A stretch of DNA of 64,000 nucleotides, taken from the NCBI GenBank assembly GCA_964036045.1, contig OZ038381.1, positions 154,708,352-154,772,351 on the forward strand, read 5' to 3'. The DNA is from Eutreptiella sp. 'Long Island Sound 2002' (Eukaryota > Euglenozoa > Euglenophyceae > Eutreptiales > Eutreptiaceae). Under the pieces are notes generated by a model. That model was not told where the DNA came from. It was given only the letters and a program-made list of their open reading frames with translations, and made no database searches. Every line of letters starts with the position of its first letter. The stretch's first letter is position 1. The translations under genes were made by a program, and so were the position numbers. This document shows, piece after piece, positions 1 to 64,000 of this stretch.

Positions 1-1211
1 AGGTCAGTCTCATAGACCGGGAAGGTTTTCTCCAGTCTTCGGAGCACCTCGGCCCATGTTGAACAGGTTTTCACAATCCGCTTCACCTGTTTTTGCAAAA
101 TTTTCTTTTTGCATGAGCGTTTCAACAGTGAACATTTAGTGGCCCCATCCACATGGGATTGGCCAGTCAGCAAAAGAAACTCAGCAAATTGTTCTGCCCA
201 TTCAGGCAGATTTTTCGGGTCGAACTCCGGCAATTCCAGCTGGATGTTTGCCTGGGCAATGGGTCTGCCACTCTTCCCACCCCCTGGGGTTAGGCCTGAA
301 GGGGGGGGAGGCACACCGGCGAGGGCTGCCAGGGCTGACAGCCCTCTTTTCTCAGTCTCTGTCACAGGCACGTCCTGTAGCTCAGCGATAGGGACTGTCC
401 TAGCGCGAGGATGAAAAGGGCTGGGGCAAGTGACCTTGGGTAGCAACCTGGACGCCCTTGATCTTTTGAGATCTTCAGCCAGTGTGCTCAGTCCGGGTGA
501 GGGTGAGGCCAGTGCTGGCTGGGGTAAGCGTTCAGTGATACCCAATTTAGCTTTGACAGCCTCAGAAAGGGCTGTCACATCGGGGTCTTCGGACGCAGAC
601 AGTAATTTGGCCAGTAGTTCGGCCCTACAATCCAGGGCCCGGCAAGTTGGCTCCGGGACATGGGGATCTTTTGCAGGACTCCTGCTAGTGTTTGGCAGCT
701 CTGGATGCCATACTGGCCTTCTCGGTTGCCTGGGTAGAGACATTGTGTTGGCCATGTCCGTAGGTGGGCCGGAGTAAGGGTAGGAACCCATGTCCGTGTA
801 CAGTGGGGATCCCAACGCGTCTGGTGGTTCCTCTCCATCTTCGCCTGTGACGGACTTTTAGTACTCCTCGTGGAGAATATATTCGTTGATTCTCCTTCTA
901 AATTCATCTTGTTCCTCAGGTCCTCCAGCTGGAGTAGCCGTTGAAGAAGAAGCAGGGCAAACAGATCGGGAGATAGACGCAGCAACTCTACGGCGGAGAT
1001 GCTGCAGGCTGTCACCACGGGCCGCTAAGGCCTCTGTGGTTAATCTAGGCGCTTCTTGTTCCGCCCTTCTGTGTACTGGATCTTCTTGAGACACAGATGC
1101 AGCTCTGAGCTTGGGCTCACTCATTGAGGTGGGCCCACTGTTGCCAAGTTGAACTTGTGCACTCCGACTTGGCCAGGTCCAGGCAGACATCTGTACTGAT
1201 GGTGTGGACAT
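1..1211 (-). pseudogene. gag of family A LTR retrotransposon, copy 1 (broken, runs off window start)
   Basis: This is a minus-strand relic of the gag (structural, RNA-packaging) gene found intact at 61547-63754. The start codon at 1211 begins MSTPSVQM, as in the other copies. The N-terminal part is in one frame (858-1211) and the next part in another (from about 1018), so at least one frameshift breaks it. Near position 200 it still carries the peptide FDPKNLPEW, the exact place where copy 2 was split by a DNA transposon, so this copy serves as the empty-site reference. The region reads toward position 1 and stops at the window edge in the middle of the capsid-like part. It is family A by direct similarity to the intact copy. 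Confidence 0.85.
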
Positions 1212-1273
1212 TTTGTTTCTGCTTTTGGCTTGTGTACTTCTAAGAGTCGGTTCGAAAGGTTCTCAAGGGTTCA

Positions 1274-1284
1274 CTCTGCTACCG
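1274..1284 (-). other. primer-binding site, family A copy 1
   Basis: The minus strand reads CGGTAGCAGAG immediately inside the LTR. The first eukaryotic initiator-Met tRNA PBS bases are TGGTAGCAGAGG, so this is that site with its first T changed to C. The same CGGTAGCAGAG occurs at the matching place in copies 2 and 3. Confidence 0.65.
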
Positions 1285-2025
1285 GAAAGATGTTCTTGAT
1301 TAGTGCCCTAATGATTTTGATGAAATCCTGCAGGTTTTGATGTTGAAAACCCAAACCAAAGCAGTAAGTAGAGCAAGAACAGGATGTGGATCGAATCAAT
1401 GAATGGTTTTGAAATCCAGTGTATCACAGAAGGGCTGCAGACAGACAAAGCAGGCTTAAATACAAAGAATCAATCACAAATGGATAAAACAAACGATTTT
1501 AAATGAAAGCTTGCCTGACTCTAGCCGCCAAGTTAGCATCAAGCACTTCATGGGCACTCTTTTGAATTAAATGGAGCTGGTTAGGAATATGGGGCAAAGG
1601 AGTTAGGCCAGACACAGAATATGACCTGGCCAAGCAACTCAATTCGGAAACAGTTAAAACGTAGAACCACAATAAGTGGTAGAAACAGTTGAGTATAGGG
1701 GTCTTGGGGTGGGGGGCCACTAGGCTTAACCTCCAAGGCATTAGGCAATGAAATGCCTATTTAATTTCGGTATAACCTCCATGAAGGAAGATACCTCCGC
1801 TCAGTTGAGTGGTACGGGTGAACTTCATGGTGGGCTAGGGTTATAACCCTACTTACTTTGAGAAAGTGTCCCTTAATCTTCAAAAGAGAGATAAAAATAC
1901 TTAAGTAAGTCTTAGCATCACCAAAAGGGTTTTAAGCGGGGCTTGGCCTGGATCAAGCCCTCCAGGAAAGACATGGCTGTGACTTTTTCTTACTCTTTTT
2001 TAAGATAAAAGGGGACATCTCTACA
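1285..2025 (-). repeat. 5' LTR of family A, copy 1
   Basis: About 741 bp, closely matching 43930-44667 and, in opposite orientation, 60753-61463. On the sense (minus) strand it begins TGTAGA and ends just before the PBS. The outer limit at 2025 is set by where copies 1 and 2 stop matching; both begin TGTAGA there. No coding function is seen. The LTR would hold the promoter and poly(A) signal, but I did not identify specific sites. Confidence 0.8.
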
Positions 2026-4130
2026 AGGGAAGCTCGTCGCGCGTCGCGCGCGATTGCAGCGAAAAAAAAACCAAGAAAAAGACCCACAGGCAGAAAAAAT
2101 AAGGGGGAAAATCGTTTTCTCCGACCTCAGAAACCCCCCGAAAAACTTTACGCCACCGTTTGGCGAGGTTGCAAAATTTAGGACACTCACGGAAAATGCA
2201 GAACAACAGAGTCGCCATGACGACGAAGTTGAGCGTTGCTCGCCCCATAACACCTAGCAAAGTGCGTGTCCTAGGCGCTAGGGACTTGTGCGCGCCCCAA
2301 CCACAAAGAAAGGGACCACACGCACAATGAAGAACAAAAGAAAGCAAGCAAACGCAAAACACACACAAACAACAACGTCAACAGCGGCCGCCGAGACGCA
2401 AGTATGTTACATGCCATGCAACGCTACGTTACGCCGCCAAATGAAGCAAGACGGTAACCGCACCGACAAGGAATACCAACAAGAAGTGTAACCGAAGTGT
2501 GAGTAACTATGCCCGCCCCCGCACGCCGCACACATCGGGTACAAAAGGTATGCCCGTACATGCATGCCGCTGCAAGCACAACAAGGCCACCACCGCCGCG
2601 GAAAAGCTAAATGGTATATCCAATGAATGGACGAAATGGAACACAAAACAAACAAAGGTATGAAGGTACGCGCGGAGGGAGCCACACACAACCAGGGGGA
2701 AGCACAACACACACAAAAGTATGTTACATGCCGCGCTACGCTACACAACGAACAAGGGGAAAGCGCAATGATAAAGGTCCACCCCGAGACGTGCCCACCA
2801 GCCCACCCCCGCACGCCCGCTTGCATAGGGAGCAAAGGGGAGCAAAGGGTATGCCCGTACGTGCATGCCGCGAAAAGCGCAACAAGGCCACCACCGCCGA
2901 GGAAAAATACAATTGTATGCAGGGATACGAGAGAAGCAAGAAGGAGGAGAAGGACGCACGAAGGGAACCACACACAGCCAAGAGAAAGAACACCACACGC
3001 ATACACAAAAACACAAAAAACAAACATGCCGCGCAACCAGAAAAGCACAACGCCCAAAGCCCAAAACCACGCCAACCAAGAGGTGAAGCCAGGAACACAA
3101 GCCAACCCCCGCATGCCCGCTTGCATAGGGAGCAAAAGGTATGCCGCGGCACACAGAGCAAGTAGTAGGCGAGGAGGGAGCCACACACCGCCACCAAGAG
3201 CGCACGTATGTTACATGCAACGCATGAAGGCAACCAAAGGGGTGCAACCGAGAGCCATGCCCACGCCGGCAAAGGGAGAAGAAAGGTATGCCCACACACA
3301 CACGGGTGACCCATGCCCACCCCAACGCGCCGCGCAGACAGGGAACGAAGGGCATGCCCGTACCGGCAAGCCGCCGCAAGCGCAACACGACCGCCACCGC
3401 CACGGACGCGCAACATGGTATAAAGGGACAAGAAGGGTGCAGAACGCGCGCACACACATCAACACAAGCGCAAGTATGTTACATGCCGCGCTACGCCACG
3501 CAACGAAGAGCACAACGATAACCACGTCAAAAAAGGTCTGTGTAGTAGAGAAAACATGCCCGCCCCCGCACACCCGCTTTCATAGGGAGCACAAGGGAGA
3601 AGCAAACCAAACAACACATGGGTAAGGAGGGAGCCACACACCACCGCCAAGAGCGCCCACGCGCCAACACAAGTGCAAGTATGTTACCGGCCACGCCGCG
3701 GCACACAAACGGGAAAGACAATAAACAAAGGTAACCAGAGAGGTGTGTAGAGCCGTGCCCGCCCCCACACGCCCGCAAAGGAAGACACCGCGTACCATCG
3801 CCCGCGTACCATGCCATGCCGCTACCCGAAAGCCCACACCCACACCCTTCCTCCATCTCACAGGACCCAGCAGGAGAGAAAGAAGAGGACCCGAGAAGCG
3901 GGACCAAGGAAGTAGGCAAGGAGAAAGACCCAGACAAATACCAGGGCGAAGGCAGGAGAAAAGTGCACGCCAGGGAGGAGGGCGGGCCAGCAAAGAGTAG
4001 AGGAAAGGGTAAAGAGCGCCACAACAACGAAAGAAAAAGGAGCGTAGCCAGCAGCCGAACAAGGGACGCGCGAGGAGAAAGGGGCACGGCAAGCACAGGA
4101 CGGGCACAACACCACAACACAGCACCCTAG
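2026..4130. repeat. AC-rich dispersed/tandem repeat region
   Basis: No gene is recognised. The first 250 bases are AT-richer and unique. From about 2290 on, the plus strand is purine/AC-rich and repeats the motif GTATGTTACATGCC near 2402, 2721, 3206 and 3474, with a variant near 3679, at irregular spacing of about 200-490 bp. A second motif family (GCCCGCTTGCATAGGGAGCA and variants) recurs near 2813, 3115 and 3570. Long open frames on both strands here are by-products of repeated low-complexity sequence. The stretch may be part of the 5' region of the downstream LINE, but I cannot show that. Confidence 0.6.
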
Positions 4131-4199
4131 AGGGGGGTACCAGAGGGGCAACCGCACCACCACGCACCCGCCAGCACACAAACACCACACAGGCACCAC

Positions 4200-7100
4200 A
4201 CACACCACACAAACCCACATCCGCGCCCACAGCACGTAGACGGCGGACCGCGGCAGCCCGCCCAGAGGGCGGGCAGCAGGGGGAGGGGGAGCGCCAGAAT
4301 CCAGACGCCCCTCGCAATGGTGAAAGGCCCACCCCCCCGGGGACGGCCCCCCATCACCCCCGCAGCACCCAGCCCCCCACAGGGCATGCAAGCCAAGGGG
4401 ACAGTGCCGGGCCCACACACCCACACACCCGCGCCCGCAGCATGTGGGTAGCAGAACCCGACAGCCCGCCCAGAGGGCGGGCAGCCGGGGGGGGAGGAGC
4501 GCCTGAACTCCGACGCCCCTCACAACAGCGGAAGGCACGCCCCCCGGCAACGCCCTTCCGCCACCCCCACAGAGCGCAAAGACAGCTCGCAAGAGCGCAC
4601 GCTGTGGGGCCGGTGCTGGGTCCCCACGCCCACACCAACCGCACCCGGGATACACGGGCCGCGGAAACCCGGCTACCCGCCCCAAAGGGCGGGCGGCCGG
4701 GGGGGGGACAGCGCCTGACACCAGATGCCCCTCACAACGGTGGAAGGCAACCCCCCCCCCGGGGACGGCCCCCCACCACCCCCGCGGTACGCAGCCCCCC
4801 ACAGGGTATGCAAACCAGGGGGCCAGTGCTGGGCCCCCACACCCGCACACCCGCACCCACAGCACGTGGGCGGCGGACCCCGACAGCCCGCCCGGAGGGC
4901 GGGCAGCCGGGGGAGGGGGAGCGCCTGAGCTCAGACGCCCCTCACAACGGCGGAAGGCACCCCCCCCGGGGACGCCCTTCCGCCAACCCCACAGCGCGCA
5001 AGGACAGCTGACAAGAGCGCACGCTGTGGGGCCGGTGCTGGGTCCCCATGCCCACACGAACCGCACCAGGGACACACGGGCCGCGGAACCCCGGCTACCT
5101 GCCCCAAAGGGCGGGCGGCCGTGGGAGGGACAGCGCCTGACACCAGATGCCCCTCACAACGTTGGAGGGCCGCCCCCCCCGGGGAACGGCCCTCCACTAC
5201 CCCCGCGGTACGCAGCCCCCAACAGGGTACGCAAACCAAGGGGACAGTGCTGGACCCCCCCCCCCTGCATACCCGCACCCACAGCACGTGGGTGGCGGGA
5301 CCCGACAGCCCGTCCGGAGGGCGGGCATCCTTGGGAGGGGGAGCGCTGAACTCAGACGCCCCTCACGACGGCAAAAGGCACCCGCTCCGGGGACGCCCTT
5401 CTGCCACCCCCACAGCGCGCAATGACGGCTCGCAAGGGCGCACGCGGTGGGGCCAGTGCTCGGTCTCAACGCCCATACCAACCGCACCCGGGACACACTG
5501 GCCGCGGAACCCCAGCAGCCCGCCCCAAGGGACGGGCGGCTGGGGGAGGGACAGCGCCTGACACCAGACGCCCCTCGCCACGGTGCGGGGCCACCCCCCC
5601 GGAGACAGCCTGCCACCACCCCCGCGGCAAGCAGCTCCCCGCAGAGCACGCAAGCCAAGGGGACAGTGCTGGGCTCCGACACCCGCACACCCGCGCCCAC
5701 AGCACGTGGGTAGCGGACCCCGACAGCCCGCCCAGAGGGGGGGCAGCCGGGGGAGGAGGAGCGCCTGAATTCAGACGCCTTTCACAACGGCGGAAGACAC
5801 CCCCCCCCGGGGACGCCCTTCAGCCACCCCCACAGCGCGCAACGACGGCTCGCAAGGGCGCACGCTGTGGTATAAGGGCTGGGTCCCCACGCGCACAGCA
5901 AAAGCACCCGGGAAACACGGGCCGCGGAACCCCGGCAGCCCGCCCCAAGGGACGGGCGGCCGGGGGAGGGACAGCGCCTGACACCAGGCCCCCTCGCAAC
6001 GGTGGGGGGCCACCCCCCCCCGGGGACGGCCCCCGACCACCCCCGCGGCACGCAGCTCCCCGCAGAGCATGCAAGCCGAGGGGATAGTGCTGGGCCCCCA
6101 GACCCCCACAACCGCGCCCACAGCACGTAGGTAGCAGACCCCGACAGCCCGCCCGGAGGGCGGGCAGCCGGGGGAGGAGCAGCGCCTGAACTCAGACGAC
6201 CCTCACAACAGCGAAAGGCACCCCCCCCGGGGACGGCCTTCCGCCAGCCCCACAGCACGCAACGACGGCTCGCAAGGGCGCACGCTGCGGGGTCGGTGCT
6301 GGGTCCCCACATCCACATCAACTGCACCCGGGACACACCGGCCGCGGAAACCCGGCAGCCCGCCCCAGAGGACGGGCGGCAGAGGGGGGGACAGCGCCTG
6401 ACACCAGACGCCCCTTGCAATGGTGGGAGGCCACCCCCCCCAGGGACGGCCCCCCACCACCCCCGCGGCACACAGCTCCCGGCAGAGCACGCAAGCCAAG
6501 TGGACAGTGCTGGGCCCCCACACCCGCACACCAGCTCCCACAGCACGTGGGTGGCGGGCCCCGACAGCCCGCCTACAGGGCGGGCAGCCGGGGGAGGAGA
6601 AGCGCCCGAACCTAGACGCCCCTCACAACGGCGAAAGGCACCGCCCCCGGGGACGCCCCTCCGCCAACCCCAAAGCACGCAACAACGGCTCGCAAGGGCA
6701 CACGCTGTGGGGCCGGTGCTGGGTCCTCACGCCCACACCAACCGCACCCGGGAGACACGGGTCGCGGAACCCCGGCGGCCCGCCCCAAAGGGCGCGCAGC
6801 CGGGGCAGGGACAGCGCCTGACACCAGACGCCCCTCACAATGGTGACAGGCCACCCCCCCCGGGGACGGCCCTCCACCACCCCCGCGGTACGCAGCCCCT
6901 CACAGGGCATGCAAACCAAGCAGACAGTGCTGGGCCCCCACACCCGCACACGCGCACCCACAGCACGTGGCTGGCGGACCCCGACAGCCCGCCCAGAGGG
7001 CGGGCAGCCGGTGGGGGAGGAGCGCCTGAACTCAGACGCCCCTCACAACGGCGAAAGACACCCCCCCCGGGGATGTCCTTCCGCCACCCCCACAGCGCGC

Positions 7101-9420
7101 AACAACAGCTCACAAGAGCGCACGCTGTAGTGCCGGTGCTTGGTCCCCACGCCCACACCAACTGCACCCGGGAAACACGGGCCGCGGAACCCCGGCAGCC
7201 CGCCCCAAAGGACGGGCGGCCGGGGGGGCGACAGCGCCTGACATCAGACGCCCCTCGCAACGGTGGAGGGTCACCCCCCCCGGAGACGGTCCCCCACCAC
7301 CCTCGCGGCACACAGGTCCCCGCAGAGCACGCGAGCCAAGGGGACAGTGCTGTACCCCCACACCCGCACACCCGCGCCCACAGCACGTGGGTAGCGAACC
7401 CCGACAGCCCGCCCAGAGGGCGGGCAGCCGGGGGGTGAGGAGCGCCTGAACTCAGACGCCCCTCACAACGGCCGAAGACACCCCCCCCGGGGACGCCCTT
7501 CCGCCACCCCCACAGCGCTCAACAACAGCTCACAAGAGCGCACGCTGTGGGGCCGGTGCCGGGTCCCCACGCCCACACCAACCGCACCTGGGACACATGG
7601 GCGGCGGAACCCCGGCAGCCCGCCCCAAGGGACGGGCGGCCGGGGAAGTCACAGCGCCTGACACCAGACGCCCCTCACAACGGTGGAGGGCCACCCCCCC
7701 CCCCCCCCGGGGACGGCCCCCCACCACCCCCGCAGGGCATGCAGGCCAAGGGGATAGTGCTGGGCCCCCACACCCGCACACCTGCGCCCACAACACGTGG
7801 GTAGCAAACCCCGGCAGCCCGCCCGGAGGGCAGGCAACCGGGCGAGGGAAAGCGCCTGAACTCAGACGCCCGCCCCTCACAACGGCGAAAGGCACCCCCC
7901 CCGGGGATGACCTCCCGCCACCCCCACAGCGCGCAGCAACGACTCGCAAGAGCGCACGCTGAGGGGCCGGTGCTGGGTCCCCACGCCCACACCAACCGCA
8001 CCCGGGACACACGGGTCACGCAACCCCAGCAGCCCGCCCCAAAGGACGGCCAGCCGGGGGAGCGACAGAGCCTGACATCAGACGCCCCTCGCAACAGTGG
8101 AGGGTCACCCCCCCCCGGAGACAGCCCCCCACCACCCCCGCGGCACACAGCTCCCCGCAGAGCACGCAAGCCAAGGGGACAGTGCTGGGCCCCCACACCC
8201 GCACACCTGCGCCCACAACACGTGGGTAGCAAACCCCGGCAGCCCGCCCGGAGGACGGGCAACCGGGGGAGGGAATGAGCCTGAACTCAGACGCCCGCCC
8301 CTCACAACGGCGAAAGGCACCCCCCCGGGGATGACGTCCTGCCACCCCCACAGCGCGCAGCAACGACTCGCAAGAGCACACGCTGAGGGGCCGGTGCTGG
8401 GTCCCCACGCCCACACCAACCGCACCCGGGACACACGGGTCGCGGAGCCCCGGCTGCCCACCCCACAGGATGGGCAGCCGGGGGAGGGACAGCGCGTGAC
8501 ACCAGACGCCCCTCACAACGGTGGAGGGCCACAGCCCCCCCAGGACGGCGTGCCACCACCCTCGCGGCGCGCAGACCCCCACGGGGCGCGCAAGTCACGG
8601 GCACAGTGCTGGGCACTTGCACCTGCACTGCCGCGCCAACCGCCGGGTAGCCGGGGAGGAAGACGACCCGAATCCGGGCGCCCCTCACAACGGCGACAGG
8701 GACCCTGGGTCCCCAAGCCCACACCAACCGCACCAGGGACACACGGGGTGCAGAACCCTGGCCGCCAACCCCTCAAAAGGCGAGCGGCCGGGGGAGGGAC
8801 AGCGCCTGACGCCAGACGCCCCTCACAACGGTGGAAGGCCACCCCCCCCGGGGACGGCCCCCCACCACCCCAACCGCACGCAGCCCCTCGCGGGACATGC
8901 AAGCCAAGGGAACAGTGCTGGGCCCCCACACACAGCACGTTGGTAGCGGGCCTGGGGAGGGACAGCGCCTGAATGCAGACGCCCCTCGCAACCGCACAAG
9001 GCACCCCCCCGAGGGCGCCCTCCCGCCACCGCCGTAGCACGCAACAACGGCTCGCAGGGAAACATGCATGCTGAGGGGCCGGTGCCGGATCCCCACGCCC
9101 ACGACAACCACACCCGGGAAACACATGCCGCGGAGCCCTGGCCCCACGCCTCGAGGGACGGGCGACGGTGTATGCCCATCCCCCCAGAGACGCCCCCCCC
9201 AACCCCCGCGGCACGCAGCCCCTGGCAGGGTATGCAAGCCAAGGGGACAGACACTGGGCCCCCACGCCCGCGCACCCGCGCCCGCAACACGCGGATGGCG
9301 GACCCCGACAGCCCGCCCAGAGGACGGGCAGCCGGGGACGGGGGAGCGCCTGACCTCAGACGCCCCTCGCAACGGCACAGGGTCACCCGCGCCACACGGA
9401 CAACAGGGGGAGCGCCTAAC
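4200..9420. repeat. tandem array, about 420-bp dimeric unit, about 12 copies
   Basis: The anchor CAGCACG (or CAACACG) recurs at 4230, 4438, 4860, 5282, 5700, 6121, 6541, 6961, 7381, 7791, 8216, (8640 degraded), 8934 and 9285, giving a period close to 420 bp. Each unit contains the phrase AGACGCCCCTC twice, about 210 bp apart, in two diverged versions, so the unit is a dimer. The first interval (208 bp) is one half-unit. Each half holds a short GC inverted repeat (GCCCGCCC...GGGCGGGC). The unit length is a multiple of three, which explains the long artificial frames on both strands. The array stops directly upstream of the LINE-1 ORF1. Confidence 0.9.
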
Positions 9421-9559
9421 CTCCACACGAGCACGCAAACGCCGAGCCACAGAGCCAACATTCGAGCTCCCCACCCACGCCCCACCGCGCCCACAGCACG
9501 TGCACCAGCCGCGGGAAATCCACACCCCATCTGCTGCTCTTAGGCACAGCGACACAACG

Positions 9560-12500
9560 ATGGCGGAGCCTGCGGCCCAACGCAAAACACGTTCCCGGTC
9601 TCCGACGCTGGACATGGCACACGAGGTCATCAGGGCGCTGGGACTCAGAGGCAGGAACGAGGACCCCCCCCAGGAGGACGCGGATGCGGACTCCGACCTG
9701 GAGATAGTTCCATGGCCCCCCGCGGGCAGCGTGCCCACGGATCCCACGCCACCGGCGGGCAGCGTGCCCACCCTCCGCCTTGCGTGGAAACGGAGCCACT
9801 GCACCGGAGAAGACTGGTGTCCAAGGCAACACCCCCGACCCGGCCCCAATAACGGAGCACTGACCAAGGTGGGGCACGCGGCCACGCGCGCCGCCCTGCG
9901 CTACGGGGTGGCGCAGGGCTGGATCCTGGATGAGACCACGCGCGGCAGCGTGAACATCCAGGAGGCCGTCGACCGGGTCGCCCATACGGGCCAAAAGGAA
10001 GTGGCCCTGCACACCCGGGGCCGCCACGGCGGACCGTCGGAAGAGATCGTCGTGGAACCCACGGGAATGGTGCTGGTCCTCGCGGCGAAAATGGTCCGAG
10101 GGGTGCTCCACGCATCCCACGTGCGGCGCGCGCGCCCACAGTGGACCATCCAGGTGTACACCCCTCCACGGGCGTGGCCCTTCTCCACATGGGCGCTGCT
10201 CGCCGTCATGTGGCACCTGGCACCGGATGATGCCCCCACAGGCACCGCGGAAGAAATCGCCCGGGACCTCCACGCCTGGCCGGCCGACCAGGATTTCCCC
10301 TGGCGCAGGCCCCAGGGCGGCCTCCCAGTGGCGCCTGCGGCCGAGGGGTTCAGCCTCGCGGCAACCCTCCAGCAGCACCCTGACAAGAGGACGCGCCACT
10401 TCCTACAGATGGGCACGATCCCGGCCGCCCCGCCGGCTTCCAAATGGCGGTGGGACGCGGGGGGGGCAAAGCCGCTGCTAGACCTCTGGATCCTCCCGCT
10501 GTGGTACTTGCCCACGGGAACCCTGGCCCAGGCTGCCCAAGCCGTCAAGGGGGCTTTCCCACAGCCACAACCCCCCGACGTGGCCCTGCTCCGCAGCCTG
10601 CAGGAGGGGGCGGCCTGGATACGGTGGCGGGAGGAGGACGGGCGCCCGAGCCCGTATTTCCCCCTGGTGCAGGGCCAGGCGCTACTTCACGCGGACGGCA
10701 TGGGGACCGTCGAGTGGGGGGCGATCATACCCGACACGGCATGCAGGTGGATCACCGTTGCCGCCCCGCAACCCATGCGATTGCCGCCGGCGTGCCACCG
10801 CCTTCTACTGGCGGTCCCCGCCTTGGCCCCCCGCCACGCCCATACAAGGGAAGTGTGGAGGGCCATGCCGAGCTACCCCAGGGAGTGGATGACGAACCCG
10901 GGTGCACGGTACCCGCCGGGGCCCGTACTCGAGCATCTCACGGCCCCCACATGCGGGGTCCGCCACACCTTGCACAGGGCGTCGGTCCTTACGGAACAGC
11001 TCACCGACGAGGTGCTGGACCTGGCGCTGGAACCGCTGCGGGTACTCTACCCGCAGACCCACATCCCACCTGCGGGCACGTTGAACCGCCTGGGAAGCCT
11101 GGGGCTGCACCGCCGCGTCGAGGCCGCACACCCGGGAGGCGTGGTGGATCAGTGGTTAGCACTCCACAATCCGTCCACCGCGCAGGGCCACTGGTACCTG
11201 CACCAACTCCTCTTCCTCCCCCGGACGACCCCGGAGCACCGCCGGCAGAACCCGTACCACGCGCACCCGGAGCGCCTGGGCGCGCAGAGCTTCCCGCAGC
11301 CGGCCCCGGCCGCCCTCCCGCCGGGGCAGGGCCCGGAGGCGCTGCAGCAGGGCCCCCCGCTCGACACTGCCACTACGGTGCAGCAAAGGGGAAGCGGCAA
11401 CGCGGACGGGGCCGAGCCGGACCGCATGAACTACGGGGTGGTGGCCTGGACGGCGGCCTGCAGGCACCTTGCCCAGGACACCGCGGGACTTAGGCAGTAT
11501 AGGCCAGCGGACCGCAGGACATTGGCTTCCACGGTCGCGGCCGTCACCATGGGACCCGTGGCGGCGTGGCCTGCGCAACTGCTGCCTCAAGTCCCCTGCC
11601 GGGACACACGGCCCCGCCAGCCGGCTGCAACGCACACGCCGACGGCACCCCTCACGGTGAGCAGCTGTAAGTCGTCGCGGAGGCAATACTGGCGGACGGC
11701 GGGGAGAGCTTTGTCCACCACCACGGCCCGGCGCAGATCGCGGGGAGCATACAAGGGCCGCAGCGCGACGCGCCCCACCCGTGGCACGCCACACCCCGCG
11801 AGCGCGCCCACGTCAGGGACGCAGGTGGCGGCACACCCCCTCCCGGACCTCAGCAGGGGGAAGCACTGGTACTACAGACGGCGGGCTACCAGGCCATCCT
11901 GCACGGCCACGCCGGAGGGTACCGATCGCACATCTTGGCCAGGGGCCGCTGGACCGTCTGGCAGGGCACCGCCAGACAGGGGGCATTCCATCCCCATGTT
12001 GACTGGCAGCAGGAGCCCACCCAGGCCTACTATATGACGGCGGACCCCTGGCCGCTAGCAGTCCTGCTGCACACCGTCAGCGCCCCCAGCAAGAGGCAGG
12101 AACCGGGATGGGCCAACCCCCCCGCACTGGTCTGGAGCCCCGACCAGGAGGAGCATCTACGGGCCGCATGGCAAGGAGACGCCATCAGGGCCACGGACGT
12201 CCCGGACCTCCACGCGTGGCCAATCACGCATGCCCGCCCGGTGGCTACCCTCCTGGTAGCCCAACGGGGACAGCAGAACCCGCGGTGGGTCTTCTGCATG
12301 TTCAGTCCGGCGGACGCGCAGATCGCCGTCTGCGACCCCGAGCGCCTGCCGGGGCCCGAGGCCGTAATCTTCGTGGCGGACTGCACACGCATGATCGTCA
12401 AGGCGCTGCGCGAGGGCGAGCACCACGCCCTCCTGCTCCAGGTCCGTCTGAGGGACAATGCCAAGGCAGCAAAGCCGGGGGTGTGGCCGGCAGCGGCGCT

Positions 12501-13235
12501 CCCCGTCGACCTGGAGCTCCAGCTGGCGGTCCCAACCACGGTATACCACTGGCTACAGGCCTTCCACGACCTGCGATGGAGGGGCAAGGCCGACCGGCAA
12601 ATCAGCGCCACGCACTGGCAAGAGTGGCTGCAGGCAGACGCGCAGCGTGACGCCGTCCAGGGTCTCGGACCCGCGCCCGCGACACAAGCCCTCGACGCAT
12701 CGGGCCCGGGCCGCGCGCTGGCGCCATACACGGTTCCGCTGGCCCACCTGCCCTTCGATCAGGCGCCTGAGAACGCCATCCGAACGTCGGTGCCCCTCCC
12801 CCCCTGGCGCGGGGCACCACGAAGCCCACGAAATGCCCCCTATGTGCAGACAACTACTACACAAGTGGGGCGATGCTGGAGCACCTGGCGTGGCACGCGA
12901 TGCACGCCGCCGCCCCGGTGGAAGACAAGGAGGCGGTCTCCCACATCCTCCAGGGGAGAGCACGGAGGTCCCCATGGCATGCCCCGTACGCCCAGCGCCC
13001 CCCGCCCAAGCTGGCCGGCTGCGCGACGGCCCCAGAGGACGAGGCAGAGGCGCCCGCGGCGGCCCCGGAGGCTGGCGGTGCAGCCCAGCAGGGGTCCCTC
13101 CCCGCGAAACTGGCCGCCCTGGCCCCCCTGTGGGTCCCACCAGGAGTGGGCTCCCCGCACCCCATCGCCCCGGCATCCCCAGGAGACCTGGCTGCTCCGG
13201 CGGACCCGGCGGCGATGCCGATACGGGACAGCTGA
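9560..13235 (+). pseudogene. LINE-1 ORF1-like region with C2H2 zinc finger
   Basis: The ATG at 9560 starts MAEPAAQRKTRSRSP, the first methionine after the tandem array. The longest intact part runs to 12037 (about 825 residues). Coding character then moves to a second frame (about 11935-12830) and a third (12831-13235), so at least two frameshifts are present. The third frame carries a C2H2 finger, CPLC then 12 residues then HLAWH, at about 12834-12900, a nucleic-acid-binding feature common in LINE ORF1 proteins. The remainder matches no domain I can name. The region ends at a TGA (13233-13235), after which the endonuclease continues in the same frame, so the original element may have had one fused ORF. 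Confidence 0.6.
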
Positions 13236-14165
13236 CTCCAGGAGGACCCGGCGGGCGACGCCCTCTGGCTGCTCTCCTGGAACCTGCGCAACGGCCTCCT
13301 CCCGCCAGACCGGTCCCTCCGGGACACACTCCAACGGCGCCGGGGGCCGGTCGCCTGTACCGACAAGGAGCACCTCATCACCGGCATGCTACCCCTGGAG
13401 GGGGGCTTCGTCATCATGCTCCAGGAAACAGGGATAGCAACCCGGGCGCAGTAGATGCACGTGGCCGCGGCGCTCCGGGACAAGGGGTACACCCCGTTCT
13501 TCAGCAGCCGGCTGGCGGAGACAGGGGCCACCTCCACCTCAACAGGGGGAGGCCTCCTCACCGCCGTCAGCAGCAAGTACGTGGCCGAGCACGAGGTGCT
13601 CAGTTTCACGGCAATCGTCCCCGGGTAGGCCGCGTCCCTGGAGATCTGCACGGACGGGGGTGGCCTCACCCTCATCAACGTCCACGGACCGCAGGCAGGC
13701 TGCTCCCCATGGGCGGGGTGGGCGGCCTTCTGGGCCGACATACAAATGTATGCCACGGCGCGCAGCCTCCGTGGGAGACACCCGGTCGTCATCGCCGGCG
13801 ACACCAACGTCTACGTGGATGCCACCACCAACCCAGCCACGGAGCACTTCCGAGCGGGCTGGGAGGCCTGCGGCTTCCGAAGGGCCATGGCAGGCGGCGT
13901 GGAGGACATGACCCCCACGCTCCACCCGTCCCGGCACCGGGTGGACACCTTCCTGGTCAACGAGCCCCTCCTGACGTGGTCCCTGCGGGAGAGCGTCTGG
14001 GCCCGCAGCATGGCACACCCCAAGGTAATCAGGTCGGACCACCTCCCGGTCCGCCTGGCCCTGCCAGGCCTCCTCAATGCGGCAGGACACGCGGTGATGC
14101 CCGCCCCCTACAGCCACACGGAGGGCCGCCTCCTCCCGTACGACGCCCAGACCGCGCCCGTCTAA
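13236..14165 (+). pseudogene. LINE-1 APE-type endonuclease domain
   Basis: This domain would nick target DNA to prime reverse transcription. Visible landmarks of the exonuclease III/APE fold are LLSWNLRNG near the start (the N of the fold), LQETG (catalytic E), VIAGDTNVYVD (the GDxN motif), HRVDTFLV and the closing RSDHLPVRL (the SDH motif). It is interrupted by two in-frame TAG codons, near 13452 (after TRAQ) and near 13626 (after VPG), and ends at a TAA at 14163-14165. The reverse transcriptase follows in another frame. Assignment as a LINE endonuclease is firm from motif order; activity is lost. Confidence 0.8.
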
Positions 14166-14499
14166 CGCTGCCTATGGGCAGCAGTCACCGCCGCGCAGGG
14201 CGAGCCCTCCCTAGCGCCTTGGCTGGGCCCTGCAAAGCAGCACGCCTACGGGTCCATGCCCGCGGCCGCTGTGGACAAGGTGTTCCAACACCTCCACGCG
14301 GCGCATGACGCCCTGGTGCGCGTGGTGGGGCGCCGGCAGCCGTCCCCGGCGGGGTCAGACCGGGCTGGGGGGCACCCCCCTGAGAGCGGGAAACGGCTCC
14401 AGTGCGGCGATCCTCCACTAAGACGCCCTGGCAGCGTGCGCGCCGCCAGCGTACCAGGCGAACGCAGCACAGCATGGCATCCGATCCGAGGCAGCACTC

Positions 14500-16305
14500 C
14501 GGCTCACCGAGGAACTGCAAGGTGCATCGCCCGGATTCCGCCGGGCCACGCAGGGCCAACTACAGGAGGAGCTGGAGTGGCAAGCAGCCGCCTTCGAGAA
14601 AGACATTCGCCACCTGCGCGCGCTCCTGGCGGTCGACCGCAAGCGTGCCAGCAAAGACTTCTGGCGCCGCCACGCCCAGGACATCGCCCAGCGATGGAAA
14701 GCCGTGCGAGGGGCCATAGAGGTAGAGACCCCGGGCCCGCCGGGCCTCTGGAACGTGCGGGTCCCCAACACCCAAACGCTCCTCACGGAGGCCCACGACG
14801 TGATCTTCACGGTTCGCGCCTTCTGGCGGGAACTGTACGACAAACGCCCGGTGGACCTCCCCGGTTTCCAGGCGGTCCTCGGCCGCCACGTGCCCCGGGT
14901 CCCTGAGGGGGCCTGGGCCCGGGTCCAGCAGTACTCCATGCAGGACCTGCAGTCCGCATTGGACAAGGCCGATGGCAAGGCCCCAGGTCCCAACCACGTG
15001 GAGGCCCGCTTCATCAAGGCCCTCCCAGCACCCCTCCAGTGGCTCCTGGTCCACGCCTACCGGGCCATCCTCCGCGGCGCCCCACCGCCAATGCACTGGA
15101 GGGACGCGCACATCTGGCTCAGCCCCAAGGTGCCGGGCTCCGCCAGACTGGACGACTACCGGCCCATAGCCCTGGTCCAACTGGACATGAAGCTGCTCAC
15201 GGGCCCCCTCACCCAGCGCATCACGGAGGTACTCACACGGCACGGCGTGGTCAGCAACTGGCAGCAAGGGGCCCTCCCCGGCTCCAACACCGGCCCTCCC
15301 CTGATCATGGCGCAGTGGCAGCTCCAGCGGGGAAGGCCCAACTACGTCTTCATCTTCGACGCCCGCAAGGCCTTCGACACCGACCCGCACGGCGCCCTCC
15401 ACCTCATTCTGCGCCACCTCTCCGTGCCGCCAGAAGTCATCGACCTCCTGCTCTTCCTCCACACATGCGCCAGGCTGCGCATCGTCACCGCGCACAGGCT
15501 GACGCAACCCGTCCACATGCTGCGCCGCGTCCGGCAGGGCAACCCCGAAAGCCCCCTGCTGTACGCGCTCCTCCTGGAGCCCCTGCTCAGGGCCCATGGG
15601 CACCGCCTGCGTCCGCCCGGAGAGGCCGAACGGGGCCTCATCCAGGCCTGCATCGACGACCTGCTAGTAGTGGCCCACACGCTGCAGCACTTCGTCGAAG
15701 GCGTGGAGGCGGTGGCGGCGTACCTAGGGATGATGGGCGTGGAGCTCAGCCCCCGCAAGTGCGCCATGGCCACCAAAGAGGGGGTCCCGGGCCTGCAGCT
15801 GCACCTCTGCCCCCACCTGGAAAACCCGTGGCACTGGGTGCCGGCGGCGGACTCCGTCCCCTACCTGGGACTCCAGCTGCAGCCGGACGGGGGGTTCCCC
15901 CTGCAGCACAAACACCGCCTGCGCCTGGCGGCGGTGCACCACTGGTGCCTCAACACCCTCGCACCGCCGAAGGTGGTACAGGACATCATCCTGGCGATCC
16001 TAGGGGGAGCGACGCAATACGTCGCCCCCTTCATCGCCGACGACTCCGACACCGCGCGCCACCTGGACCACATCACGGTCCAGGTCGCGAAGGACAGGGC
16101 GCGGTACGCCTTCGACGCCTCGCAGGACAGCCTGCAGGATGTCCGGACCCTGGGGCTTACGCGCGTGCCAACGCGATGCCAGCAGGCAGCGTTGGCACTT
16201 GTGGGCACGCTTGTCCACCACCGCTCAGCCTCCGTGCGCGCCAGCGTCACCAGGATGTTCTGCGAAATAGCCGGTGTGCACAGAATATGCCCCGAGGTAC
16301 ACTAA
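14500..16305 (+). pseudogene. LINE-1 reverse transcriptase domain
   Basis: The open frame is continuous from about 14.5 kb; its first ATG is at 14704. RT landmarks are PGPNHVEARF (fingers), a palm motif A FIFDARKAFDT, motif B RQGNPESPLLYALLLEPLL, motif C ACIDDLLVVA (both aspartates present) and SPRKCAMA after it. The core would synthesise cDNA from element RNA. The frame ends at TAA 16303-16305, but sense-like peptide (VLKFATLAGGDWVHRIPW) follows in the same frame, so this stop is probably a mutation. The domain itself looks undamaged. Confidence 0.88.
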
Positions 16306-19300
16306 CCCGTCCTGAAGTTCGCAACCCTGGCAGGGGGCGACTGGGTCCACCGCATACCCTGGGCCCTGGCCGCCCTGGGAGTGGGGCTCTACAACGCTAT
16401 CGCGTGCCCCGGGCAGCCCACGTCCAACTACAGTCCCCCCCGGGCAACATCGTCACGCTGCACACTGCCAAGCTGCGGCACCGCGACACGTGCCGCCTGA
16501 CGGTGCCACACAGGACGCCGTGGCATGGGCACCACGGGCCGCACCACCCCTTCACCGACAACGACGAGCCATGGCCAGCAGCGGTGCGGGAATGCCTCAA
16601 TCAGTGCGCCGATGAACACCTCCACTACTGCCGCCGGCGAGCAGGAGCCCACCGACCACCCCGGGTGGCGCGACGCTTTGGTCCACCTTTTCCACACCAC
16701 CGGCACGCGGGACCCCCGCCTGAGGCTCGTCCACCCCACGAGGGCTAGGCAGGACGCCCACACTGGCCCACGGGTGATCTCGGACGGCCTGCACCTCCAC
16801 GTCGGGGGCTACCGCCGTCAGGGCAGTCTGTCCCCCCCCACACAGGGGGCGGCATACCACCCAGCGGCCCTCCTGTACGTCCTCCGCGACGTACTCGCGG
16901 ACGGTGAGCACCAGGAACCTAACGCGGATGTGGCGTGGCCCGAGCCTCTGTGCCAACGGCCCCACGCGCCGACGCCGATATGGTTGGTGGCCACGGACGA
17001 CCAGTGCGCCAGAGCAACAGAACAAGCGCAACTCCTGGCCGAGTGGGTGATAGTGCAGGTGGGGGCGGGCCAGCCCAGGCCCCGTGGACTCCCCGGCAGC
17101 ATCGCCCTGCTGGTAGCTACGGGGCTGCCGCACGACCCGCACATGGCGGTGCACGCGCTGGAGGACCAGCCGGAGGACACGGGACACCTGGTGGTGCACC
17201 AGCGCAGAGGCCCGGCGTGGCTCAGGGAGCACGTGACGGCGCTCCGGTCCTGGGCGAGCACGATCGCTGGGGCGGAGGTCCGACTGCACGACCACCCGGC
17301 AGTCCGCCCCGGCGACACCAGGGTGCTGAGCGTGGACCAACTGACCCCCAGCCACCCCGACGTCCAATGGCACTCCGCCGACCTTAACGCAGGGTGGCTC
17401 AGCCCCACCAGGTACTACTGGATCCCGGAGGCCTGGGGCCACACCTCCTCTGACGCGTCCGGGGGCGGGCCCTGCAGGCGCGCCACCAGTGTCGCTCTCG
17501 CCGCCAACCTCACCCGCACGTGGGCGCTGGCCATCTCGGGCACAGTGCCCGACGGGGAGGGGGTGGCAGCCTCCCTACCCCTGCTATACGGCGTCCACAG
17601 GCCATGGGTCCGGACGGTGGACGCCGAGGTCATCCTCCACCTCCTGCGGCAGGCAAATCTCGAGCGGGCCACGGGGGTCCCCGCGGGCGCAGCGAAGGTA
17701 GTCAACCAGATGCCCCTGCGATGGCTCCAGGACGGCCTGCATGCGCGAGGACAACAGACCGAGCACCAATTTTGGTATACCCGAGCCACCTCCCACCACA
17801 GCGACGCCTTACTGCACAAGGCGGACTGGGCGGCGTCCCAGGACACCGTCCTACAGAACACGCCCCCGGGCCCCAGCCACGCCCACCTCATAGTCGCCGG
17901 TCATGACGGCCACCTCGACCTACGGCCCCCCACAATGGAGAGGCTCAGCACGGTCGCGCAGCAGGCGCAAATAGACCTTGCGCTGACGCACCGAGGGCAC
18001 ACAACCCTGGGCGCGGCCCACGCCACGGCCTATGTCGACGCCCGGGATCTCACCGCCACGGCCACCAACCACCGGGCGCTGCGGGCCAGGGACGGCCACA
18101 CGCCGGTGCAGCGCAGGCTCCGCATCCGAAAGGAGCCGCTATCCGGCGTTGCCATCCTCCTGCACCTGTGCCTCCTCTGCGACGGCCCGCAGGAGACCCC
18201 GGTGCACATGCACCGGGGGTGCGCCCACTCGCGGCTCCTCTGGCCCCACTACCGCCAGGCGGCGCAAGAGGCGGCCCGCCACCTCCCGCCCGGGGACAAG
18301 GCTCTATGGGTGGCCTCCTGGCGCTCCGCAGGCACCGCATGGACGGAAATCTTCTGCTCTGGGCTGGTGCCCGAGGCGGCAGAAGCGCAGCTCCGCGCCA
18401 TAGCCCGCTACGACCCGCCGGGGGGGACCTCTGTAGACGATTTCCTCCACCACATGCTCCGGCGAGGAGACTTTGCGTGCGAACTCCGCAATCACCGGCT
18501 GGAGCAACTCCTCCGCGGGCCCCTAAGCGCGGCGGCCCGGGTGCACCAGTGGCTCACCACGACAGAGGGCAGCTGCCCCCCCCCTCCCCCGCGCCCCGAC
18601 AGGGATTTCGTGGCCTCCCTTCGCGTCGTGAACGGCACCATGGAGTGCCCACCGCAAGAGAACCCCCACCCGTACCGGGACCTACCGGTGGGTTTCTCGA
18701 AGCACCTGCAAGACGCCCTCTTCCCACCATGGATCATCGGGCAAGGCTCCATGACCGCGTGGGAGGCCCGTATAGTGGGCGAGGAGTGGGCGCGCCAATG
18801 GGGCTGGTGGTGCGCCGCCCCACGCGCACCAGAGACCCCCGCGCAGCAGTACGCCGCCATCCCGCTCGAGGGGTGGGGGCCGCACACCCGGCCACAACCC
18901 ACCATGTTCCGCGGAGCGGGCCCCGACCACCCGTGGGAGGCAGCGGCCGGGGAATGGCTGCGGGCGGCCCCTGAGTCACACGTAGGGTGTGGAGGGGACG
19001 TGTCCTCGCTCATCCGAGCGCCCCTCCACACCGCCAACATGCTCCAAGCCACAGAGATACACACGTGGGGACGCGAGGCGGCCACCCTCCGGTGGCTCCC
19101 CCCGGAGGGCGGAGCCGCCCGGCTCACCGTGGCGCGCTTCAAAAATGGGGGGCCTGTGTACGACGACGCCCTGTCCCGGCTGGGCGCCATTCCGAGGCCC
19201 CTGCTCCTCATGCTCCCCACCGACCTTGCAGCCGTGCTACGCCGGGAGCTAGACAGCTGCGAGGGACTGCGGGTGGGTTGGGAGGCGGTCGCGGACGGCA

Positions 19301-20043
19301 GCCTACGGACCCTGCTCCACTGGGGCGCCGCGGACGAGTGTCAGTGGGGCGCTCTGGTACCCCACCTCGCCGGGCGCCACACGTACATGGCAATCCCCCC
19401 CCGGGGGCACCCCCGCCCGGAATGGGATGACCTCATCGCCGCATTCCACGACCACAGGATCCTCCCCGACGACCTGGCAGGAGGTCCGGCAGGAGACCCT
19501 CGGCAGGGACTACGGGCGCCGCGTCCGCGCTCGCCTGTTAGAGCTCTGGGACCCCCTTCGCCAGCGGTGGGACGACCTCTGGCTCCGCCGTCTCGGCCCC
19601 TGGTCGCCGCACTCCCACGTCCCGCACACCTGCCAGCCTCTGCGGGGACCGCGACACGGTATCCTCCGCAGCACCGACGGGGACCAACAGGTGCACGCAG
19701 TGCTCCCAGGTGGCCGCGTGCCCCCGGCCCGAACAACCCGCGGGCCCGCGCAGACGCACGGAGGAGGAGGCTCTGCACCGGCGCATCGAGGGGGCACACG
19801 CCCCCTCACACGGCCACGCGGGCTTCGCGGGCCCCGCCCTCCTGTGGATCCACGTGCACCTGCGGGACCCCACGTCCGTCGCGCACCTGTCGCACGTGTT
19901 CGCGCCCTGACCTCCACCGGCCGCCACGCTTTGCAGGGCCCGCAGCACCATTCCTCGCCGACGGGGGAACAGGCCGGAGCACACCAGTGCCCGCCGCCGC
20001 CCGCAGGAGGCGGCCGTCCGGGGCCTGGTGGCAGACGCGCTGA
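16306..20043 (+). pseudogene. LINE-1 C-terminal half: RNase H-like domain, zinc knuckle and long extension
   Basis: An open frame of 1172 codons (16525-20043) in the same frame as the RT. Coding-like sequence at about 16420-16740 is in another frame, so two compensating shifts are likely. An RNase H-like segment spans about 17.43-17.86 kb: TSSDASGGG (first Asp), VDAEVILHL (third acidic site) and TSHHSDALLHKADWAAS (last Asp). A LINE zinc knuckle follows near 18.15-18.25 kb, LCLLCDGPQETP...HMHRGCAH...LLW, with C-x2-C and H-x4-C spacing. About 400 further residues to 19.43 kb look coding but match nothing I recognise, which makes this protein unusually long for a LINE. The last part is low complexity. 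Confidence 0.65.
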
Positions 20044-20175
20044 CGGAGGCGCACAAGGCACACGCTGCCGCCCAACACGACCTGGCGGGCAGCGCGACGG
20101 CTTTCCTCAGCGAGGCGTCCCTCCCGGCTGTCCGCGCCCTGAACGGAGCGGAGGCCCCTACGCTGCTCCCAGGGG

Positions 20176-20952
20176 TTGCACCAGATTGTGAACGCTGTCC
20201 AGCCGGGGCTCATCAGCCCTGAGGCGGCCCTCCACGGGCACTGGATGAAGTGGCGTACGTCCAACCGGTCGGGCAGGCCCCTGTCCATGGGAGACACCCT
20301 ACGGCTGACGGGCGCAGGGTCCGCCATGTCCCTCCACAGCAGCGCCACAGCCCTGCTGCATGCCCTCAGGACGCACTGCCCCGGGGACACGGCCCCGTAC
20401 CTCAACCAGGCACGGGCCACGTACCCAGAAGGAATGTCCGAATCGGATGCGGCGCTCCACCTTCTGCATCCGCCGGACGAGGACCTGGAGGTGGGCAAAA
20501 TCAGCGTATTCGTAGAAGGCGCGGGCGAGGCACCCACCCGCCCCCGCCCGACCAACCCGGTGTACGACGGCACCAGGCCAACCCCCCCGTACGCCGTCAT
20601 GTGCGAGGCATTCCCCAGAGAGCCCGCCTGGTGCCCCGCCCTCCCGCCGGCGACGCACGCATCCCGCGGCTGGGCCAGCCCGCACCTGTCCCCTCCCCTG
20701 TCCAGGACTAGGGGTGCCCACCACAAGGGGGAAGGTCCTCTGGTAAGAGCGCCCGGGCACCCCCCTACTCCTCCCCCACGCCCACCTGTACGGGGCAGCG
20801 CCCGTGCCCCACCCCCCCCTCCCGGCGCCCGCGGCGCTGGACGGGGTACACGCCTTTCTTGCGGACACAGGAGGTCACCGCCATCACGGGAGTCCACCTG
20901 CTGCGGCTCCCCTTGGCGCCACCCGACGACCCCCGGGGGCCCAGAGCCCTGA
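20176..20952 (+). CDS. coding-like ORF downstream of LINE-1, function unknown
   Basis: A 258-codon frame whose first 150 residues have balanced composition (HQIVNAVQPGLISPEAAL; ALLHALRTHCPGDTAPYL), unlike the repeat-derived frames around it. The final third is Pro/Arg-rich. No domain is recognised. It may be a displaced piece of LINE-1 or of a related element, because composition and strand match. No frame-consistent link to the neighbouring frames was found. Confidence 0.35.
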   Translation: MHQIVNAVQPGLISPEAALHGHWMKWRTSNRSGRPLSMGDTLRLTGAGSAMSLHSSATALLHALRTHCPGDTAPYLNQARATYPEGMSESDAALHLLHPPDEDLEVGKISVFVEGAGEAPTRPRPTNPVYDGTRPTPPYAVMCEAFPREPAWCPALPPATHASRGWASPHLSPPLSRTRGAHHKGEGPLVRAPGHPPTPPPRPPVRGSARAPPPPPGARGAGRGTRLSCGHRRSPPSRESTCCGSPWRHPTTPGGPEP

Positions 20953-22939
20953 GCCCTGCCCCAGACTGGGAGCTGTGGCGCGACGTGTGGCCCGCGTGGC
21001 TCACCCACCTCCCGCCCCAATGCCGGTGGATGACCACCGGCCCCCGCCCGCGCCCGGCTGACGCCACCGCCAGCCCCCCTCCCCCCCAACCCCTCCCACC
21101 CGCGGAACACTGCACGGCACTGCCCACGACACACCACAGATGCACTAGGAGGTAGTGGAGAAGACACGCCTGCCGCCACGCATGCCTACCAGGATAACAG
21201 TGATGTCGGACTCTGATGGCTCCCCCGAGCAGGACGACTGCCACCACCGCCAGTCCCGCTCCCGCTCCCCCGTCTCCCCGGGGTACGCAAGGGATCCCCC
21301 GCGGAGCGCGAGGAGCGGCGGCTGGCGGAGGCGGCGGTGCTGGTCGGGCCGCCGGCTGGGCAGCCCCGGGCGGCACCTGCCGACCCCGAGCCGTCAGCCC
21401 AGGGGCCCGCGCCGATCGTGGATACCACCTCCGCCGCCCAGGCCACGAACCCTACTGCCCCGCCCCCGGAGGGGGCCCCAGGCGCGCAGAGAGCTGAGAC
21501 CGCGGCCCGAGCATGCCACACCACGGCCCCGATTGACCACGCCGCGGCCCCCGGCACGCCGCCCGCGCAACAGGTAGCCCCAGCGCGGGCCCCGAGCGCC
21601 TCGACGGGAGCCGCCGCAGCCGCAGCGGGGGGCAGGGAGGGCGCGAAGTACCGCGCCCACACCAACCCCAGCCACACCCACACCAGCCCTCCCAAGCCGT
21701 ACCCCTCCAAAGCCGCCTTCCCTAAGGGGAGGCCGCGGCCCGTCCGCCCCCCGGCACCGGAGCGTACGCCGCCAGGCATCACGCTGCCGCAGCTGCAGCG
21801 GCAGCAAGACACTCGGCGCGTGATTCGTGAGTGGGGGAACGGCGCGCAGACGGGGCAGGGTGCCGGCCACGGGATCGCAGAACGGGGGACGGGAGGCAAC
21901 AGGGGGAGTGCCCAAGGGCAAGCGCAGGGGACAAACCTGGGCGCACCCGGCAAGGAGCGAGGGCGAAGGCGTGGGCAAGGCACCAAAGCCAGCGGCAGCG
22001 GAGAGGGGCAGAGCACGAGCAGCGGGCGGCACGACACGGGACACGGGGCAGGGGAAGGGAAAGGGCACGGAAAAGACCCGCACGGACGCGAGCAGGGCGC
22101 CCAGGCGGGCGGCCACGGAGCGCATGGAGCGGAGCGGGGTGCCGTTGACAAACAAGGGTGCAGCCAGGGACATGGGCACGGGCGCGGGAAGGATACGGGC
22201 ACTGGCTGTGCGGGCAAGGGCGCAGGTGACGGAGGGCGGGACCCACGACGTGAGCGGGGGGAAAATGGCAAGGGAGTCGGGAGGGGACCCCAGGGCAAGG
22301 GGGGGAAGGGCGGCGTAGACCCCCGGGGGCAGGCAGGGCGGGGCACGGGAGTCATGGGGGGAGGGCAGGGCGGAGGACCACGGACGAGGAGCGGGGCACC
22401 CCCGCAGCCGGACGTCCAGCCGGTGCGGTGCGTTCCCCCCGGCATCCAACAAATGCCGGCGCACCACACCCACCGCCACCACCACCACCACATCCACCTC
22501 CACAACGTCGACCCCAACGCGGGGGACCTCATCCCCCCCCAGCCCCCCAGACCCCAACACCAGCCGGCCCCCCCGGTGGCGCCGGAGCCGAGGGCGGAGC
22601 CGGCGCGGATGGCCGTTGCCCCGGCGGCGGGGGGACGGGGTGCGGCGCCGGCGCCGCAGGCACGGGGCCTGCAGGGGAGCCGGCGCGGGGGGCAGGGGAG
22701 GCCCGGCCCTGGGACCGGGACTGGGACGCGGTCCCAGACCCCCTCAGGAGCGAGGCCCTCCCCCTGGTGGTGGAGGTGTATGGGTGGCTGAGCTGGGCCT
22801 GCTCAGGGACCACCAGGGGGATGAGGAACCAGCCCTTCGATGCCGTGCTCCTCCGGAGGGACGGGGGGACCCAGGAGGTGCCCCCGGGGGGCCGGGCGAC
22901 CCCGGAGGACCACGAGAGGGTCCTCCAGGCCGTGATTAG

Positions 22940-23292
22940 TGAAGCTTTTTCGTGGACCCCTTGCAAAGCACCGCAATTTCTGCAAGAATCGAACATTTCG
23001 TGAGTCGGTTTAAGTTGCTTAAATTTTTCTAAGGCGTTAGCCACAGGCCTTTCAAATCTACAGAGATGCCTGTGAAAACACGGAAAAACAGTGAAATCTC
23101 GCGAATAATTACAAAATGGGGTACAACAGCGGAAATTTAGTATAAAAAACTGCTATTTTAATATAAAAAACGGCAATTCTCGCTGTTGTTCTATAGCCTT
23201 CGTAATCCCATTTTATGTCATAAATTGCGCTATTCAGCGCGCGTGCGAGCCACAGCGGGTAGCGGTAGGGAGGCCCTGCCGCTACCGCTTCA
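22940..23292 (-). repeat. 3' LTR of the small LTR element
   Basis: 353 bp, nearly identical to 24796-25149, with ends TGAAGC/GCTTCA. It contains AT-rich stretches near 23140-23175 in the middle. Both LTRs can encode, on the minus strand, a short peptide with a CRNCGALQG motif; I take this as coincidental because it has no independent support. Confidence 0.85.
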
Positions 23293-23654
23293 CCCCCCTA
23301 CTTAAAGGTTTGTTTATCCCCCAAGGGGAAAAACAAACCCCTGAGGTAGCCTCTTCCTAGGTGTCCGGTGGGGAGCACCAATACTACCCTCAGGCAAAAA
23401 CCTGCTTTGCCACACTAGGAAAAGATTAAGAAAAAGGCTCTGGGTGGCCTGCCCCGTTTGTTTTTGAAAACCTGGCAAAAGTTTTCAGTTTTCCGAAAAC
23501 CTCCATGCTTTCAAAAATCAAGCAACAGGACAGGCATGCACACAGAAATGCAACTCAGCATCAAATCCATGTTGCTGTGTCAGTTCGTGCCTTACCCAGG
23601 CACCGTGCACTGTACTGTACAAGTGCGGGTGCGTGTGCCAGGGGCTGACCTGCC

Positions 23655-23690
23655 CTATATATACATGGGTTTTAAGACCCATATATATAC
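23655..23690. other. strong hairpin (13-bp stem, AT-rich)
   Basis: TATATAYATGGGT pairs with ACCCATATATATA across a 6-nt loop, inside the small LTR element between its ORF and its 3' LTR. It could be an RNA structure in the 3' noncoding part. Function unknown. Confidence 0.6.
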
Positions 23691-23787
23691 CCGGTTGGTG
23701 GAGCCTGACAGACTGGGCTCTCACCACGGCAAGTCTGACAAGACTGGAGTTGCCCACAGGAATTCCAACAAACGGAATTTTAAATTA

Positions 23788-24609
23788 TCACCGTCTCCAA
23801 CGACGGCTGCCACTGCCAGGCGTCTGCGTCCCACTGTCTTGGTTGGTCGCTCCGCTGGTTGTGGCGGTCTTTTTCGGCGTCTGGAAGTCCTCCACGACTT
23901 CCACCCTTTTCTTCGCTTCACCCGTGGCGGACTTCGTCTTGGACGTCTTCTCCAGGCGGCGGACTCGCTCTTGCAGACTTTCCTGCTCCGACTTCAGGGT
24001 CCGGATCTCCGCTGCTGCATTCCTCGCCCACGCTGCCATCTCTGCGGCCCAGGCCTTCAACTCCACCGTCTCGGTTGGTAGGATGGCGATCTCCGAGCTT
24101 AACCGACTGGGACTGGGGTTGCGTGGATTTCCGGCGAACTCTCCTCCACGTTGGGGTACTGGTCGGCACTCCGGCGCTCTCTGGGGCGCAGGTTGGCACT
24201 CCCTCGACGCTTGACCACGGTCTGCGTGACCACGGCTTGGACCTTGTCTTCGGTGGAGCGCTGATTGGCGCTCTGGCGTTCTCCAGGATGCTGGTTGGCG
24301 CTCCCACGCTGCTTGACGATGGTCCGACTTGCGGAAGAGTTCTCGTTCGACGGCTGGGTGGCCGTCACGGTAATCCGGATTGCGACTGGTACTGCCGCTC
24401 TTGGGATGGCCGGTGCTGCCGCCGTACTGGTTCCCACGGCCCTAGGGTTGACGGCTGGAAGGGCCATACCTCTGTTGCTCGAACGCGGGACTGCGGCTCG
24501 AACTTGGCCTTCTGGGACTCCAGTCTGACGCGTCGCTCATGCTGTCTGGGTTGTAGCCGCCATTTTGCGGTCCCCACGTCCTGACGCCGCTGCTGTCGCT
24601 GCTGCTCAT
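23788..24609 (-). CDS. coiled-coil gag-like protein of the small LTR element (one in-frame TAG)
   Basis: The ATG at 24609 starts MSSSDSSGVRTWGPQNGG. The frame is open for 273 codons except for one TAG at 24442-24444 (after SSRQP), and ends at TGA 23788-23790. The first two thirds are Gln/Arg/Ser-rich and hydrophilic. The last third contains a predicted coiled coil (AAEIRTLKSEQESLQERVRRLE at about codons 195-225) followed by a Lys/Thr-rich basic tail. It has no zinc knuckle. Position between the LTRs and composition suggest an RNA-binding, gag-like role, but this is inference. The TAG may be a disabling mutation or be read through. Confidence 0.55.
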
Positions 24610-24795
24610 CCGGGACGCTGCGGAGGCACTTGCTGCCGATCTTCTGGCCGCTTGCTGCGGCTGACGGCCACGTTGCGGTGAAGACTGGCGCTGCGCCCAG
24701 CGCCTTCTGGTTCCAACGCGTGTTAGCGCCGCTCCTCCGCGCTGCGATGCGCTGCGGCCGGCGGCTGTCCCTGTTCAGGGTTGTTAGAACAGTTT

Positions 24796-25149
24796 TGAAG
24801 CGTTTTCGTGGACCCCTTGCAAAGCACCGCAACTTCTGCAAGAATCGAACATTTCGTGAGTCGGTTTAAGGTGCTTAAACTGTTCTAAGGCGTTAGCCAC
24901 AGGCCTTTCAAATCTACATAGATGCCCGTGAAAACACGGAAAAACAGTGAAATCTCGCGAATAATTACAAAATGGGGTACAACATCGGAAATTTAGTATA
25001 AAAAACTGCTATTTTAATATAAAAAAACGGCAATTCTCGCTGTTGTTCTATAGCCTTCGTAATCCCATTTTACGTCATAAATTGCGCTATTCAGCGTGCG
25101 TGCGAGCCACAGCGGGTAGCGGTAGGGAGACCCTGCCGCCACCGCTTCA
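24796..25149 (-). repeat. 5' LTR of the small LTR element
   Basis: 354 bp, matching 22940-23292 with about a dozen differences, ends TGAAGC/GCTTCA, followed by the TTAG duplication at 25150-25153. The sequence directly inside it on the minus strand (AAACTGTTCTAAC...) does not match a standard tRNA 3' end, so the priming mechanism is unclear. Confidence 0.85.
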
Positions 25150-25339
25150 TTAGGGCGGGATGGCCCGACAGGAAGCCGACGTGGCCCGCTTTCCTGGAAG
25201 GGGGGGGCAGTGCCCTGCATCACGGATGCGGAGGCCAACAACTGGCTCACCCGGGCTGTGCGCACCGCCCTCACCCACTGGCGCTACCGCCGGCGGAACC
25301 TACCGCCGCCGCAGCCTCGGCCCCCCTGCAAGCGGCGAC

Positions 25340-28030
25340 GTAGGTAACGGCCGCGCCCCGCCGTCCCAGGTGAGGGGCGCAAGGGGATGGAGAAGGACCA
25401 GTGCCGCGGGACACCCTCCAACAGGGCCGGGCCCCCCGACCCAGGGCGCACTCCCAAGCCCCCCCACCGTAAGGCGCGGCGGGGCCCCGCAGCCCGCTAG
25501 CCGCTAACCACTGACCCGAGCCGCCACCCCAAGCACCCGCCGACCCTCCCTCCCCCCCCCCCTCCGGCCAACCGGCACCACGCGTGAGGCGGCGGCACGA
25601 CAGCCGGGCGCCCGAAGGATGGGCGAGGGCAGGAGACAAATGCATCCCCCCCGTCGGCGGCTGGCCCCTCGGGACTAAGACCACCAGGCCGCTGGAGAGC
25701 GGCGCCAGGGGACTGGGGAGGGGCCCCGGGAAACCCCCTCCCCCCCCCTCCCCCCCTTCTCCCCCCCCAGCCCGCGGACAGCCGGAGGCCGACCGGGGGG
25801 GTTGCAGCCCGGCACTCCCCCCGAGAGGGCCGCGGCACCCAGGGGGGGAAGCCACGACCGCGGCACGCTCTGCTGCACGCCGAGTGCTGCCACTCGGCCG
25901 CCCGCTCGCTCCCTCAGCGCCCGCAGCAGGCCGGCGGCCCTGCGCCAGCGCTCAAGGGCGCCCCGTAGACCGCGGCGGAACGGCGGCGCCCGCGAAAGCA
26001 GTATGGAGGGGGCGGCGGGGGAATAGACCGCGCCGGAGCCCCCGGGGGGGGCGGCGCACCGGCCGCCCCCCCCCCCCCCGCCAGGCTGACCCACCGACGG
26101 CCGGCCAGGCCGCGCCCGGGGCCCGGGGCTGCCCAACGGCCCTGGCTGAACAAGTGTACCCGAGAGGAATGCGCCGGCGATAAAGGGGGCCTGAGCCGAG
26201 GACCACAGACTGCCCCCCCGGAGAAGGGAGGTGGGGAACCACGGTGCGATCCCCCCTCCCCTCCCCCCCCACTCCCCCCTCCGGCTGGCCGGCCCTCCAC
26301 CCCCCCTCGGCAGAGGGGACGTCTCCCTTCCCCCCGAAGGCGCCGCGACGCCCAGGGCTGGGACACAGCTGAGCCCGCATGCCACGCGCCCCCACGCCCC
26401 CGACCGCCTGCTCCCACGAGGGCTGCAACGGGCGAGCAAACCCGCGCCGGCGCGCGAGGACGGCGCACGGGTCACATCCGGGGACACCACGGGAACACGA
26501 ACCGGAGCGGTATGGGGGCCACGCCCTCCGTACCCAGAGCGACGCAAATGGCACCCGCTCTGTTGCCTGCCCAGGGAAGGCGGGGAGACGGACCAAGGTA
26601 AGGCAACCCCCCGCCCCGCTAGGCCCCCCGGCCACACCTCCAGGGAGGGCGGCACACAGGCCGCCCCCTCCCCCCCCCCCCCGCTGGGCTGACCCGCTGA
26701 CGGCAGGCCGCGCCCGGCGCCTAGGGCTGCCACACAACCCCGGCCGAACAAGCATACACGGGGGGAATGAGCCGGCGAAGAAGGGGGGTCCGGGTCGGGG
26801 GCCACGGGCCGCCCCCCCCAGGGGAGGGGGGGCGTCCCCCCTTCCCCCCTGAGGATCGCAGCGCCCGAGGAGAGGACACAGCAGGGCCCAAAAGCCACGC
26901 GTCTCCACGCCCGGACCGCCTGCTCTCACGGGGGCCGCAACAGGCACGCGAACCAGAGCCGACGCACAACGCCGCCACACGGACCACGCCCGGGGGCGAC
27001 ACGCGAACAGGAACCGGAGCAGTATGGGGGCCACGCCCTCCATGGCCGGAGCGATGCCGATGACAGCCGCCTTGTTGCCTGCCCAGGGAAGGGAGAGGGA
27101 CGGACGGAGACAAAAGCACAGGCCGCCCCCCACCCCCCCCGCCCTGGCCGCGCAGGCCCGCCCCAAGGGAGGCACACAACCCCACGCCGGGCAGGGGGAA
27201 ATGGGACCCCCCCCCCCCCCCCCCAAAAAAAACCAAAAACAAGCCAAACGTAGCACGGGACCGAGGCGGGACACGCGGAGGGGCTCGGACCGCGTGGAAC
27301 GGCCCTACTGGCGCCCAGCACCGGGACCGCGCGAGGTGCGCGCGCCACGCCGACCCAGGGGGGGGGGGGGGACGCAGACGCCGCGAGAGCGCGAGCACAC
27401 GAACACGCAAAGGACACGCGGGGAATACCAGAAGGGCAACCGGACCAAGCCCGCGGAACGCACAGACTGCATGGAATGGCGTACCAGCGAGCGAGGATAA
27501 GGGACACCCGGACAGGACGACCCGCCACACACAGCGCGAAAACAGCGGGGCGGGGGGAAGAAACAGGGAAGACACAAAGCCCGGCACCGGCCCCAACCCC
27601 CCCGAACCGGCCGCGAGCGCCGCGCACACACGACCAGGGCACTGCATCCGCCAAGGCAGTAGTGGCGCACCGCGCCACGCACCAGCCCCACGGCTAGGCA
27701 GCCTGCGCGCCAGCCCACGGGGGTCCCACTGGTGACAAGCCAGTAGCACGGGCCCGGCGGCGCCGGCACCCCGGGCGACCACACATTAGGGGGGCGACGC
27801 GGTGGGTGAGCGCCTGCAGCCACGGCTGCTAAGTGAAGCACTGACCGCGGAGTGGCGAAATGGGGAAGCCGGGGAGGGACGGGGCTCCGAGCCCTGTGAA
27901 CCTGGGAGACTCCGCCACCAGGAAGGAGGTGTGTCATGAAGGGCCCCCCACTAGGACCTGGTGGGGAGGATATCACCTGGCCCGACCAGGTGGCCCCCCG
28001 GGGCCGAAAGGCGTCTAGTACCCGGAAAAT
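25340..28030. repeat. extreme GC-rich region with about 510-bp repeats
   Basis: No gene is recognised. The phrases TATGGGGGCCACGCCCTCC (26511 and 27022), TTGCCTGCCCAGGGAAGG (26563 and 27074) and GACCGCCTGCTC (26401 and 26914) recur about 510 bp apart. An older related unit begins near 25.8 kb. Long poly-C and poly-G tracts punctuate it. Long frames on both strands are composition artefacts. From about 27.5 to 28.02 kb the sequence is less repetitive, and I see nothing in it. Confidence 0.6.
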
Positions 28031-28053
28031 CAAACCTCAAACCTCAAACCTCA
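28031..28053. repeat. short CCTCAAA tandem repeat at element junction
   Basis: Three to four copies of CCTCAAA lie exactly where the family A gag fragment stops and the GC-rich block begins. Too short for a telomere, but it marks a join. Confidence 0.6.
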
Positions 28054-28307
28054 GGGAGCATAGGTAGCTCCACTATCTGTGTGCGCACACTGAGGTCAGT
28101 CTCATAGACCGGGAAAGTTTTCTCCAGTCTTCAGAGCACCACAGCCCATGTGGAACAGGTTTTCACAATCCGCTTCACCTGTTTTTCCAAAATTTTCTTT
28201 TTGCATGAGCGTTTCAACAGTGAACATTTAGTGGCCACATCCACATGGGATTGGCCAGTCAGCAAAAGAAACTCAGCAAATTCTTCTGCCCATTCGGGCG
28301 GATTTTT
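28051..28307 (-). pseudogene. gag of family A copy 2, distal fragment
   Basis: Reads PPEWAEEFAEFLLLTG through VETDLSVR-like sequence to LPEV, matching residues about 335 to 420 of the intact gag at 61547. It joins the proximal fragment at 42857-43856 once the DNA transposon between them is removed. It carries a frameshift near 28131 (after CSTWAVVL) and is truncated at 28051 against the CCTCAAA repeat, so the rest of this copy (pol, 3' LTR) is missing. Confidence 0.85.
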
Positions 28308-28336
28308 CTTAGGCGGCCCAAGTTGCATGGTCAAAA
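28308..28336 (+). repeat. left terminal inverted repeat of the DNA transposon
   Basis: 29 bp starting CTTAGGCGGCCC and ending GGTCAAAA, complementary to 42828-42856 with one mismatch at position 11. It abuts five T bases of the gag target. Confidence 0.85.
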
Positions 28337-28656
28337 TGTGCCCAAAACTGCCTCTCCACGGCACTGCGAAAAAATAGTCCTTTTGGGGGGGACCTAAAAC
28401 ACAAGAACCAAAAATCCTGTGAAAAGCAATTAACTGGTCCATTTTCCTTTATTTTCAACAAACCCGACTGCCCGGGAAAATGATTTATTTCCACAAAAAT
28501 GAAGTTCTTTTTTGGGAAAACCACCACTTTTTGTTTCCTATACCACTTATGCTTTGCAAAAAAAACACCCATGAGCTTTCAATCTTTTGGAAAACCAGTT
28601 TTCGAAAGCCATGTTGCACGCTGCACGACAAGAAGCATTTTTTGGCACCCCTTCTT

Positions 28657-28674
28657 TGCGCGAGGCCTCGCGCA
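28657..28674. repeat. 18-bp palindrome copy nearest the left end
   Basis: Exact TGCGCGAGGCCTCGCGCA, 320 bp inside the left TIR and 134 bp beyond the gene's stop codon. A degenerate copy lies at 28764-28782. Confidence 0.9.
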
Positions 28675-28807
28675 AACACCAACACAACAGCGCAATAAAA
28701 TGCATCACAGAGAAAAATGTGCCACACAAGGTGACAGCATAAAGGTCGTCGAAGAGGAATGCATGGCGCGAGCCCTCACGCATAATATATCAAAACAAGC
28801 GAAGAAA

Positions 28808-29171
28808 TTACTTTTTCTTCGGAACAGTTTGCATCTTAGAACCCAATGCCTTAGGAACGGACGTCTTATCCTTAGGCGGTGGCTTTGCGGGCTCGCTTCT
28901 TGGTTGGGACTGACGGGCTGGCTGCTTGAATGGAACTCGGGCCCCGGTCTCCTCGGACCTCGGCTTCGCTGCCACTTTCTTCGCTGCCTTGCCCTGGGAG
29001 ACCTGCGCTTCCTCCTCCTCTTCTTCCTCGCTCTCCTCCTCTTCATCCCCATCGCTCTCGTCCGATTCTGCACCGGTAACCGACTTCGCTGCCTGAGGCT
29101 TGGAGGCAGTCTTCTTCTTCTTGGGGGCTGGTTCCCCACCAGTAGACTTCCGCTTTGCAGGGGCCAGTGCT
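28808..29171 (-). CDS. last exon (3' part) of the DNA transposon gene: charged C-terminal tail
   Basis: Continues the frame of the exon at 37342-37773 across the inserted LINE: VEKGQAA then EALAPAKRKSTGG. It encodes a Lys/Pro-rich stretch (PAPKKKKTASK, a plausible nuclear localisation signal), an acidic run of Glu/Asp/Ser, then Lys/Pro-rich sequence ending VPKKK and TAA at 28808-28810. Alternating basic and acidic low-complexity tails are common in DNA-binding nuclear proteins. That role is inference. Confidence 0.7.
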
Positions 29172-29185
29172 TCTGCAGCTTGACC
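29172..29185. repeat. LINE-2 target-site duplication, left copy
   Basis: TCTGCAGCTTGACC, identical to 37328-37341. The 14-bp length is usual for target-primed LINE insertion. Confidence 0.9.
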
Positions 29186-29475
29186 CCTTTTGCACATAGA
29201 CACATTTTGAGTTCGGTGAAGACTGTTCGATCAAATTTACACTGCAAAACTACTTTACAGCAGAACCCAGTAGGCAGAGTCACCCGATGGATGCCCCTTA
29301 CGCCATTGGGTCAGTGGAAATTCGGGTGCTCGGCGCCTCAAGATCCTGCAGGGCGTCCGCCGGCACATGAGGGGGTGATATATGCAATATATCATGAGAG
29401 TTGGATGTGCATTCGAGACTGTAAGCGAAGCTCGGCTAACAGAGGGTACTTTCGACTGTGGTCAGGGTGGAATAG

Positions 29476-30144
29476 CTAGCTACATCGTGTGGAATTACTG
29501 GAGGCATGAGGAGAGACATACAACAGGTTCAGGCCGCTAGTTCGGGGGGAAGAATCTGTCGATCCGAGGCTGTTTGGGATCAGGAGGGTGTGCGGCCGGG
29601 GGGGGGGGGGCGGGTTCACTGCGTTTTCCCCCTTTGTGCTGCGCCTGGGCTCCGTCACGTCGGGGCGTCTCAGGGGGAGGAGGGGGGGGGGGACCGGGGC
29701 CCATAGGCTGCAGGTAGGCGTCCAGAGCGCGTTGCGCTGCGCTGGGCTTTGCTGGCTTGGGCTGTGCCGGGGGGGGGGGCGTTTTTTCCGCTGTGGTTGA
29801 TTCGAGGCTTTGCGCATCGGGGGTGTCAACACCGCCGCACGCAGGGCCGAGGGGGGAACGTATTTTGGCGGGTCCCGGGGGGCATGGCCTCTGCAGGTAC
29901 TGAATTCACCCAGGGAATCAAAATAATTGTTTCTGGTTACTGGTGGGCCGATGGCCCCGGGCGGGTTGTCGTGGAGAAATTTGTTGGCGTCCTCGATGAG
30001 TGGTTTGAGCGCCCTATTGCATTTAACCAGGGCGCTGTCAAAGTCCTTAGCATGCATAGCGGGGTCCTTGCCTGACGGAGCGTTTTTGGGACGAGCGTTC
30101 TGGTAGCGAGTCGTCTGTCCCCACGGTGGCTGGCTCTCCACCAT
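29476..30144 (-). CDS. LINE-2 third ORF, function unknown
   Basis: A 222-codon frame starting MVESQPPWGQTTRY, 29 nt after the ORF2 stop and inside the LINE borders. The first 75 residues have balanced composition (MHAKDFDSALVKCNRALKPL; NKFLHDNPPGAIGPP). The rest is Pro/Ser/Arg-rich. It ends at TAG 29476-29478. No domain is recognised. It could be a real downstream ORF or an extension of ORF2 beyond a mutated stop. Confidence 0.4.
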   Translation of the reverse strand: MVESQPPWGQTTRYQNARPKNAPSGKDPAMHAKDFDSALVKCNRALKPLIEDANKFLHDNPPGAIGPPVTRNNYFDSLGEFSTCRGHAPRDPPKYVPPSALRAAVLTPPMRKASNQPQRKKRPPPRHSPSQQSPAQRNALWTPTCSLWAPVPPPLLPLRRPDVTEPRRSTKGENAVNPPPPPRPHTLLIPNSLGSTDSSPRTSGLNLLYVSPHASSNSTRCS

Positions 30145-30173
30145 TCGAGTGCTAATTTGTCAAAAGAGGGGGG

Positions 30174-33100
30174 TCAGGCGCTGGAGAGACACTGCTGGAA
30201 CCACTGCATGGTGGGACAGAGGGCGCAGAATGAGATGGGATCCATCGGGTGCACTTCTTGACATTTAGGGCATGTTCGGTCACTGGTGTCACAGTGAGGT
30301 CTGTAGTCCTGACAACCATACGTGCCTGACACCCACTTGAATGCGATTGCCGAGAAAAAGCTGCTCTGTCGGAGAAAGCTTGCGCTGGTGCCGAAGTGCA
30401 GGCGCGTGTGTGGGTGGGTCGGGAAGAGGGAGCGGGTGTGGTGTTTCGGGATTTTTGAGATGAGGGCTAGGCCCCCACTAGTGACCACTCCCGCAGGGGG
30501 GGGGGGGTAGGAGGGAGGGGTGCCACAGTAATGCCTGAGCGGCCCATTTTGGGAAGTAGTCCGCGAGCTCGTTTCCCATAAAGTGTGCGTGGCCCTTGAT
30601 CCAAGCCACATGGATCAGGTGGGGGAGGGGGGCGAGGAGGGATGTGTAGGCAGTGTCTCGTGTGCCCTGTGTGTAAGTGGACGGCCTCGCTGGGGGGGGG
30701 TTGGAAAGGGCCCGGTTGACCGCTTCGACTGTGTCAAGGTTATCACCCAAGATCACCACCGGAGTATTGGGGAGGATGTTGGGGAGGTGAGCTAACGCCA
30801 TTGCCATGGCCCATTGCTCAGAGCCCCCTGAAGTGGGCGAGGGTGACGAGCGGCAGAGGACGTAACACTGTTGTTGCCAAAAGATAGTGAAGGCGCTGCC
30901 ATGGCCCCCATCACCCGAGCTTCGATCTGTATAGATCCACGCCGTGTCATCAAAGGGGAGCTCGGCGACGAGGTTAGCCGCCTTAATGCACCCCCACCCC
31001 ATTAGATCCTCATGGTTTAGAACGTGGCGGAGGTTAGGCAGGTGGAACCAGTGTCCTTCACAGGTGCTATCCATGAGGTCCGCTTGAAGAGGAACCGGGA
31101 TGTCGGGGTAGCGGGTTTGCGGGGAAGAGAAGGGTGGGAAAAGGTGGTAGTGGGTTATGTCACCCCGGGGGAGAGGACAGGTGTTGGGGGGGGTGAAGGT
31201 GAAGTTACTCTGTTCCGTGATGGTAGCGGATTCCCCCGTGTCGAAGCAAATGGTGGCTGTTTTTTTGTAGACTTTGGTAACCGTGGCCAGGCAGGGGGGG
31301 GCATTTCGGGGTGCAGCATACAGTCGTTCTCGCTCGTGCAGTTCACAGGGGAGGCAGGGGTTCCATGGTCCAGGGGCGTGGAATCAAAGACTCAGGCGGT
31401 TGGCCGCATCCAGGAAGCTATCTTGAAGGGCATTTTGCCGTGTCAAAAGGAGGGCGTCTCTAACTGCCACACAACTGGCCGGGGGCCCCTCCTGGTTCAG
31501 GTACCTTAGTCCCGCCTCAACAAAAGACTTGTGAACCGCTATTCCCAGGTGGCGGAGGCCTAGCCCCAATTTAGCACGTGGCTGGTATATGTCCTTAGTG
31601 GAGACTTTGGGCGAGATTCTGCCATGCGTAGCAAGCTCTTTCGAGACCGCTGCCGTGAGCTCATCTATTTCGCTGGGGAGAAAAGGGTGGGCAATGGGGC
31701 GGTAGGTGAGGATTGGTATTAGTTGGACATTCACCAGTTCAACCAGCTCAGGGAGGGTGAGGCCAAGCGGGGAAAGGTGTACGAAGTAGCTGCTCAGTTC
31801 TGAGTGTATTTGGTGTCGGAGTTGCGGGGGGTGCTTATCGTTGTAGATGTAAACACCCAGGTATTTGTAGCCCTTTCGTGGCTGTTTGGTATCCGGGTCG
31901 ACAGTAGAAAGTGTGAAGCCGCTTGGGCTCTGGAAGTCATGCTGTGGGACGCCACCCAGGGCGTGCACCTCTGACTTGTCACAGTTCAATTGGAGCCCCC
32001 ATGTCCTGGCGTCCGTGTCATAGAAGTCAATTAACTTTTGGATGTAGGTTTGGGAGGGTGATCGGTACAATTTGTCATCGATGAAAGCGTGTGCTGAGGT
32101 CTCGGCGGGTCTCTCCAACGGAGAGGGTTGAGGGGCTGCATGGAGCAGCACGTTAGAATAAAGGATGAACAGGACAGGGGACATGGGGCAGCCCTGGCGG
32201 AGGCCCCTGGTTTGGAGGTAGTGGTAGGGTGTGACATTGCTGACAAGAGGGGCATCCTGGGTGTGGGCGTAGAGTCCACTGATCAGGTCTACCAGTCCCG
32301 CCGGCATTCGATAGTGGTGGAGGACCCGACGGAGGGTGGGGTGGGGAACGCTGTTAAAGGCCTTGTTAAAATCAATGTAAAGATGGTAGGCCTGGGGGTT
32401 TCGGGCGATTTCTGCCGTGACGTGAAAAAGGTGGTCCATGGTTCGGAAATTCGGCATGCCCCCGTGTTGGCTGTGGTGCATGAGGGAATGATCTCTGATG
32501 AAGGTTTGGAGGGCGGAGGCGGCATGTCGGGCCACTAGCTTGTAGACAGTGTTTAAAAGGGCTATTGGGTGGTAGTTTGCGGGGTCATGGGGGCATTTTT
32601 TCTTGTAGATCAAACATACTTGGGCGGTCGTCCAGTGGGGAGGCAGGGGCTCATGCAGGAAGCGATTTACCATGAGAAAGAAGAGCGTCTGCAGGTGGGC
32701 GGGGAGGACAGAGAGCAGGTAGGTGTTGATGTGGTCATCTCCTCCTGCCTTGCGTGGGTTAGCCGAGTGGAGGATGTCGGTGAACTCTGACCATGTCATG
32801 TCCGGGATGTCCTGAGTTCCTGTGCCCGAAGGGCACTGGGGGGTGTGGCTCAGGAGGCGCTCTGTGAAATCGTCGGGGGGGGTGCAGTCAGGCGAACCCC
32901 CCAAGTGGAGGAGCGTATCGGAAAATATCTTTGCAACCTCCTTGGTGTCTGTAGCAAGGGTTCCGTCAGAGCGCCTGAGGGAGATTGGAGCCTGATCCGG
33001 GGGTTGGAGGTGTTTCTGGATGGCACTCTTGAGTTGGCGGCCCTGGACGATCGCTCTGTGTACCGCGGTCCGGGCCGATTTCTGTTTTGCTTTCTGCCAT

Positions 33101-34420
33101 TCATCGAGGTAGTCATTGAGCTGCCTCATTTTTTCTCCAATACGGGGGTGGGAGGCTGGGGGGAGGGCATTGGCCAATTGGGTGAATTCTTTCTGAATTT
33201 TTGACGGGGCTGTCCCTCCCGCCAGGGTGGTAATCGAGTGGTAGGCCTCTGAGCACTCTCGGAGAATGGCGTCCACTATCGGGACCAGGTCAGAGGTCGG
33301 GACGTCAGGGAGGTGTTTGTTAAAGTCCTCACACCATTTCTCGAGGGGTTGCAGTCCCCCTTGAAGACGGAGCAATTCCTGTTTCTTTAGCCTTCGGAAG
33401 CGTTTACGGGGGGGTGGGGGGGGTTGTGTGGGGATGAGGGGTGAGTGAAGTTGTGCTGTGACAGGGTGGTGGTCGGTAGAGCAATCACCATAGAGAATTG
33501 AAGCGTCAGCAATTTTTCGGTCATGGAAGAGGCTCCTCGAAGCAAAGATGTAGTCCAATCTGTTCTTAGACGCCGGTCGGGTCCACCCCAGGGCAGTGCT
33601 GTGCATGTGTCGGTACGTATCGATCCATGACGGGTTACTGTCCGATGTTTTGGAAGTGACCCATGCCCACGGGTTGGAGTCGGCGTGCAAGGAGTCTAGA
33701 TGGGGATTGCGGATGCAGTTGAAATCACCACCCACCACATGGTAAGGGTATCGGGAAAGAAGACGCGACAGGTTGATTTCAATCAGGGGGCGCCTGGTAA
33801 TTGCGGGTGGGGGCGAGTAGAGAGAAGTGAAGAGTGTGGGGGGGCCGCCCGGGAGGGTTATTTCAACCGAGCACATGAGTCCATCGTTGTCCGAGTTCGG
33901 AACAAACTTTGTGTAGCGCCGCAAAGCCGAAGAGACCACGATGGCAATGCCATTCTTCTTCTCTCTCTTGTTGATGTTGGTGAAAATTTTGCATTTTTCC
34001 CCCCCGTGGCTAAAGATGTGTGGGAGGCTGGGCTCTTCGTTCAGTTCCTGGAGGAGCAAGACATGGTATCCTTTTTGTAGGTGGTGGAAAATGAAGGGGG
34101 TGGGGGGTTTCTTTTCCAGGTTGTGTGAAAGGATTTTGAGCGTGGGGGGCGGGGGGTTGTTGAGCTTTGCAGCTGGGCGCACATATCCCTTGCTTTGCCT
34201 CCAACTGGTCACGGGAGGAGGCTCAAGACCAAAGCAAGCCAGATCAGGCAAGCGTGATGGTCGCGGGTTTTTAGGAGTGGGGCGGGGGCGGAGGGGTTCA
34301 GAGGATTCAGGGGGGGTGCTCAAACGATGCGCGCCGGGTTGAGGGACGCCGAGGCGTTGAAGCAGTTCGCTAAGCTTGCCCGCTGCCGTCTTGAGTCTCG
34401 GCGTCAGGCTCGGCGTCTAG
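30174..34420 (-). CDS. LINE-2 ORF2: APE endonuclease, reverse transcriptase, RNase H, zinc finger (minor breaks)
   Basis: Main frame 34420-31384, then the same frame continues past one TGA (31384-31386, after RLSL) to about 30500, where a poly-G run shifts the frame into 30174-30500. Endonuclease: KILSHNLEKK, LLQELN, VVGGDFNCI, NRLDYIFAS, STDHHPV. RT: LYIDFNKAFNSV, RQGCPMSPVLF, AFIDDKLY. RNase H (30.7-31.0 kb): IYTDRSSGDGG, SEQWAMAMAL, LGDNLDTVEAV, WIKGHAHFMGNELADYF, with all four catalytic positions visible. Zinc finger: CDTSDRTCPKCQEVH...FCALCP. There is no in-frame ATG ahead of the endonuclease. The frame overlaps the end of ORF1 by about 50 nt, so translation probably depends on frameshifting or reinitiation. 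Confidence 0.88.
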
Positions 34421-36712
34421 AGCACACTGCACGTTGCGAAGGATGACCGCCACTCGCCGGTCCCGAGGGACTTCGGCCCCATCCACCAAATCGCTCATGC
34501 GGTAGGGCACCTGATGCTGCCATTGTTCTCGAAGTTCTCCCGTGACTTGGAGGGCTGAGTATCGTGGTACCCGGACACTCACCACCGGGCCATTTCCTTT
34601 ACGTAACTCCATGGTGGTAGCCCCCATGAGTGAAATCGAGGTGATAGTGTCGCCTAGATCATCGATGTCCTTATGCCATCCTATGCCCACCCCAGGTTCA
34701 TAGTCGTTCACGCTGACTTGGTTCGGCTGTACCGCTAGCAGGGGGATGTCCTCCGAGTCTTTAGCGTCCATGAGGTTGTCGATGAGATTCATGAGCTCCG
34801 TGGGGAGCTCCTCCGCTCGTTCGAGGGTGTGGGAGGCATCCACATACTCCCATCCGTAGTGCAGCTTGCCTCTTCGGGTCTCTCGCTCCCATTCCTGCTT
34901 CTGGAGGTAGGCCATTAGGGTGGTCTCCATAGTCATGTCGATGACGTCCTCGATAATGCGTAAGCCCGTGAGGTCTTCCTCCGTGAGGTCCTCCGGTTGT
35001 CGATCTTCTTGTCGCGGCGGGCGGCGAGGCGGGCGTAGGAGTGTTTGATGCTCCTTGTAGTTGGCGATGTAGTCCTTGAGGAAGGCCCCCGCGCCGACGT
35101 TCAGGCCCGCTCGCACTCGTGCTTCCGCCGGGCGATCCCCCTCAGCCACCGAGGGGTCGAGTTGTAGGAGTGTGTCAACCTGTAGATAAGGTTGGAGCGG
35201 GTGAAAGGAAATGGGGCCCATAGCAAAACCCGTGGCAATTTGAGCGGATTGGAGCTTCTCATAGGTGACGGAGTAGAAGCTTATAGGAGGATTTTCGGAT
35301 CTCGAGTGGAGTTCAAACCGCGTGAATGGGCCTAGGAGACCCGCCGCACATTGAATGTCAAAAAGTGAGGTCGTGTTGGGCGCTTGGACATCCACTTCGT
35401 TTGGCTCTCTCTGACTAGGCATCGGCGGCGGAATAGAGACCATGGTCGGCGGAGATTTAGGGTGAGCATCCTGCTTGCCTCCTTGTCCAAATGCATTGAA
35501 GGTGATCAACGCTCCGTCCTTTGAGGTGCACATTACCATCGCTCCATTAGTGTGGAGGAAAGACGCAAAGGTAGAGAGAGGCGAGCGCCCTTCGTCACTT
35601 GGGGTATTGCTAAGGTCCAATCGGACTATCACGCTATCCCGGCTCTTGATTGACGTGCCCATGACACAGGTGCGCCCTCGTCCCCCAATCATGTGGCCCA
35701 TGAGGGTGTTCATGATCTCGGTGGGTGTAAATTCTCCCTTGTGGCAGTTTCTCTCGTTGCGTGACGGGTTCACAAAAAAAGAGTGTTGGTCAACCATTTG
35801 TGCCACCTCAATCACATAGAATCGCCCTCGTAAGAAATCTCCATGCTCCAAAGCCACGGACATAAGTTCGTTTGCAAGAGCCGGAGCCATGGTATAGTCG
35901 TACCGATAATAATTTGGGTGTGGTGCACGAAGGGCTTCTCCGTTCTCAAAATAATATTTGCAATTGGTGGTAGTCGCCGCGCCCTCAAAGTCCGGTGCAA
36001 GGGTATTGTTCAACCATTTGTAGAAGTCCCGCACGTTGCCTAGCTCCGCTTTCGTTCGAGTGTTGGTGTCTTCGTGGTCACTCGGGATCTCTCGTTGATC
36101 AATGATCTCTCGTAGCACGTCAAATCGAAGTAGGACATGCGCTTGCTCTATATCCAAGCTGGTACTTTGATGTACGAAGCGACGTACGCTCGAGGAGTGG
36201 TCAACTGTGACGCTCGGGTGCTTAGACGGAGCATACCATGATTGGGAATGAAGTGGGTAGGCGATGTATGGCACGGCGAGAGCATTCCCGAAAATGTATT
36301 GGGCGTTCTCAACGTTTTGGTTGCCGGGGATCCACCATTGCTTTGCATTATGGAAGCTAAAGCGTTGCGTAATAAAGGGGCGTAAGGGAGTGAGAAGCAA
36401 ACGGGGGTCAACCAACAAGCAATTTTCCGCATTGCAATTTTTAATGGGCGCCGGTAACATGAACCATCCCTCGAACTCTTCGTTGCGCGAGCGGGCTAGT
36501 TGAAGGGCGTGTCCTATGGAGGCCGCCCAATCCGTCACGGTCTCTACGGTGGTTCCCAAGTCTTGCTCCACGTAGTTGTACGGCACCGGGCACACTAGGA
36601 AGGTCTTGCGGATGTGCAAGATATCATAGACGTGCGCCAGGTCTTCGTGTGCACAATTTGAGTAGAAGCCCGAGCCTTTCGTATAGTGGTGTTGAGTTCC
36701 GTGAAAGAGTTC
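34370..36712 (-). CDS. LINE-2 ORF1, main part, with C-terminal AlkB-like 2OG-Fe(II) dioxygenase domain
   Basis: About 780 codons ending at TAG 34370-34372. The last 120 residues (about 34430-34740) contain the AlkB core: VNDYEPGVGIGWHKDIDD with the HxD iron site, SISLMGATTMEL, VPRYSALQVTGELREQWQH with the distal iron His, and RRVAVILR with the Arg that binds 2-oxoglutarate. AlkB proteins oxidatively remove methyl groups from RNA or DNA bases. The upstream 600 residues match nothing I recognise, and no RRM or zinc knuckle is evident. The frame extends upstream of the first listed residue as YSNCAHEDLAHVYDILHIRK, joining the N-terminal part after one frameshift. Position inside the LINE borders shows the domain belongs to the element. 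Confidence 0.85.
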   Translation of the reverse strand, partial: ELFHGTQHHYTKGSGFYSNCAHEDLAHVYDILHIRKTFLVCPVPYNYVEQDLGTTVETVTDWAASIGHALQLARSRNEEFEGWFMLPAPIKNCNAENCLLVDPRLLLTPLRPFITQRFSFHNAKQWWIPGNQNVENAQYIFGNALAVPYIAYPLHSQSWYAPSKHPSVTVDHSSSVRRFVHQSTSLDIEQAHVLLRFDVLREIIDQREIPSDHEDTNTRTKAELGNVRDFYKWLNNTLAPDFEGAATTTNCKYYFENGEALRAPHPNYYRYDYTMAPALANELMSVALEHGDFLRGRFYVIEVAQMVDQHSFFVNPSRNERNCHKGEFTPTEIMNTLMGHMIGGRGRTCVMGTSIKSRDSVIVRLDLSNTPSDEGRSPLSTFASFLHTNGAMVMCTSKDGALITFNAFGQGGKQDAHPKSPPTMVSIPPPMPSQREPNEVDVQAPNTTSLFDIQCAAGLLGPFTRFELHSRSENPPISFYSVTYEKLQSAQIATGFAMGPISFHPLQPYLQVDTLLQLDPSVAEGDRPAEARVRAGLNVGAGAFLKDYIANYKEHQTLLRPPRRPPRQEDRQPEDLTEEDLTGLRIIEDVIDMTMETTLMAYLQKQEWERETRRGKLHYGWEYVDASHTLERAEELPTELMNLIDNLMDAKDSEDIPLLAVQPNQVSVNDYEPGVGIGWHKDIDDLGDTITSISLMGATTMELRKGNGPVVSVRVPRYSALQVTGELREQWQHQVPYRMSDLVDGAEVPRDRRVAVILRNVQCALDAEPDAETQDGSGQA

Positions 36713-37239
36713 TTTTTGTCGGAGACGTTGAACTCATGGTTCCATTGGCAAGTGTCCCATAATTTTCGCAACGTGGCACACGTGTGGATTCGCTTCTTGG
36801 CATCATACGCCATGTTGCCTTGCACTTTGATGCTTCGTGTTCGAGATATGAGGAGTTCGGCGTTGCTTTCAACGGAAGCCCATCGTTGTAGGGCCGTAGG
36901 CGCCGCTTGATCAATATGTGAGTATTGTCCAAAAATGAGCGGAGAACCGCTAGGCGAGCGTGGATGAAGTTTTTTATTTTTTGGCAAAGTGGGATGTTTG
37001 GAGTCATCAATATCCATAGAATTTTGCGTTTGAGAAGCATTGGACCAACCAAGGAGCGTGTATGGGCTTGGGAACACAGTAGCGTGAAAATAGGCGCGTT
37101 CACGTCGGAATTGCGTAAAGGGACTAGAGAGTGGCAAAGACGAGAAATGTCGGCGACGGCGGTGAAATAGCGTAGGTGGCACGATCAATGCCAACCAAGG
37201 TAGATGCTCAAATTTCGGTGAAATGCGCCCAAATGCCAC
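36700..37239 (-). CDS. LINE-2 ORF1, N-terminal part (frameshifted from the rest)
   Basis: ATG at 37239, 89 nt inside the element's 5' end; a second in-frame ATG at 37017 starts MDIDDSKHPTLPKNKK. Coding character is good up to NHEFNVSDKKNS near 36712, after which the sensible frame becomes the one leading into the AlkB ORF (FHGTQHHYTKGSGFYS). A one-base change near 36712 or a small programmed shift would join them. No domain is recognised. Confidence 0.6.
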
Positions 37240-37327
37240 TAGTACTGGACGGCTTATTTTTTGACTAGTGGTGCGACATTGTTAATCTGAAGGGGCAATC
37301 GAAAAAAAATAGACACTCAGAAAGTGA

Positions 37328-37341
37328 TCTGCAGCTTGACC
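37328..37341. repeat. LINE-2 target-site duplication, right copy
   Basis: TCTGCAGCTTGACC, identical to 29172-29185. It encodes GQAA plus part of the next codon in the interrupted exon. Confidence 0.9.
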
Positions 37342-37773
37342 TTTCTCAACAGTCTCTTCCTCCTTCAGCGACAACGCATCAGAACCTACCTTGTCATCGC
37401 GAACCCAAAGGGGAATACCACGGTTTGACCAGTTGGCCTGCTGGTCCCAATCACCAGACGCGTCCAGTTTCGACCCTTGTGTCAACACGTGGTTCAACCG
37501 AGTCTGCACTCTGTTGACCGGATCGGAGAGATTGTCGGAGGTAACACCAAGAAGGTACATGCGAGAATCCGGCTCGATGGACGCGATCTTGCACACCAGA
37601 TCCGGCTGATGATCAATGAACACAAACGCAGGCTTGAAGCTCTTATCCTGCTTCAGGTAAAAGAGGTGAGTGTCGAAATACCACATAACCGTCGTTATCG
37701 GAAGGTGACCGCCAAATTCAACAGGATTCATCTCCTCTACTTGAGTAGGTCCAAACGTCAGATAATTCGGAAT
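37342..37773 (-). CDS. DNA transposon gene, last exon (5' part)
   Basis: Follows the intron 37774-37840 in phase 0: the upstream exon ends SWSRK and this one begins IPNYLTFGPTQVEEM. It encodes a folded-looking stretch (GGHLPITTVMWYFDTHLFYL; FKPAFVFIDHQPDLV; RMYLLGVTSDNLSDPVNRV). It continues through VEKGQAA into 28808-29171 if LINE-2 is removed. Domain unknown. As it stands, the inserted LINE ends it after about 12 foreign residues. Confidence 0.7.
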
Positions 37774-37840
37774 CTGCAATGAGGGAGAAGTTATTGCGCG
37801 AGGCCTCGCGCAAAGAGCGGACGTAATGAGGAAATTATAC
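37774..37840 (-). other. spliceosomal intron, 67 nt, with central palindrome
   Basis: Minus strand GTATAATT...CATTGCAG. Exact palindrome TGCGCGAGGCCTCGCGCA at 37795-37812. Removing it joins two open frames in phase 0. Confidence 0.8.
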
Positions 37841-38198
37841 CTTTCTCGACCAGCTATCTGGTGACGAAATCAGCAACCAGCGAACGTCAAATGTTGTAGG
37901 ATCCCCTGCAGGCTTCGGTTTGACTGGCCAACTGAAGATGGGAACACGCAACATGTTAGCCATGCGTGGCGCGTTGAAATCATCGTTGAGACGCCTATCT
38001 GTTTCCGTCTCAAGCACGTTGAACATGTTGTCAACAACAGTTTGAGAGCCGCAGATAAGGGTATCGGCACGCGCCATCTCCTCATACAGCCAGGCTGGGC
38101 ACATCATCTCAGGAGCAAGATGTTCAAATATGTCGCCGATGATGATAATCAGGTTCTTGTCAATCTCAATAAACCGCCTCGGGGATCGTGGGCCAACG
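37841..38198 (-). CDS. DNA transposon gene, internal exon
   Basis: Open frame reading RRFIEIDKNLIIIIGDIFEH, then CPAWLYEEMARADTLICGSQ and FNVLETETDRRLNDDFNAP, ending SWSRK at a GT donor. The exact 5' border is unclear: acceptors TTGCAG (38199) or TTGAG a few bases downstream are both possible, with the donor somewhere in 38.24-38.31 kb. No domain is recognised. Confidence 0.6.
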
Positions 38199-38239
38199 CT
38201 GCAATTCGGGTCGCCTTAATTGTGATAGTTTGACTTGAC

Positions 38240-38540
38240 AGTAATGGATCCTGCTGTTCCACTGTCTTGAAGTCACCAGTAACGCCAGCAGCTGGGGGGA
38301 CCACACGGCTCTTGGTAGGCTCTTGACCCAGGAGTTTTTGGACGTTGAGGATTCTCAGGGAGGCGGGTTTGCCTTTCTCTGCCACCTGCCACAGTGGTGC
38401 GCGAATCATGGATTTCCATGCCGGCCATGGACCGAGACTTTTGCCTTCAGGTTCCCGCCAATAGCCCCATGTACCAAGAGTCACCTTCAGGGCAGCCCTT
38501 CCAAGTGCAGCAACCTCTCTGCGGGTCCGCATGTCTTTGG
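38240..38540 (-). CDS. DNA transposon gene, internal exon
   Basis: Begins after acceptor TTTAG (38541) as a continuation of RPEK: AKDMRTRREVAALGRAAL, then WGYWREPEGKSLGPWPAWKS and LRILNVQKLLGQEPTKSRVV. Its 3' end is somewhere after PPAAG. It is basic overall. Function unknown. Confidence 0.6.
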
Positions 38541-38614
38541 CTAAAGAACAGAAATGGAGAAAGTGCAGCGCACCAATGCAGAAACGAAACCAACGTCGCG
38601 TCGATGGTACACAC
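38541..38614 (-). other. spliceosomal intron, 74 nt
   Basis: Minus strand GTGTGTACC...TTCTTTAG. It joins RPE(K) to AKDMRT in phase 1. This intron lacks the palindrome, so the palindrome is not needed for splicing. Confidence 0.7.
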
Positions 38615-38912
38615 CTTTCTCAGGTCGAACGTACTGGCCGTTGTGCGGGTGGTCCAGATGCATTGAGACCCACTGGTCAAGGATGATATCGTCAATCGAA
38701 TTCGGCAAGGATTTAAGGGTTGCTTTTTCTTCCTGCATCACTTCTGCCACTTTCTTGTAGAACTCCGGCAACAGGATCCCGTCAAGTTTCTTCAGCGCAT
38801 TCTTTGTGACTTTCTCCCCTTTGTCGTGGAACTTCTGCAGACCTTTCACACCTTCCGGACCAGCATAGTAGGCAAACGTCATGAAATCTTTCGACAATTT
38901 ATATGTTTTGTC
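38615..38912 (-). CDS. DNA transposon gene, internal exon
   Basis: Reads DKTYKLSKDFMTFAYYAG, then KFHDKGEKVTKNALKKLD and SIDDIILDQWVSMHLDHP, ending QYVRPEK. Joined in phase 0 to the upstream exon ending QPGGL. Mostly helical in appearance and basic. Domain unknown. Confidence 0.7.
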
Positions 38913-38983
38913 CTCAAAGTGACAACGTTATGCGCGAGGCCTCGCGCAACGAACAGCATCGGAACAACGATTCATGAACATAC
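38913..38983 (-). other. spliceosomal intron, 71 nt, with central palindrome
   Basis: Minus strand GTATGTTCATG...CACTTTGAG. Exact palindrome at 38931-38948. Removal joins QPGGL to DKTYKLS in frame. Confidence 0.8.
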
Positions 38984-39345
38984 CAATCCACCAGGCTGCT
39001 TCAGTTCAGCGGTTGGAACCAGGGCACTCATCTGCACAGCATCCACAATGGCGATCTTGAGATTGCTGTACGTGTCAGCCAGGCCTCGCCCCCGCTGATC
39101 TTCAACACATCGAATGAGGTTATCTGCTGCCTCATACAGCGGTATTGGCTCAACGTCTTGTGCGCTTCCTTGTGCCTGTCCCGCCAGCTTTGCACAGAAG
39201 GCCCACGGTGTCGTAGGCTTCAGAATATCGGCGATGCATGTAGTATGCCACTGCTGCAGATCCAGACACGCTGTGCATCGCTTCTCCCGAATCTTCGCAA
39301 TCGCTTCCACGCTGTGCTGTCCAGATACACACCAATAATCGCCAT
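38984..39345 (-). CDS. DNA transposon gene, exon with end of ParB/sulfiredoxin-like segment and CxxC
   Basis: After splicing, the junction reads VLWEDNNGDYWCVSGQHSVE and goes on AIAKIREKRCTACLDLQQW. The pattern 'W/V-D-x-x-G-x-Y-x-V-x-G-Q-H-S/R-x-x-A' resembles the ParB N-terminal/sulfiredoxin fold, which binds nucleotides. The CTAC pair and the Cys in TTCIADI could bind metal. The remainder (EPIPLYEAADNLIRCVEDQR; KIAIVDAVQMSALVP) looks helical. The similarity is by eye and unproven. Confidence 0.65.
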
Positions 39346-39418
39346 CTGCAAATATGAGACACGTCTATGCGCGAGGGCTCGCGCAACGAGAAGAGCGAAC
39401 AGTCGGTTGGCAACATAC
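39346..39418 (-). other. spliceosomal intron, 73 nt, with central palindrome
   Basis: Minus strand GTATGTTGCC...CATATTTGCAG. Palindrome with one change (GAGGGCTC core) at 39368-39385. Removal joins WEDN to NGDYWCVSG in phase 1. Confidence 0.8.
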
Positions 39419-39749
39419 TATTATCTTCCCAGAGAACAATGTGTAATGGGCCTGTTGGCGGTGCTGCTTCGAGTGACTCAATACGGTTCTGCAGTAACTT
39501 CGTATCTTTCCGTCTAATCTGCCCCTTTGTCTTCTCCTGGTCGATTCTCACGTTGTCGAGCTCAACCTCCACCTGCCTCCCATCCGGCTTCAGGTGGTCC
39601 TCGATGTCAGTACCCAAGGTTAAGCCAGGATCTGGTGTCTCCTTCTTCTTACGCCCCTTCTTTGGTGTTCCAGCCTCCGATCCTGAGGTCCCACGGTCAT
39701 AGTCGGTATCCTCTCGTTCCTCGGCTTTTTTTTTGCAGGGCTTGCCATT
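39419..39749 (-). CDS. DNA transposon gene, exon with start of ParB/sulfiredoxin-like segment
   Basis: Begins about NGKPCKKKAEEREDTDYDRG, a Lys/Glu-rich linker with a KKGRKKK basic cluster. It then continues VELDNVRIDQEKTKGQIRRK, LLQNRIESLEAAPPTGPLH and IVLWEDN. The 'V-D-x-I-x-x...R-x-x-x...L-x-x-S/R-I-x' order preceding WEDN is what ParB-like domains show before their GxxR/GQH motif. Its acceptor (CGCAG at about 39750) is tentative. Confidence 0.65.
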
Positions 39750-39987
39750 CTGCGATAAGGAGAAAGCCTGTATTGAAGGAAACATAACATTGAAAAGAGT
39801 TAAAATCGTCTTCGATAATGCATATGTGAGGCGCTTTTAGCCAATACGAGTACAGTATGGTTGAGAATGCAAAACTGAAGGGGCTCCGCACTGTTTTTGA
39901 CTGTTAACCTTGCGCGAGGCATCGCGCAAGAGAGGGGGTGTACTAACCTGTTGTTTCATGCTGGTTGCGCGAGGCCTCGCGCATCAC
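39750..39987 (-). other. intron region with two palindromes
   Basis: Contains palindromes at 39911-39928 (one base changed) and 39966-39983 (exact). A GT donor at 39987 and an acceptor near 39750 would give one intron of about 238 nt, but the phase is one base off. A 73-nt unit with its own GTTAGT (39947) and CTTCAG (39875) ends lies inside, as though one intron-sized unit had been added to another. Confidence 0.45.
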
Positions 39988-40112
39988 TGCATGTTCTCCA
40001 ATCTTCTTCGAACGTTTCGCAGCGTGTCGGCCTCTCTCTGTTCCTCCAACACACTGCGTTGGGGGATCAGCTCCGACAGTTTTCGCTTAACACCAGCCTG
40101 AAGCGGCCCCTG
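39988..40112 (-). CDS. DNA transposon gene, internal exon
   Basis: After acceptor AATGCAG (40113) it reads QGPLQAGVKRKLSELIPQRS and VLEEQREADTLRNVRRRLENMQ, an Arg/Glu-rich coiled-coil-like helix. Border at the 3' end is uncertain by one base. Confidence 0.55.
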
Positions 40113-40189
40113 CTGCATTAGCACCAACAACACAGACACAAGGACGTGTTTGTAGTGGTTAGAACCCTATGGAATTAGAAGAGACGGTG

Positions 40190-41597
40190 GAAAGTTAGGT
40201 ACACCCCTGCGCGGCCAATGCGCCTGAATTGTACAAGTAGGCTCAGCACACCACCTAACCCAAGGCACATATACACGCTCTGCGTTCAAGTAAGCAGTTA
40301 ACCGCTGACGCACGGAATTGACAAAGGAATTGGGGATTTTGTAGACGTTCACCCTGTGACCTTCTTTGCGGATGGTGATGAGATGATACAGATCGTCAAC
40401 ATCTTCATAGGTTACTGCACCTCTGTTTTGGCCCTTCTTTGTCACAAGGCTGGAAAGCAGACTTTCACAAAACTCCTCGGCAAAAGCCTGTCAAGGCATG
40501 GCTGTGTGCCATGCAGTGTGGCACAATAGCGCAGTTGCAACAGTGCGTTCGTATTTTGAAAGTGTGTCCCCCATGTTCAAACGGTCTAACAGACACATAA
40601 CAATCTGCAATCCCTCAGAAGCAAAAACACCCGTGTTGGCCGTCTCCCCGGCCCAATAGCACTGTCTAACGAGGTGACCTAGGTATAGTAACATAGGACA
40701 GTATTGTGTTAACAGAACCTGTATGGCCTTACACACAGCGTAACGGAGGCGTCCTCGCCGATTTACAGGACGTGCCAGCCCAAGGGAATGACATTTTCTG
40801 TTAAGGCGCCGTATGTGGGGGCCCATACCGAACAGCAGTGCGCCAACAGTTATCTCAATTGTGATCAGCTTTGGAAAACAGGGGACTGTGTCACCGCTGC
40901 GCAACAAACCTGTACGGAAGAAAGTCATGATCGGCCAAAATGAGTGAAATGTTTGTGTAACGCAAAACTTGTACGCGTGCCAGAAACCATACAATATAGG
41001 GTGTGACCGCAAGAAAAGCCGGACATTCCAACCTGTTGTTTTTTCACCGTACATCATCTTTCAAATGCCGTAATGGATGTTCTCATCACATAAAACAGGC
41101 ACGACTGGTCGAGTGTGCTGCGCCGAGTCCCTAGTGAATTGCAATAGATTAAGCAGCGAGACATTACCGCTCACCTTTTCTTGGCTTAGACAAAGGGGTC
41201 GCCAATGTGGTCTCTTGGCAGGTACAAGGCGAATAATGTCAAGCGGCGCCCTAATGCTTGCAACAACAGGTCGCGTGGTTGCAAATTCTAGATCACGCAG
41301 GATACGTGCAAATGATCCCTCGGTGTTTCCCAGCATGCGTGCAACAACAGGAACACACCGTTCAAGCTCTTTCAGGCTAGGATGACCATGCCAGTAGCGC
41401 GGTGCATCCTTCAGTAGCAACACAGTCAACGCTGTTGCGTTCAGGCTTTTGTCGTTCTTGTCAGCATTTGTGGTAAACTGTTTGTTGTACCAGTTGTCCA
41501 TCAACAACATAACCCACTGTTGGTGTATTTTGTTCCATGTAGTCTGTAAGCTGACTGCGTCCTTCTCCTTCAGCGAAGGTGCGCTGTATCGCGCCAC
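40190..41597 (-). pseudogene. DNA transposon gene, large internal exon with two in-frame TGA codons
   Basis: One frame from 41597 to about 40190, broken by TGA at 41061 (after HYGI) and TGA at 40491 (after HTAMP). Sequence on both sides of each stop is coding-like: KMMYGEKTTGWNVRLF follows the first and QAFAEEFCESLLSSLV the second. Segments include WNKIHQQWVMLLMDNWYNKQ, RILRDLEFATTRPVV, LGHLVRQCYWAGETANTG and VTYEDVDDLYHLITIRKEGH. It is the most likely place for the catalytic core, but I find no DDE/D pattern I can defend. The stops suggest decay (CGA or TGG to TGA). Confidence 0.6.
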
Positions 41598-41599
41598 AC

Positions 41600-41968
41600 C
41601 TGACTTGCTAAAATGCGACGCTGCGCCCTACTTCCCTCTACCGCAACAACTGACTTTGGTTTTCCCCGGTATGGAACTGCGCGGTGGCGCATCAGCAAAA
41701 AAAGGCGCCAGGCCTCCTCTATCAAAACATCAACCCATCTCTTGCCTTCTGCCGCAATCGCCTTTTCAACGCTGCAACGCGTCCGTTCATTTTTGCGCAG
41801 ACGCAGAAAAAACACAAACAACAATCGCGCGCCCTCGTCCCCCTGTTTTAGCCCTTCCCACAGTTCTTCTGCCGTGTGGTACGGCGGTTCCTCTGAGCAG
41901 ACATCGCGGAAACCTCCAGATGCTGCGGCCACTGTCTTCTCAAGGTCCACCTCTTTTCGCAGGGGCAT
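41600..41968 (-). CDS. DNA transposon gene, upstream exon
   Basis: ATG at 41968: MPLRKEVDLEKTVAAASGGF, then EELWEGLKQGDEGARLLFVF and EKAIAAEGKRWVDVLIEEAW, to RRILASQV. It runs into the next frame (ARYSAPSLKEKD) with no room for an intron, so a one-base frameshift near 41600 is likely. An acceptor-like TTCTTCACAG lies 8 nt upstream of the ATG, so this may not be the first coding exon. Confidence 0.6.
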
Positions 41969-42146
41969 TGTTGCTGTGAAGAAGAATTGCGTACCTGTAT
42001 CTATGTAAAGATCGCTGTTTGAAAACTTTTCTTGATTTCAAACATCAACCTGTCACACAGTTTTCGCGGGACCAATTATTCTGTGATTCGCTTGTCGCAT
42101 GCACCACTTTCGGTTAACTGTAACTGTCTGGTGATCCCACATTTGA

Positions 42147-42323
42147 CTAGTTAATCCTGATTGCGGTAGCCAGTTGCGGCGCGCTACCATCGCTGTTGGG
42201 CAGTGAAGCCAGCAGGTACCACAGTATGAAACTGGAGATGCCCGCGGGACCTGTGTGGCCGCCCATGCAGCAGCGCCGCATCAAGGGAATGCACATGCTG
42301 TGTAGTTGGTGGATCTGTTCCAT
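42147..42323 (-). CDS. possible first coding exon of the DNA transposon gene
   Basis: A 58-codon frame from ATG 42323 (MEQIHQLHSMCIPLMRRCCM...) to TAG 42147-42149, lying between the 5' palindromes and the 41968 exon on the same strand. It contains GGHTGPAGISSFILWYLLAS and SAPQLATAIRIN. Splice sites to the next exon were not pinned down. Supported only by position and composition. Confidence 0.35.
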   Translation of the reverse strand: MEQIHQLHSMCIPLMRRCCMGGHTGPAGISSFILWYLLASLPNSDGSAPQLATAIRIN

Positions 42324-42355
42324 TTTCGGTTTCTATGAGCGCTTATGAGATCCAT

Positions 42356-42659
42356 TGCGCGAGGCCTCGCGCAATGATCACCGAAACTTTAATGTTTCTC
42401 ATGCGCCGTTCCATGCGCGAGGCCTCGCGCTTGAAACTGCAGTTTGTTCCGGAACATTTATACTTTTCAAGATTCTTGGGTACACAATTGTTGAAGTTTA
42501 TTCGTTAATAGATCCATCTCTATCACGCAATCCTGATAATGGTACTAAGTTACGTGTATAAATACGACAGGGTTCCATTTTTCGACAACCTGCCTAATGC
42601 GTCGTGCTGTAGTACATTAATCTGACACAAATGAACGTCTTTGCGCGAGGCCTCGCGCA
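42356..42659. repeat. cluster of three palindromes near the right end of the DNA transposon
   Basis: TGCGCGAGGCCTCGCGCA at 42356-42373, a copy with one end base changed at 42414-42431, and an exact copy at 42642-42659. All lie 200-500 bp inside the right TIR, upstream of the gene. No coding sequence is seen in 42660-42827. Confidence 0.85.
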
Positions 42660-42827
42660 AAGAATGGTCACCAAACAATACTTTTCCCTGTCTCGCCCAT
42701 GGGACACGTCATTCTTATAGAAATATTTATTCCGCCATACTTGTTTGCGACGGTTTTAAAATATCCATCAAAACAACTATTTTTTGATGCCTTTGGAAAC
42801 CTGTCATTTTCCTACCTTTTCCTTCGT

Positions 42828-42856
42828 TTTTGACCATGCAACTTGAGCCGCCTAAG
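42828..42856 (-). repeat. right terminal inverted repeat of the DNA transposon
   Basis: 29 bp, reverse complement CTTAGGCGGCTC...GGTCAAAA, one mismatch to 28308-28336. It abuts TTTTCCGGG of the gag gene. Confidence 0.85.
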
Positions 42857-43856
42857 TTTTCCGGGTCGAACTCCGGCAATTCCAGCCGGATGTTCGCCAG
42901 GGCAATGGGTCTGCCACTCTTACCACCCCCTGGGGTTAGGCCTGAAGGGGGGGGGGGTACGCCGGCGAGGGGTGCCATGGCTGACAGCCCTCTTTTCTCA
43001 GTCTCTGTCACAGACACATCCTGTAGTTCAGCGATAGGGACTGTCCTGACGCGAGGATGAAAAGGGCTGGGGCAAGTGACCTTGGGTAGCAACCTGGACG
43101 CCCTTGATCTTTTGAGATCTTCAGCCAGTGTGCTCAGTCCGGGTGAGGGTGAGGCCAGTGCTGGCTGGGGTAAGGCTTCATTGATACCCAATTTAGCTTT
43201 GACAGCCTCAGAAAGGGCTGTCACATCGGGGTCTTCGGACCCAGACAGTAATTTAGCCAGTAGTTCGTCCCTACGATCCAGGGCCCGGCAAGTTGGCTCT
43301 GCGACATGGGGATCTTTTGCAGGGCTCCTGCTAGTGTTTGGCAGCTCTGGACGCCATACTGGCCTTCTCGGGTGCCTGGGTAGAGACACTGTGCTGGCCG
43401 GGTCCGTAGGTGGGCCGGAGTAAGGGTAGGAACCCATGTCCGTGTACGGTCGGGATCCCAACGCGTCTAGTGGTTCCTCTCCATCTTTGCCTCTGACGGA
43501 CTTGTAGTACTCCCCGTGGGAATATATTCGTTGATTCTCCTTTTAAATTTGTCTTGTTCCTCAGGTCCTCCAGCTGGAGTAGCCGTTGAAGAAGAACCAG
43601 GGCAAACAGATCGGGAGATAGACGCAGCAACTCTTCGGCGGAGATGCTGCAGGCTGTCACCACGGGCCGCTAAGGCCTCTGTGGTTAATCTGGGCGCTTC
43701 TTGCTCCGCTCTTCTGTTTACTGGATCTTCTTGAGACCCAGATGCAGCTCTGAGCCTGGGCTCACTCATTGAGGTGGGCCCACTGTTGCCAAGTTGAACT
43801 TGTACACTCCGACTTGGCCAGGTCCTGGCATACATCTGTACTGATGGTGTGGACAT
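42857..43856 (-). pseudogene. gag of family A copy 2, proximal fragment
   Basis: ATG at 43856 (MSTPSVQMYARTWPS). It parallels copy 1 and the intact copy 3 up to LELPEFDPENL, where the DNA transposon begins. Frames change at about 43.46 kb and 43.33 kb, and a frameshift near 43.5 kb follows RINEY. Continues at 28051-28307. Confidence 0.88.
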
Positions 43857-43917
43857 TTTGTTTCTGGTTTTGGCTTGTGTACTTCTCAGAGTCGGTTCAA
43901 AGGGTTCTCAAGGGTTG

Positions 43918-43929
43918 CCTCTGCTACCG
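43918..43929 (-). other. primer-binding site, family A copy 2
   Basis: Minus strand CGGTAGCAGAGG, matching the 3' end of initiator-Met tRNA except for its first base. Confidence 0.65.
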
Positions 43930-44667
43930 GAAAGATGTCCTTGATTAGTGCCCTAATGATTTTGATGAAATCCTGCAGGTTCTGATGTTGAAAACCCAAA
44001 CCAAAGCAGTAAGTAGAGCAAGAAAAGGATGTGGATCGAATCAATGAATAGTTTTGAAATCCAGTGTATCACAGAAGGGCTGCAGACAGACAAAGCAGGC
44101 TTAAATACAAACATTCAATCACAAATGGATAAAACAAATGATTTTAAGTGAAAACTCGCCTGACTCTAGCCTCCAAGTTAGCATCAAGCATTTCATGTGC
44201 ACTCTTTTGGATTAAATGGAGCTGGTTAGGAATGTGGGGCAAAGGAGTTAGGCGAGACACAGAATATGACTTGGCCAAGCAACTGAATTCAGAAACAGTT
44301 AAAAAGTAGAACCACAATAAGTGGTAGAAACAGTTGAGTAAAGGGGTCTTGGGATGGGGGACCACTAGGCTTAACCTCCAAGGGCTTAGGCATGAAATGC
44401 CTATTCAATTTGTGTAGAACCTCCATGAAGGAAGATACCTCCGCTCAGTTGAGTGGTAGGGGTGAACTTCATGGGGGGCTAGGGTTATAACCCTAGTTAC
44501 TTTGAGAAAGTGTACCTTGAGCTTCAAAAGAGAGATAAAAATAGTTAAGTAAGTCTTAGCATCAACAAAAGGGTTTTAAGGGGGGCTTGGCCTGGATCAA
44601 GCCCTCCAAGAAAGACATGGCTGTGACTTTTTCTTACTCTTTGTTAGGATACAAGGGGATATCTACA
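43930..44667 (-). repeat. 5' LTR of family A, copy 2
   Basis: 738 bp, closely matching 1285-2025; sense strand begins TGTAGA. The downstream LTR of this copy is absent from the window. Confidence 0.82.
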
Positions 44668-47600
44668 TCACTATTCATTTTGTTTCATTCTAATGGGAAA
44701 CTTCCAGCCGTATTACCTACACATAGAAGTCCATATCTGCAGGGCACAAACGCAAGGAAGTTGATTGAAGTCGCATATCTTATCCTTTTTTCCAGGTAGA
44801 TTTTTTGTATGAAAAAATAGCTTTATCTATTCTGAATTGGCAAAGAGCAATTATTGGAGATTTTGAGTATTAGCTTTGCCCATGTCTAGTGGGAATTCTA
44901 GTGGCGAACACTCAGCAAAGAAGACTGGGTTCTATTGAGATGTGCTAGAAATGTAGAGACTCACCTAGGTATCAGTACTCGCGGCCAGACCATTTCTACG
45001 GTTTTTGTTTGATAACTAGGTCGTTTTGTTTATGCTAGATGGGAACTCTGGGGTTTATTGTCCTTGTATGCCAGACATGAAATGTCCAAGCATGACACTC
45101 TATGATCCTCCGAAAAAAATTAAAGAATGCCCGGAAATTGAGCCCTTCAAAATGGATTAGTTCCTACTTACTCCTTGCCTCTAATTATCCATATAACTGC
45201 CCCTCTACAACCCAAGGTAAACTGCCTATATAGTGCAGTAGTTTTGTGCCGGCGAGAACTGACGATTGCCGTAAGGCCAAGATTTGATTTACATCTATGT
45301 TAGAGATAATTCAAGGGGCAAAGTAATTATCTTCTGTTTTCTGCTGTAAATCTGCCAGAAGTCTGATTTAGCGCCCCGTAAGTTTCCGCAGAATTCCCGC
45401 CACTGCCTGACGTGCCCTAATTGTCATCGCCTTCTCGTGCTCTTTTCTTTGCGTTTTCTGTTGGCCAAAATCGATGTAAAGATACAAAATACAACTTATT
45501 TTGATTATCCTGTACTCCGGTCATGAAAATTGTAGACTCCAACACAAGTAGCTGTGGTGTCTAACGCAGCCGCCGCCCAACTACGTCTAAAAACCCATTG
45601 TACTACCGTGTACGCTGGTAAAATGGTGTGTTCGAAAATTTGCCGGAAGTCTGCCGTAACACGATTCCGTTCAGCAGGGGTCAGGACAGTATCCGGGACG
45701 GAGACAATGGGCAGGGCTGGACTTGGGGCTGGGGATGTGTCTTTGGCTGCAGTGCCTGAGATGGGCTCACAAGTGCCCTGAGCAATTTGAACAGGGTCGT
45801 GCATCACACGGTTGGGTACAGAAGCCACAGCCTCCGCTGGGGCCAGACCGTTCAGTGGGCCTAAAAAGGTATGAGAGCCAACCAAAGTGTGCCGCAAAAG
45901 GTCTGAAGCCTTAACAAAGTGTGCCGGAAAAGGTGTGCAATTTGCCGTAAAAGGTCTAAGGTTTGAACCAAGCCGGTAAGGGTGTGAGAGTTTGCCGGTA
46001 AAGGTGAGAGAGAGGTGGCTAGCTACGACCTAAGTGCTTCAGGACGTGTGTCCTCGCCGCGCAATGTTTTACCGCCTGCCCGAAAAGGCCATGAGATACT
46101 GCCGCTGCCCACACCCTATGTGACACTTGCGGGTTGTCCAACGGGTGATGAGACATGACAAGAAAGAGGCACTCCGCTGGCTACAAGAGCTCAAGGCCTT
46201 GCGAGAAAGAGAGAAGAAGGCCGCCGCCGCCTTTCCACGTCACCACGAAGCCACGAACGTGCGCAGCCACATCCGGAAAGCCCAAGGCCCCGAACAATAA
46301 GTTGTTAAGAAGTGCCGGCCAAGATCAACAGCGCCCCTAGGACACCATGCTGGAGACAACCGTCATGGATACAGACGAGATCACATTGGACCGCAAACTG
46401 CCGCCCACCCGCTGCCCGAACACCCCGGTAAGATGCTTGAAGCTGTGGCGGGAGTTGTGACCTGGTAGCTGAGCTTCCAAGCTGCCCAGCGGTGGTACGG
46501 TTTTTCACCCGAGACGATCTGAAAGAAATGCGTTGGGGTGCCGCAGATGCAAAACACATGTACAACATCTGCGTGCGTCACTCTCGGACTGCGGCGGGGA
46601 CGACCCCAAATATCCTTCTGTCGGGAGAAAACTTTTTTTCGACTACGAAAGTTGGCTTTGTTGAGCGGATGCAGGTTGTTGGTGCAATTCGGTGGTGCCA
46701 GGAGGATTTCAACCCCCTTTGATTTGCATGAGGCTTGACGTCCAGGAGTGACGACGCAAAAAACCCTCAGTGGTTTTTACACAACGCAAATTTTTCCGCT
46801 TTTTTTCGCCAGGTTTGTGGCTCAAGCCCCTCGCGATCCCATCCTTCAGACCGCACCCGTTGCATGCCCTGAGCCCGTTGCAAGTGCTGTAGTTCCCGCA
46901 TCAGCACAATTATTGGATGAGACATCACGAGCGTGATTCCAGGACTAGGCTGTGCGATCAGAGGCCGGCACGCAGTGCAGTGGTTGCCAGATCAATGACG
47001 CCATGCGAGCATAGGGCGATGTGTACTCTCTGCCCTTAGGTGTTTTTGTAACGTCACATGACTCCATGCATGCAGCGCAACGCAGCACAGCGTAGCGCAG
47101 TCACAATGCACTATCCAGCCCTTGCATTGCAGCATCAAGCAGTCAGATTGCACCATCTCCAGAGGCAAGCAACGTGCAGAGAAAAGAAAGTCCAGCGCGA
47201 TGCACTCTGGTGGCGTGCAAAGCAAAGCAGCCCGCCGCACCCCTCGTGATTGGGACAACGCCGACCACAGTGATTGGTACTGCCCTCACACTGTCAATAT
47301 GTATGAGCAACCACACAGTTCATTAGACTGCAATCTGCATCTCCCGCTCCCTTGTGCATCAGATTTTGACTGAGCCTGTTTGCAGTTATCCGTCATGGAC
47401 CTAGAGTGGTACACATTGAGATGCACTGTTTTTCAACGGTCCAGAACACAAAAGAAGTGTACGACCCCAGATATTTTTTGTGCCCATGCCGGGAGGGCAG
47501 AGGGATAGGTTGGGCATAACACTTGCACGTAAAACAGTTTTACGTTTGCACAACATGATAAAAGTTGGTCTTGAAACAACTTTCAAGTTGCAAATTTGCA

Positions 47601-49365
47601 TATACAATGGGCGTAAATCGGTTCAATCTTTGCAAAGATGCAGCCCAGGTGGTAACATAAGAATAATAGTTGTCCGAAACATCATAGTACTTGGAAATGA
47701 AACGGGATAATGGGTAGTGGAACACTTTTGCAAAACAGCTACATGATGTTATTGAAACGTTTTTGCTTTTACAAAGGGGCATGATACTTGCTGGTAAAGC
47801 AGTAATTGTTTTGTGAAACTGCCAACCATTTTCAAGTGAACCCCACTGCAGCTTTTGGCAACCATGACCCCCCCCGCCCCCCCTGTGAAACGGAGCGGTC
47901 ACTCGGGTGGTGTGCCCTCTGGGCCCCCCCGTTTACGCGGGCAGTAGCACCGCCACCCAGGCCCCGGGCCCGGGCAGGCTCCAGGGCAGGGCAGCGCTCA
48001 GCGTGCCCTGGAGCCCCTCCTCCTGCCGTCCCTCAGCGCCGTGGGTGGATGGTCCAGTCCACGACAACACCACCAGTGCCTAGAGCAGTCAGGAGGTGTG
48101 GACCCCCCCAGTCGAGCGCCCAGGGAGCGCGCCCCCGTGCCTCATGCAGTCGTGGGGCCGCTGGCAGCATGTCAATGACCGGGAGGCGGCGTGTCCAGTC
48201 CGAACACTCCCCCGGCGGGCTCAGCGTCAGGCTCCCATGGCCTCCCTGCCGGGGCCTGGAGCACCAGGCATCACACAACCCCCCACACCCCCGCCCCCCC
48301 CCCCCCCCCACGCACCTCCACCACAAGCAGCCAAGGCCCGGTGGTGGCGGACCCTGGTTCACACCCGACGACCACACGAACAGCCGGGACGCCACTACAA
48401 GCGGCGACACGGACGGACCAAGCCGCAGCGGGGGAAACCAGAAAGGCTGGAGCGGCACCGGCGCCAGCGGGCAGGGCCAGGCGCGGCGCAGCCGTGTGAC
48501 CCGTCATGCCCTGCGAGCGCCACCAGCATGCACGCCCCGCCCTCCTGCCCCGCGCGCGCCACACACACAAGCACGGCGGCATCTCCCTCCTGTGTGTGCC
48601 ACCACGGGGTACGGGGGCGGTCAACAGTCCGGCAGGCCTTGGGACCGGACAACCGCGATTCGCCTAGCCCGGTCGTGTCGGCACAAAGGCGAGTGCTGAC
48701 CATGGGCCAGGGCGTCCGGCACAGGCCTTGACCCAAACCAAACCAAACCCCCCCCTGTGCCTCGCATGGGACAACCACACACACCTCGGCGCACCCACGC
48801 CCTGGTGCAGTGCGTGAAAGAGTCCAGAGCTCGGCATATGGCCCTGCCCATGGTACCCGCGCCCCATGCAGCCAGTCTCTGTCCTCCTTTTGCTTCTCTT
48901 TTTGCATGATTCTCTTTGCTAGACGCTTTTTTGGCCGGGCTGCCAGTGGCGAGTAAGCTGCGGCGCCCCCCACGGTGTCAGTGCTTAGGGTTCCTTGCAC
49001 TTATTCTTAATTTTTTCTTTTTTCAGCACATTACTCTGGTCCTCGGCAGCAGAGATTAGGTTATTTTCTGGCCACTGGTGCCATTCTAGGCAGTGCACTG
49101 CACCCAGATGAACCTGGTCTTTGCCCAGGTCTCAGCAAGAACAGGTTCTTATACTATTTGTGTACATACTTTCTCTTGCTTTGGACTTCGGCTCGCCATG
49201 AACGCTCTTGCCCGTGGTTAGGCCGCTTTGAGTAATGCTCGCCGGGGGGAAAGCCCCATGCATGAAAAAACATTTTCAAGTGAAACAGTTGTACGTTTCC
49301 ACATAAAAGGATAATGGTTGGTGAGGAAACAATTTTGATTCTACAAAACATTATAATAGTTTGGA
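44668..49365. other. no recognisable gene; AT-rich then mixed composition
   Basis: I see no convincing gene. A 130-codon minus-strand frame at 45505-45897 has ordinary composition but no domain or neighbours to support it. Five imperfect copies of a TGCCGNAAAAGGT motif lie at 45888-46005. From about 47.86 to 48.73 kb the sequence turns GC-rich with poly-C runs, resembling the 2-28 kb block, and its long frames are composition artefacts. The rest is unique-looking noncoding sequence. Confidence 0.5.
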
Positions 49366-50053
49366 GAAGGTTTTATAGTGTTTTCAGCACTGTGTTTTTG
49401 TTGTGCCTCTCCTGCTGCTTGCTGCTGGTGTAGGGTTCCTGCTGCTTGTTTTTGATGAGGAAAATGTTTTATTGTTGAAATACAACCAATCCAGGATAAC
49501 CCGAGCCAGGGATCAGCAAGTAGAAGATTAACAGGATCAAAGCATGAAGGGCTGCAGTCACAAAGAGTTAGATAAAGACAACTATCAACAATAGACCACA
49601 GCAATTAACATACATTGCAACTCAGGATGAAATATTTTACATGTTTGAGAAAAACTGATTGAAAAACTGCCCCATGGGCTCACACTCTTCCCTAGTGCCA
49701 TTTTGAGATGTGCACTCTTTGTTTTTGGGTCCCATAGGTGCTGAGGTGGCATGGCTTGTGGCGCTGAGGTCACTGCCATGTCCCATGGGATATTCCTAGT
49801 TAGCTGGGCTGACTTGGTATTGAACCCAGGACCTCTCGAAAAGAGTTGCCCCAGCCGCCTAGGGTGCATACCACTAGGATAGCTAAGAATTCATGAGAAA
49901 ACATAGACAAATTCATAAGCTCTGCCTTCAGTATATTAGTGCGTCAGTCACCCAGGAAAAGATGTTTTAGTGCATATAGCTTGGGGATTAAGGGGTCCAC
50001 ACAACATCCTGATTTAGTGATTGGTTCCATAGGTCAAAATGTGTTATCACCCA
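49366..50053 (-). repeat. family B LTR, second copy (3' LTR or solo)
   Basis: 688 bp, closely matching 60066-60752 in the same orientation. It could be the 3' LTR of the chromovirus whose coding region ends at 52543, giving an 11.4-kb element. However, no polypurine tract precedes it, and the flanks show no matching duplication, so a solo LTR is equally possible. Confidence 0.75.
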
Positions 50054-52542
50054 TTGTGGTTAGGCCAATACTAAGAGAAAAATGCAAGAGTGCTTAGAGC
50101 ACCTCTAATACAACTAAAGTATACCCTAAAGCAACGGAAAAGCACTTTTTCTTACTCCCCCCTTGTGCTGTGGTGGCAACCACTGTCGCAACTTCAGGAA
50201 AAAGGCATTTTTTCTTGGCCTTTCCTTGGTTTCCACACCTACTTTAAAATACCTATAGCTTCCCTAACACTAGAAAGGGGCGCTTTACCATGGCCAGCGA
50301 CTCTTGCTGCAATGTTCATGACAATTTCCAACAGAAAACTCAGCGCTCTCGGCGCTGCCGGGGTTCCTGTGGCTTGGTGGGGTTAGCATAGGGCATGCAA
50401 AGACCATATGGATATGCATCCCTCCCTCCAAGCTGCAGCGTAACACAACCCAACGCCAAACGCTCATAGGACGCTCAATCTAAGTCTGATGGAACCTGAT
50501 GGAGACACCTGTCCTGGTACTGGGGCGAGGGTTTGACGATTAAATTCGAATGGCCCCTTGGAGCGGTCTTGGTTCTGGTTCAGTCTCCTGCTGCTGCTTT
50601 TCAGCCCGAACAGCGGCCTACTCAGCGAGACTTTGCGAGGATATCTGTACAACAGAGGAATGGAAGGATGAGGGACGAATCCACCCAAACGCGAAGCGAG
50701 AACACCTAAATCCGTCAAATGACGGCCTACAATTTTTCTGAAAGCACATACCTGAACAGAATCCAATTGTGCATCAGATGCACATTTTTATAAGATTTGT
50801 AGTCATTTCTTGATTTTTTAAATCAAGAAATTCCCACGCAGAAAAAGGCGGCGGGCAGGAGCGGGTCTTAGCGAAGCACCGGAAAATAAAGAATCAATAA
50901 GCTTATAAACGTATGTTACGTATAATGACAAAAATGACGAGACATACATTAATAAATAAACATGAAGATCTCACCCACACTGACAGAAAGAATCAAAATT
51001 CCAAGAATTCGAAAATCAAAGAAAAGACTTCAATGAATCAGGTATAAACCACAGGTGTGCTCGTCTCGTATGCAGCATGCACATTGCTCGTCTCGCGTCT
51101 CCGTGAACGTGCCTTGTAGGAGCGCTAACAGATGATAGAGGGCTAGATTAGAAAGATTGCATGTGTCTAGAGGTGAGATTAGGGGAAAATAACAGATGGC
51201 CTTCGACCAGGGAGTGGTTGTCACGGGGGGCTTACGGTCCTGCCCTGCGGTGCAATGCGGGGCAACCGTGACAACTGCTCTTACAGCACAACCACCCTTT
51301 TTGTTGCACTGATTAGAACATACACACTTATGCATAGCGTCGTGTCTCGCTTGTGCTTCGTTTTTTCCCTCACCTTGCTTCACTCCCCAGCGGTAGGTAA
51401 GGTAGGTAAGCCTAGGTGGGGACACCCCCTGGTGGAGTTCGTGATTGTGGGTAAGATTAGGAGGAAAGATTGATCAAGGTTGTCAGGTTGGAAAACTCGT
51501 GCATGCTCGTGCATTCACACACGCATTAAACGGTAGGCCACGCGTGGTGCGCTCGGTACAACCCTTGTTTAGGTTACCCAGGGGCTCCACCCCACGTTCT
51601 ATAAGAGAACGGGTGGAGTTCCTTAAGCTTGCTTGCTTTTACTGAGGTTTGAGGACAGTGTATTATAGGGCTACCTGAGAAGCGTACAATATGTGGAGGT
51701 AGTCTTGGTTCCGCAGCCGCAAACCTCAGTCATTTGCCTTTGCTTTACAGATGGGAAGGTCAGGGTGATTGGTGCAGCAGCGATTGATTTTTTTTCATGC
51801 CCTGCTAAACAAGGGCGCTGATCACACAAACAAATAACTCCGCCTCTGCCTGTGGCAGAGCAGGGAGTCCGACTCAATCAACATATGCGCTGTGCACGCC
51901 AAAGAGCACTCCTTCTCTCCAAGCCATAGCAGGAAAACGCGTTGTGGCGTCCCTGTTAGGCCACAGACGCTTCGTAGCTCTGTGTTTTCTTGCAATCTCA
52001 CAGGTGAGCCGCTAGGGCTCGTGACTCCTCCTTCAACGCCACCCAATAGAGCGTGCGTGTAGGAGTGGTAGTCCTGAGTGGGGGCTTGAGCCAGTTGCTG
52101 AAGTGCTCGCCCACCAGGATGGTGCCACTGTAGGGTGTGTAGGACCTATAGTGCGTGTGTCACTGTCCCACCCTTTTCCTGCATTTTAGCGGGGTTGGTG
52201 GGCAGTGGCAGTGGTTAGGCTAGATTTTGGCCATCGTAGCAAATAGGCGTTTTCAAGCCTTCATAGCCTTTGGCCACCCCTCCCCTGTAGTAGGCAGATA
52301 GGTAGGGAAAACGATACCTGGATTAGTATGCTGGGTATTCCCCCATGGTTTTGCGCCAGCACAGAAATTGGGCGCTTAGGGGAGGAGAGACCCGGGGTGT
52401 ACCCCGTGGCACCGGTAAGACATCTTCCAGGTTTAGCAAGCGTGCAGACCTGGGTATAATTAGGACACCATTTCTGCAGCTTGCTCTCAGGACCTTAGGA
52501 GTAGCACACTCACACATACGCTTAGACAGGTAAGTGTAAGGT
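50054..52542. other. noncoding stretch downstream of the chromovirus
   Basis: About 2.5 kb without a gene I can support. If 49366-50053 is the 3' LTR, this would be an unusually long 3' noncoding part or would contain an unrelated insertion. Short frames on both strands look random. Confidence 0.45.
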
Positions 52543-53000
52543 TCAGTCCCTAGCTTTAGTCTTGGGGGCAAGCGTCTCAGCGAGCCTCAGCAACTCACCA
52601 AGGTTGTTCTGGGTCAAGTAGTCCACCAAAACTGAGTTTAGGCGTCCCTCAGGTAGAACAAACGCTGAGAAGGGCTCCCAGGTGGCCTCTTCGACTCCAA
52701 ACCCTTCCCAGAGGGTGAGGAAGCGCCAACCGTGGTGATAGCGGTGGCGTAGGACAGACTTTACCAGGTAGAAGCCCTCCTTAGCCATCTCCTCGGTGTT
52801 CATGTCGAGGAGGTCCCCTTCAACTTCCATAGGGCTCGCAGCCCCTTGTAGGTCTAGGGCGGCGATTTCCTGGTCGTTCAGCTCCCACTCCTCCCCACAG
52901 AGGTCTTCAGGATCATAGTAGCGCTTAAGGTGTTGAGCAGCGCACACCAGGGTCCCCCCTAGACAAGGAGAACACCGGCCTGTTATTTCATTATACGGTG
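52543..53000 (-). pseudogene. chromovirus integrase C-terminal end with chromodomain
   Basis: Frame begins sensibly at about RCSPCLGGTLVCAAQHLKRYY. It then carries a chromodomain, FYLVKSVLRHRYHHGWRFLT then LWEGFGVEEATWEPFSAF. Chromodomains bind methylated histone tails and steer integration. The canonical Y/W cage residues are plausible (FYLV, LWEGF, WEPF). The frame differs by one base from the GPY part upstream (52983-53363). Ends at TGA 52543-52545. Confidence 0.85.
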
Positions 53001-53363
53001 TCCATCCACAGATAGAATCTTGTAGGGCCCGAAGTATGGGCCATCGCTGGTAGAGCGTGGCCAGGCGGGTAGTCGGCTGTGGTGCACCAGCACCCAGTCC
53101 CCTTCTTGGTAGGTGGCAGGTACTCCGTGCTTGTTCTTTTTGTTCCACAGACGCTCCCTCACTCTCTGGAGCATAGCCTTGGCCTTGTCAACCTTCGCTT
53201 GTTGCTCTTGGACCCACTCACCCACAGAAGAATGGGTGTCTTCTGGATAGGAGGCATGTAGGAACCCTGCCGGGCGCCCTAGGAAAAGTTCATGGGGCGA
53301 GTAGCCAGTCGCCGAACTGTCTTGGGAGTTCATCATCAAGGATATGACGGGGAGTAGTCTCAC
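52983..53363 (-). pseudogene. chromovirus integrase, GPY/F module
   Basis: Continues the integrase frame after one TAG (53364, after ERTRD): VRLLPVISLMMNSQDSS, YSPHELFLGR, then YQEGDWVLVHHSRL and SDGPYFGPYKILSVDGHR, the GPY/F motif typical of this integrase class. The TAG probably replaced the Trp usually found there. Confidence 0.85.
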
Positions 53364-54020
53364 CTAGTCTCTGGTGCGCTCAGTTTTGCACCATATCCTT
53401 ACATTCTCCTTGAGGACACGAATCGGTCGCTCACATAGGGGGTTGCTCGTGTGAGAGTAAGGGATCCCCGTAGACACCTGGACATTGAGGGACCTCAGGA
53501 CCCACTTGTACCAGCCGGTATCTGAGCGTACTCGTACGTCCTCATCGGAGTTTATCTCTTTGGGCGCCCCATAGACACAAAACCACTCCTCCAGGAGTAT
53601 CTTGATAGCCTCCTCTCCGGTAATGTGCTTGGTACAGGGGAACACCCTGGTAAACCTGGTCAACCCACAGGTTACCACGAGGGCAAAGTCATAGCCCCCG
53701 AACTTTGGCATCTCCGTGTAGTCCACGTAGAGAACACTGTTAGCACAGTGAGGGATGGGCAGGATCGAGTAGAGACCCCTGTCCCTGATATCTACCGGTT
53801 TGCAGGACCTACACGGGCACTTGTCCACGATAGGCTGAAGGGTCTTCCGGAGTTGGTCATCAGTCCACGTAGTGTGGAACCACTGCTTGAATAGCCTCAG
53901 GGTACGGTCAGCACCCACATGACCGCTGGACTCATGGGTCCACTTAAGCGGCGCTGGGACTCTGTCACTGGGTACCACGATGCGGTCGTCGTGCCAGAGG
54001 TAGCTCTTGTCTTCTTCCAC
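53364..54020 (-). pseudogene. chromovirus integrase, zinc-binding and catalytic core
   Basis: H-ESSG-H and CPCRSC form the N-terminal HHCC zinc site. The catalytic triad is visible as YVDYTEM, INSDEDVRV and LCERPIRVLKE (D, D, E). The core would insert element cDNA into the genome. The upstream RNase H is in a different frame by one base. Confidence 0.88.
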
Positions 54021-54481
54021 TGTTCTTGGTTGACCAGGAGGAGTTCAAGGCGTTTCTCAAGGCGCTTGTAGATATCCCCAAAGTCCTTCAGGTACTCTGC
54101 TTGTTGGAGTCCATCTAGGGGGCATATCATAGTCATGTCGAGGTCCAAGTGCACGTCCATACGGCTGAACGCCTCCTTAGCCAGCGCTTCAGACCGGGCA
54201 CCAATCAGGGCGTCGAAGTTGTTGCGGCTGATGTAGTCTGCACACTCGTTCTTCACTCCCTGGATATGGTGTGCCGTCAGCCGTAGTTGGCTGAGGTAAG
54301 TCCACCAGCGCCGTAGCTTCGCCTTCTCAGGTTGGGGACCCTTCTGGAAAGTGCGGACCGGCTCTTGGTCGCACAGCCAGACCACAGGGTTACTCCCCAA
54401 CAGTCGTGCCTGAGAGGATAGCACCAGCATACCCGCGAGCAATTCCTGCTCATAGGTGGAGTAGTTCCCCCTGGCCTGGTT
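53980..54481 (-). pseudogene. chromovirus RNase H
   Basis: Reads NQARGNYSTYEQELLAGMLV, VVWLCDQEPVRTF, then RRWWTYLSQLRL and GVKNECADYISRN, the Ty3-type RNase H pattern. It follows the RT in the same frame across one TAG (54482-54484). Ends by frameshift into the integrase. Confidence 0.82.
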
Positions 54482-56953
54482 CTATTTCCAGTTCCAGTGG
54501 CCCAGGGGTACTAGGACCCACTTGTCGTCAGGGTAGCTGTGCTTGAGAGTTCCATCTCGGTTGAGACCTTCAGTCCCCCATTGGGAAATAGCCGAGTCGA
54601 ACTCCTCCTTCTCTAGTGCTTGCCATTGGAACAACGTTCCACCACCGCCCACATTGCTGGCTTCAGTCACCAGGATACTCTTCCCTTGTGCTCTAGGCAC
54701 ACCCAAGCACTTAGCGTTGGCCACCTTGTCTTTGAGCTCGTCAAACGCTTGTTGCTCTTGTGGGCCCCAGCGCCAAGTAGTACTCTTCTTGATCAGGTCT
54801 GTCAGAATGGCGCTGGTGTAGGTGAAGTTTTTGATATGGCGGCGGTAGAAGTTGCACGCGCCAATGAAACTGCGTACATCATGAAGTCCCTTCTTGGGGT
54901 CTTCGTGTCGTACCTTAGCGTCCATCAGGGGTTTGGCCTTAGAGGCCGCTGGGGTCCACCACCCATAGCCAACGCCGAACCCCAGGTACTGCATGGTCTC
55001 CTGCATGAACTCACACTTCTCCAGCTTGAGTCGTGTGTGGTTCTCTTGGCAGACTGCAAAGAACTCACCCAACAGGATTAGGTGATCCTCCTGGGTATTG
55101 GTCCCGAGGCATACATTGTCGATGTGTGCTTCCATCTGGGCCCCACGGGATATGAGCTCTTGCACCTTGGGTCTTCGTCGTAGGATGGACAGGATCTTGT
55201 TCATCAGCTCTTGAAAAAGAGCAGGTGCGTTGGCCACGCCAAAGGGCATGACCTTCCACTTGAACAACCTCCCCTGAGGGGTGATGAAGGTGAGTAGTTC
55301 CTGGGCGTTAGGCGTCAGGTCCACCTGCCAAAATCCACTTCTCTTGTCCATCTTGGTCTTGTAGCGACAGGAGGCTATCTTCTCAAGGGTAGACTGCATA
55401 TTAGGAATGGACTCTGAGTGGTTCAGCGTTTTCTTGTTCAGCTCTCTGTAGTCCACTACCAGCCGTTTGGCTGTAGACCCAGGTTTAGCCACCAGGAAAC
55501 AGGGGCTGCAGTGTTGGGGGTAGTCCCCGTCCCTATACTCCAGAACTAGGCCAGCGTCGATACATTCTTGTATCTGTCGCTCAATCTCGTCGGCCTGCTC
55601 TTTAGGAGCGAGATAGGGTCTCCTCGGGATCTTATGGCTCACGAACTGGGGTTTCAGCTTGAGGTCCATCTGTACCAGCTTGTCACATGAGGCTGGGGGT
55701 GGTAGTTCCCCGAACACCTCCAGATAGGTCCTTATAAGCTTCTGCACCCGCGGGTCCAACAGCTTGATCTTGTCCTCCATGTCCTCGTCAGGGTGTAAGT
55801 TGCTTGCCCCCTGAGTAATAGACGTCAGGAGGTGATCCTCCACCGACTCTTCGCCCTTGGTAGTATCCTTCACCCCTTGGTAGGCACAAAGTAGGTCTCG
55901 TTCAACCATCTCCGGTGGACGATGGCCACATAGGCACGCTCGAGGGGGTTCACATACACATTCCTCCGAGAGGTCGTCCTCCTCTGGGGTCCTCACATGG
56001 GCACCCCACACCCTCTTCGTGAGCTTAAGATCTACCTCCCTTTGCCAGGTGGTGATCTTCTGTTCGAGGTCCTCCTTCAATTGGGATAGATCTCCCATAC
56101 GTCCTTGCTTCAGTGGCCATGAGCTGCGGGTAGGCTTAGCGTAGCATAGCTTTTTCGCCACCAACCTCCTCTTGGAGTCCACGTACTCTCTTAGCCTGGA
56201 TCGGGGATCCAGCTCCTCGTCCACGGGGTCTTCCAGCCTCATGGAGAGTAGGGATTTCAGTGGGGCGACGTACTCGGCGTTCTCCACTTCATCCACACAT
56301 GTCTGCACGAAGAAGGCGTCATGCTCAGTTTCGTCATCTGAGTGGATAGAGCTGGGGAGCTCGGATAGTCCACACTCAGAGACTCCATCGGGAGCAGGTA
56401 CACGGCATGGAGAGTGGGGAGCATTGGTGTTAGTCACGACGTATTCATCTCTACCGGGTATAGTCTCAATAGCATCTTGAGGTCGTAGTTGATCTTTCAA
56501 GTCGCCCAGGGTAAGTCCATCGCTTTCTCGTTGTATAGCCTGGACCAGAGTCGAGTGCAGGTCCTCCCAGGGGATGGAGGTAAGACCTCCGTCCACCACG
56601 CTGAGCATACTTCCCCATCCGGGTTTCCTGATGGGCGTCTTACGCCCCAGAGGCACGTATATGGCCTCATCAGGTAACCGAACAGAGCTGATAGTCAGCC
56701 TGTCCAGGAGGGTTCGCCAGTACTCGTTGCCCCTGTGGGCTCCCCAATGGGGGGAACACAGGACCATACGGGAACGTTCCAGGGCCACCTTGGTCAAGAC
56801 CTTCCCCAGTCCACTGAACCTGGGGTTCCCGTAGGCCATCCCGAAAGAGGGCCAGTAAAATTTGTAGCTGCAGTTTTTCCCCTTGCTGCAGTAAAGGTCC
56901 AAGACATGTTGCTTGTCGCTGGCGAACAACTCCACACTCAGGTCTTCTCTGGA
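54482..56953 (-). pseudogene. chromovirus reverse transcriptase with long N-terminal spacer; active site IDN
   Basis: In frame with the protease ORF across one TAG at 56954-56956. The first 400 residues are a spacer with a Cys/His-containing stretch (CVCEPPRACLCGHRPPE). RT begins at about KLVQMDLKLKPQFVSHKIPR. Motifs: KRLVVDYRELNKKT, YKTKMDKRSGFWQVDL, FKWKVMPFGVANAPALFQ, then EAHIDNVCLGT where Y/F-x-D-D is expected. The second Asp of the metal-binding pair is Asn, which would abolish or strongly reduce polymerisation. QYLGFGVGYGWWTP follows. Ends at TAG 54482-54484. Confidence 0.88.
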
Positions 56954-58100
56954 CTAACCCAACTCCTTCAGACCTTGGTCCAGGACTTCCCCCAATAGTT
57001 GATAGTCCTCAGTTTTGGAGGCCGCCATCATGTTTGAGGGCTGCTCCTTCGATACCCTCAGGTAGCTCGAGATGTGCTCCGACTGCTCCAGTGGCACGGA
57101 CTCTCTGCCATTGCCGTGGTCCACGTAGAGGAGGTAGGGCGCTTGCAGCGTAAGGGATTGTATGTGGGAGTGCTGTACGAAGGATTCAGTCCCCAATACA
57201 AAGTCGAAGGCCTCAGTGTCCATCACATAGAACCGATTGACGATAGTTGCAGAGCCCATAGGTACCTCCACTTCACAGTCCCCGCAGCTGTGCACCACAT
57301 GTCCATCCCCCATTCGTATAGCCGCGGTGGTCATGGTGTTCTTCAGGCTCCCACAAGGTAAGGTTTTCTTGGCCACTATAGATATGGTGGCTCCAGTATC
57401 CAATACCCCCAAGCCTGAGCATGAAGGTGGTGATGACGGCAACGCTAAGAAGAGAAACCGTTTCATGAAGATGGCGCGCAAATTGCGGAACAAGGGGTTC
57501 GAGGTGACCTGTCCCGCGGAGTTCTGACGGGGACGCTCCGGTGGGGCCCTGTACCTGGTGTTCTGGGTACGTATCCGACTAGGGGGACGTGAATACCTGG
57601 CCCCCTCTTCTCGCTGGGCCTGAGTTTGCGAGCGTGTGGTAGGACCAGACTGCTCTCCAGAGGGCTCGGAGTTCCCCCCTGGATTAGGGTTGGGGTTGCC
57701 TCCGTTCTTGTCCGGGTTCTTGTTGTTGTTGTCTGGCTGGCGGTTAGCGCCTCCTCCTCGTCCACCTTGCCTCTTGTCTTGTCCTTTTCCACATCCTTTT
57801 GACTTGCCCTTGCCGGAGTTGTTGCAGTTGCGCTTGCCACCGCCCTTGCCAGAGCCTTTGCCAGGATCCTGGCCCTTCAGCTTCGCCGACAGGGGCTGCT
57901 TGTGGTAGCACTCATCCTCGTAGTGCTTCCTCTTCCCACAGAAGGCACAGGTGATAGTACACCTGTAGTGATCCGGCATCTTCGCCTTGGCGCCGGTGTT
58001 GGTCTCCTGCTTCTTCCCTTGGACTACGAAGAAGTCTCGCTGCTCGCAGTCAGGGGCGTGCTGCAGGTGGCCATGCTCATCTCTGTCGTCTTACCAGAAG
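56954..58100 (-). pseudogene. chromovirus zinc knuckle and aspartic protease
   Basis: CCHC knuckle CAFCGKRKHYEDEC (C-x2-C-x4-H-x4-C) is followed by a Gly/Lys/Asn-rich linker and the protease active site GVLDTGATISIVAKKTL, with later VEVPMGSATIVNRFYVMDT and FVLGTESFV. The frame extends upstream of the first ATG (57979) to a TAA just before DDRDEHGHL. Ends at TAG 56954-56956. Processes the polyprotein. Confidence 0.85.
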
Positions 58101-58156
58101 AGCTCCTTGACATTGTCCATGATGCGGGCATGCTTAGGGGTAGTGCCCTGTCCAGG

Positions 58157-59314
58157 TCATGGTCCTTGGTACCCTTTGCCATGGCTTTCAGAGCCTCCTC
58201 CTCCGGGACGGTAGGCGTTCAGGTGCTGGTCGCTTTCTTTCTCCAGCGCCAGCTCCAAGAGTAGCACAGACAAATCCTCGTAGTTGAGGGCTCTAGCCTT
58301 GCGCTCTGCCGTTGACCGGCACTCGTCCCGCAGCTCCCGAGAGAGCTTAGCCACCAACCAGAAAAGCAGGTCGTCGCTGCTGTAGGAACCGGGCGTCAAT
58401 CGTCCAGCCCAGTGATCCAGGTCAGCCAGTAGCGCAGAAACCCTGGCAGGTTTGGGGTTGTTGGGCAGCACGGCCAGGTTCTGGATCTCGGCCCTGATGG
58501 AGAGGTCGGTTTCGTAGGTAGGGTACTGCCTCTCCAAGGCAACCAACACGTCTGCAAAGGTGGCGGACTTAGTCACGATCTGCTTGACCTGCTTCTCCAG
58601 GTACTTGGTCTTGCAGCACTGCAGGAGCAGATCACACTTGACTCGCCCACTAGCATGGGTTTGGCCAGTCATTCGGACAAACCGGCCAAAATTCTGCGCG
58701 AAATTGCTGAGATCCTTGCCTGTGAACTCAGGCAAGTTCATCACGATCTTGGAGGTGGCAATGGCCTTAGCCTCCTGAGACCTGCGTCCCTCAGGGCGCC
58801 TGGCCTTCCTCTTCTTCTTCTTCTTCCGCCCACTTGGGTTCTTCGGGTCCTCAAGGTGGTCGTCCTCCAAGGGCGAAGCAGAAGTAATGGACGGCGGCTC
58901 ATCGTCAGAGGGGTCTCCGCCTAGGTCACTAGAGCCATAGGGCTCCACGTCAACAGTTGCCCTTAGGGCTGTCAGCCCCAGCCGGTCCAGCTCGGCTTTC
59001 GTGGAATTCCCCACGTGGCTGTAGGGAGGCTGGGCCGTTCTTGGTATGAAAGGGCTTCTCGGTATCACAGCAGGAGTCGGCATCGGTCGGCTCCTCAAGC
59101 TCCCCAGGGTGTTTGTCAACCGTGCCACCAGGTGGTTGGCCTGTACTCGGTGGGGTGAAACTCCCACGATGGTAGGTGACGCTTGGGGTGGAATCAGGGG
59201 CTCCAGTTTAGCCCGAATCTCTTGAGTGAGATCACCAACAATTTTAGAGGTGGCTCCTCGGAGCGCCTCGTTGATCTGCGACCGCGTCAGGGACCTGTTG
59301 GAGGATCTCCCCCA
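58157..59314 (-). pseudogene. chromovirus gag, capsid-like part
   Basis: In frame with 59315-59971 across one TGA. Contains VMNLPEFTGKDLSNFAQNFG, GRVKCDLLLQCCKTKYLEKQ, FADVLVALERQYPTYETDL, and DLDHWAGRLTPGSYSSDDL, matching the capsid region of the family A gag. Ends at TGA after GKGYQGP; the zinc-knuckle region continues in another frame. Confidence 0.82.
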
Positions 59315-59971
59315 TCATCTACTCCTGCTCCCGCGGGACTCAGGGCCTCTCCTCAACCCACTCAGGGTTGCATACCCAGGAACATCCACATAGGCTCCCG
59401 TAGCGGGTAGAGGATGGTGATAGTCTGCCGCGTACCAGCCTGGCGCAGAACTGGAGGCCACTGGCTCACCAGCGGTAGTTGCCTCTGGAAACGCAGTGGT
59501 AGATGGGTCCACACCATAGGCAGGGTAGGTAGGCATACCAGTAAAGCCTGTGCCCTCAGCCATAGGGGGGCTGGTTATGGGTGTGGATGTTGCAGCGGCT
59601 GGGTCTGGAGTTGGGAGTGTGGTGGTTGTAGGAGAGGGTGATGCGTGGAGGCCAGAGGCGCTTGGTGCGCCCTCGAAGGTCGACTCACTCGTCGGGTCGT
59701 GCTCATGGTCTACTCCTTCGTCTGCCATGCTTTCTCCTGCATCCTTCTCTCTCTCCCTCTTTCTCTTCACAGGGTTGGTGTCCACCTCCTCCACTGAGAG
59801 GGCCCGGAAGGCTGACTGAAGTCCCTGCGGCGAGTCATCAACCACGTCCACTGGCCCATGTAAGGGCACCGAAGGTACAGCGCTAGGTCCAGGTCGAGGT
59901 TCACCAGATGCTGGCATTGCTGGTGCCTCAGGCGCCGTCTTCACGTCGGTGTCCTCCTTCTTCGTGTCCAT
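59315..59971 (-). pseudogene. chromovirus gag, N-terminal part
   Basis: ATG 59971 (MDTKKEDTDVKTAPEAP), 82 nt inside the PBS. Low-complexity Pro/Ser/Thr-rich with a KRKREREKD basic cluster. Ends at TGA 59315-59317 after SRGSRSR, with capsid sequence continuing in frame. Confidence 0.75.
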
Positions 59972-60052
59972 ATTCGCCCTTCTTGCTTATGACAGTACTC
60001 GGCGCACTGGATGCACGGCACGGGGTTGCTGCTGGTACGCAGAGACTGTCTG

Positions 60053-60065
60053 CCTCTTGCTACCA
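60053..60065 (-). other. primer-binding site, family B
   Basis: Minus strand TGGTAGCAAGAGG. Differs from the initiator-Met complement TGGTAGCAGAGG by one inserted A. Confidence 0.75.
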
Positions 60066-60752
60066 GAAGGTTTTATAGTGTTTTCAGCACTGTGTTTTTG
60101 TTGTGCCTCTCTTCCTGCTTGCTGCTGGTGTAGGGTTCCGGCTGCTTGTTGTTGATGAGGAAAATGTTTTATTGTTGAAATACAACCAATCCAGGATAAC
60201 CCAAGCCAGGGATAAGCAAGTAGAAGATAAACAGGATCAAAGCATGAAGGGCTGCAGTCACAAAGAGTTAGATAAAGACAACTATCAACAATAGACCACA
60301 GCAATTAACATACATTGCAACTCAGGATGAAATATTTTACATGTTTGAGAAAACCTGATTGAAAAACCGCCCCATGGGCTCACACTCTTCCCTAGTGCCA
60401 TCCTGAAATGTGCACTCTTTGTTTTTGGGTCCCATAGGTGCGGAGGTGGCATTGCTTGTGGCGCTGAGGTCACTGCCATGTCACATGGGATATTCCTAGT
60501 TAGCTAGGCTGACTGGGTGTTGAACCCAGGACCTCTCAAAAAGAGGTGCGCAGTCCCCTAGGGTGCATACCACTAGGATAGCTAAGAATTCATGAGAAAA
60601 CATAGATAAATTCATAGGCTCTGCCTTCAGTATATCAGTGCCTCAGTCGCCCAGGAAAAGAGTTTTTCGTGCATATAGCTTGGAGACTAAGGGGTCCACA
60701 CAACATCCTGATTTAGTGTTTGGTTCCATAGGTCAAAATGTGTTATCACCCA
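60066..60752 (-). repeat. 5' LTR of family B
   Basis: 687 bp, closely matching 49366-50053. Sense strand begins TGGGTGATAACAC and ends before the PBS. It abuts a truncated family A LTR at 60753. Confidence 0.82.
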
Positions 60753-61463
60753 TTTTAGTAAGAAAACGTCACTGCCATGTCTTTCTTGGAGGGCTTGATC
60801 CAGGCCAAGCCCCCCTTGAAACCCTTTTGTTGATGCTATGACTAACTTAAGTATTTTTATCACTCTTTTGAAGCCTTTGGTACACTTTCTCAAAGTAACT
60901 AGGGTAGTAACCCTAGCCCCCCATGAAGTTCACCCCTACCACTCAACTGAGCGGAGGTACCTTCCTTCATGGAGGATATACCGAATTAAAATAGGCATTT
61001 CATGCTTTAGGCCTTGGAGGTTAAGCCTAGTGGTCTCCCACCCCAAGGCCCCTATACTCAATTGTTTCTACCACTTATTGTGGTCCTACTTCTAACTGTT
61101 TCTGAATTCAGTTGCTTGGCCAAGTCATTTTCTGTGTTGGCCTGACATCTTTGCCCCACATTCCTAACCAGCACCATTTCACCCAAAAGAGTGCACATGA
61201 AGTGCTTAATGCTATCCTGAAGGCCTGAGTCAGTCCAGTTTTCATATCAAATCTTTTGTATTATCCATTTGTGATTGAATCTTTGTGTACAAACCTGCAT
61301 TGTCTATCTGCAGCCCTTCTGTGTTACACTGGATTCCAAAACTAATCATTAATTCGATCCACATCCTGTTCTTGCTCTACTTGCTGCTTTGGTTTGGGTT
61401 TTCAACTTCAAAACCTGCAGGATTTCATCAACATATCTAGGGCATGAATCAAGGACATCTTTC
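60753..61463 (+). repeat. 5' LTR of family A, copy 3 (5' end missing)
   Basis: Matches copies 1 and 2 from AGTAAGAAAA onward, but lacks their first 35 or so bases, which are replaced by the family B LTR. Ends just before the PBS. Confidence 0.8.
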
Positions 61464-61475
61464 CGGTAGCAGAGA
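61464..61475 (+). other. primer-binding site, family A copy 3
   Basis: CGGTAGCAGAGA; same position and same first-base change as in copies 1 and 2. Confidence 0.65.
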
Positions 61476-61546
61476 CAGTCCCTTGTGACCTTTTGAACCG
61501 ACCCTGAGAAGAAGTGCAGCACACAAAGCTCAACAACAAGTTCATC

Positions 61547-63754
61547 ATGTCCACGCCAAGCGTCAGGACCTGGCCCATAAGAACTGTCCAAGTACAAATG
61601 GGCAGCATGGCCCACCCTATGAGTGAACCACCTTATCGAGCTCCACAACATCTCAGTGGCGCATCTGGGTCCCAAGGAGATCCAGATCGCAGAAGGGCGG
61701 AAGAAAATACAGGCCTTACCACCGAGGCCTTAGCGGCACACGGTGGAGACAGCCTTCAGCATCTCCACAGGCGTGTAGCAGCCTCAGTCTCCCGATCCGC
61801 CTGTCCGGCTTCATCCTCAACAGCGATTGGAGGCCCTGAGGAATACGAGGGGCTGAGGGGGAAAATGGATGAATACATCCTCCATGAGGAGTACTACAAA
61901 TCCATTCGTGGAGAAGATGGGGAGGAGGCATTGGCAGTACATGGATCCAGACCACGTACAGACCTAGGGTCCTACACGCACTCTGGCCCGCCGTCCGACA
62001 GAGCCGAGACAGCATCCCTGCGGAGACGACCGAGACCCGAGTATCCAAGAGCATGTTGTCCAACCCGAAGGGCTCCCGAAGTGGGCCCGACTCGAGTTGA
62101 GGAACAACATCATCCAAGGCCAACCTACGGTGCCCTGGATCATACGGCCGAACTGCTGGCCAAACTTCTGTCTGGATCAGAATATCCAGATGTGACGGCC
62201 CTATCAGAGGCCATTAAGGCGAAACTGGGTATTGCAGAACCCTTACCCAAGCCAGAGCTGTCCTCCCCCTCTCCCGGACTGAGTACCCTGGCCAAAGATC
62301 TTAAGAGATCAAGGGTTTCAAGGCTGTTGCCTAAGGTCACCTGCGCCAGCCCCTTTCACCCCCGTGCCAGGACAGTGCCCATGGCTGAACTACAGGACGT
62401 GCCTGTCACAGAGATTGAGAAAAGAGGGCTGTCAGCCCTAGCACCTCTTGCCGGCGTGTCGCCTTCAGGCCTAACTCCGGGGGGTGGGAAGACGGGCAGA
62501 CCTATTGCCCAGGCGAACATCCAGCTGGAACTGCCAGAGTTCGACCCCAAAAATCTGCCCGAATGGGCAGAAGAATTTGCTGAGTTCCTTTTGCTGACTG
62601 GCCAATCCCATGTGGATGTGGCCACCAAATGCTCACTGCTGAAACGCTCATGCAAAAAGAAATTTTTGCAAAAAAAGGTGAAACAGATTGTGAAAACCTG
62701 TTCCACCTGGGCAGAGGTACTCCTCAGGTTGGAGAAAACATTCCCAGTCTATGAGACTGACCTCAGTGTGCGCACACAGATAGAGGAGCTACCTATGCTC
62801 CCTGAGTTTCCTTCCGCTGCGCGAATCTCTGAATACGTGTGCGACTTGGAGTATCTGTTTTCACGGATGAATGTGGGCTCCTACGGAGCCACTGAGCCCC
62901 ACCTGTTGCTCATGAGTAGAATCCCCCAATGTACGTGGGATGATTGCCGCTCTACCTCTGAGAGGAAGAGTCGGACCCACTCGTACGATGAACTGGTGGA
63001 CCTCTTGATTGAGCAGGCTCTTGAGAGGGAGAATGACTCCCACATGGAGAAATTTCTCAAGAAGCACTTGGGTCGAGGTGGAACCCCTACCCCCGAACTT
63101 GGGGAAGGGAAAGGGCCTAAAAATCCCACTAAGGCCAACCAGGGAGGTGGGAAGGGGAGGGGTAACCTACGTGCCATGAATGAGGTTAATCCTGATACAG
63201 GTACACCCCCTCTGTTCTACTGCAAACCTGTCAATGACAGGGGGGGTGCTTGTCATGCCTCTGACTGCGATCGCCGCAGTAGCTGTATGCTGCAGATGAA
63301 ACGACAGCAGCATACCAAGGGTGGGAAACCTGTGACCCATCAGGACCATTTCAGGTGTACCATCACCTGTGGCTATTGTGGCAAACGTCGTCACTACGAG
63401 GACGAATGCCACATAAAGAAACCGGAGAGTGACAAACTCAAGCGTCAGGAGGCAGAACGCCAGAAGACCCAAACACCCACCAGAAATCCCCCGAATGGGG
63501 ATAAAGGTGGTAAAGGAGGTGGCAAGGTGGGTGGCAAAAATGGACCCCCTAACCCCCAGAGGCGCTCATCAGCGCCCGTTGCTACACCCACTCCTGCTGT
63601 TACACCCGCTCCTGCCGCAGGTGATCCTAAGAAGCGCCCCCAGGGGGATAACGCTACCCCTGAGGGGAATAACTCCAAGAAGAGGCGCTTGGCCTGGATG
63701 GCCAGGTCCCTCATTGCTGCAGCGGTGGATGTCAAGTTCCCTGATGAGGAGTAG
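61547..63754 (+). CDS. family A gag, intact
   Basis: ATG 61547 chosen because MSTPSV is shared with copies 1 and 2; an ATG 33 nt upstream is also in frame. 735 codons. Order: Ser/Arg-rich N-terminus with coiled-coil-like stretch (about 60-130), proline-rich middle, capsid core from LPEFDPKNLPEWAEEFAEF (about 335) through LVDLLIEQALERENDSH (about 510), a CDRRSSC pair, CCHC knuckle CGYCGKRRHYEDEC (about 615), then a Lys/Gly/Pro-rich basic tail. Role: particle assembly and RNA packaging. Ends at a single TAG (63752-63754), with protease continuing in the same frame. Confidence 0.9.
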   Translation: MSTPSVRTWPIRTVQVQMGSMAHPMSEPPYRAPQHLSGASGSQGDPDRRRAEENTGLTTEALAAHGGDSLQHLHRRVAASVSRSACPASSSTAIGGPEEYEGLRGKMDEYILHEEYYKSIRGEDGEEALAVHGSRPRTDLGSYTHSGPPSDRAETASLRRRPRPEYPRACCPTRRAPEVGPTRVEEQHHPRPTYGALDHTAELLAKLLSGSEYPDVTALSEAIKAKLGIAEPLPKPELSSPSPGLSTLAKDLKRSRVSRLLPKVTCASPFHPRARTVPMAELQDVPVTEIEKRGLSALAPLAGVSPSGLTPGGGKTGRPIAQANIQLELPEFDPKNLPEWAEEFAEFLLLTGQSHVDVATKCSLLKRSCKKKFLQKKVKQIVKTCSTWAEVLLRLEKTFPVYETDLSVRTQIEELPMLPEFPSAARISEYVCDLEYLFSRMNVGSYGATEPHLLLMSRIPQCTWDDCRSTSERKSRTHSYDELVDLLIEQALERENDSHMEKFLKKHLGRGGTPTPELGEGKGPKNPTKANQGGGKGRGNLRAMNEVNPDTGTPPLFYCKPVNDRGGACHASDCDRRSSCMLQMKRQQHTKGGKPVTHQDHFRCTITCGYCGKRRHYEDECHIKKPESDKLKRQEAERQKTQTPTRNPPNGDKGGKGGGKVGGKNGPPNPQRRSSAPVATPTPAVTPAPAAGDPKKRPQGDNATPEGNNSKKRRLAWMARSLIAAAVDVKFPDEE

Positions 63755-64000
63755 GGGGGCGGCTCCGAAGAGGAGGACTTGGTTTTCTGGATCCTCGTCA
63801 AAATCAGGGATCAAGTTTTTCGAGCGGTGCTTGACACCGGTGCAACACTTTCCATAGTGGCCCGGCGCCTGCTAAAGACTTTCAAGAAAACTAAGACTGT
63901 GGCCATAAGAGTAGGGCATAGGCGTACCATCCATTCCTTGGGGGGGGTCGATGTGACTATATGCCTGGGCAACGAAACCGTGACCCAACACTGCAGAGTG
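63755..64000 (+). CDS. family A pol, start of aspartic protease (partial)
   Basis: In the gag frame directly after TAG: GGGSEEEDLVFWILVKIRDQ, then VFRAVLDTGATLSIVARRLL with the D-T-G-A active site, and VTICLGNETVTQHCRV at the window edge. No further stop before 64000. A gag-stop-pol arrangement in one frame is how some retroelements make pol by readthrough. Confidence 0.85.

Follow-up and report, generated by a model that had tools for sequence, protein, structure and literature searches.

A 64,000-nucleotide window of the Eutreptiella sp. 'Long Island Sound 2002' genome contains what is almost certainly a LINE (non-LTR retrotransposon) with two ORFs, the first of which encodes a protein with an AlkB-type 2-oxoglutarate/Fe(II) oxygenase at its C-terminus. 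The same arrangement, with an AlkB domain directly before the endonuclease ORF, occurs in three diverged LINE lineages of this one genome. Below, the window copy and its close relatives are called family 1.

Anatomy and borders of the element

The features of the element and its borders, in window coordinates, are as follows.

29186..37327, minus strand: whole LINE insertion, 8,142 bp, its limits given by a 14-bp direct repeat
29172..29185: target-site duplication, copy at the 3' end of the element, TCTGCAGCTTGACC
37328..37341: target-site duplication, copy at the 5' end, TCTGCAGCTTGACC
34370..37077, minus strand: ORF1, from the open frames 34370-36733 and 36595-37281, with the upstream limit set by comparison with intact copies
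31384..34416, minus strand: ORF2, endonuclease and reverse transcriptase part, open frame (PF03372, PF00078)
33529..34104, minus strand: APE-type endonuclease domain (PF03372, E=5.8e-09)
31849..32601, minus strand: reverse transcriptase domain (PF00078, E=1.2e-26)
30478..31383, minus strand: RNase H part of ORF2, an open frame identified by comparison with copy L024

An earlier note, made from the letters of the sequence, had placed the AlkB gene inside exact LINE borders marked by a 14-bp target duplication, and these borders hold: TCTGCAGCTTGACC stands at both ends, and splicing the flanks over a single TCTGCAGCTTGACC yields an uninterrupted reading frame across the insertion point. The interval it proposed, 34370..37327, does lie within a LINE, the whole of which extends over 29186-37327, and the overlap that it described between ORF1 and ORF2 exists but measures 47 nt (34370-34416), not 50. 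The 5' border is common to 19 of 20 fetched family-1 copies, and direct repeats of 13-18 nt flank both borders in 12 of the 15 copies examined. A blastn comparison of the element with the window (E<=1e-3) returned a single HSP, and thus no terminal repeats at this threshold. An endonuclease and a reverse transcriptase within one ORF (PF03372, PF00078), together with variable-length target-site duplications, dispersed copies, and a lack of LTRs, identify the element as a LINE, which presumably moves by target-primed reverse transcription.

The window copy itself looks nonfunctional, with broken frames and an altered start codon. Compared with intact copies, its ORF1 is divided between two frames near 36.6-36.7 kb and has a non-ATG codon at the start position that they use, and the RNase H part of ORF2 sits in a different frame. 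In copy L024, a continuous ORF2 of 1584 codons contains the RNase H domain (PF00075, E=1.9e-07). ORF1 in intact copies is 902 or 916 codons long; it is open from the MFPSP start in 8/21 family-1 copies, a count that required these exact letters, some other copies being open but different there. Its stop position is identical in all 21.

Pfam and NCBIfam profiles recognized no RNA-binding domain in ORF1. Two ORF1 proteins compared with NCBIfam had no match there, and their one PHROGs match was due to chance (E=0.34). An AF2 model of full-length ORF1 from 11 close sequences was uninformative (pLDDT 27). The viral contig scans turned up no relative. A protein search with ORF1 recovered two proteins, P0001 and P0002, among 7996 scored candidates, and one confined to the AlkB part recovered P0002 among 924; both admitted only proteins 0.55-1.75 times the length of ORF1, so that free-standing AlkB proteins lay outside the sampling. 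The ORF2 relatives P0005-P0010 have identities of 34-42%.

An AlkB-type oxygenase domain at the end of ORF1

34415..34966, minus strand: AlkB-type 2OG-Fe(II) oxygenase domain, residues 552-735 of a 749-aa frame (PF13532, AF2 model, Foldseek)
34673..34675, minus strand: first iron-binding His (HxD), kept in 21/21 copies
34667..34669, minus strand: iron-binding Asp (HxD), kept in 21/21 copies
34514..34516, minus strand: distal iron-binding His, kept in 20/21 copies
34436..34456, minus strand: RxxxxxR motif, which we take to hold the 2OG/substrate arginines; first R kept in 19/21 copies, second in 18/21

The AlkB assignment, originally read from motifs, is now upheld by profile, sequence, and fold comparisons. 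PF13532 (2OG-FeII_Oxy_2) matches residues 587-726 of the window ORF1 (E=2.6e-12; 47.8 bits against a cut-off of 31.2) and also scores above this cut-off in copies L024 (53.2 bits) and L026 (34.7 bits). The best family-1 sequence matches in the PDB are ALKBH8 (6.6e-14) and Ofd2 (1.8e-08); in bits, one search gives ALKBH8 58.4, Ofd2 39, and NMAD-1 25.5; cyclin-T1 ranked under the AlkB proteins at E 0.11 and above and was taken as chance. An AF2 model of the domain (pLDDT 82, pTM 0.77) has the double-stranded beta-helix of the AlkB fold, with Foldseek ranks 1-15 occupied by ALKBH8, Ofd2, ALKBH6, and NMAD-1 (E 9.7e-15 to 1.1e-11). The top match, ALKBH8 (E 9.7e-15), reaches a TM-score by query length of 0.61 at a distant 24-27% identity. 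The model was built from an alignment of 12 rows (A4) that omits four of the host frames (L046, L048, L049, and L051); with A4 as its source, the model owes its shape in part to AlkB proteins of the host. ALKBH5 does not appear among the sequence matches to families 1 and 2 at E<=1, and by fold it ranks under the four proteins named above. As judged from sequence and predicted fold, the closest relatives of the domain are ALKBH8, Ofd2, ALKBH6, and NMAD-1 rather than the m6A erasers ALKBH5 and FTO, and the RNA/DNA demethylase activity named in the earlier note is putative. To our knowledge, none of these four is an established m6A eraser.

The His and Asp of GWHKDID, the His of QWQHQ, and the arginines of RVAVILR occupy the positions that the motif reading had given them, and they are well conserved: the iron triad is complete in 20 of 21 copies and in all 12 rows of a cross-lineage alignment, and all five motif residues are present in 16 of 21. 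The remaining five copies lack at least one of them, as expected for dead copies. The domain in intact copies is very probably a catalytically active oxygenase. Copies of the LINE lacking the domain would have spoken against its belonging to the element, and all 60 scored family-1 places keep it wholly or partly, with a stop-free match in 26; these counts are lower bounds, as 60 of 2535 candidates were scored, and three of these places, which score the same, may represent a duplication of the sequence. One locus considered as a possible further family (L065) proved to be another family-1 copy.

Between subfamilies, dN/dS is 0.090 (36 pairs), 0.116 (18 pairs), and 0.120 (2 pairs) for the AlkB part, and 0.123, 0.116, and 0.108 for ORF1 residues 1-530; the pairwise values are not independent, the copies were picked mostly for open frames, and the deepest comparison rests on a single copy, L026, which carries two stops. 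The 20 fetched copies were not a random draw (19 are stop-free in the match, and L026 was chosen for its divergence), so the motif, open-frame, and dN/dS figures lean to better-kept copies. The ratios indicate that the AlkB domain is under purifying selection.

AlkB domains in three LINE lineages

Family 2 matches PF13532 with 45.1 bits (cut-off 31.2), and its PDB matches are ALKBH8 (8.5e-13) and Ofd2 (6.1e-08), with NMAD-1 only at E=0.49. Its ORF1 is homologous to that of family 1 over 826 aligned positions (24% identity, E=3e-59), a stretch that spans the whole sequenced ORF1; the 5' end of family 2 is known from one copy. A genome search scored 53 places out of 2733 candidates, a lower bound, of which 36 have no internal stop and the 52 besides the query are 95-97% alike. 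The third lineage, represented by one locus (L059), has a PF13532 match of 58.5 bits in a frame that overlaps an endonuclease frame homologous to those of families 1 and 2. By sequence it is weakly similar to solved AlkB structures (Ofd2 0.0037, ALKBH8 0.0047), and an ORF1 upstream of its AlkB part was not found at this locus. The iron triad is identical across the three lineages although their AlkB domains are only 28-34% identical. A genome search with PF13532, in which 150 of 1107 candidates were scored, gave at least 151 matches. Apart from the LINEs, an ALKBH8-like gene is present as well (L058, E=5.9e-33 against human ALKBH8).

Because three diverged lineages have the domain and the ORF1 of family 2 is homologous, AlkB looks like an ancestral and retained part of this LINE clade rather than a recent cargo. 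The earlier note had called the gene cargo of the element and not a host gene; ownership by the element stands on the borders and direct repeats, whereas "cargo" is too weak a word for a domain that precedes the endonuclease ORF in three diverged lineages. Since key residues are kept in distantly related families, the AlkB domain probably helps these elements to multiply.

A spliced leader at the 5' end

37300..37325, minus strand: Euglena spliced leader at the 5' end of the element, 26/26 nt identical to the E. gracilis spliced leader quoted in PMC6242988

The exact spliced leader is found in 10 of 21 family-1 copies, where it marks 5'-complete insertions. That copies begin with it speaks for a Euglena-like host and for a template that either is a mature, trans-spliced mRNA or derives from one. 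The presence of the spliced leader at the 5' end of the element is a new observation here.

Possible roles of the oxygenase

LINE ORF1 proteins are generally regarded as RNA-binding chaperones, and those of other LINEs bind the RNA of their own element. Our main reading, to which we assign a probability of roughly 0.6, is that the AlkB domain of ORF1p oxidizes modified bases on the element's own RNA and so aids full-length copying. In this mechanism, ORF1p would bind its own RNA as in other LINEs, the AlkB domain would act on the bound RNA inside the ribonucleoprotein, and the removal of base marks that block or mislead reverse transcription would lead to full-length copies; alternatively, the marks removed could be ones that flag element RNA for host control, with the same outcome. 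That element RNA is the main substrate of the domain we hold at slightly less than even odds. A LINE need not profit from demethylating its own RNA: in humans, m6A favors L1, and for that reason ALKBH5 suppresses it (PMC7873242).

A more specific and improbable version is that AlkB serves the copying of a trans-spliced template: it would clear base methylation from the element RNA, including the presumably hypermodified 5' end of the spliced leader, so that the reverse transcriptase reaches the first nucleotide and full-length copies keep the leader. Kinetoplastid cap 4 is the basis for assuming base marks on Euglena leader ends. If this version is true, the LINE would contain a demethylase of its own that renders its RNA fit for copying, and the oxygenase in ORF1 would be the founding trait of a Euglena LINE clade.

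The domain might instead act on host RNA, for example on tRNA wobble bases as ALKBH8 does, favoring translation of the element or altering the host response. ALKBH8 is the best PDB sequence match in families 1 and 2 and the first by fold, and the genome holds the separate ALKBH8-like gene noted above. However, ALKBH8 has RRM and methyltransferase domains beside AlkB, Pfam finds neither in the LINE proteins, and the similarity to ALKBH8 is distant; we regard action on host RNA as unlikely. A somewhat less likely substrate is DNA: AlkB could lift silencing by acting against DNA methylation, as 6mA or other alkyl marks, of the target or of newly made copies. NMAD-1, whose deposited entry names it a DNA N6-methyladenine demethylase, ranks with the best matches in both sequence and fold, but its scores fall well under those of ALKBH8 and Ofd2 in family 1 and its match to family 2 is poor.

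It is more doubtful still that the elements retain AlkB for its fold, used in RNA binding or assembly, and can do without catalysis. As this would allow, the distal His is gone from one of the 21 copies and at least one Arg from four more, but these losses are dispersed over single copies, and an identical iron triad in lineages this diverged argues for retained catalysis. Finally, LINEs can take along flanking sequence, but a host AlkB gene carried by chance, or an artefact of assembly or of a neighboring gene, is a negligible prospect given the target duplications, the common 5' border, the invariant ORF1 stop, the purifying selection, and the homologous AlkB-ORF1 of family 2; target duplications, copy number, and dN/dS rule out a host gene, an assembly error, and inert cargo.

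Comparison with known systems

The nearest precedent is in Phalaenopsis orchids, where, according to the available text of PMC9289625, Ty3/Gypsy elements encode an ALKBH5-like protein that binds RNA and demethylates m6A in vitro. Both are retrotransposon-encoded AlkB-type oxygenases, and that of the orchid was kept through several amplification rounds; there, however, it is a separate extra ORF of an LTR element, of ALKBH5 type and called recent, whereas here the domain ends ORF1, is nearest to ALKBH8 and Ofd2 rather than ALKBH5 by both sequence hits and fold rank, and is found in three diverged lineages. The same text lists AlkB domains in plant RNA viruses (Alpha-/Betaflexiviridae, Closteroviridae), which likewise have a mobile RNA-based genome with an AlkB domain but differ in being viral and without reverse transcription. 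Several plant-virus proteins are among our fold matches, the best viral ones being a pithovirus oxygenase and a marine phage protein.

ALKBH8, S. pombe Ofd2, ALKBH6, and C. elegans NMAD-1 share the fold and score best, but they are cellular enzymes, and Pfam finds in ORF1 no domain other than AlkB, neither the RRM nor the methyltransferase of ALKBH8. With APE-type LINEs that have RNase H, the element shares an ORF1 followed by an ORF2 with endonuclease, reverse transcriptase, and RNase H, target duplications, and the lack of LTRs; it differs in the length of ORF1 (about 900-1140 codons), which ends in an oxygenase and has no recognized RNA-binding domain, and in a 5' end formed by the host spliced leader. 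Insect LINEs that gained a viral-type SF1 helicase, as described in the available text of PMC6338049, likewise have an extra nucleic-acid enzyme domain, with a different enzyme, hosts, and LINE clades. The earlier note knew of no described LINE with an AlkB domain, and our searches in open-licence literature found none.

An AlkB-type oxygenase has stayed in the ORF1 of this LINE clade, with its catalytic residues conserved, while two families diverged to 24% identity. This suggests that LINE success is limited by modified bases, either in the template or in nucleic acid of the host. The multi-copy families, some copies of which have open reading frames, offer material for testing this. Seen beside the LTR elements of orchids, these LINEs make the capture of AlkB by retroelements look more like a recurrent pattern than a curiosity.

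The AlkB domain of ORF1

In the LINE at 29186–37327 (minus strand), the main ORF1 frame extends without a stop from 36733 to 34370. Its C-terminal part scores 47.8 bits (E = 2.6e-12) with the Pfam profile PF13532 (2OG-FeII_Oxy_2), for which the curated cut-off is 31.2 bits. Searched alone, the last 226 residues score 51 bits. The AlkB signature that the earlier note had read from the sequence is borne out by this profile match, with the iron ligands (HxD and the distal His) and an RxxxxxR motif at the expected places. Among the sequences of solved structures, human ALKBH8 matches best (6.6e-14), ahead of S. pombe Ofd2 (1.8e-08) and NMAD-1 (0.00082), an order left unchanged by a small profile search. 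Structure prediction agrees: an AF2 model of the domain, built on an alignment of 12 rows, reached a pLDDT of 82.1 and a pTM of 0.77, and Foldseek placed AlkB-family proteins at the top of the PDB matches (ALKBH8 at 9.7e-15, Ofd2, ALKBH6, and NMAD-1), with ALKBH5, ALKBH3, and AlkB further down. Against viral models, a pithovirus oxygenase ranked first (2.9e-17) and plant-virus proteins lower.

Element borders and the state of the copies

A direct repeat of 14 bp lies on both sides of the element, as expected from the target duplication described earlier. When the flanks are joined over a single copy of this repeat, one frame runs unbroken across the site (...EEETVEKGQAA into EALAPAKRKSTGG...), and thus the LINE insertion interrupted an open frame. 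Comparison of the element with the window found no terminal repeats in it. In 19 of the 20 other copies of this family (family 1) fetched from the genome, the alignment starts at element position 1 to 4; the exception, L019, starts at position 579. Direct repeats of 13–18 nt, lying ≤7 nt from the 5′ spliced leader (see below) and ≤11 nt from the 3′ tail motif, occur in 12 of the 15 copies examined at both ends; the search for repeats covered all of these but L019, which has no leader. L009 has a direct repeat of 10 nt, and L011 (with L030) one of 64 nt, which abuts the leader but starts 61 nt past the 3′ tail; some flanking DNA may have been copied together with this element. The tail motif is followed by a run of at least 4 A in 13/15 copies (in two of these, a single base or a pair comes between) and by AA only in the remaining 2.

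The window copy is itself degraded. Its ORF1 is split over two frames at about 36.6–36.7 kb, where P0001 (an ORF1-related protein from the database search) and other copies are uninterrupted, a different codon stands at the ATG position of intact copies, and the RNase H part is out of frame with the rest of ORF2. In 8 of the 21 copies (the 20 fetched plus that of the window), ORF1 reads uninterrupted from its ATG over 902 or 916 codons, and in L024 a single unbroken ORF2 of 1584 codons spans the endonuclease, the reverse transcriptase, and RNase H. The first Met of the window ORF2 frame (31384–34416, minus strand) is residue 181, inside the endonuclease; because no Met precedes it, translation of ORF2 may be coupled to that of ORF1.

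Conservation and selection in family 1

Other copies carry the domain as well: the genome search, in which 60 of 2535 candidates were scored, covered the AlkB region wholly or partly in all 60 places, window included. The match ends within this region or is broken in 4 of them (at residues 721, 694, and 681, and by a gap from 624 to 677), and 26/60 have no stop inside the match. In the 21 copies, picked mainly for open frames, a stop follows ORF1 at one shared position in every case. All 21 retain the HxD residues and 20 the distal His (iron triad, 20/21); the two arginines are kept in 19 and 18, and all five motif residues are present in 16.

Table. Pairwise dN/dS (Nei-Gojobori) in family 1: AlkB part, then ORF1 residues 1–530
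Within main group (153 pairs): 0.275, 0.330
Main group vs L022/L024 (36 pairs): 0.090, 0.123
Main group vs L026 (18 pairs): 0.116, 0.116
L022/L024 vs L026 (2 pairs): 0.120, 0.108
L022 vs L024 (1 pair): 0.037, 0.070

The two parts have similar values, so by this sequence measure the AlkB part is under selection about as strong as the rest of ORF1. The higher ratios within the main group would be expected from decay after insertion.

AlkB domains in other LINE lineages

A PF13532 search of the genome yielded 151 matches (1107 candidates); every match that was listed exceeds the cut-off. Some are other AlkB genes, such as the ALKBH8-like L058; an AlkB frame at L046 also has a CCCH zinc finger. 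One group with long open frames, sampled at L064, is a diverged LINE family (family 2). The sequence covers 857 codons of its ORF1, with the 5′ end still open; this stretch has an AlkB domain at its C-terminus (45.1 bits), and an endonuclease frame (PF03372, 1.6e-11) overlaps and follows it. After ALKBH8 and Ofd2, the sequence matches of the family-2 domain are ALKBH7 (0.0048) and ALKBH3 (0.017). Scoring covered 53 places (2733 candidates); leaving out the query, the other 52 are 95–97% alike, a frame of exactly 1142 codons occurs in 25/53, and 36/53 have no internal stop.

The ORF1 proteins of families 1 and 2 share 24% identity over 826 aligned positions (E = 3e-59), and their AlkB parts alone 31%. 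A third lineage, L059, has a 222-codon AlkB frame (58.5 bits; identity 28% with family 1, 34% with family 2) overlapping a frame homologous to the endonucleases of both families (33% and 36%). This endonuclease piece had no Pfam match, and the remainder of ORF1 was not found at the one locus. The iron triad is invariant in all 12 rows of an alignment of LINE and host AlkB domains, to which family 1 contributes 5 rows. These results suggest that AlkB was already part of ORF1 in the LINE from which all three lineages descend. Repeated capture of AlkB at one place may apply to L059; for families 1 and 2 it is the less simple explanation, since the whole sequenced ORF1 is homologous.

A spliced leader at the 5′ end

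Near the first base of the window element lies CACTTTCTGAGTGTCTATTTTTTTTCG (37300–37326, minus strand), containing the 26-nt spliced leader quoted for E. gracilis in PMC6242988. The leader is found at the 5′ end with ≤4 edits in 20/21 family-1 copies, and exactly in 10/21. In the single family-2 copy seen (L066), it has two differences and is directly followed by an exact repeat of its last 18 nt; when the letters of that 500-nt stretch were shuffled 200 times, no leader match at ≤5 errors arose. Leaders at the 5′ ends point to a trans-spliced origin of the LINE template. The tandem leaders could be a trace of repeated trans-splicing onto a previously captured leader, and the single leader of family 1 may be added every round or have been captured once and transcribed since.

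Other features of the window

The motif GCGCGAGGC occurs at eight places (28658, 37796, 38932, 39912, 39967, 42357, 42415, and 42643), seven with the palindromic core GCGAGGCCTCGC. Several lie between open stretches of the gene interrupted by the LINE, and these places are perhaps the ends of Euglena-type introns. Further features are as follows.

4243–8614: tandem array, period 212/420 bp
14704–16302, plus strand: another reverse transcriptase ORF (RVT_1, 64 bits)
54485–56935, minus strand: reverse transcriptase, then RT_RNaseH_2; LTR-like element by domain type
1–2020, 42857–44664, and 60757–62763 (inverted): dispersed repeat, the first two copies 94% alike, the third 77–79%

The RVT_1 ORF lies within a GC-rich block at about 4–28 kb (mostly 62–74% GC), and the large ORFs beside it had no Pfam match.

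Possible role of the domain

The nearest relatives of the LINE AlkB domain are not known to be m6A erasers. We therefore put element RNA as its substrate at slightly less than even odds; in that case, the domain would act on this RNA within the ribonucleoprotein.

According to PMC9289625, an ALKBH5-like protein borne by an orchid Gypsy element shows RNA binding and m6A demethylation in vitro; the Discussion of that paper also describes how ALKBH9B demethylates ONSEN RNA and mobilises it. In human cells, by contrast, ALKBH5 suppresses L1 (PMC7873242). Among the titles and opening lines of abstracts listed from the open-licence literature, the orchid element is the only one with AlkB; no LINE with AlkB was found described there, and a description elsewhere is possible. 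LINEs make up 1.49% of the E. gracilis genome according to PMC11252322, in whose text "AlkB" does not appear, nor does it in the paper on E. gracilis giant virus elements. In this Eutreptiella genome, a LINE present in many copies, whose 5′ ends bear the spliced leader, encodes in ORF1 a predicted oxygenase that has its motif residues and, judging from the copies compared, is under selection.
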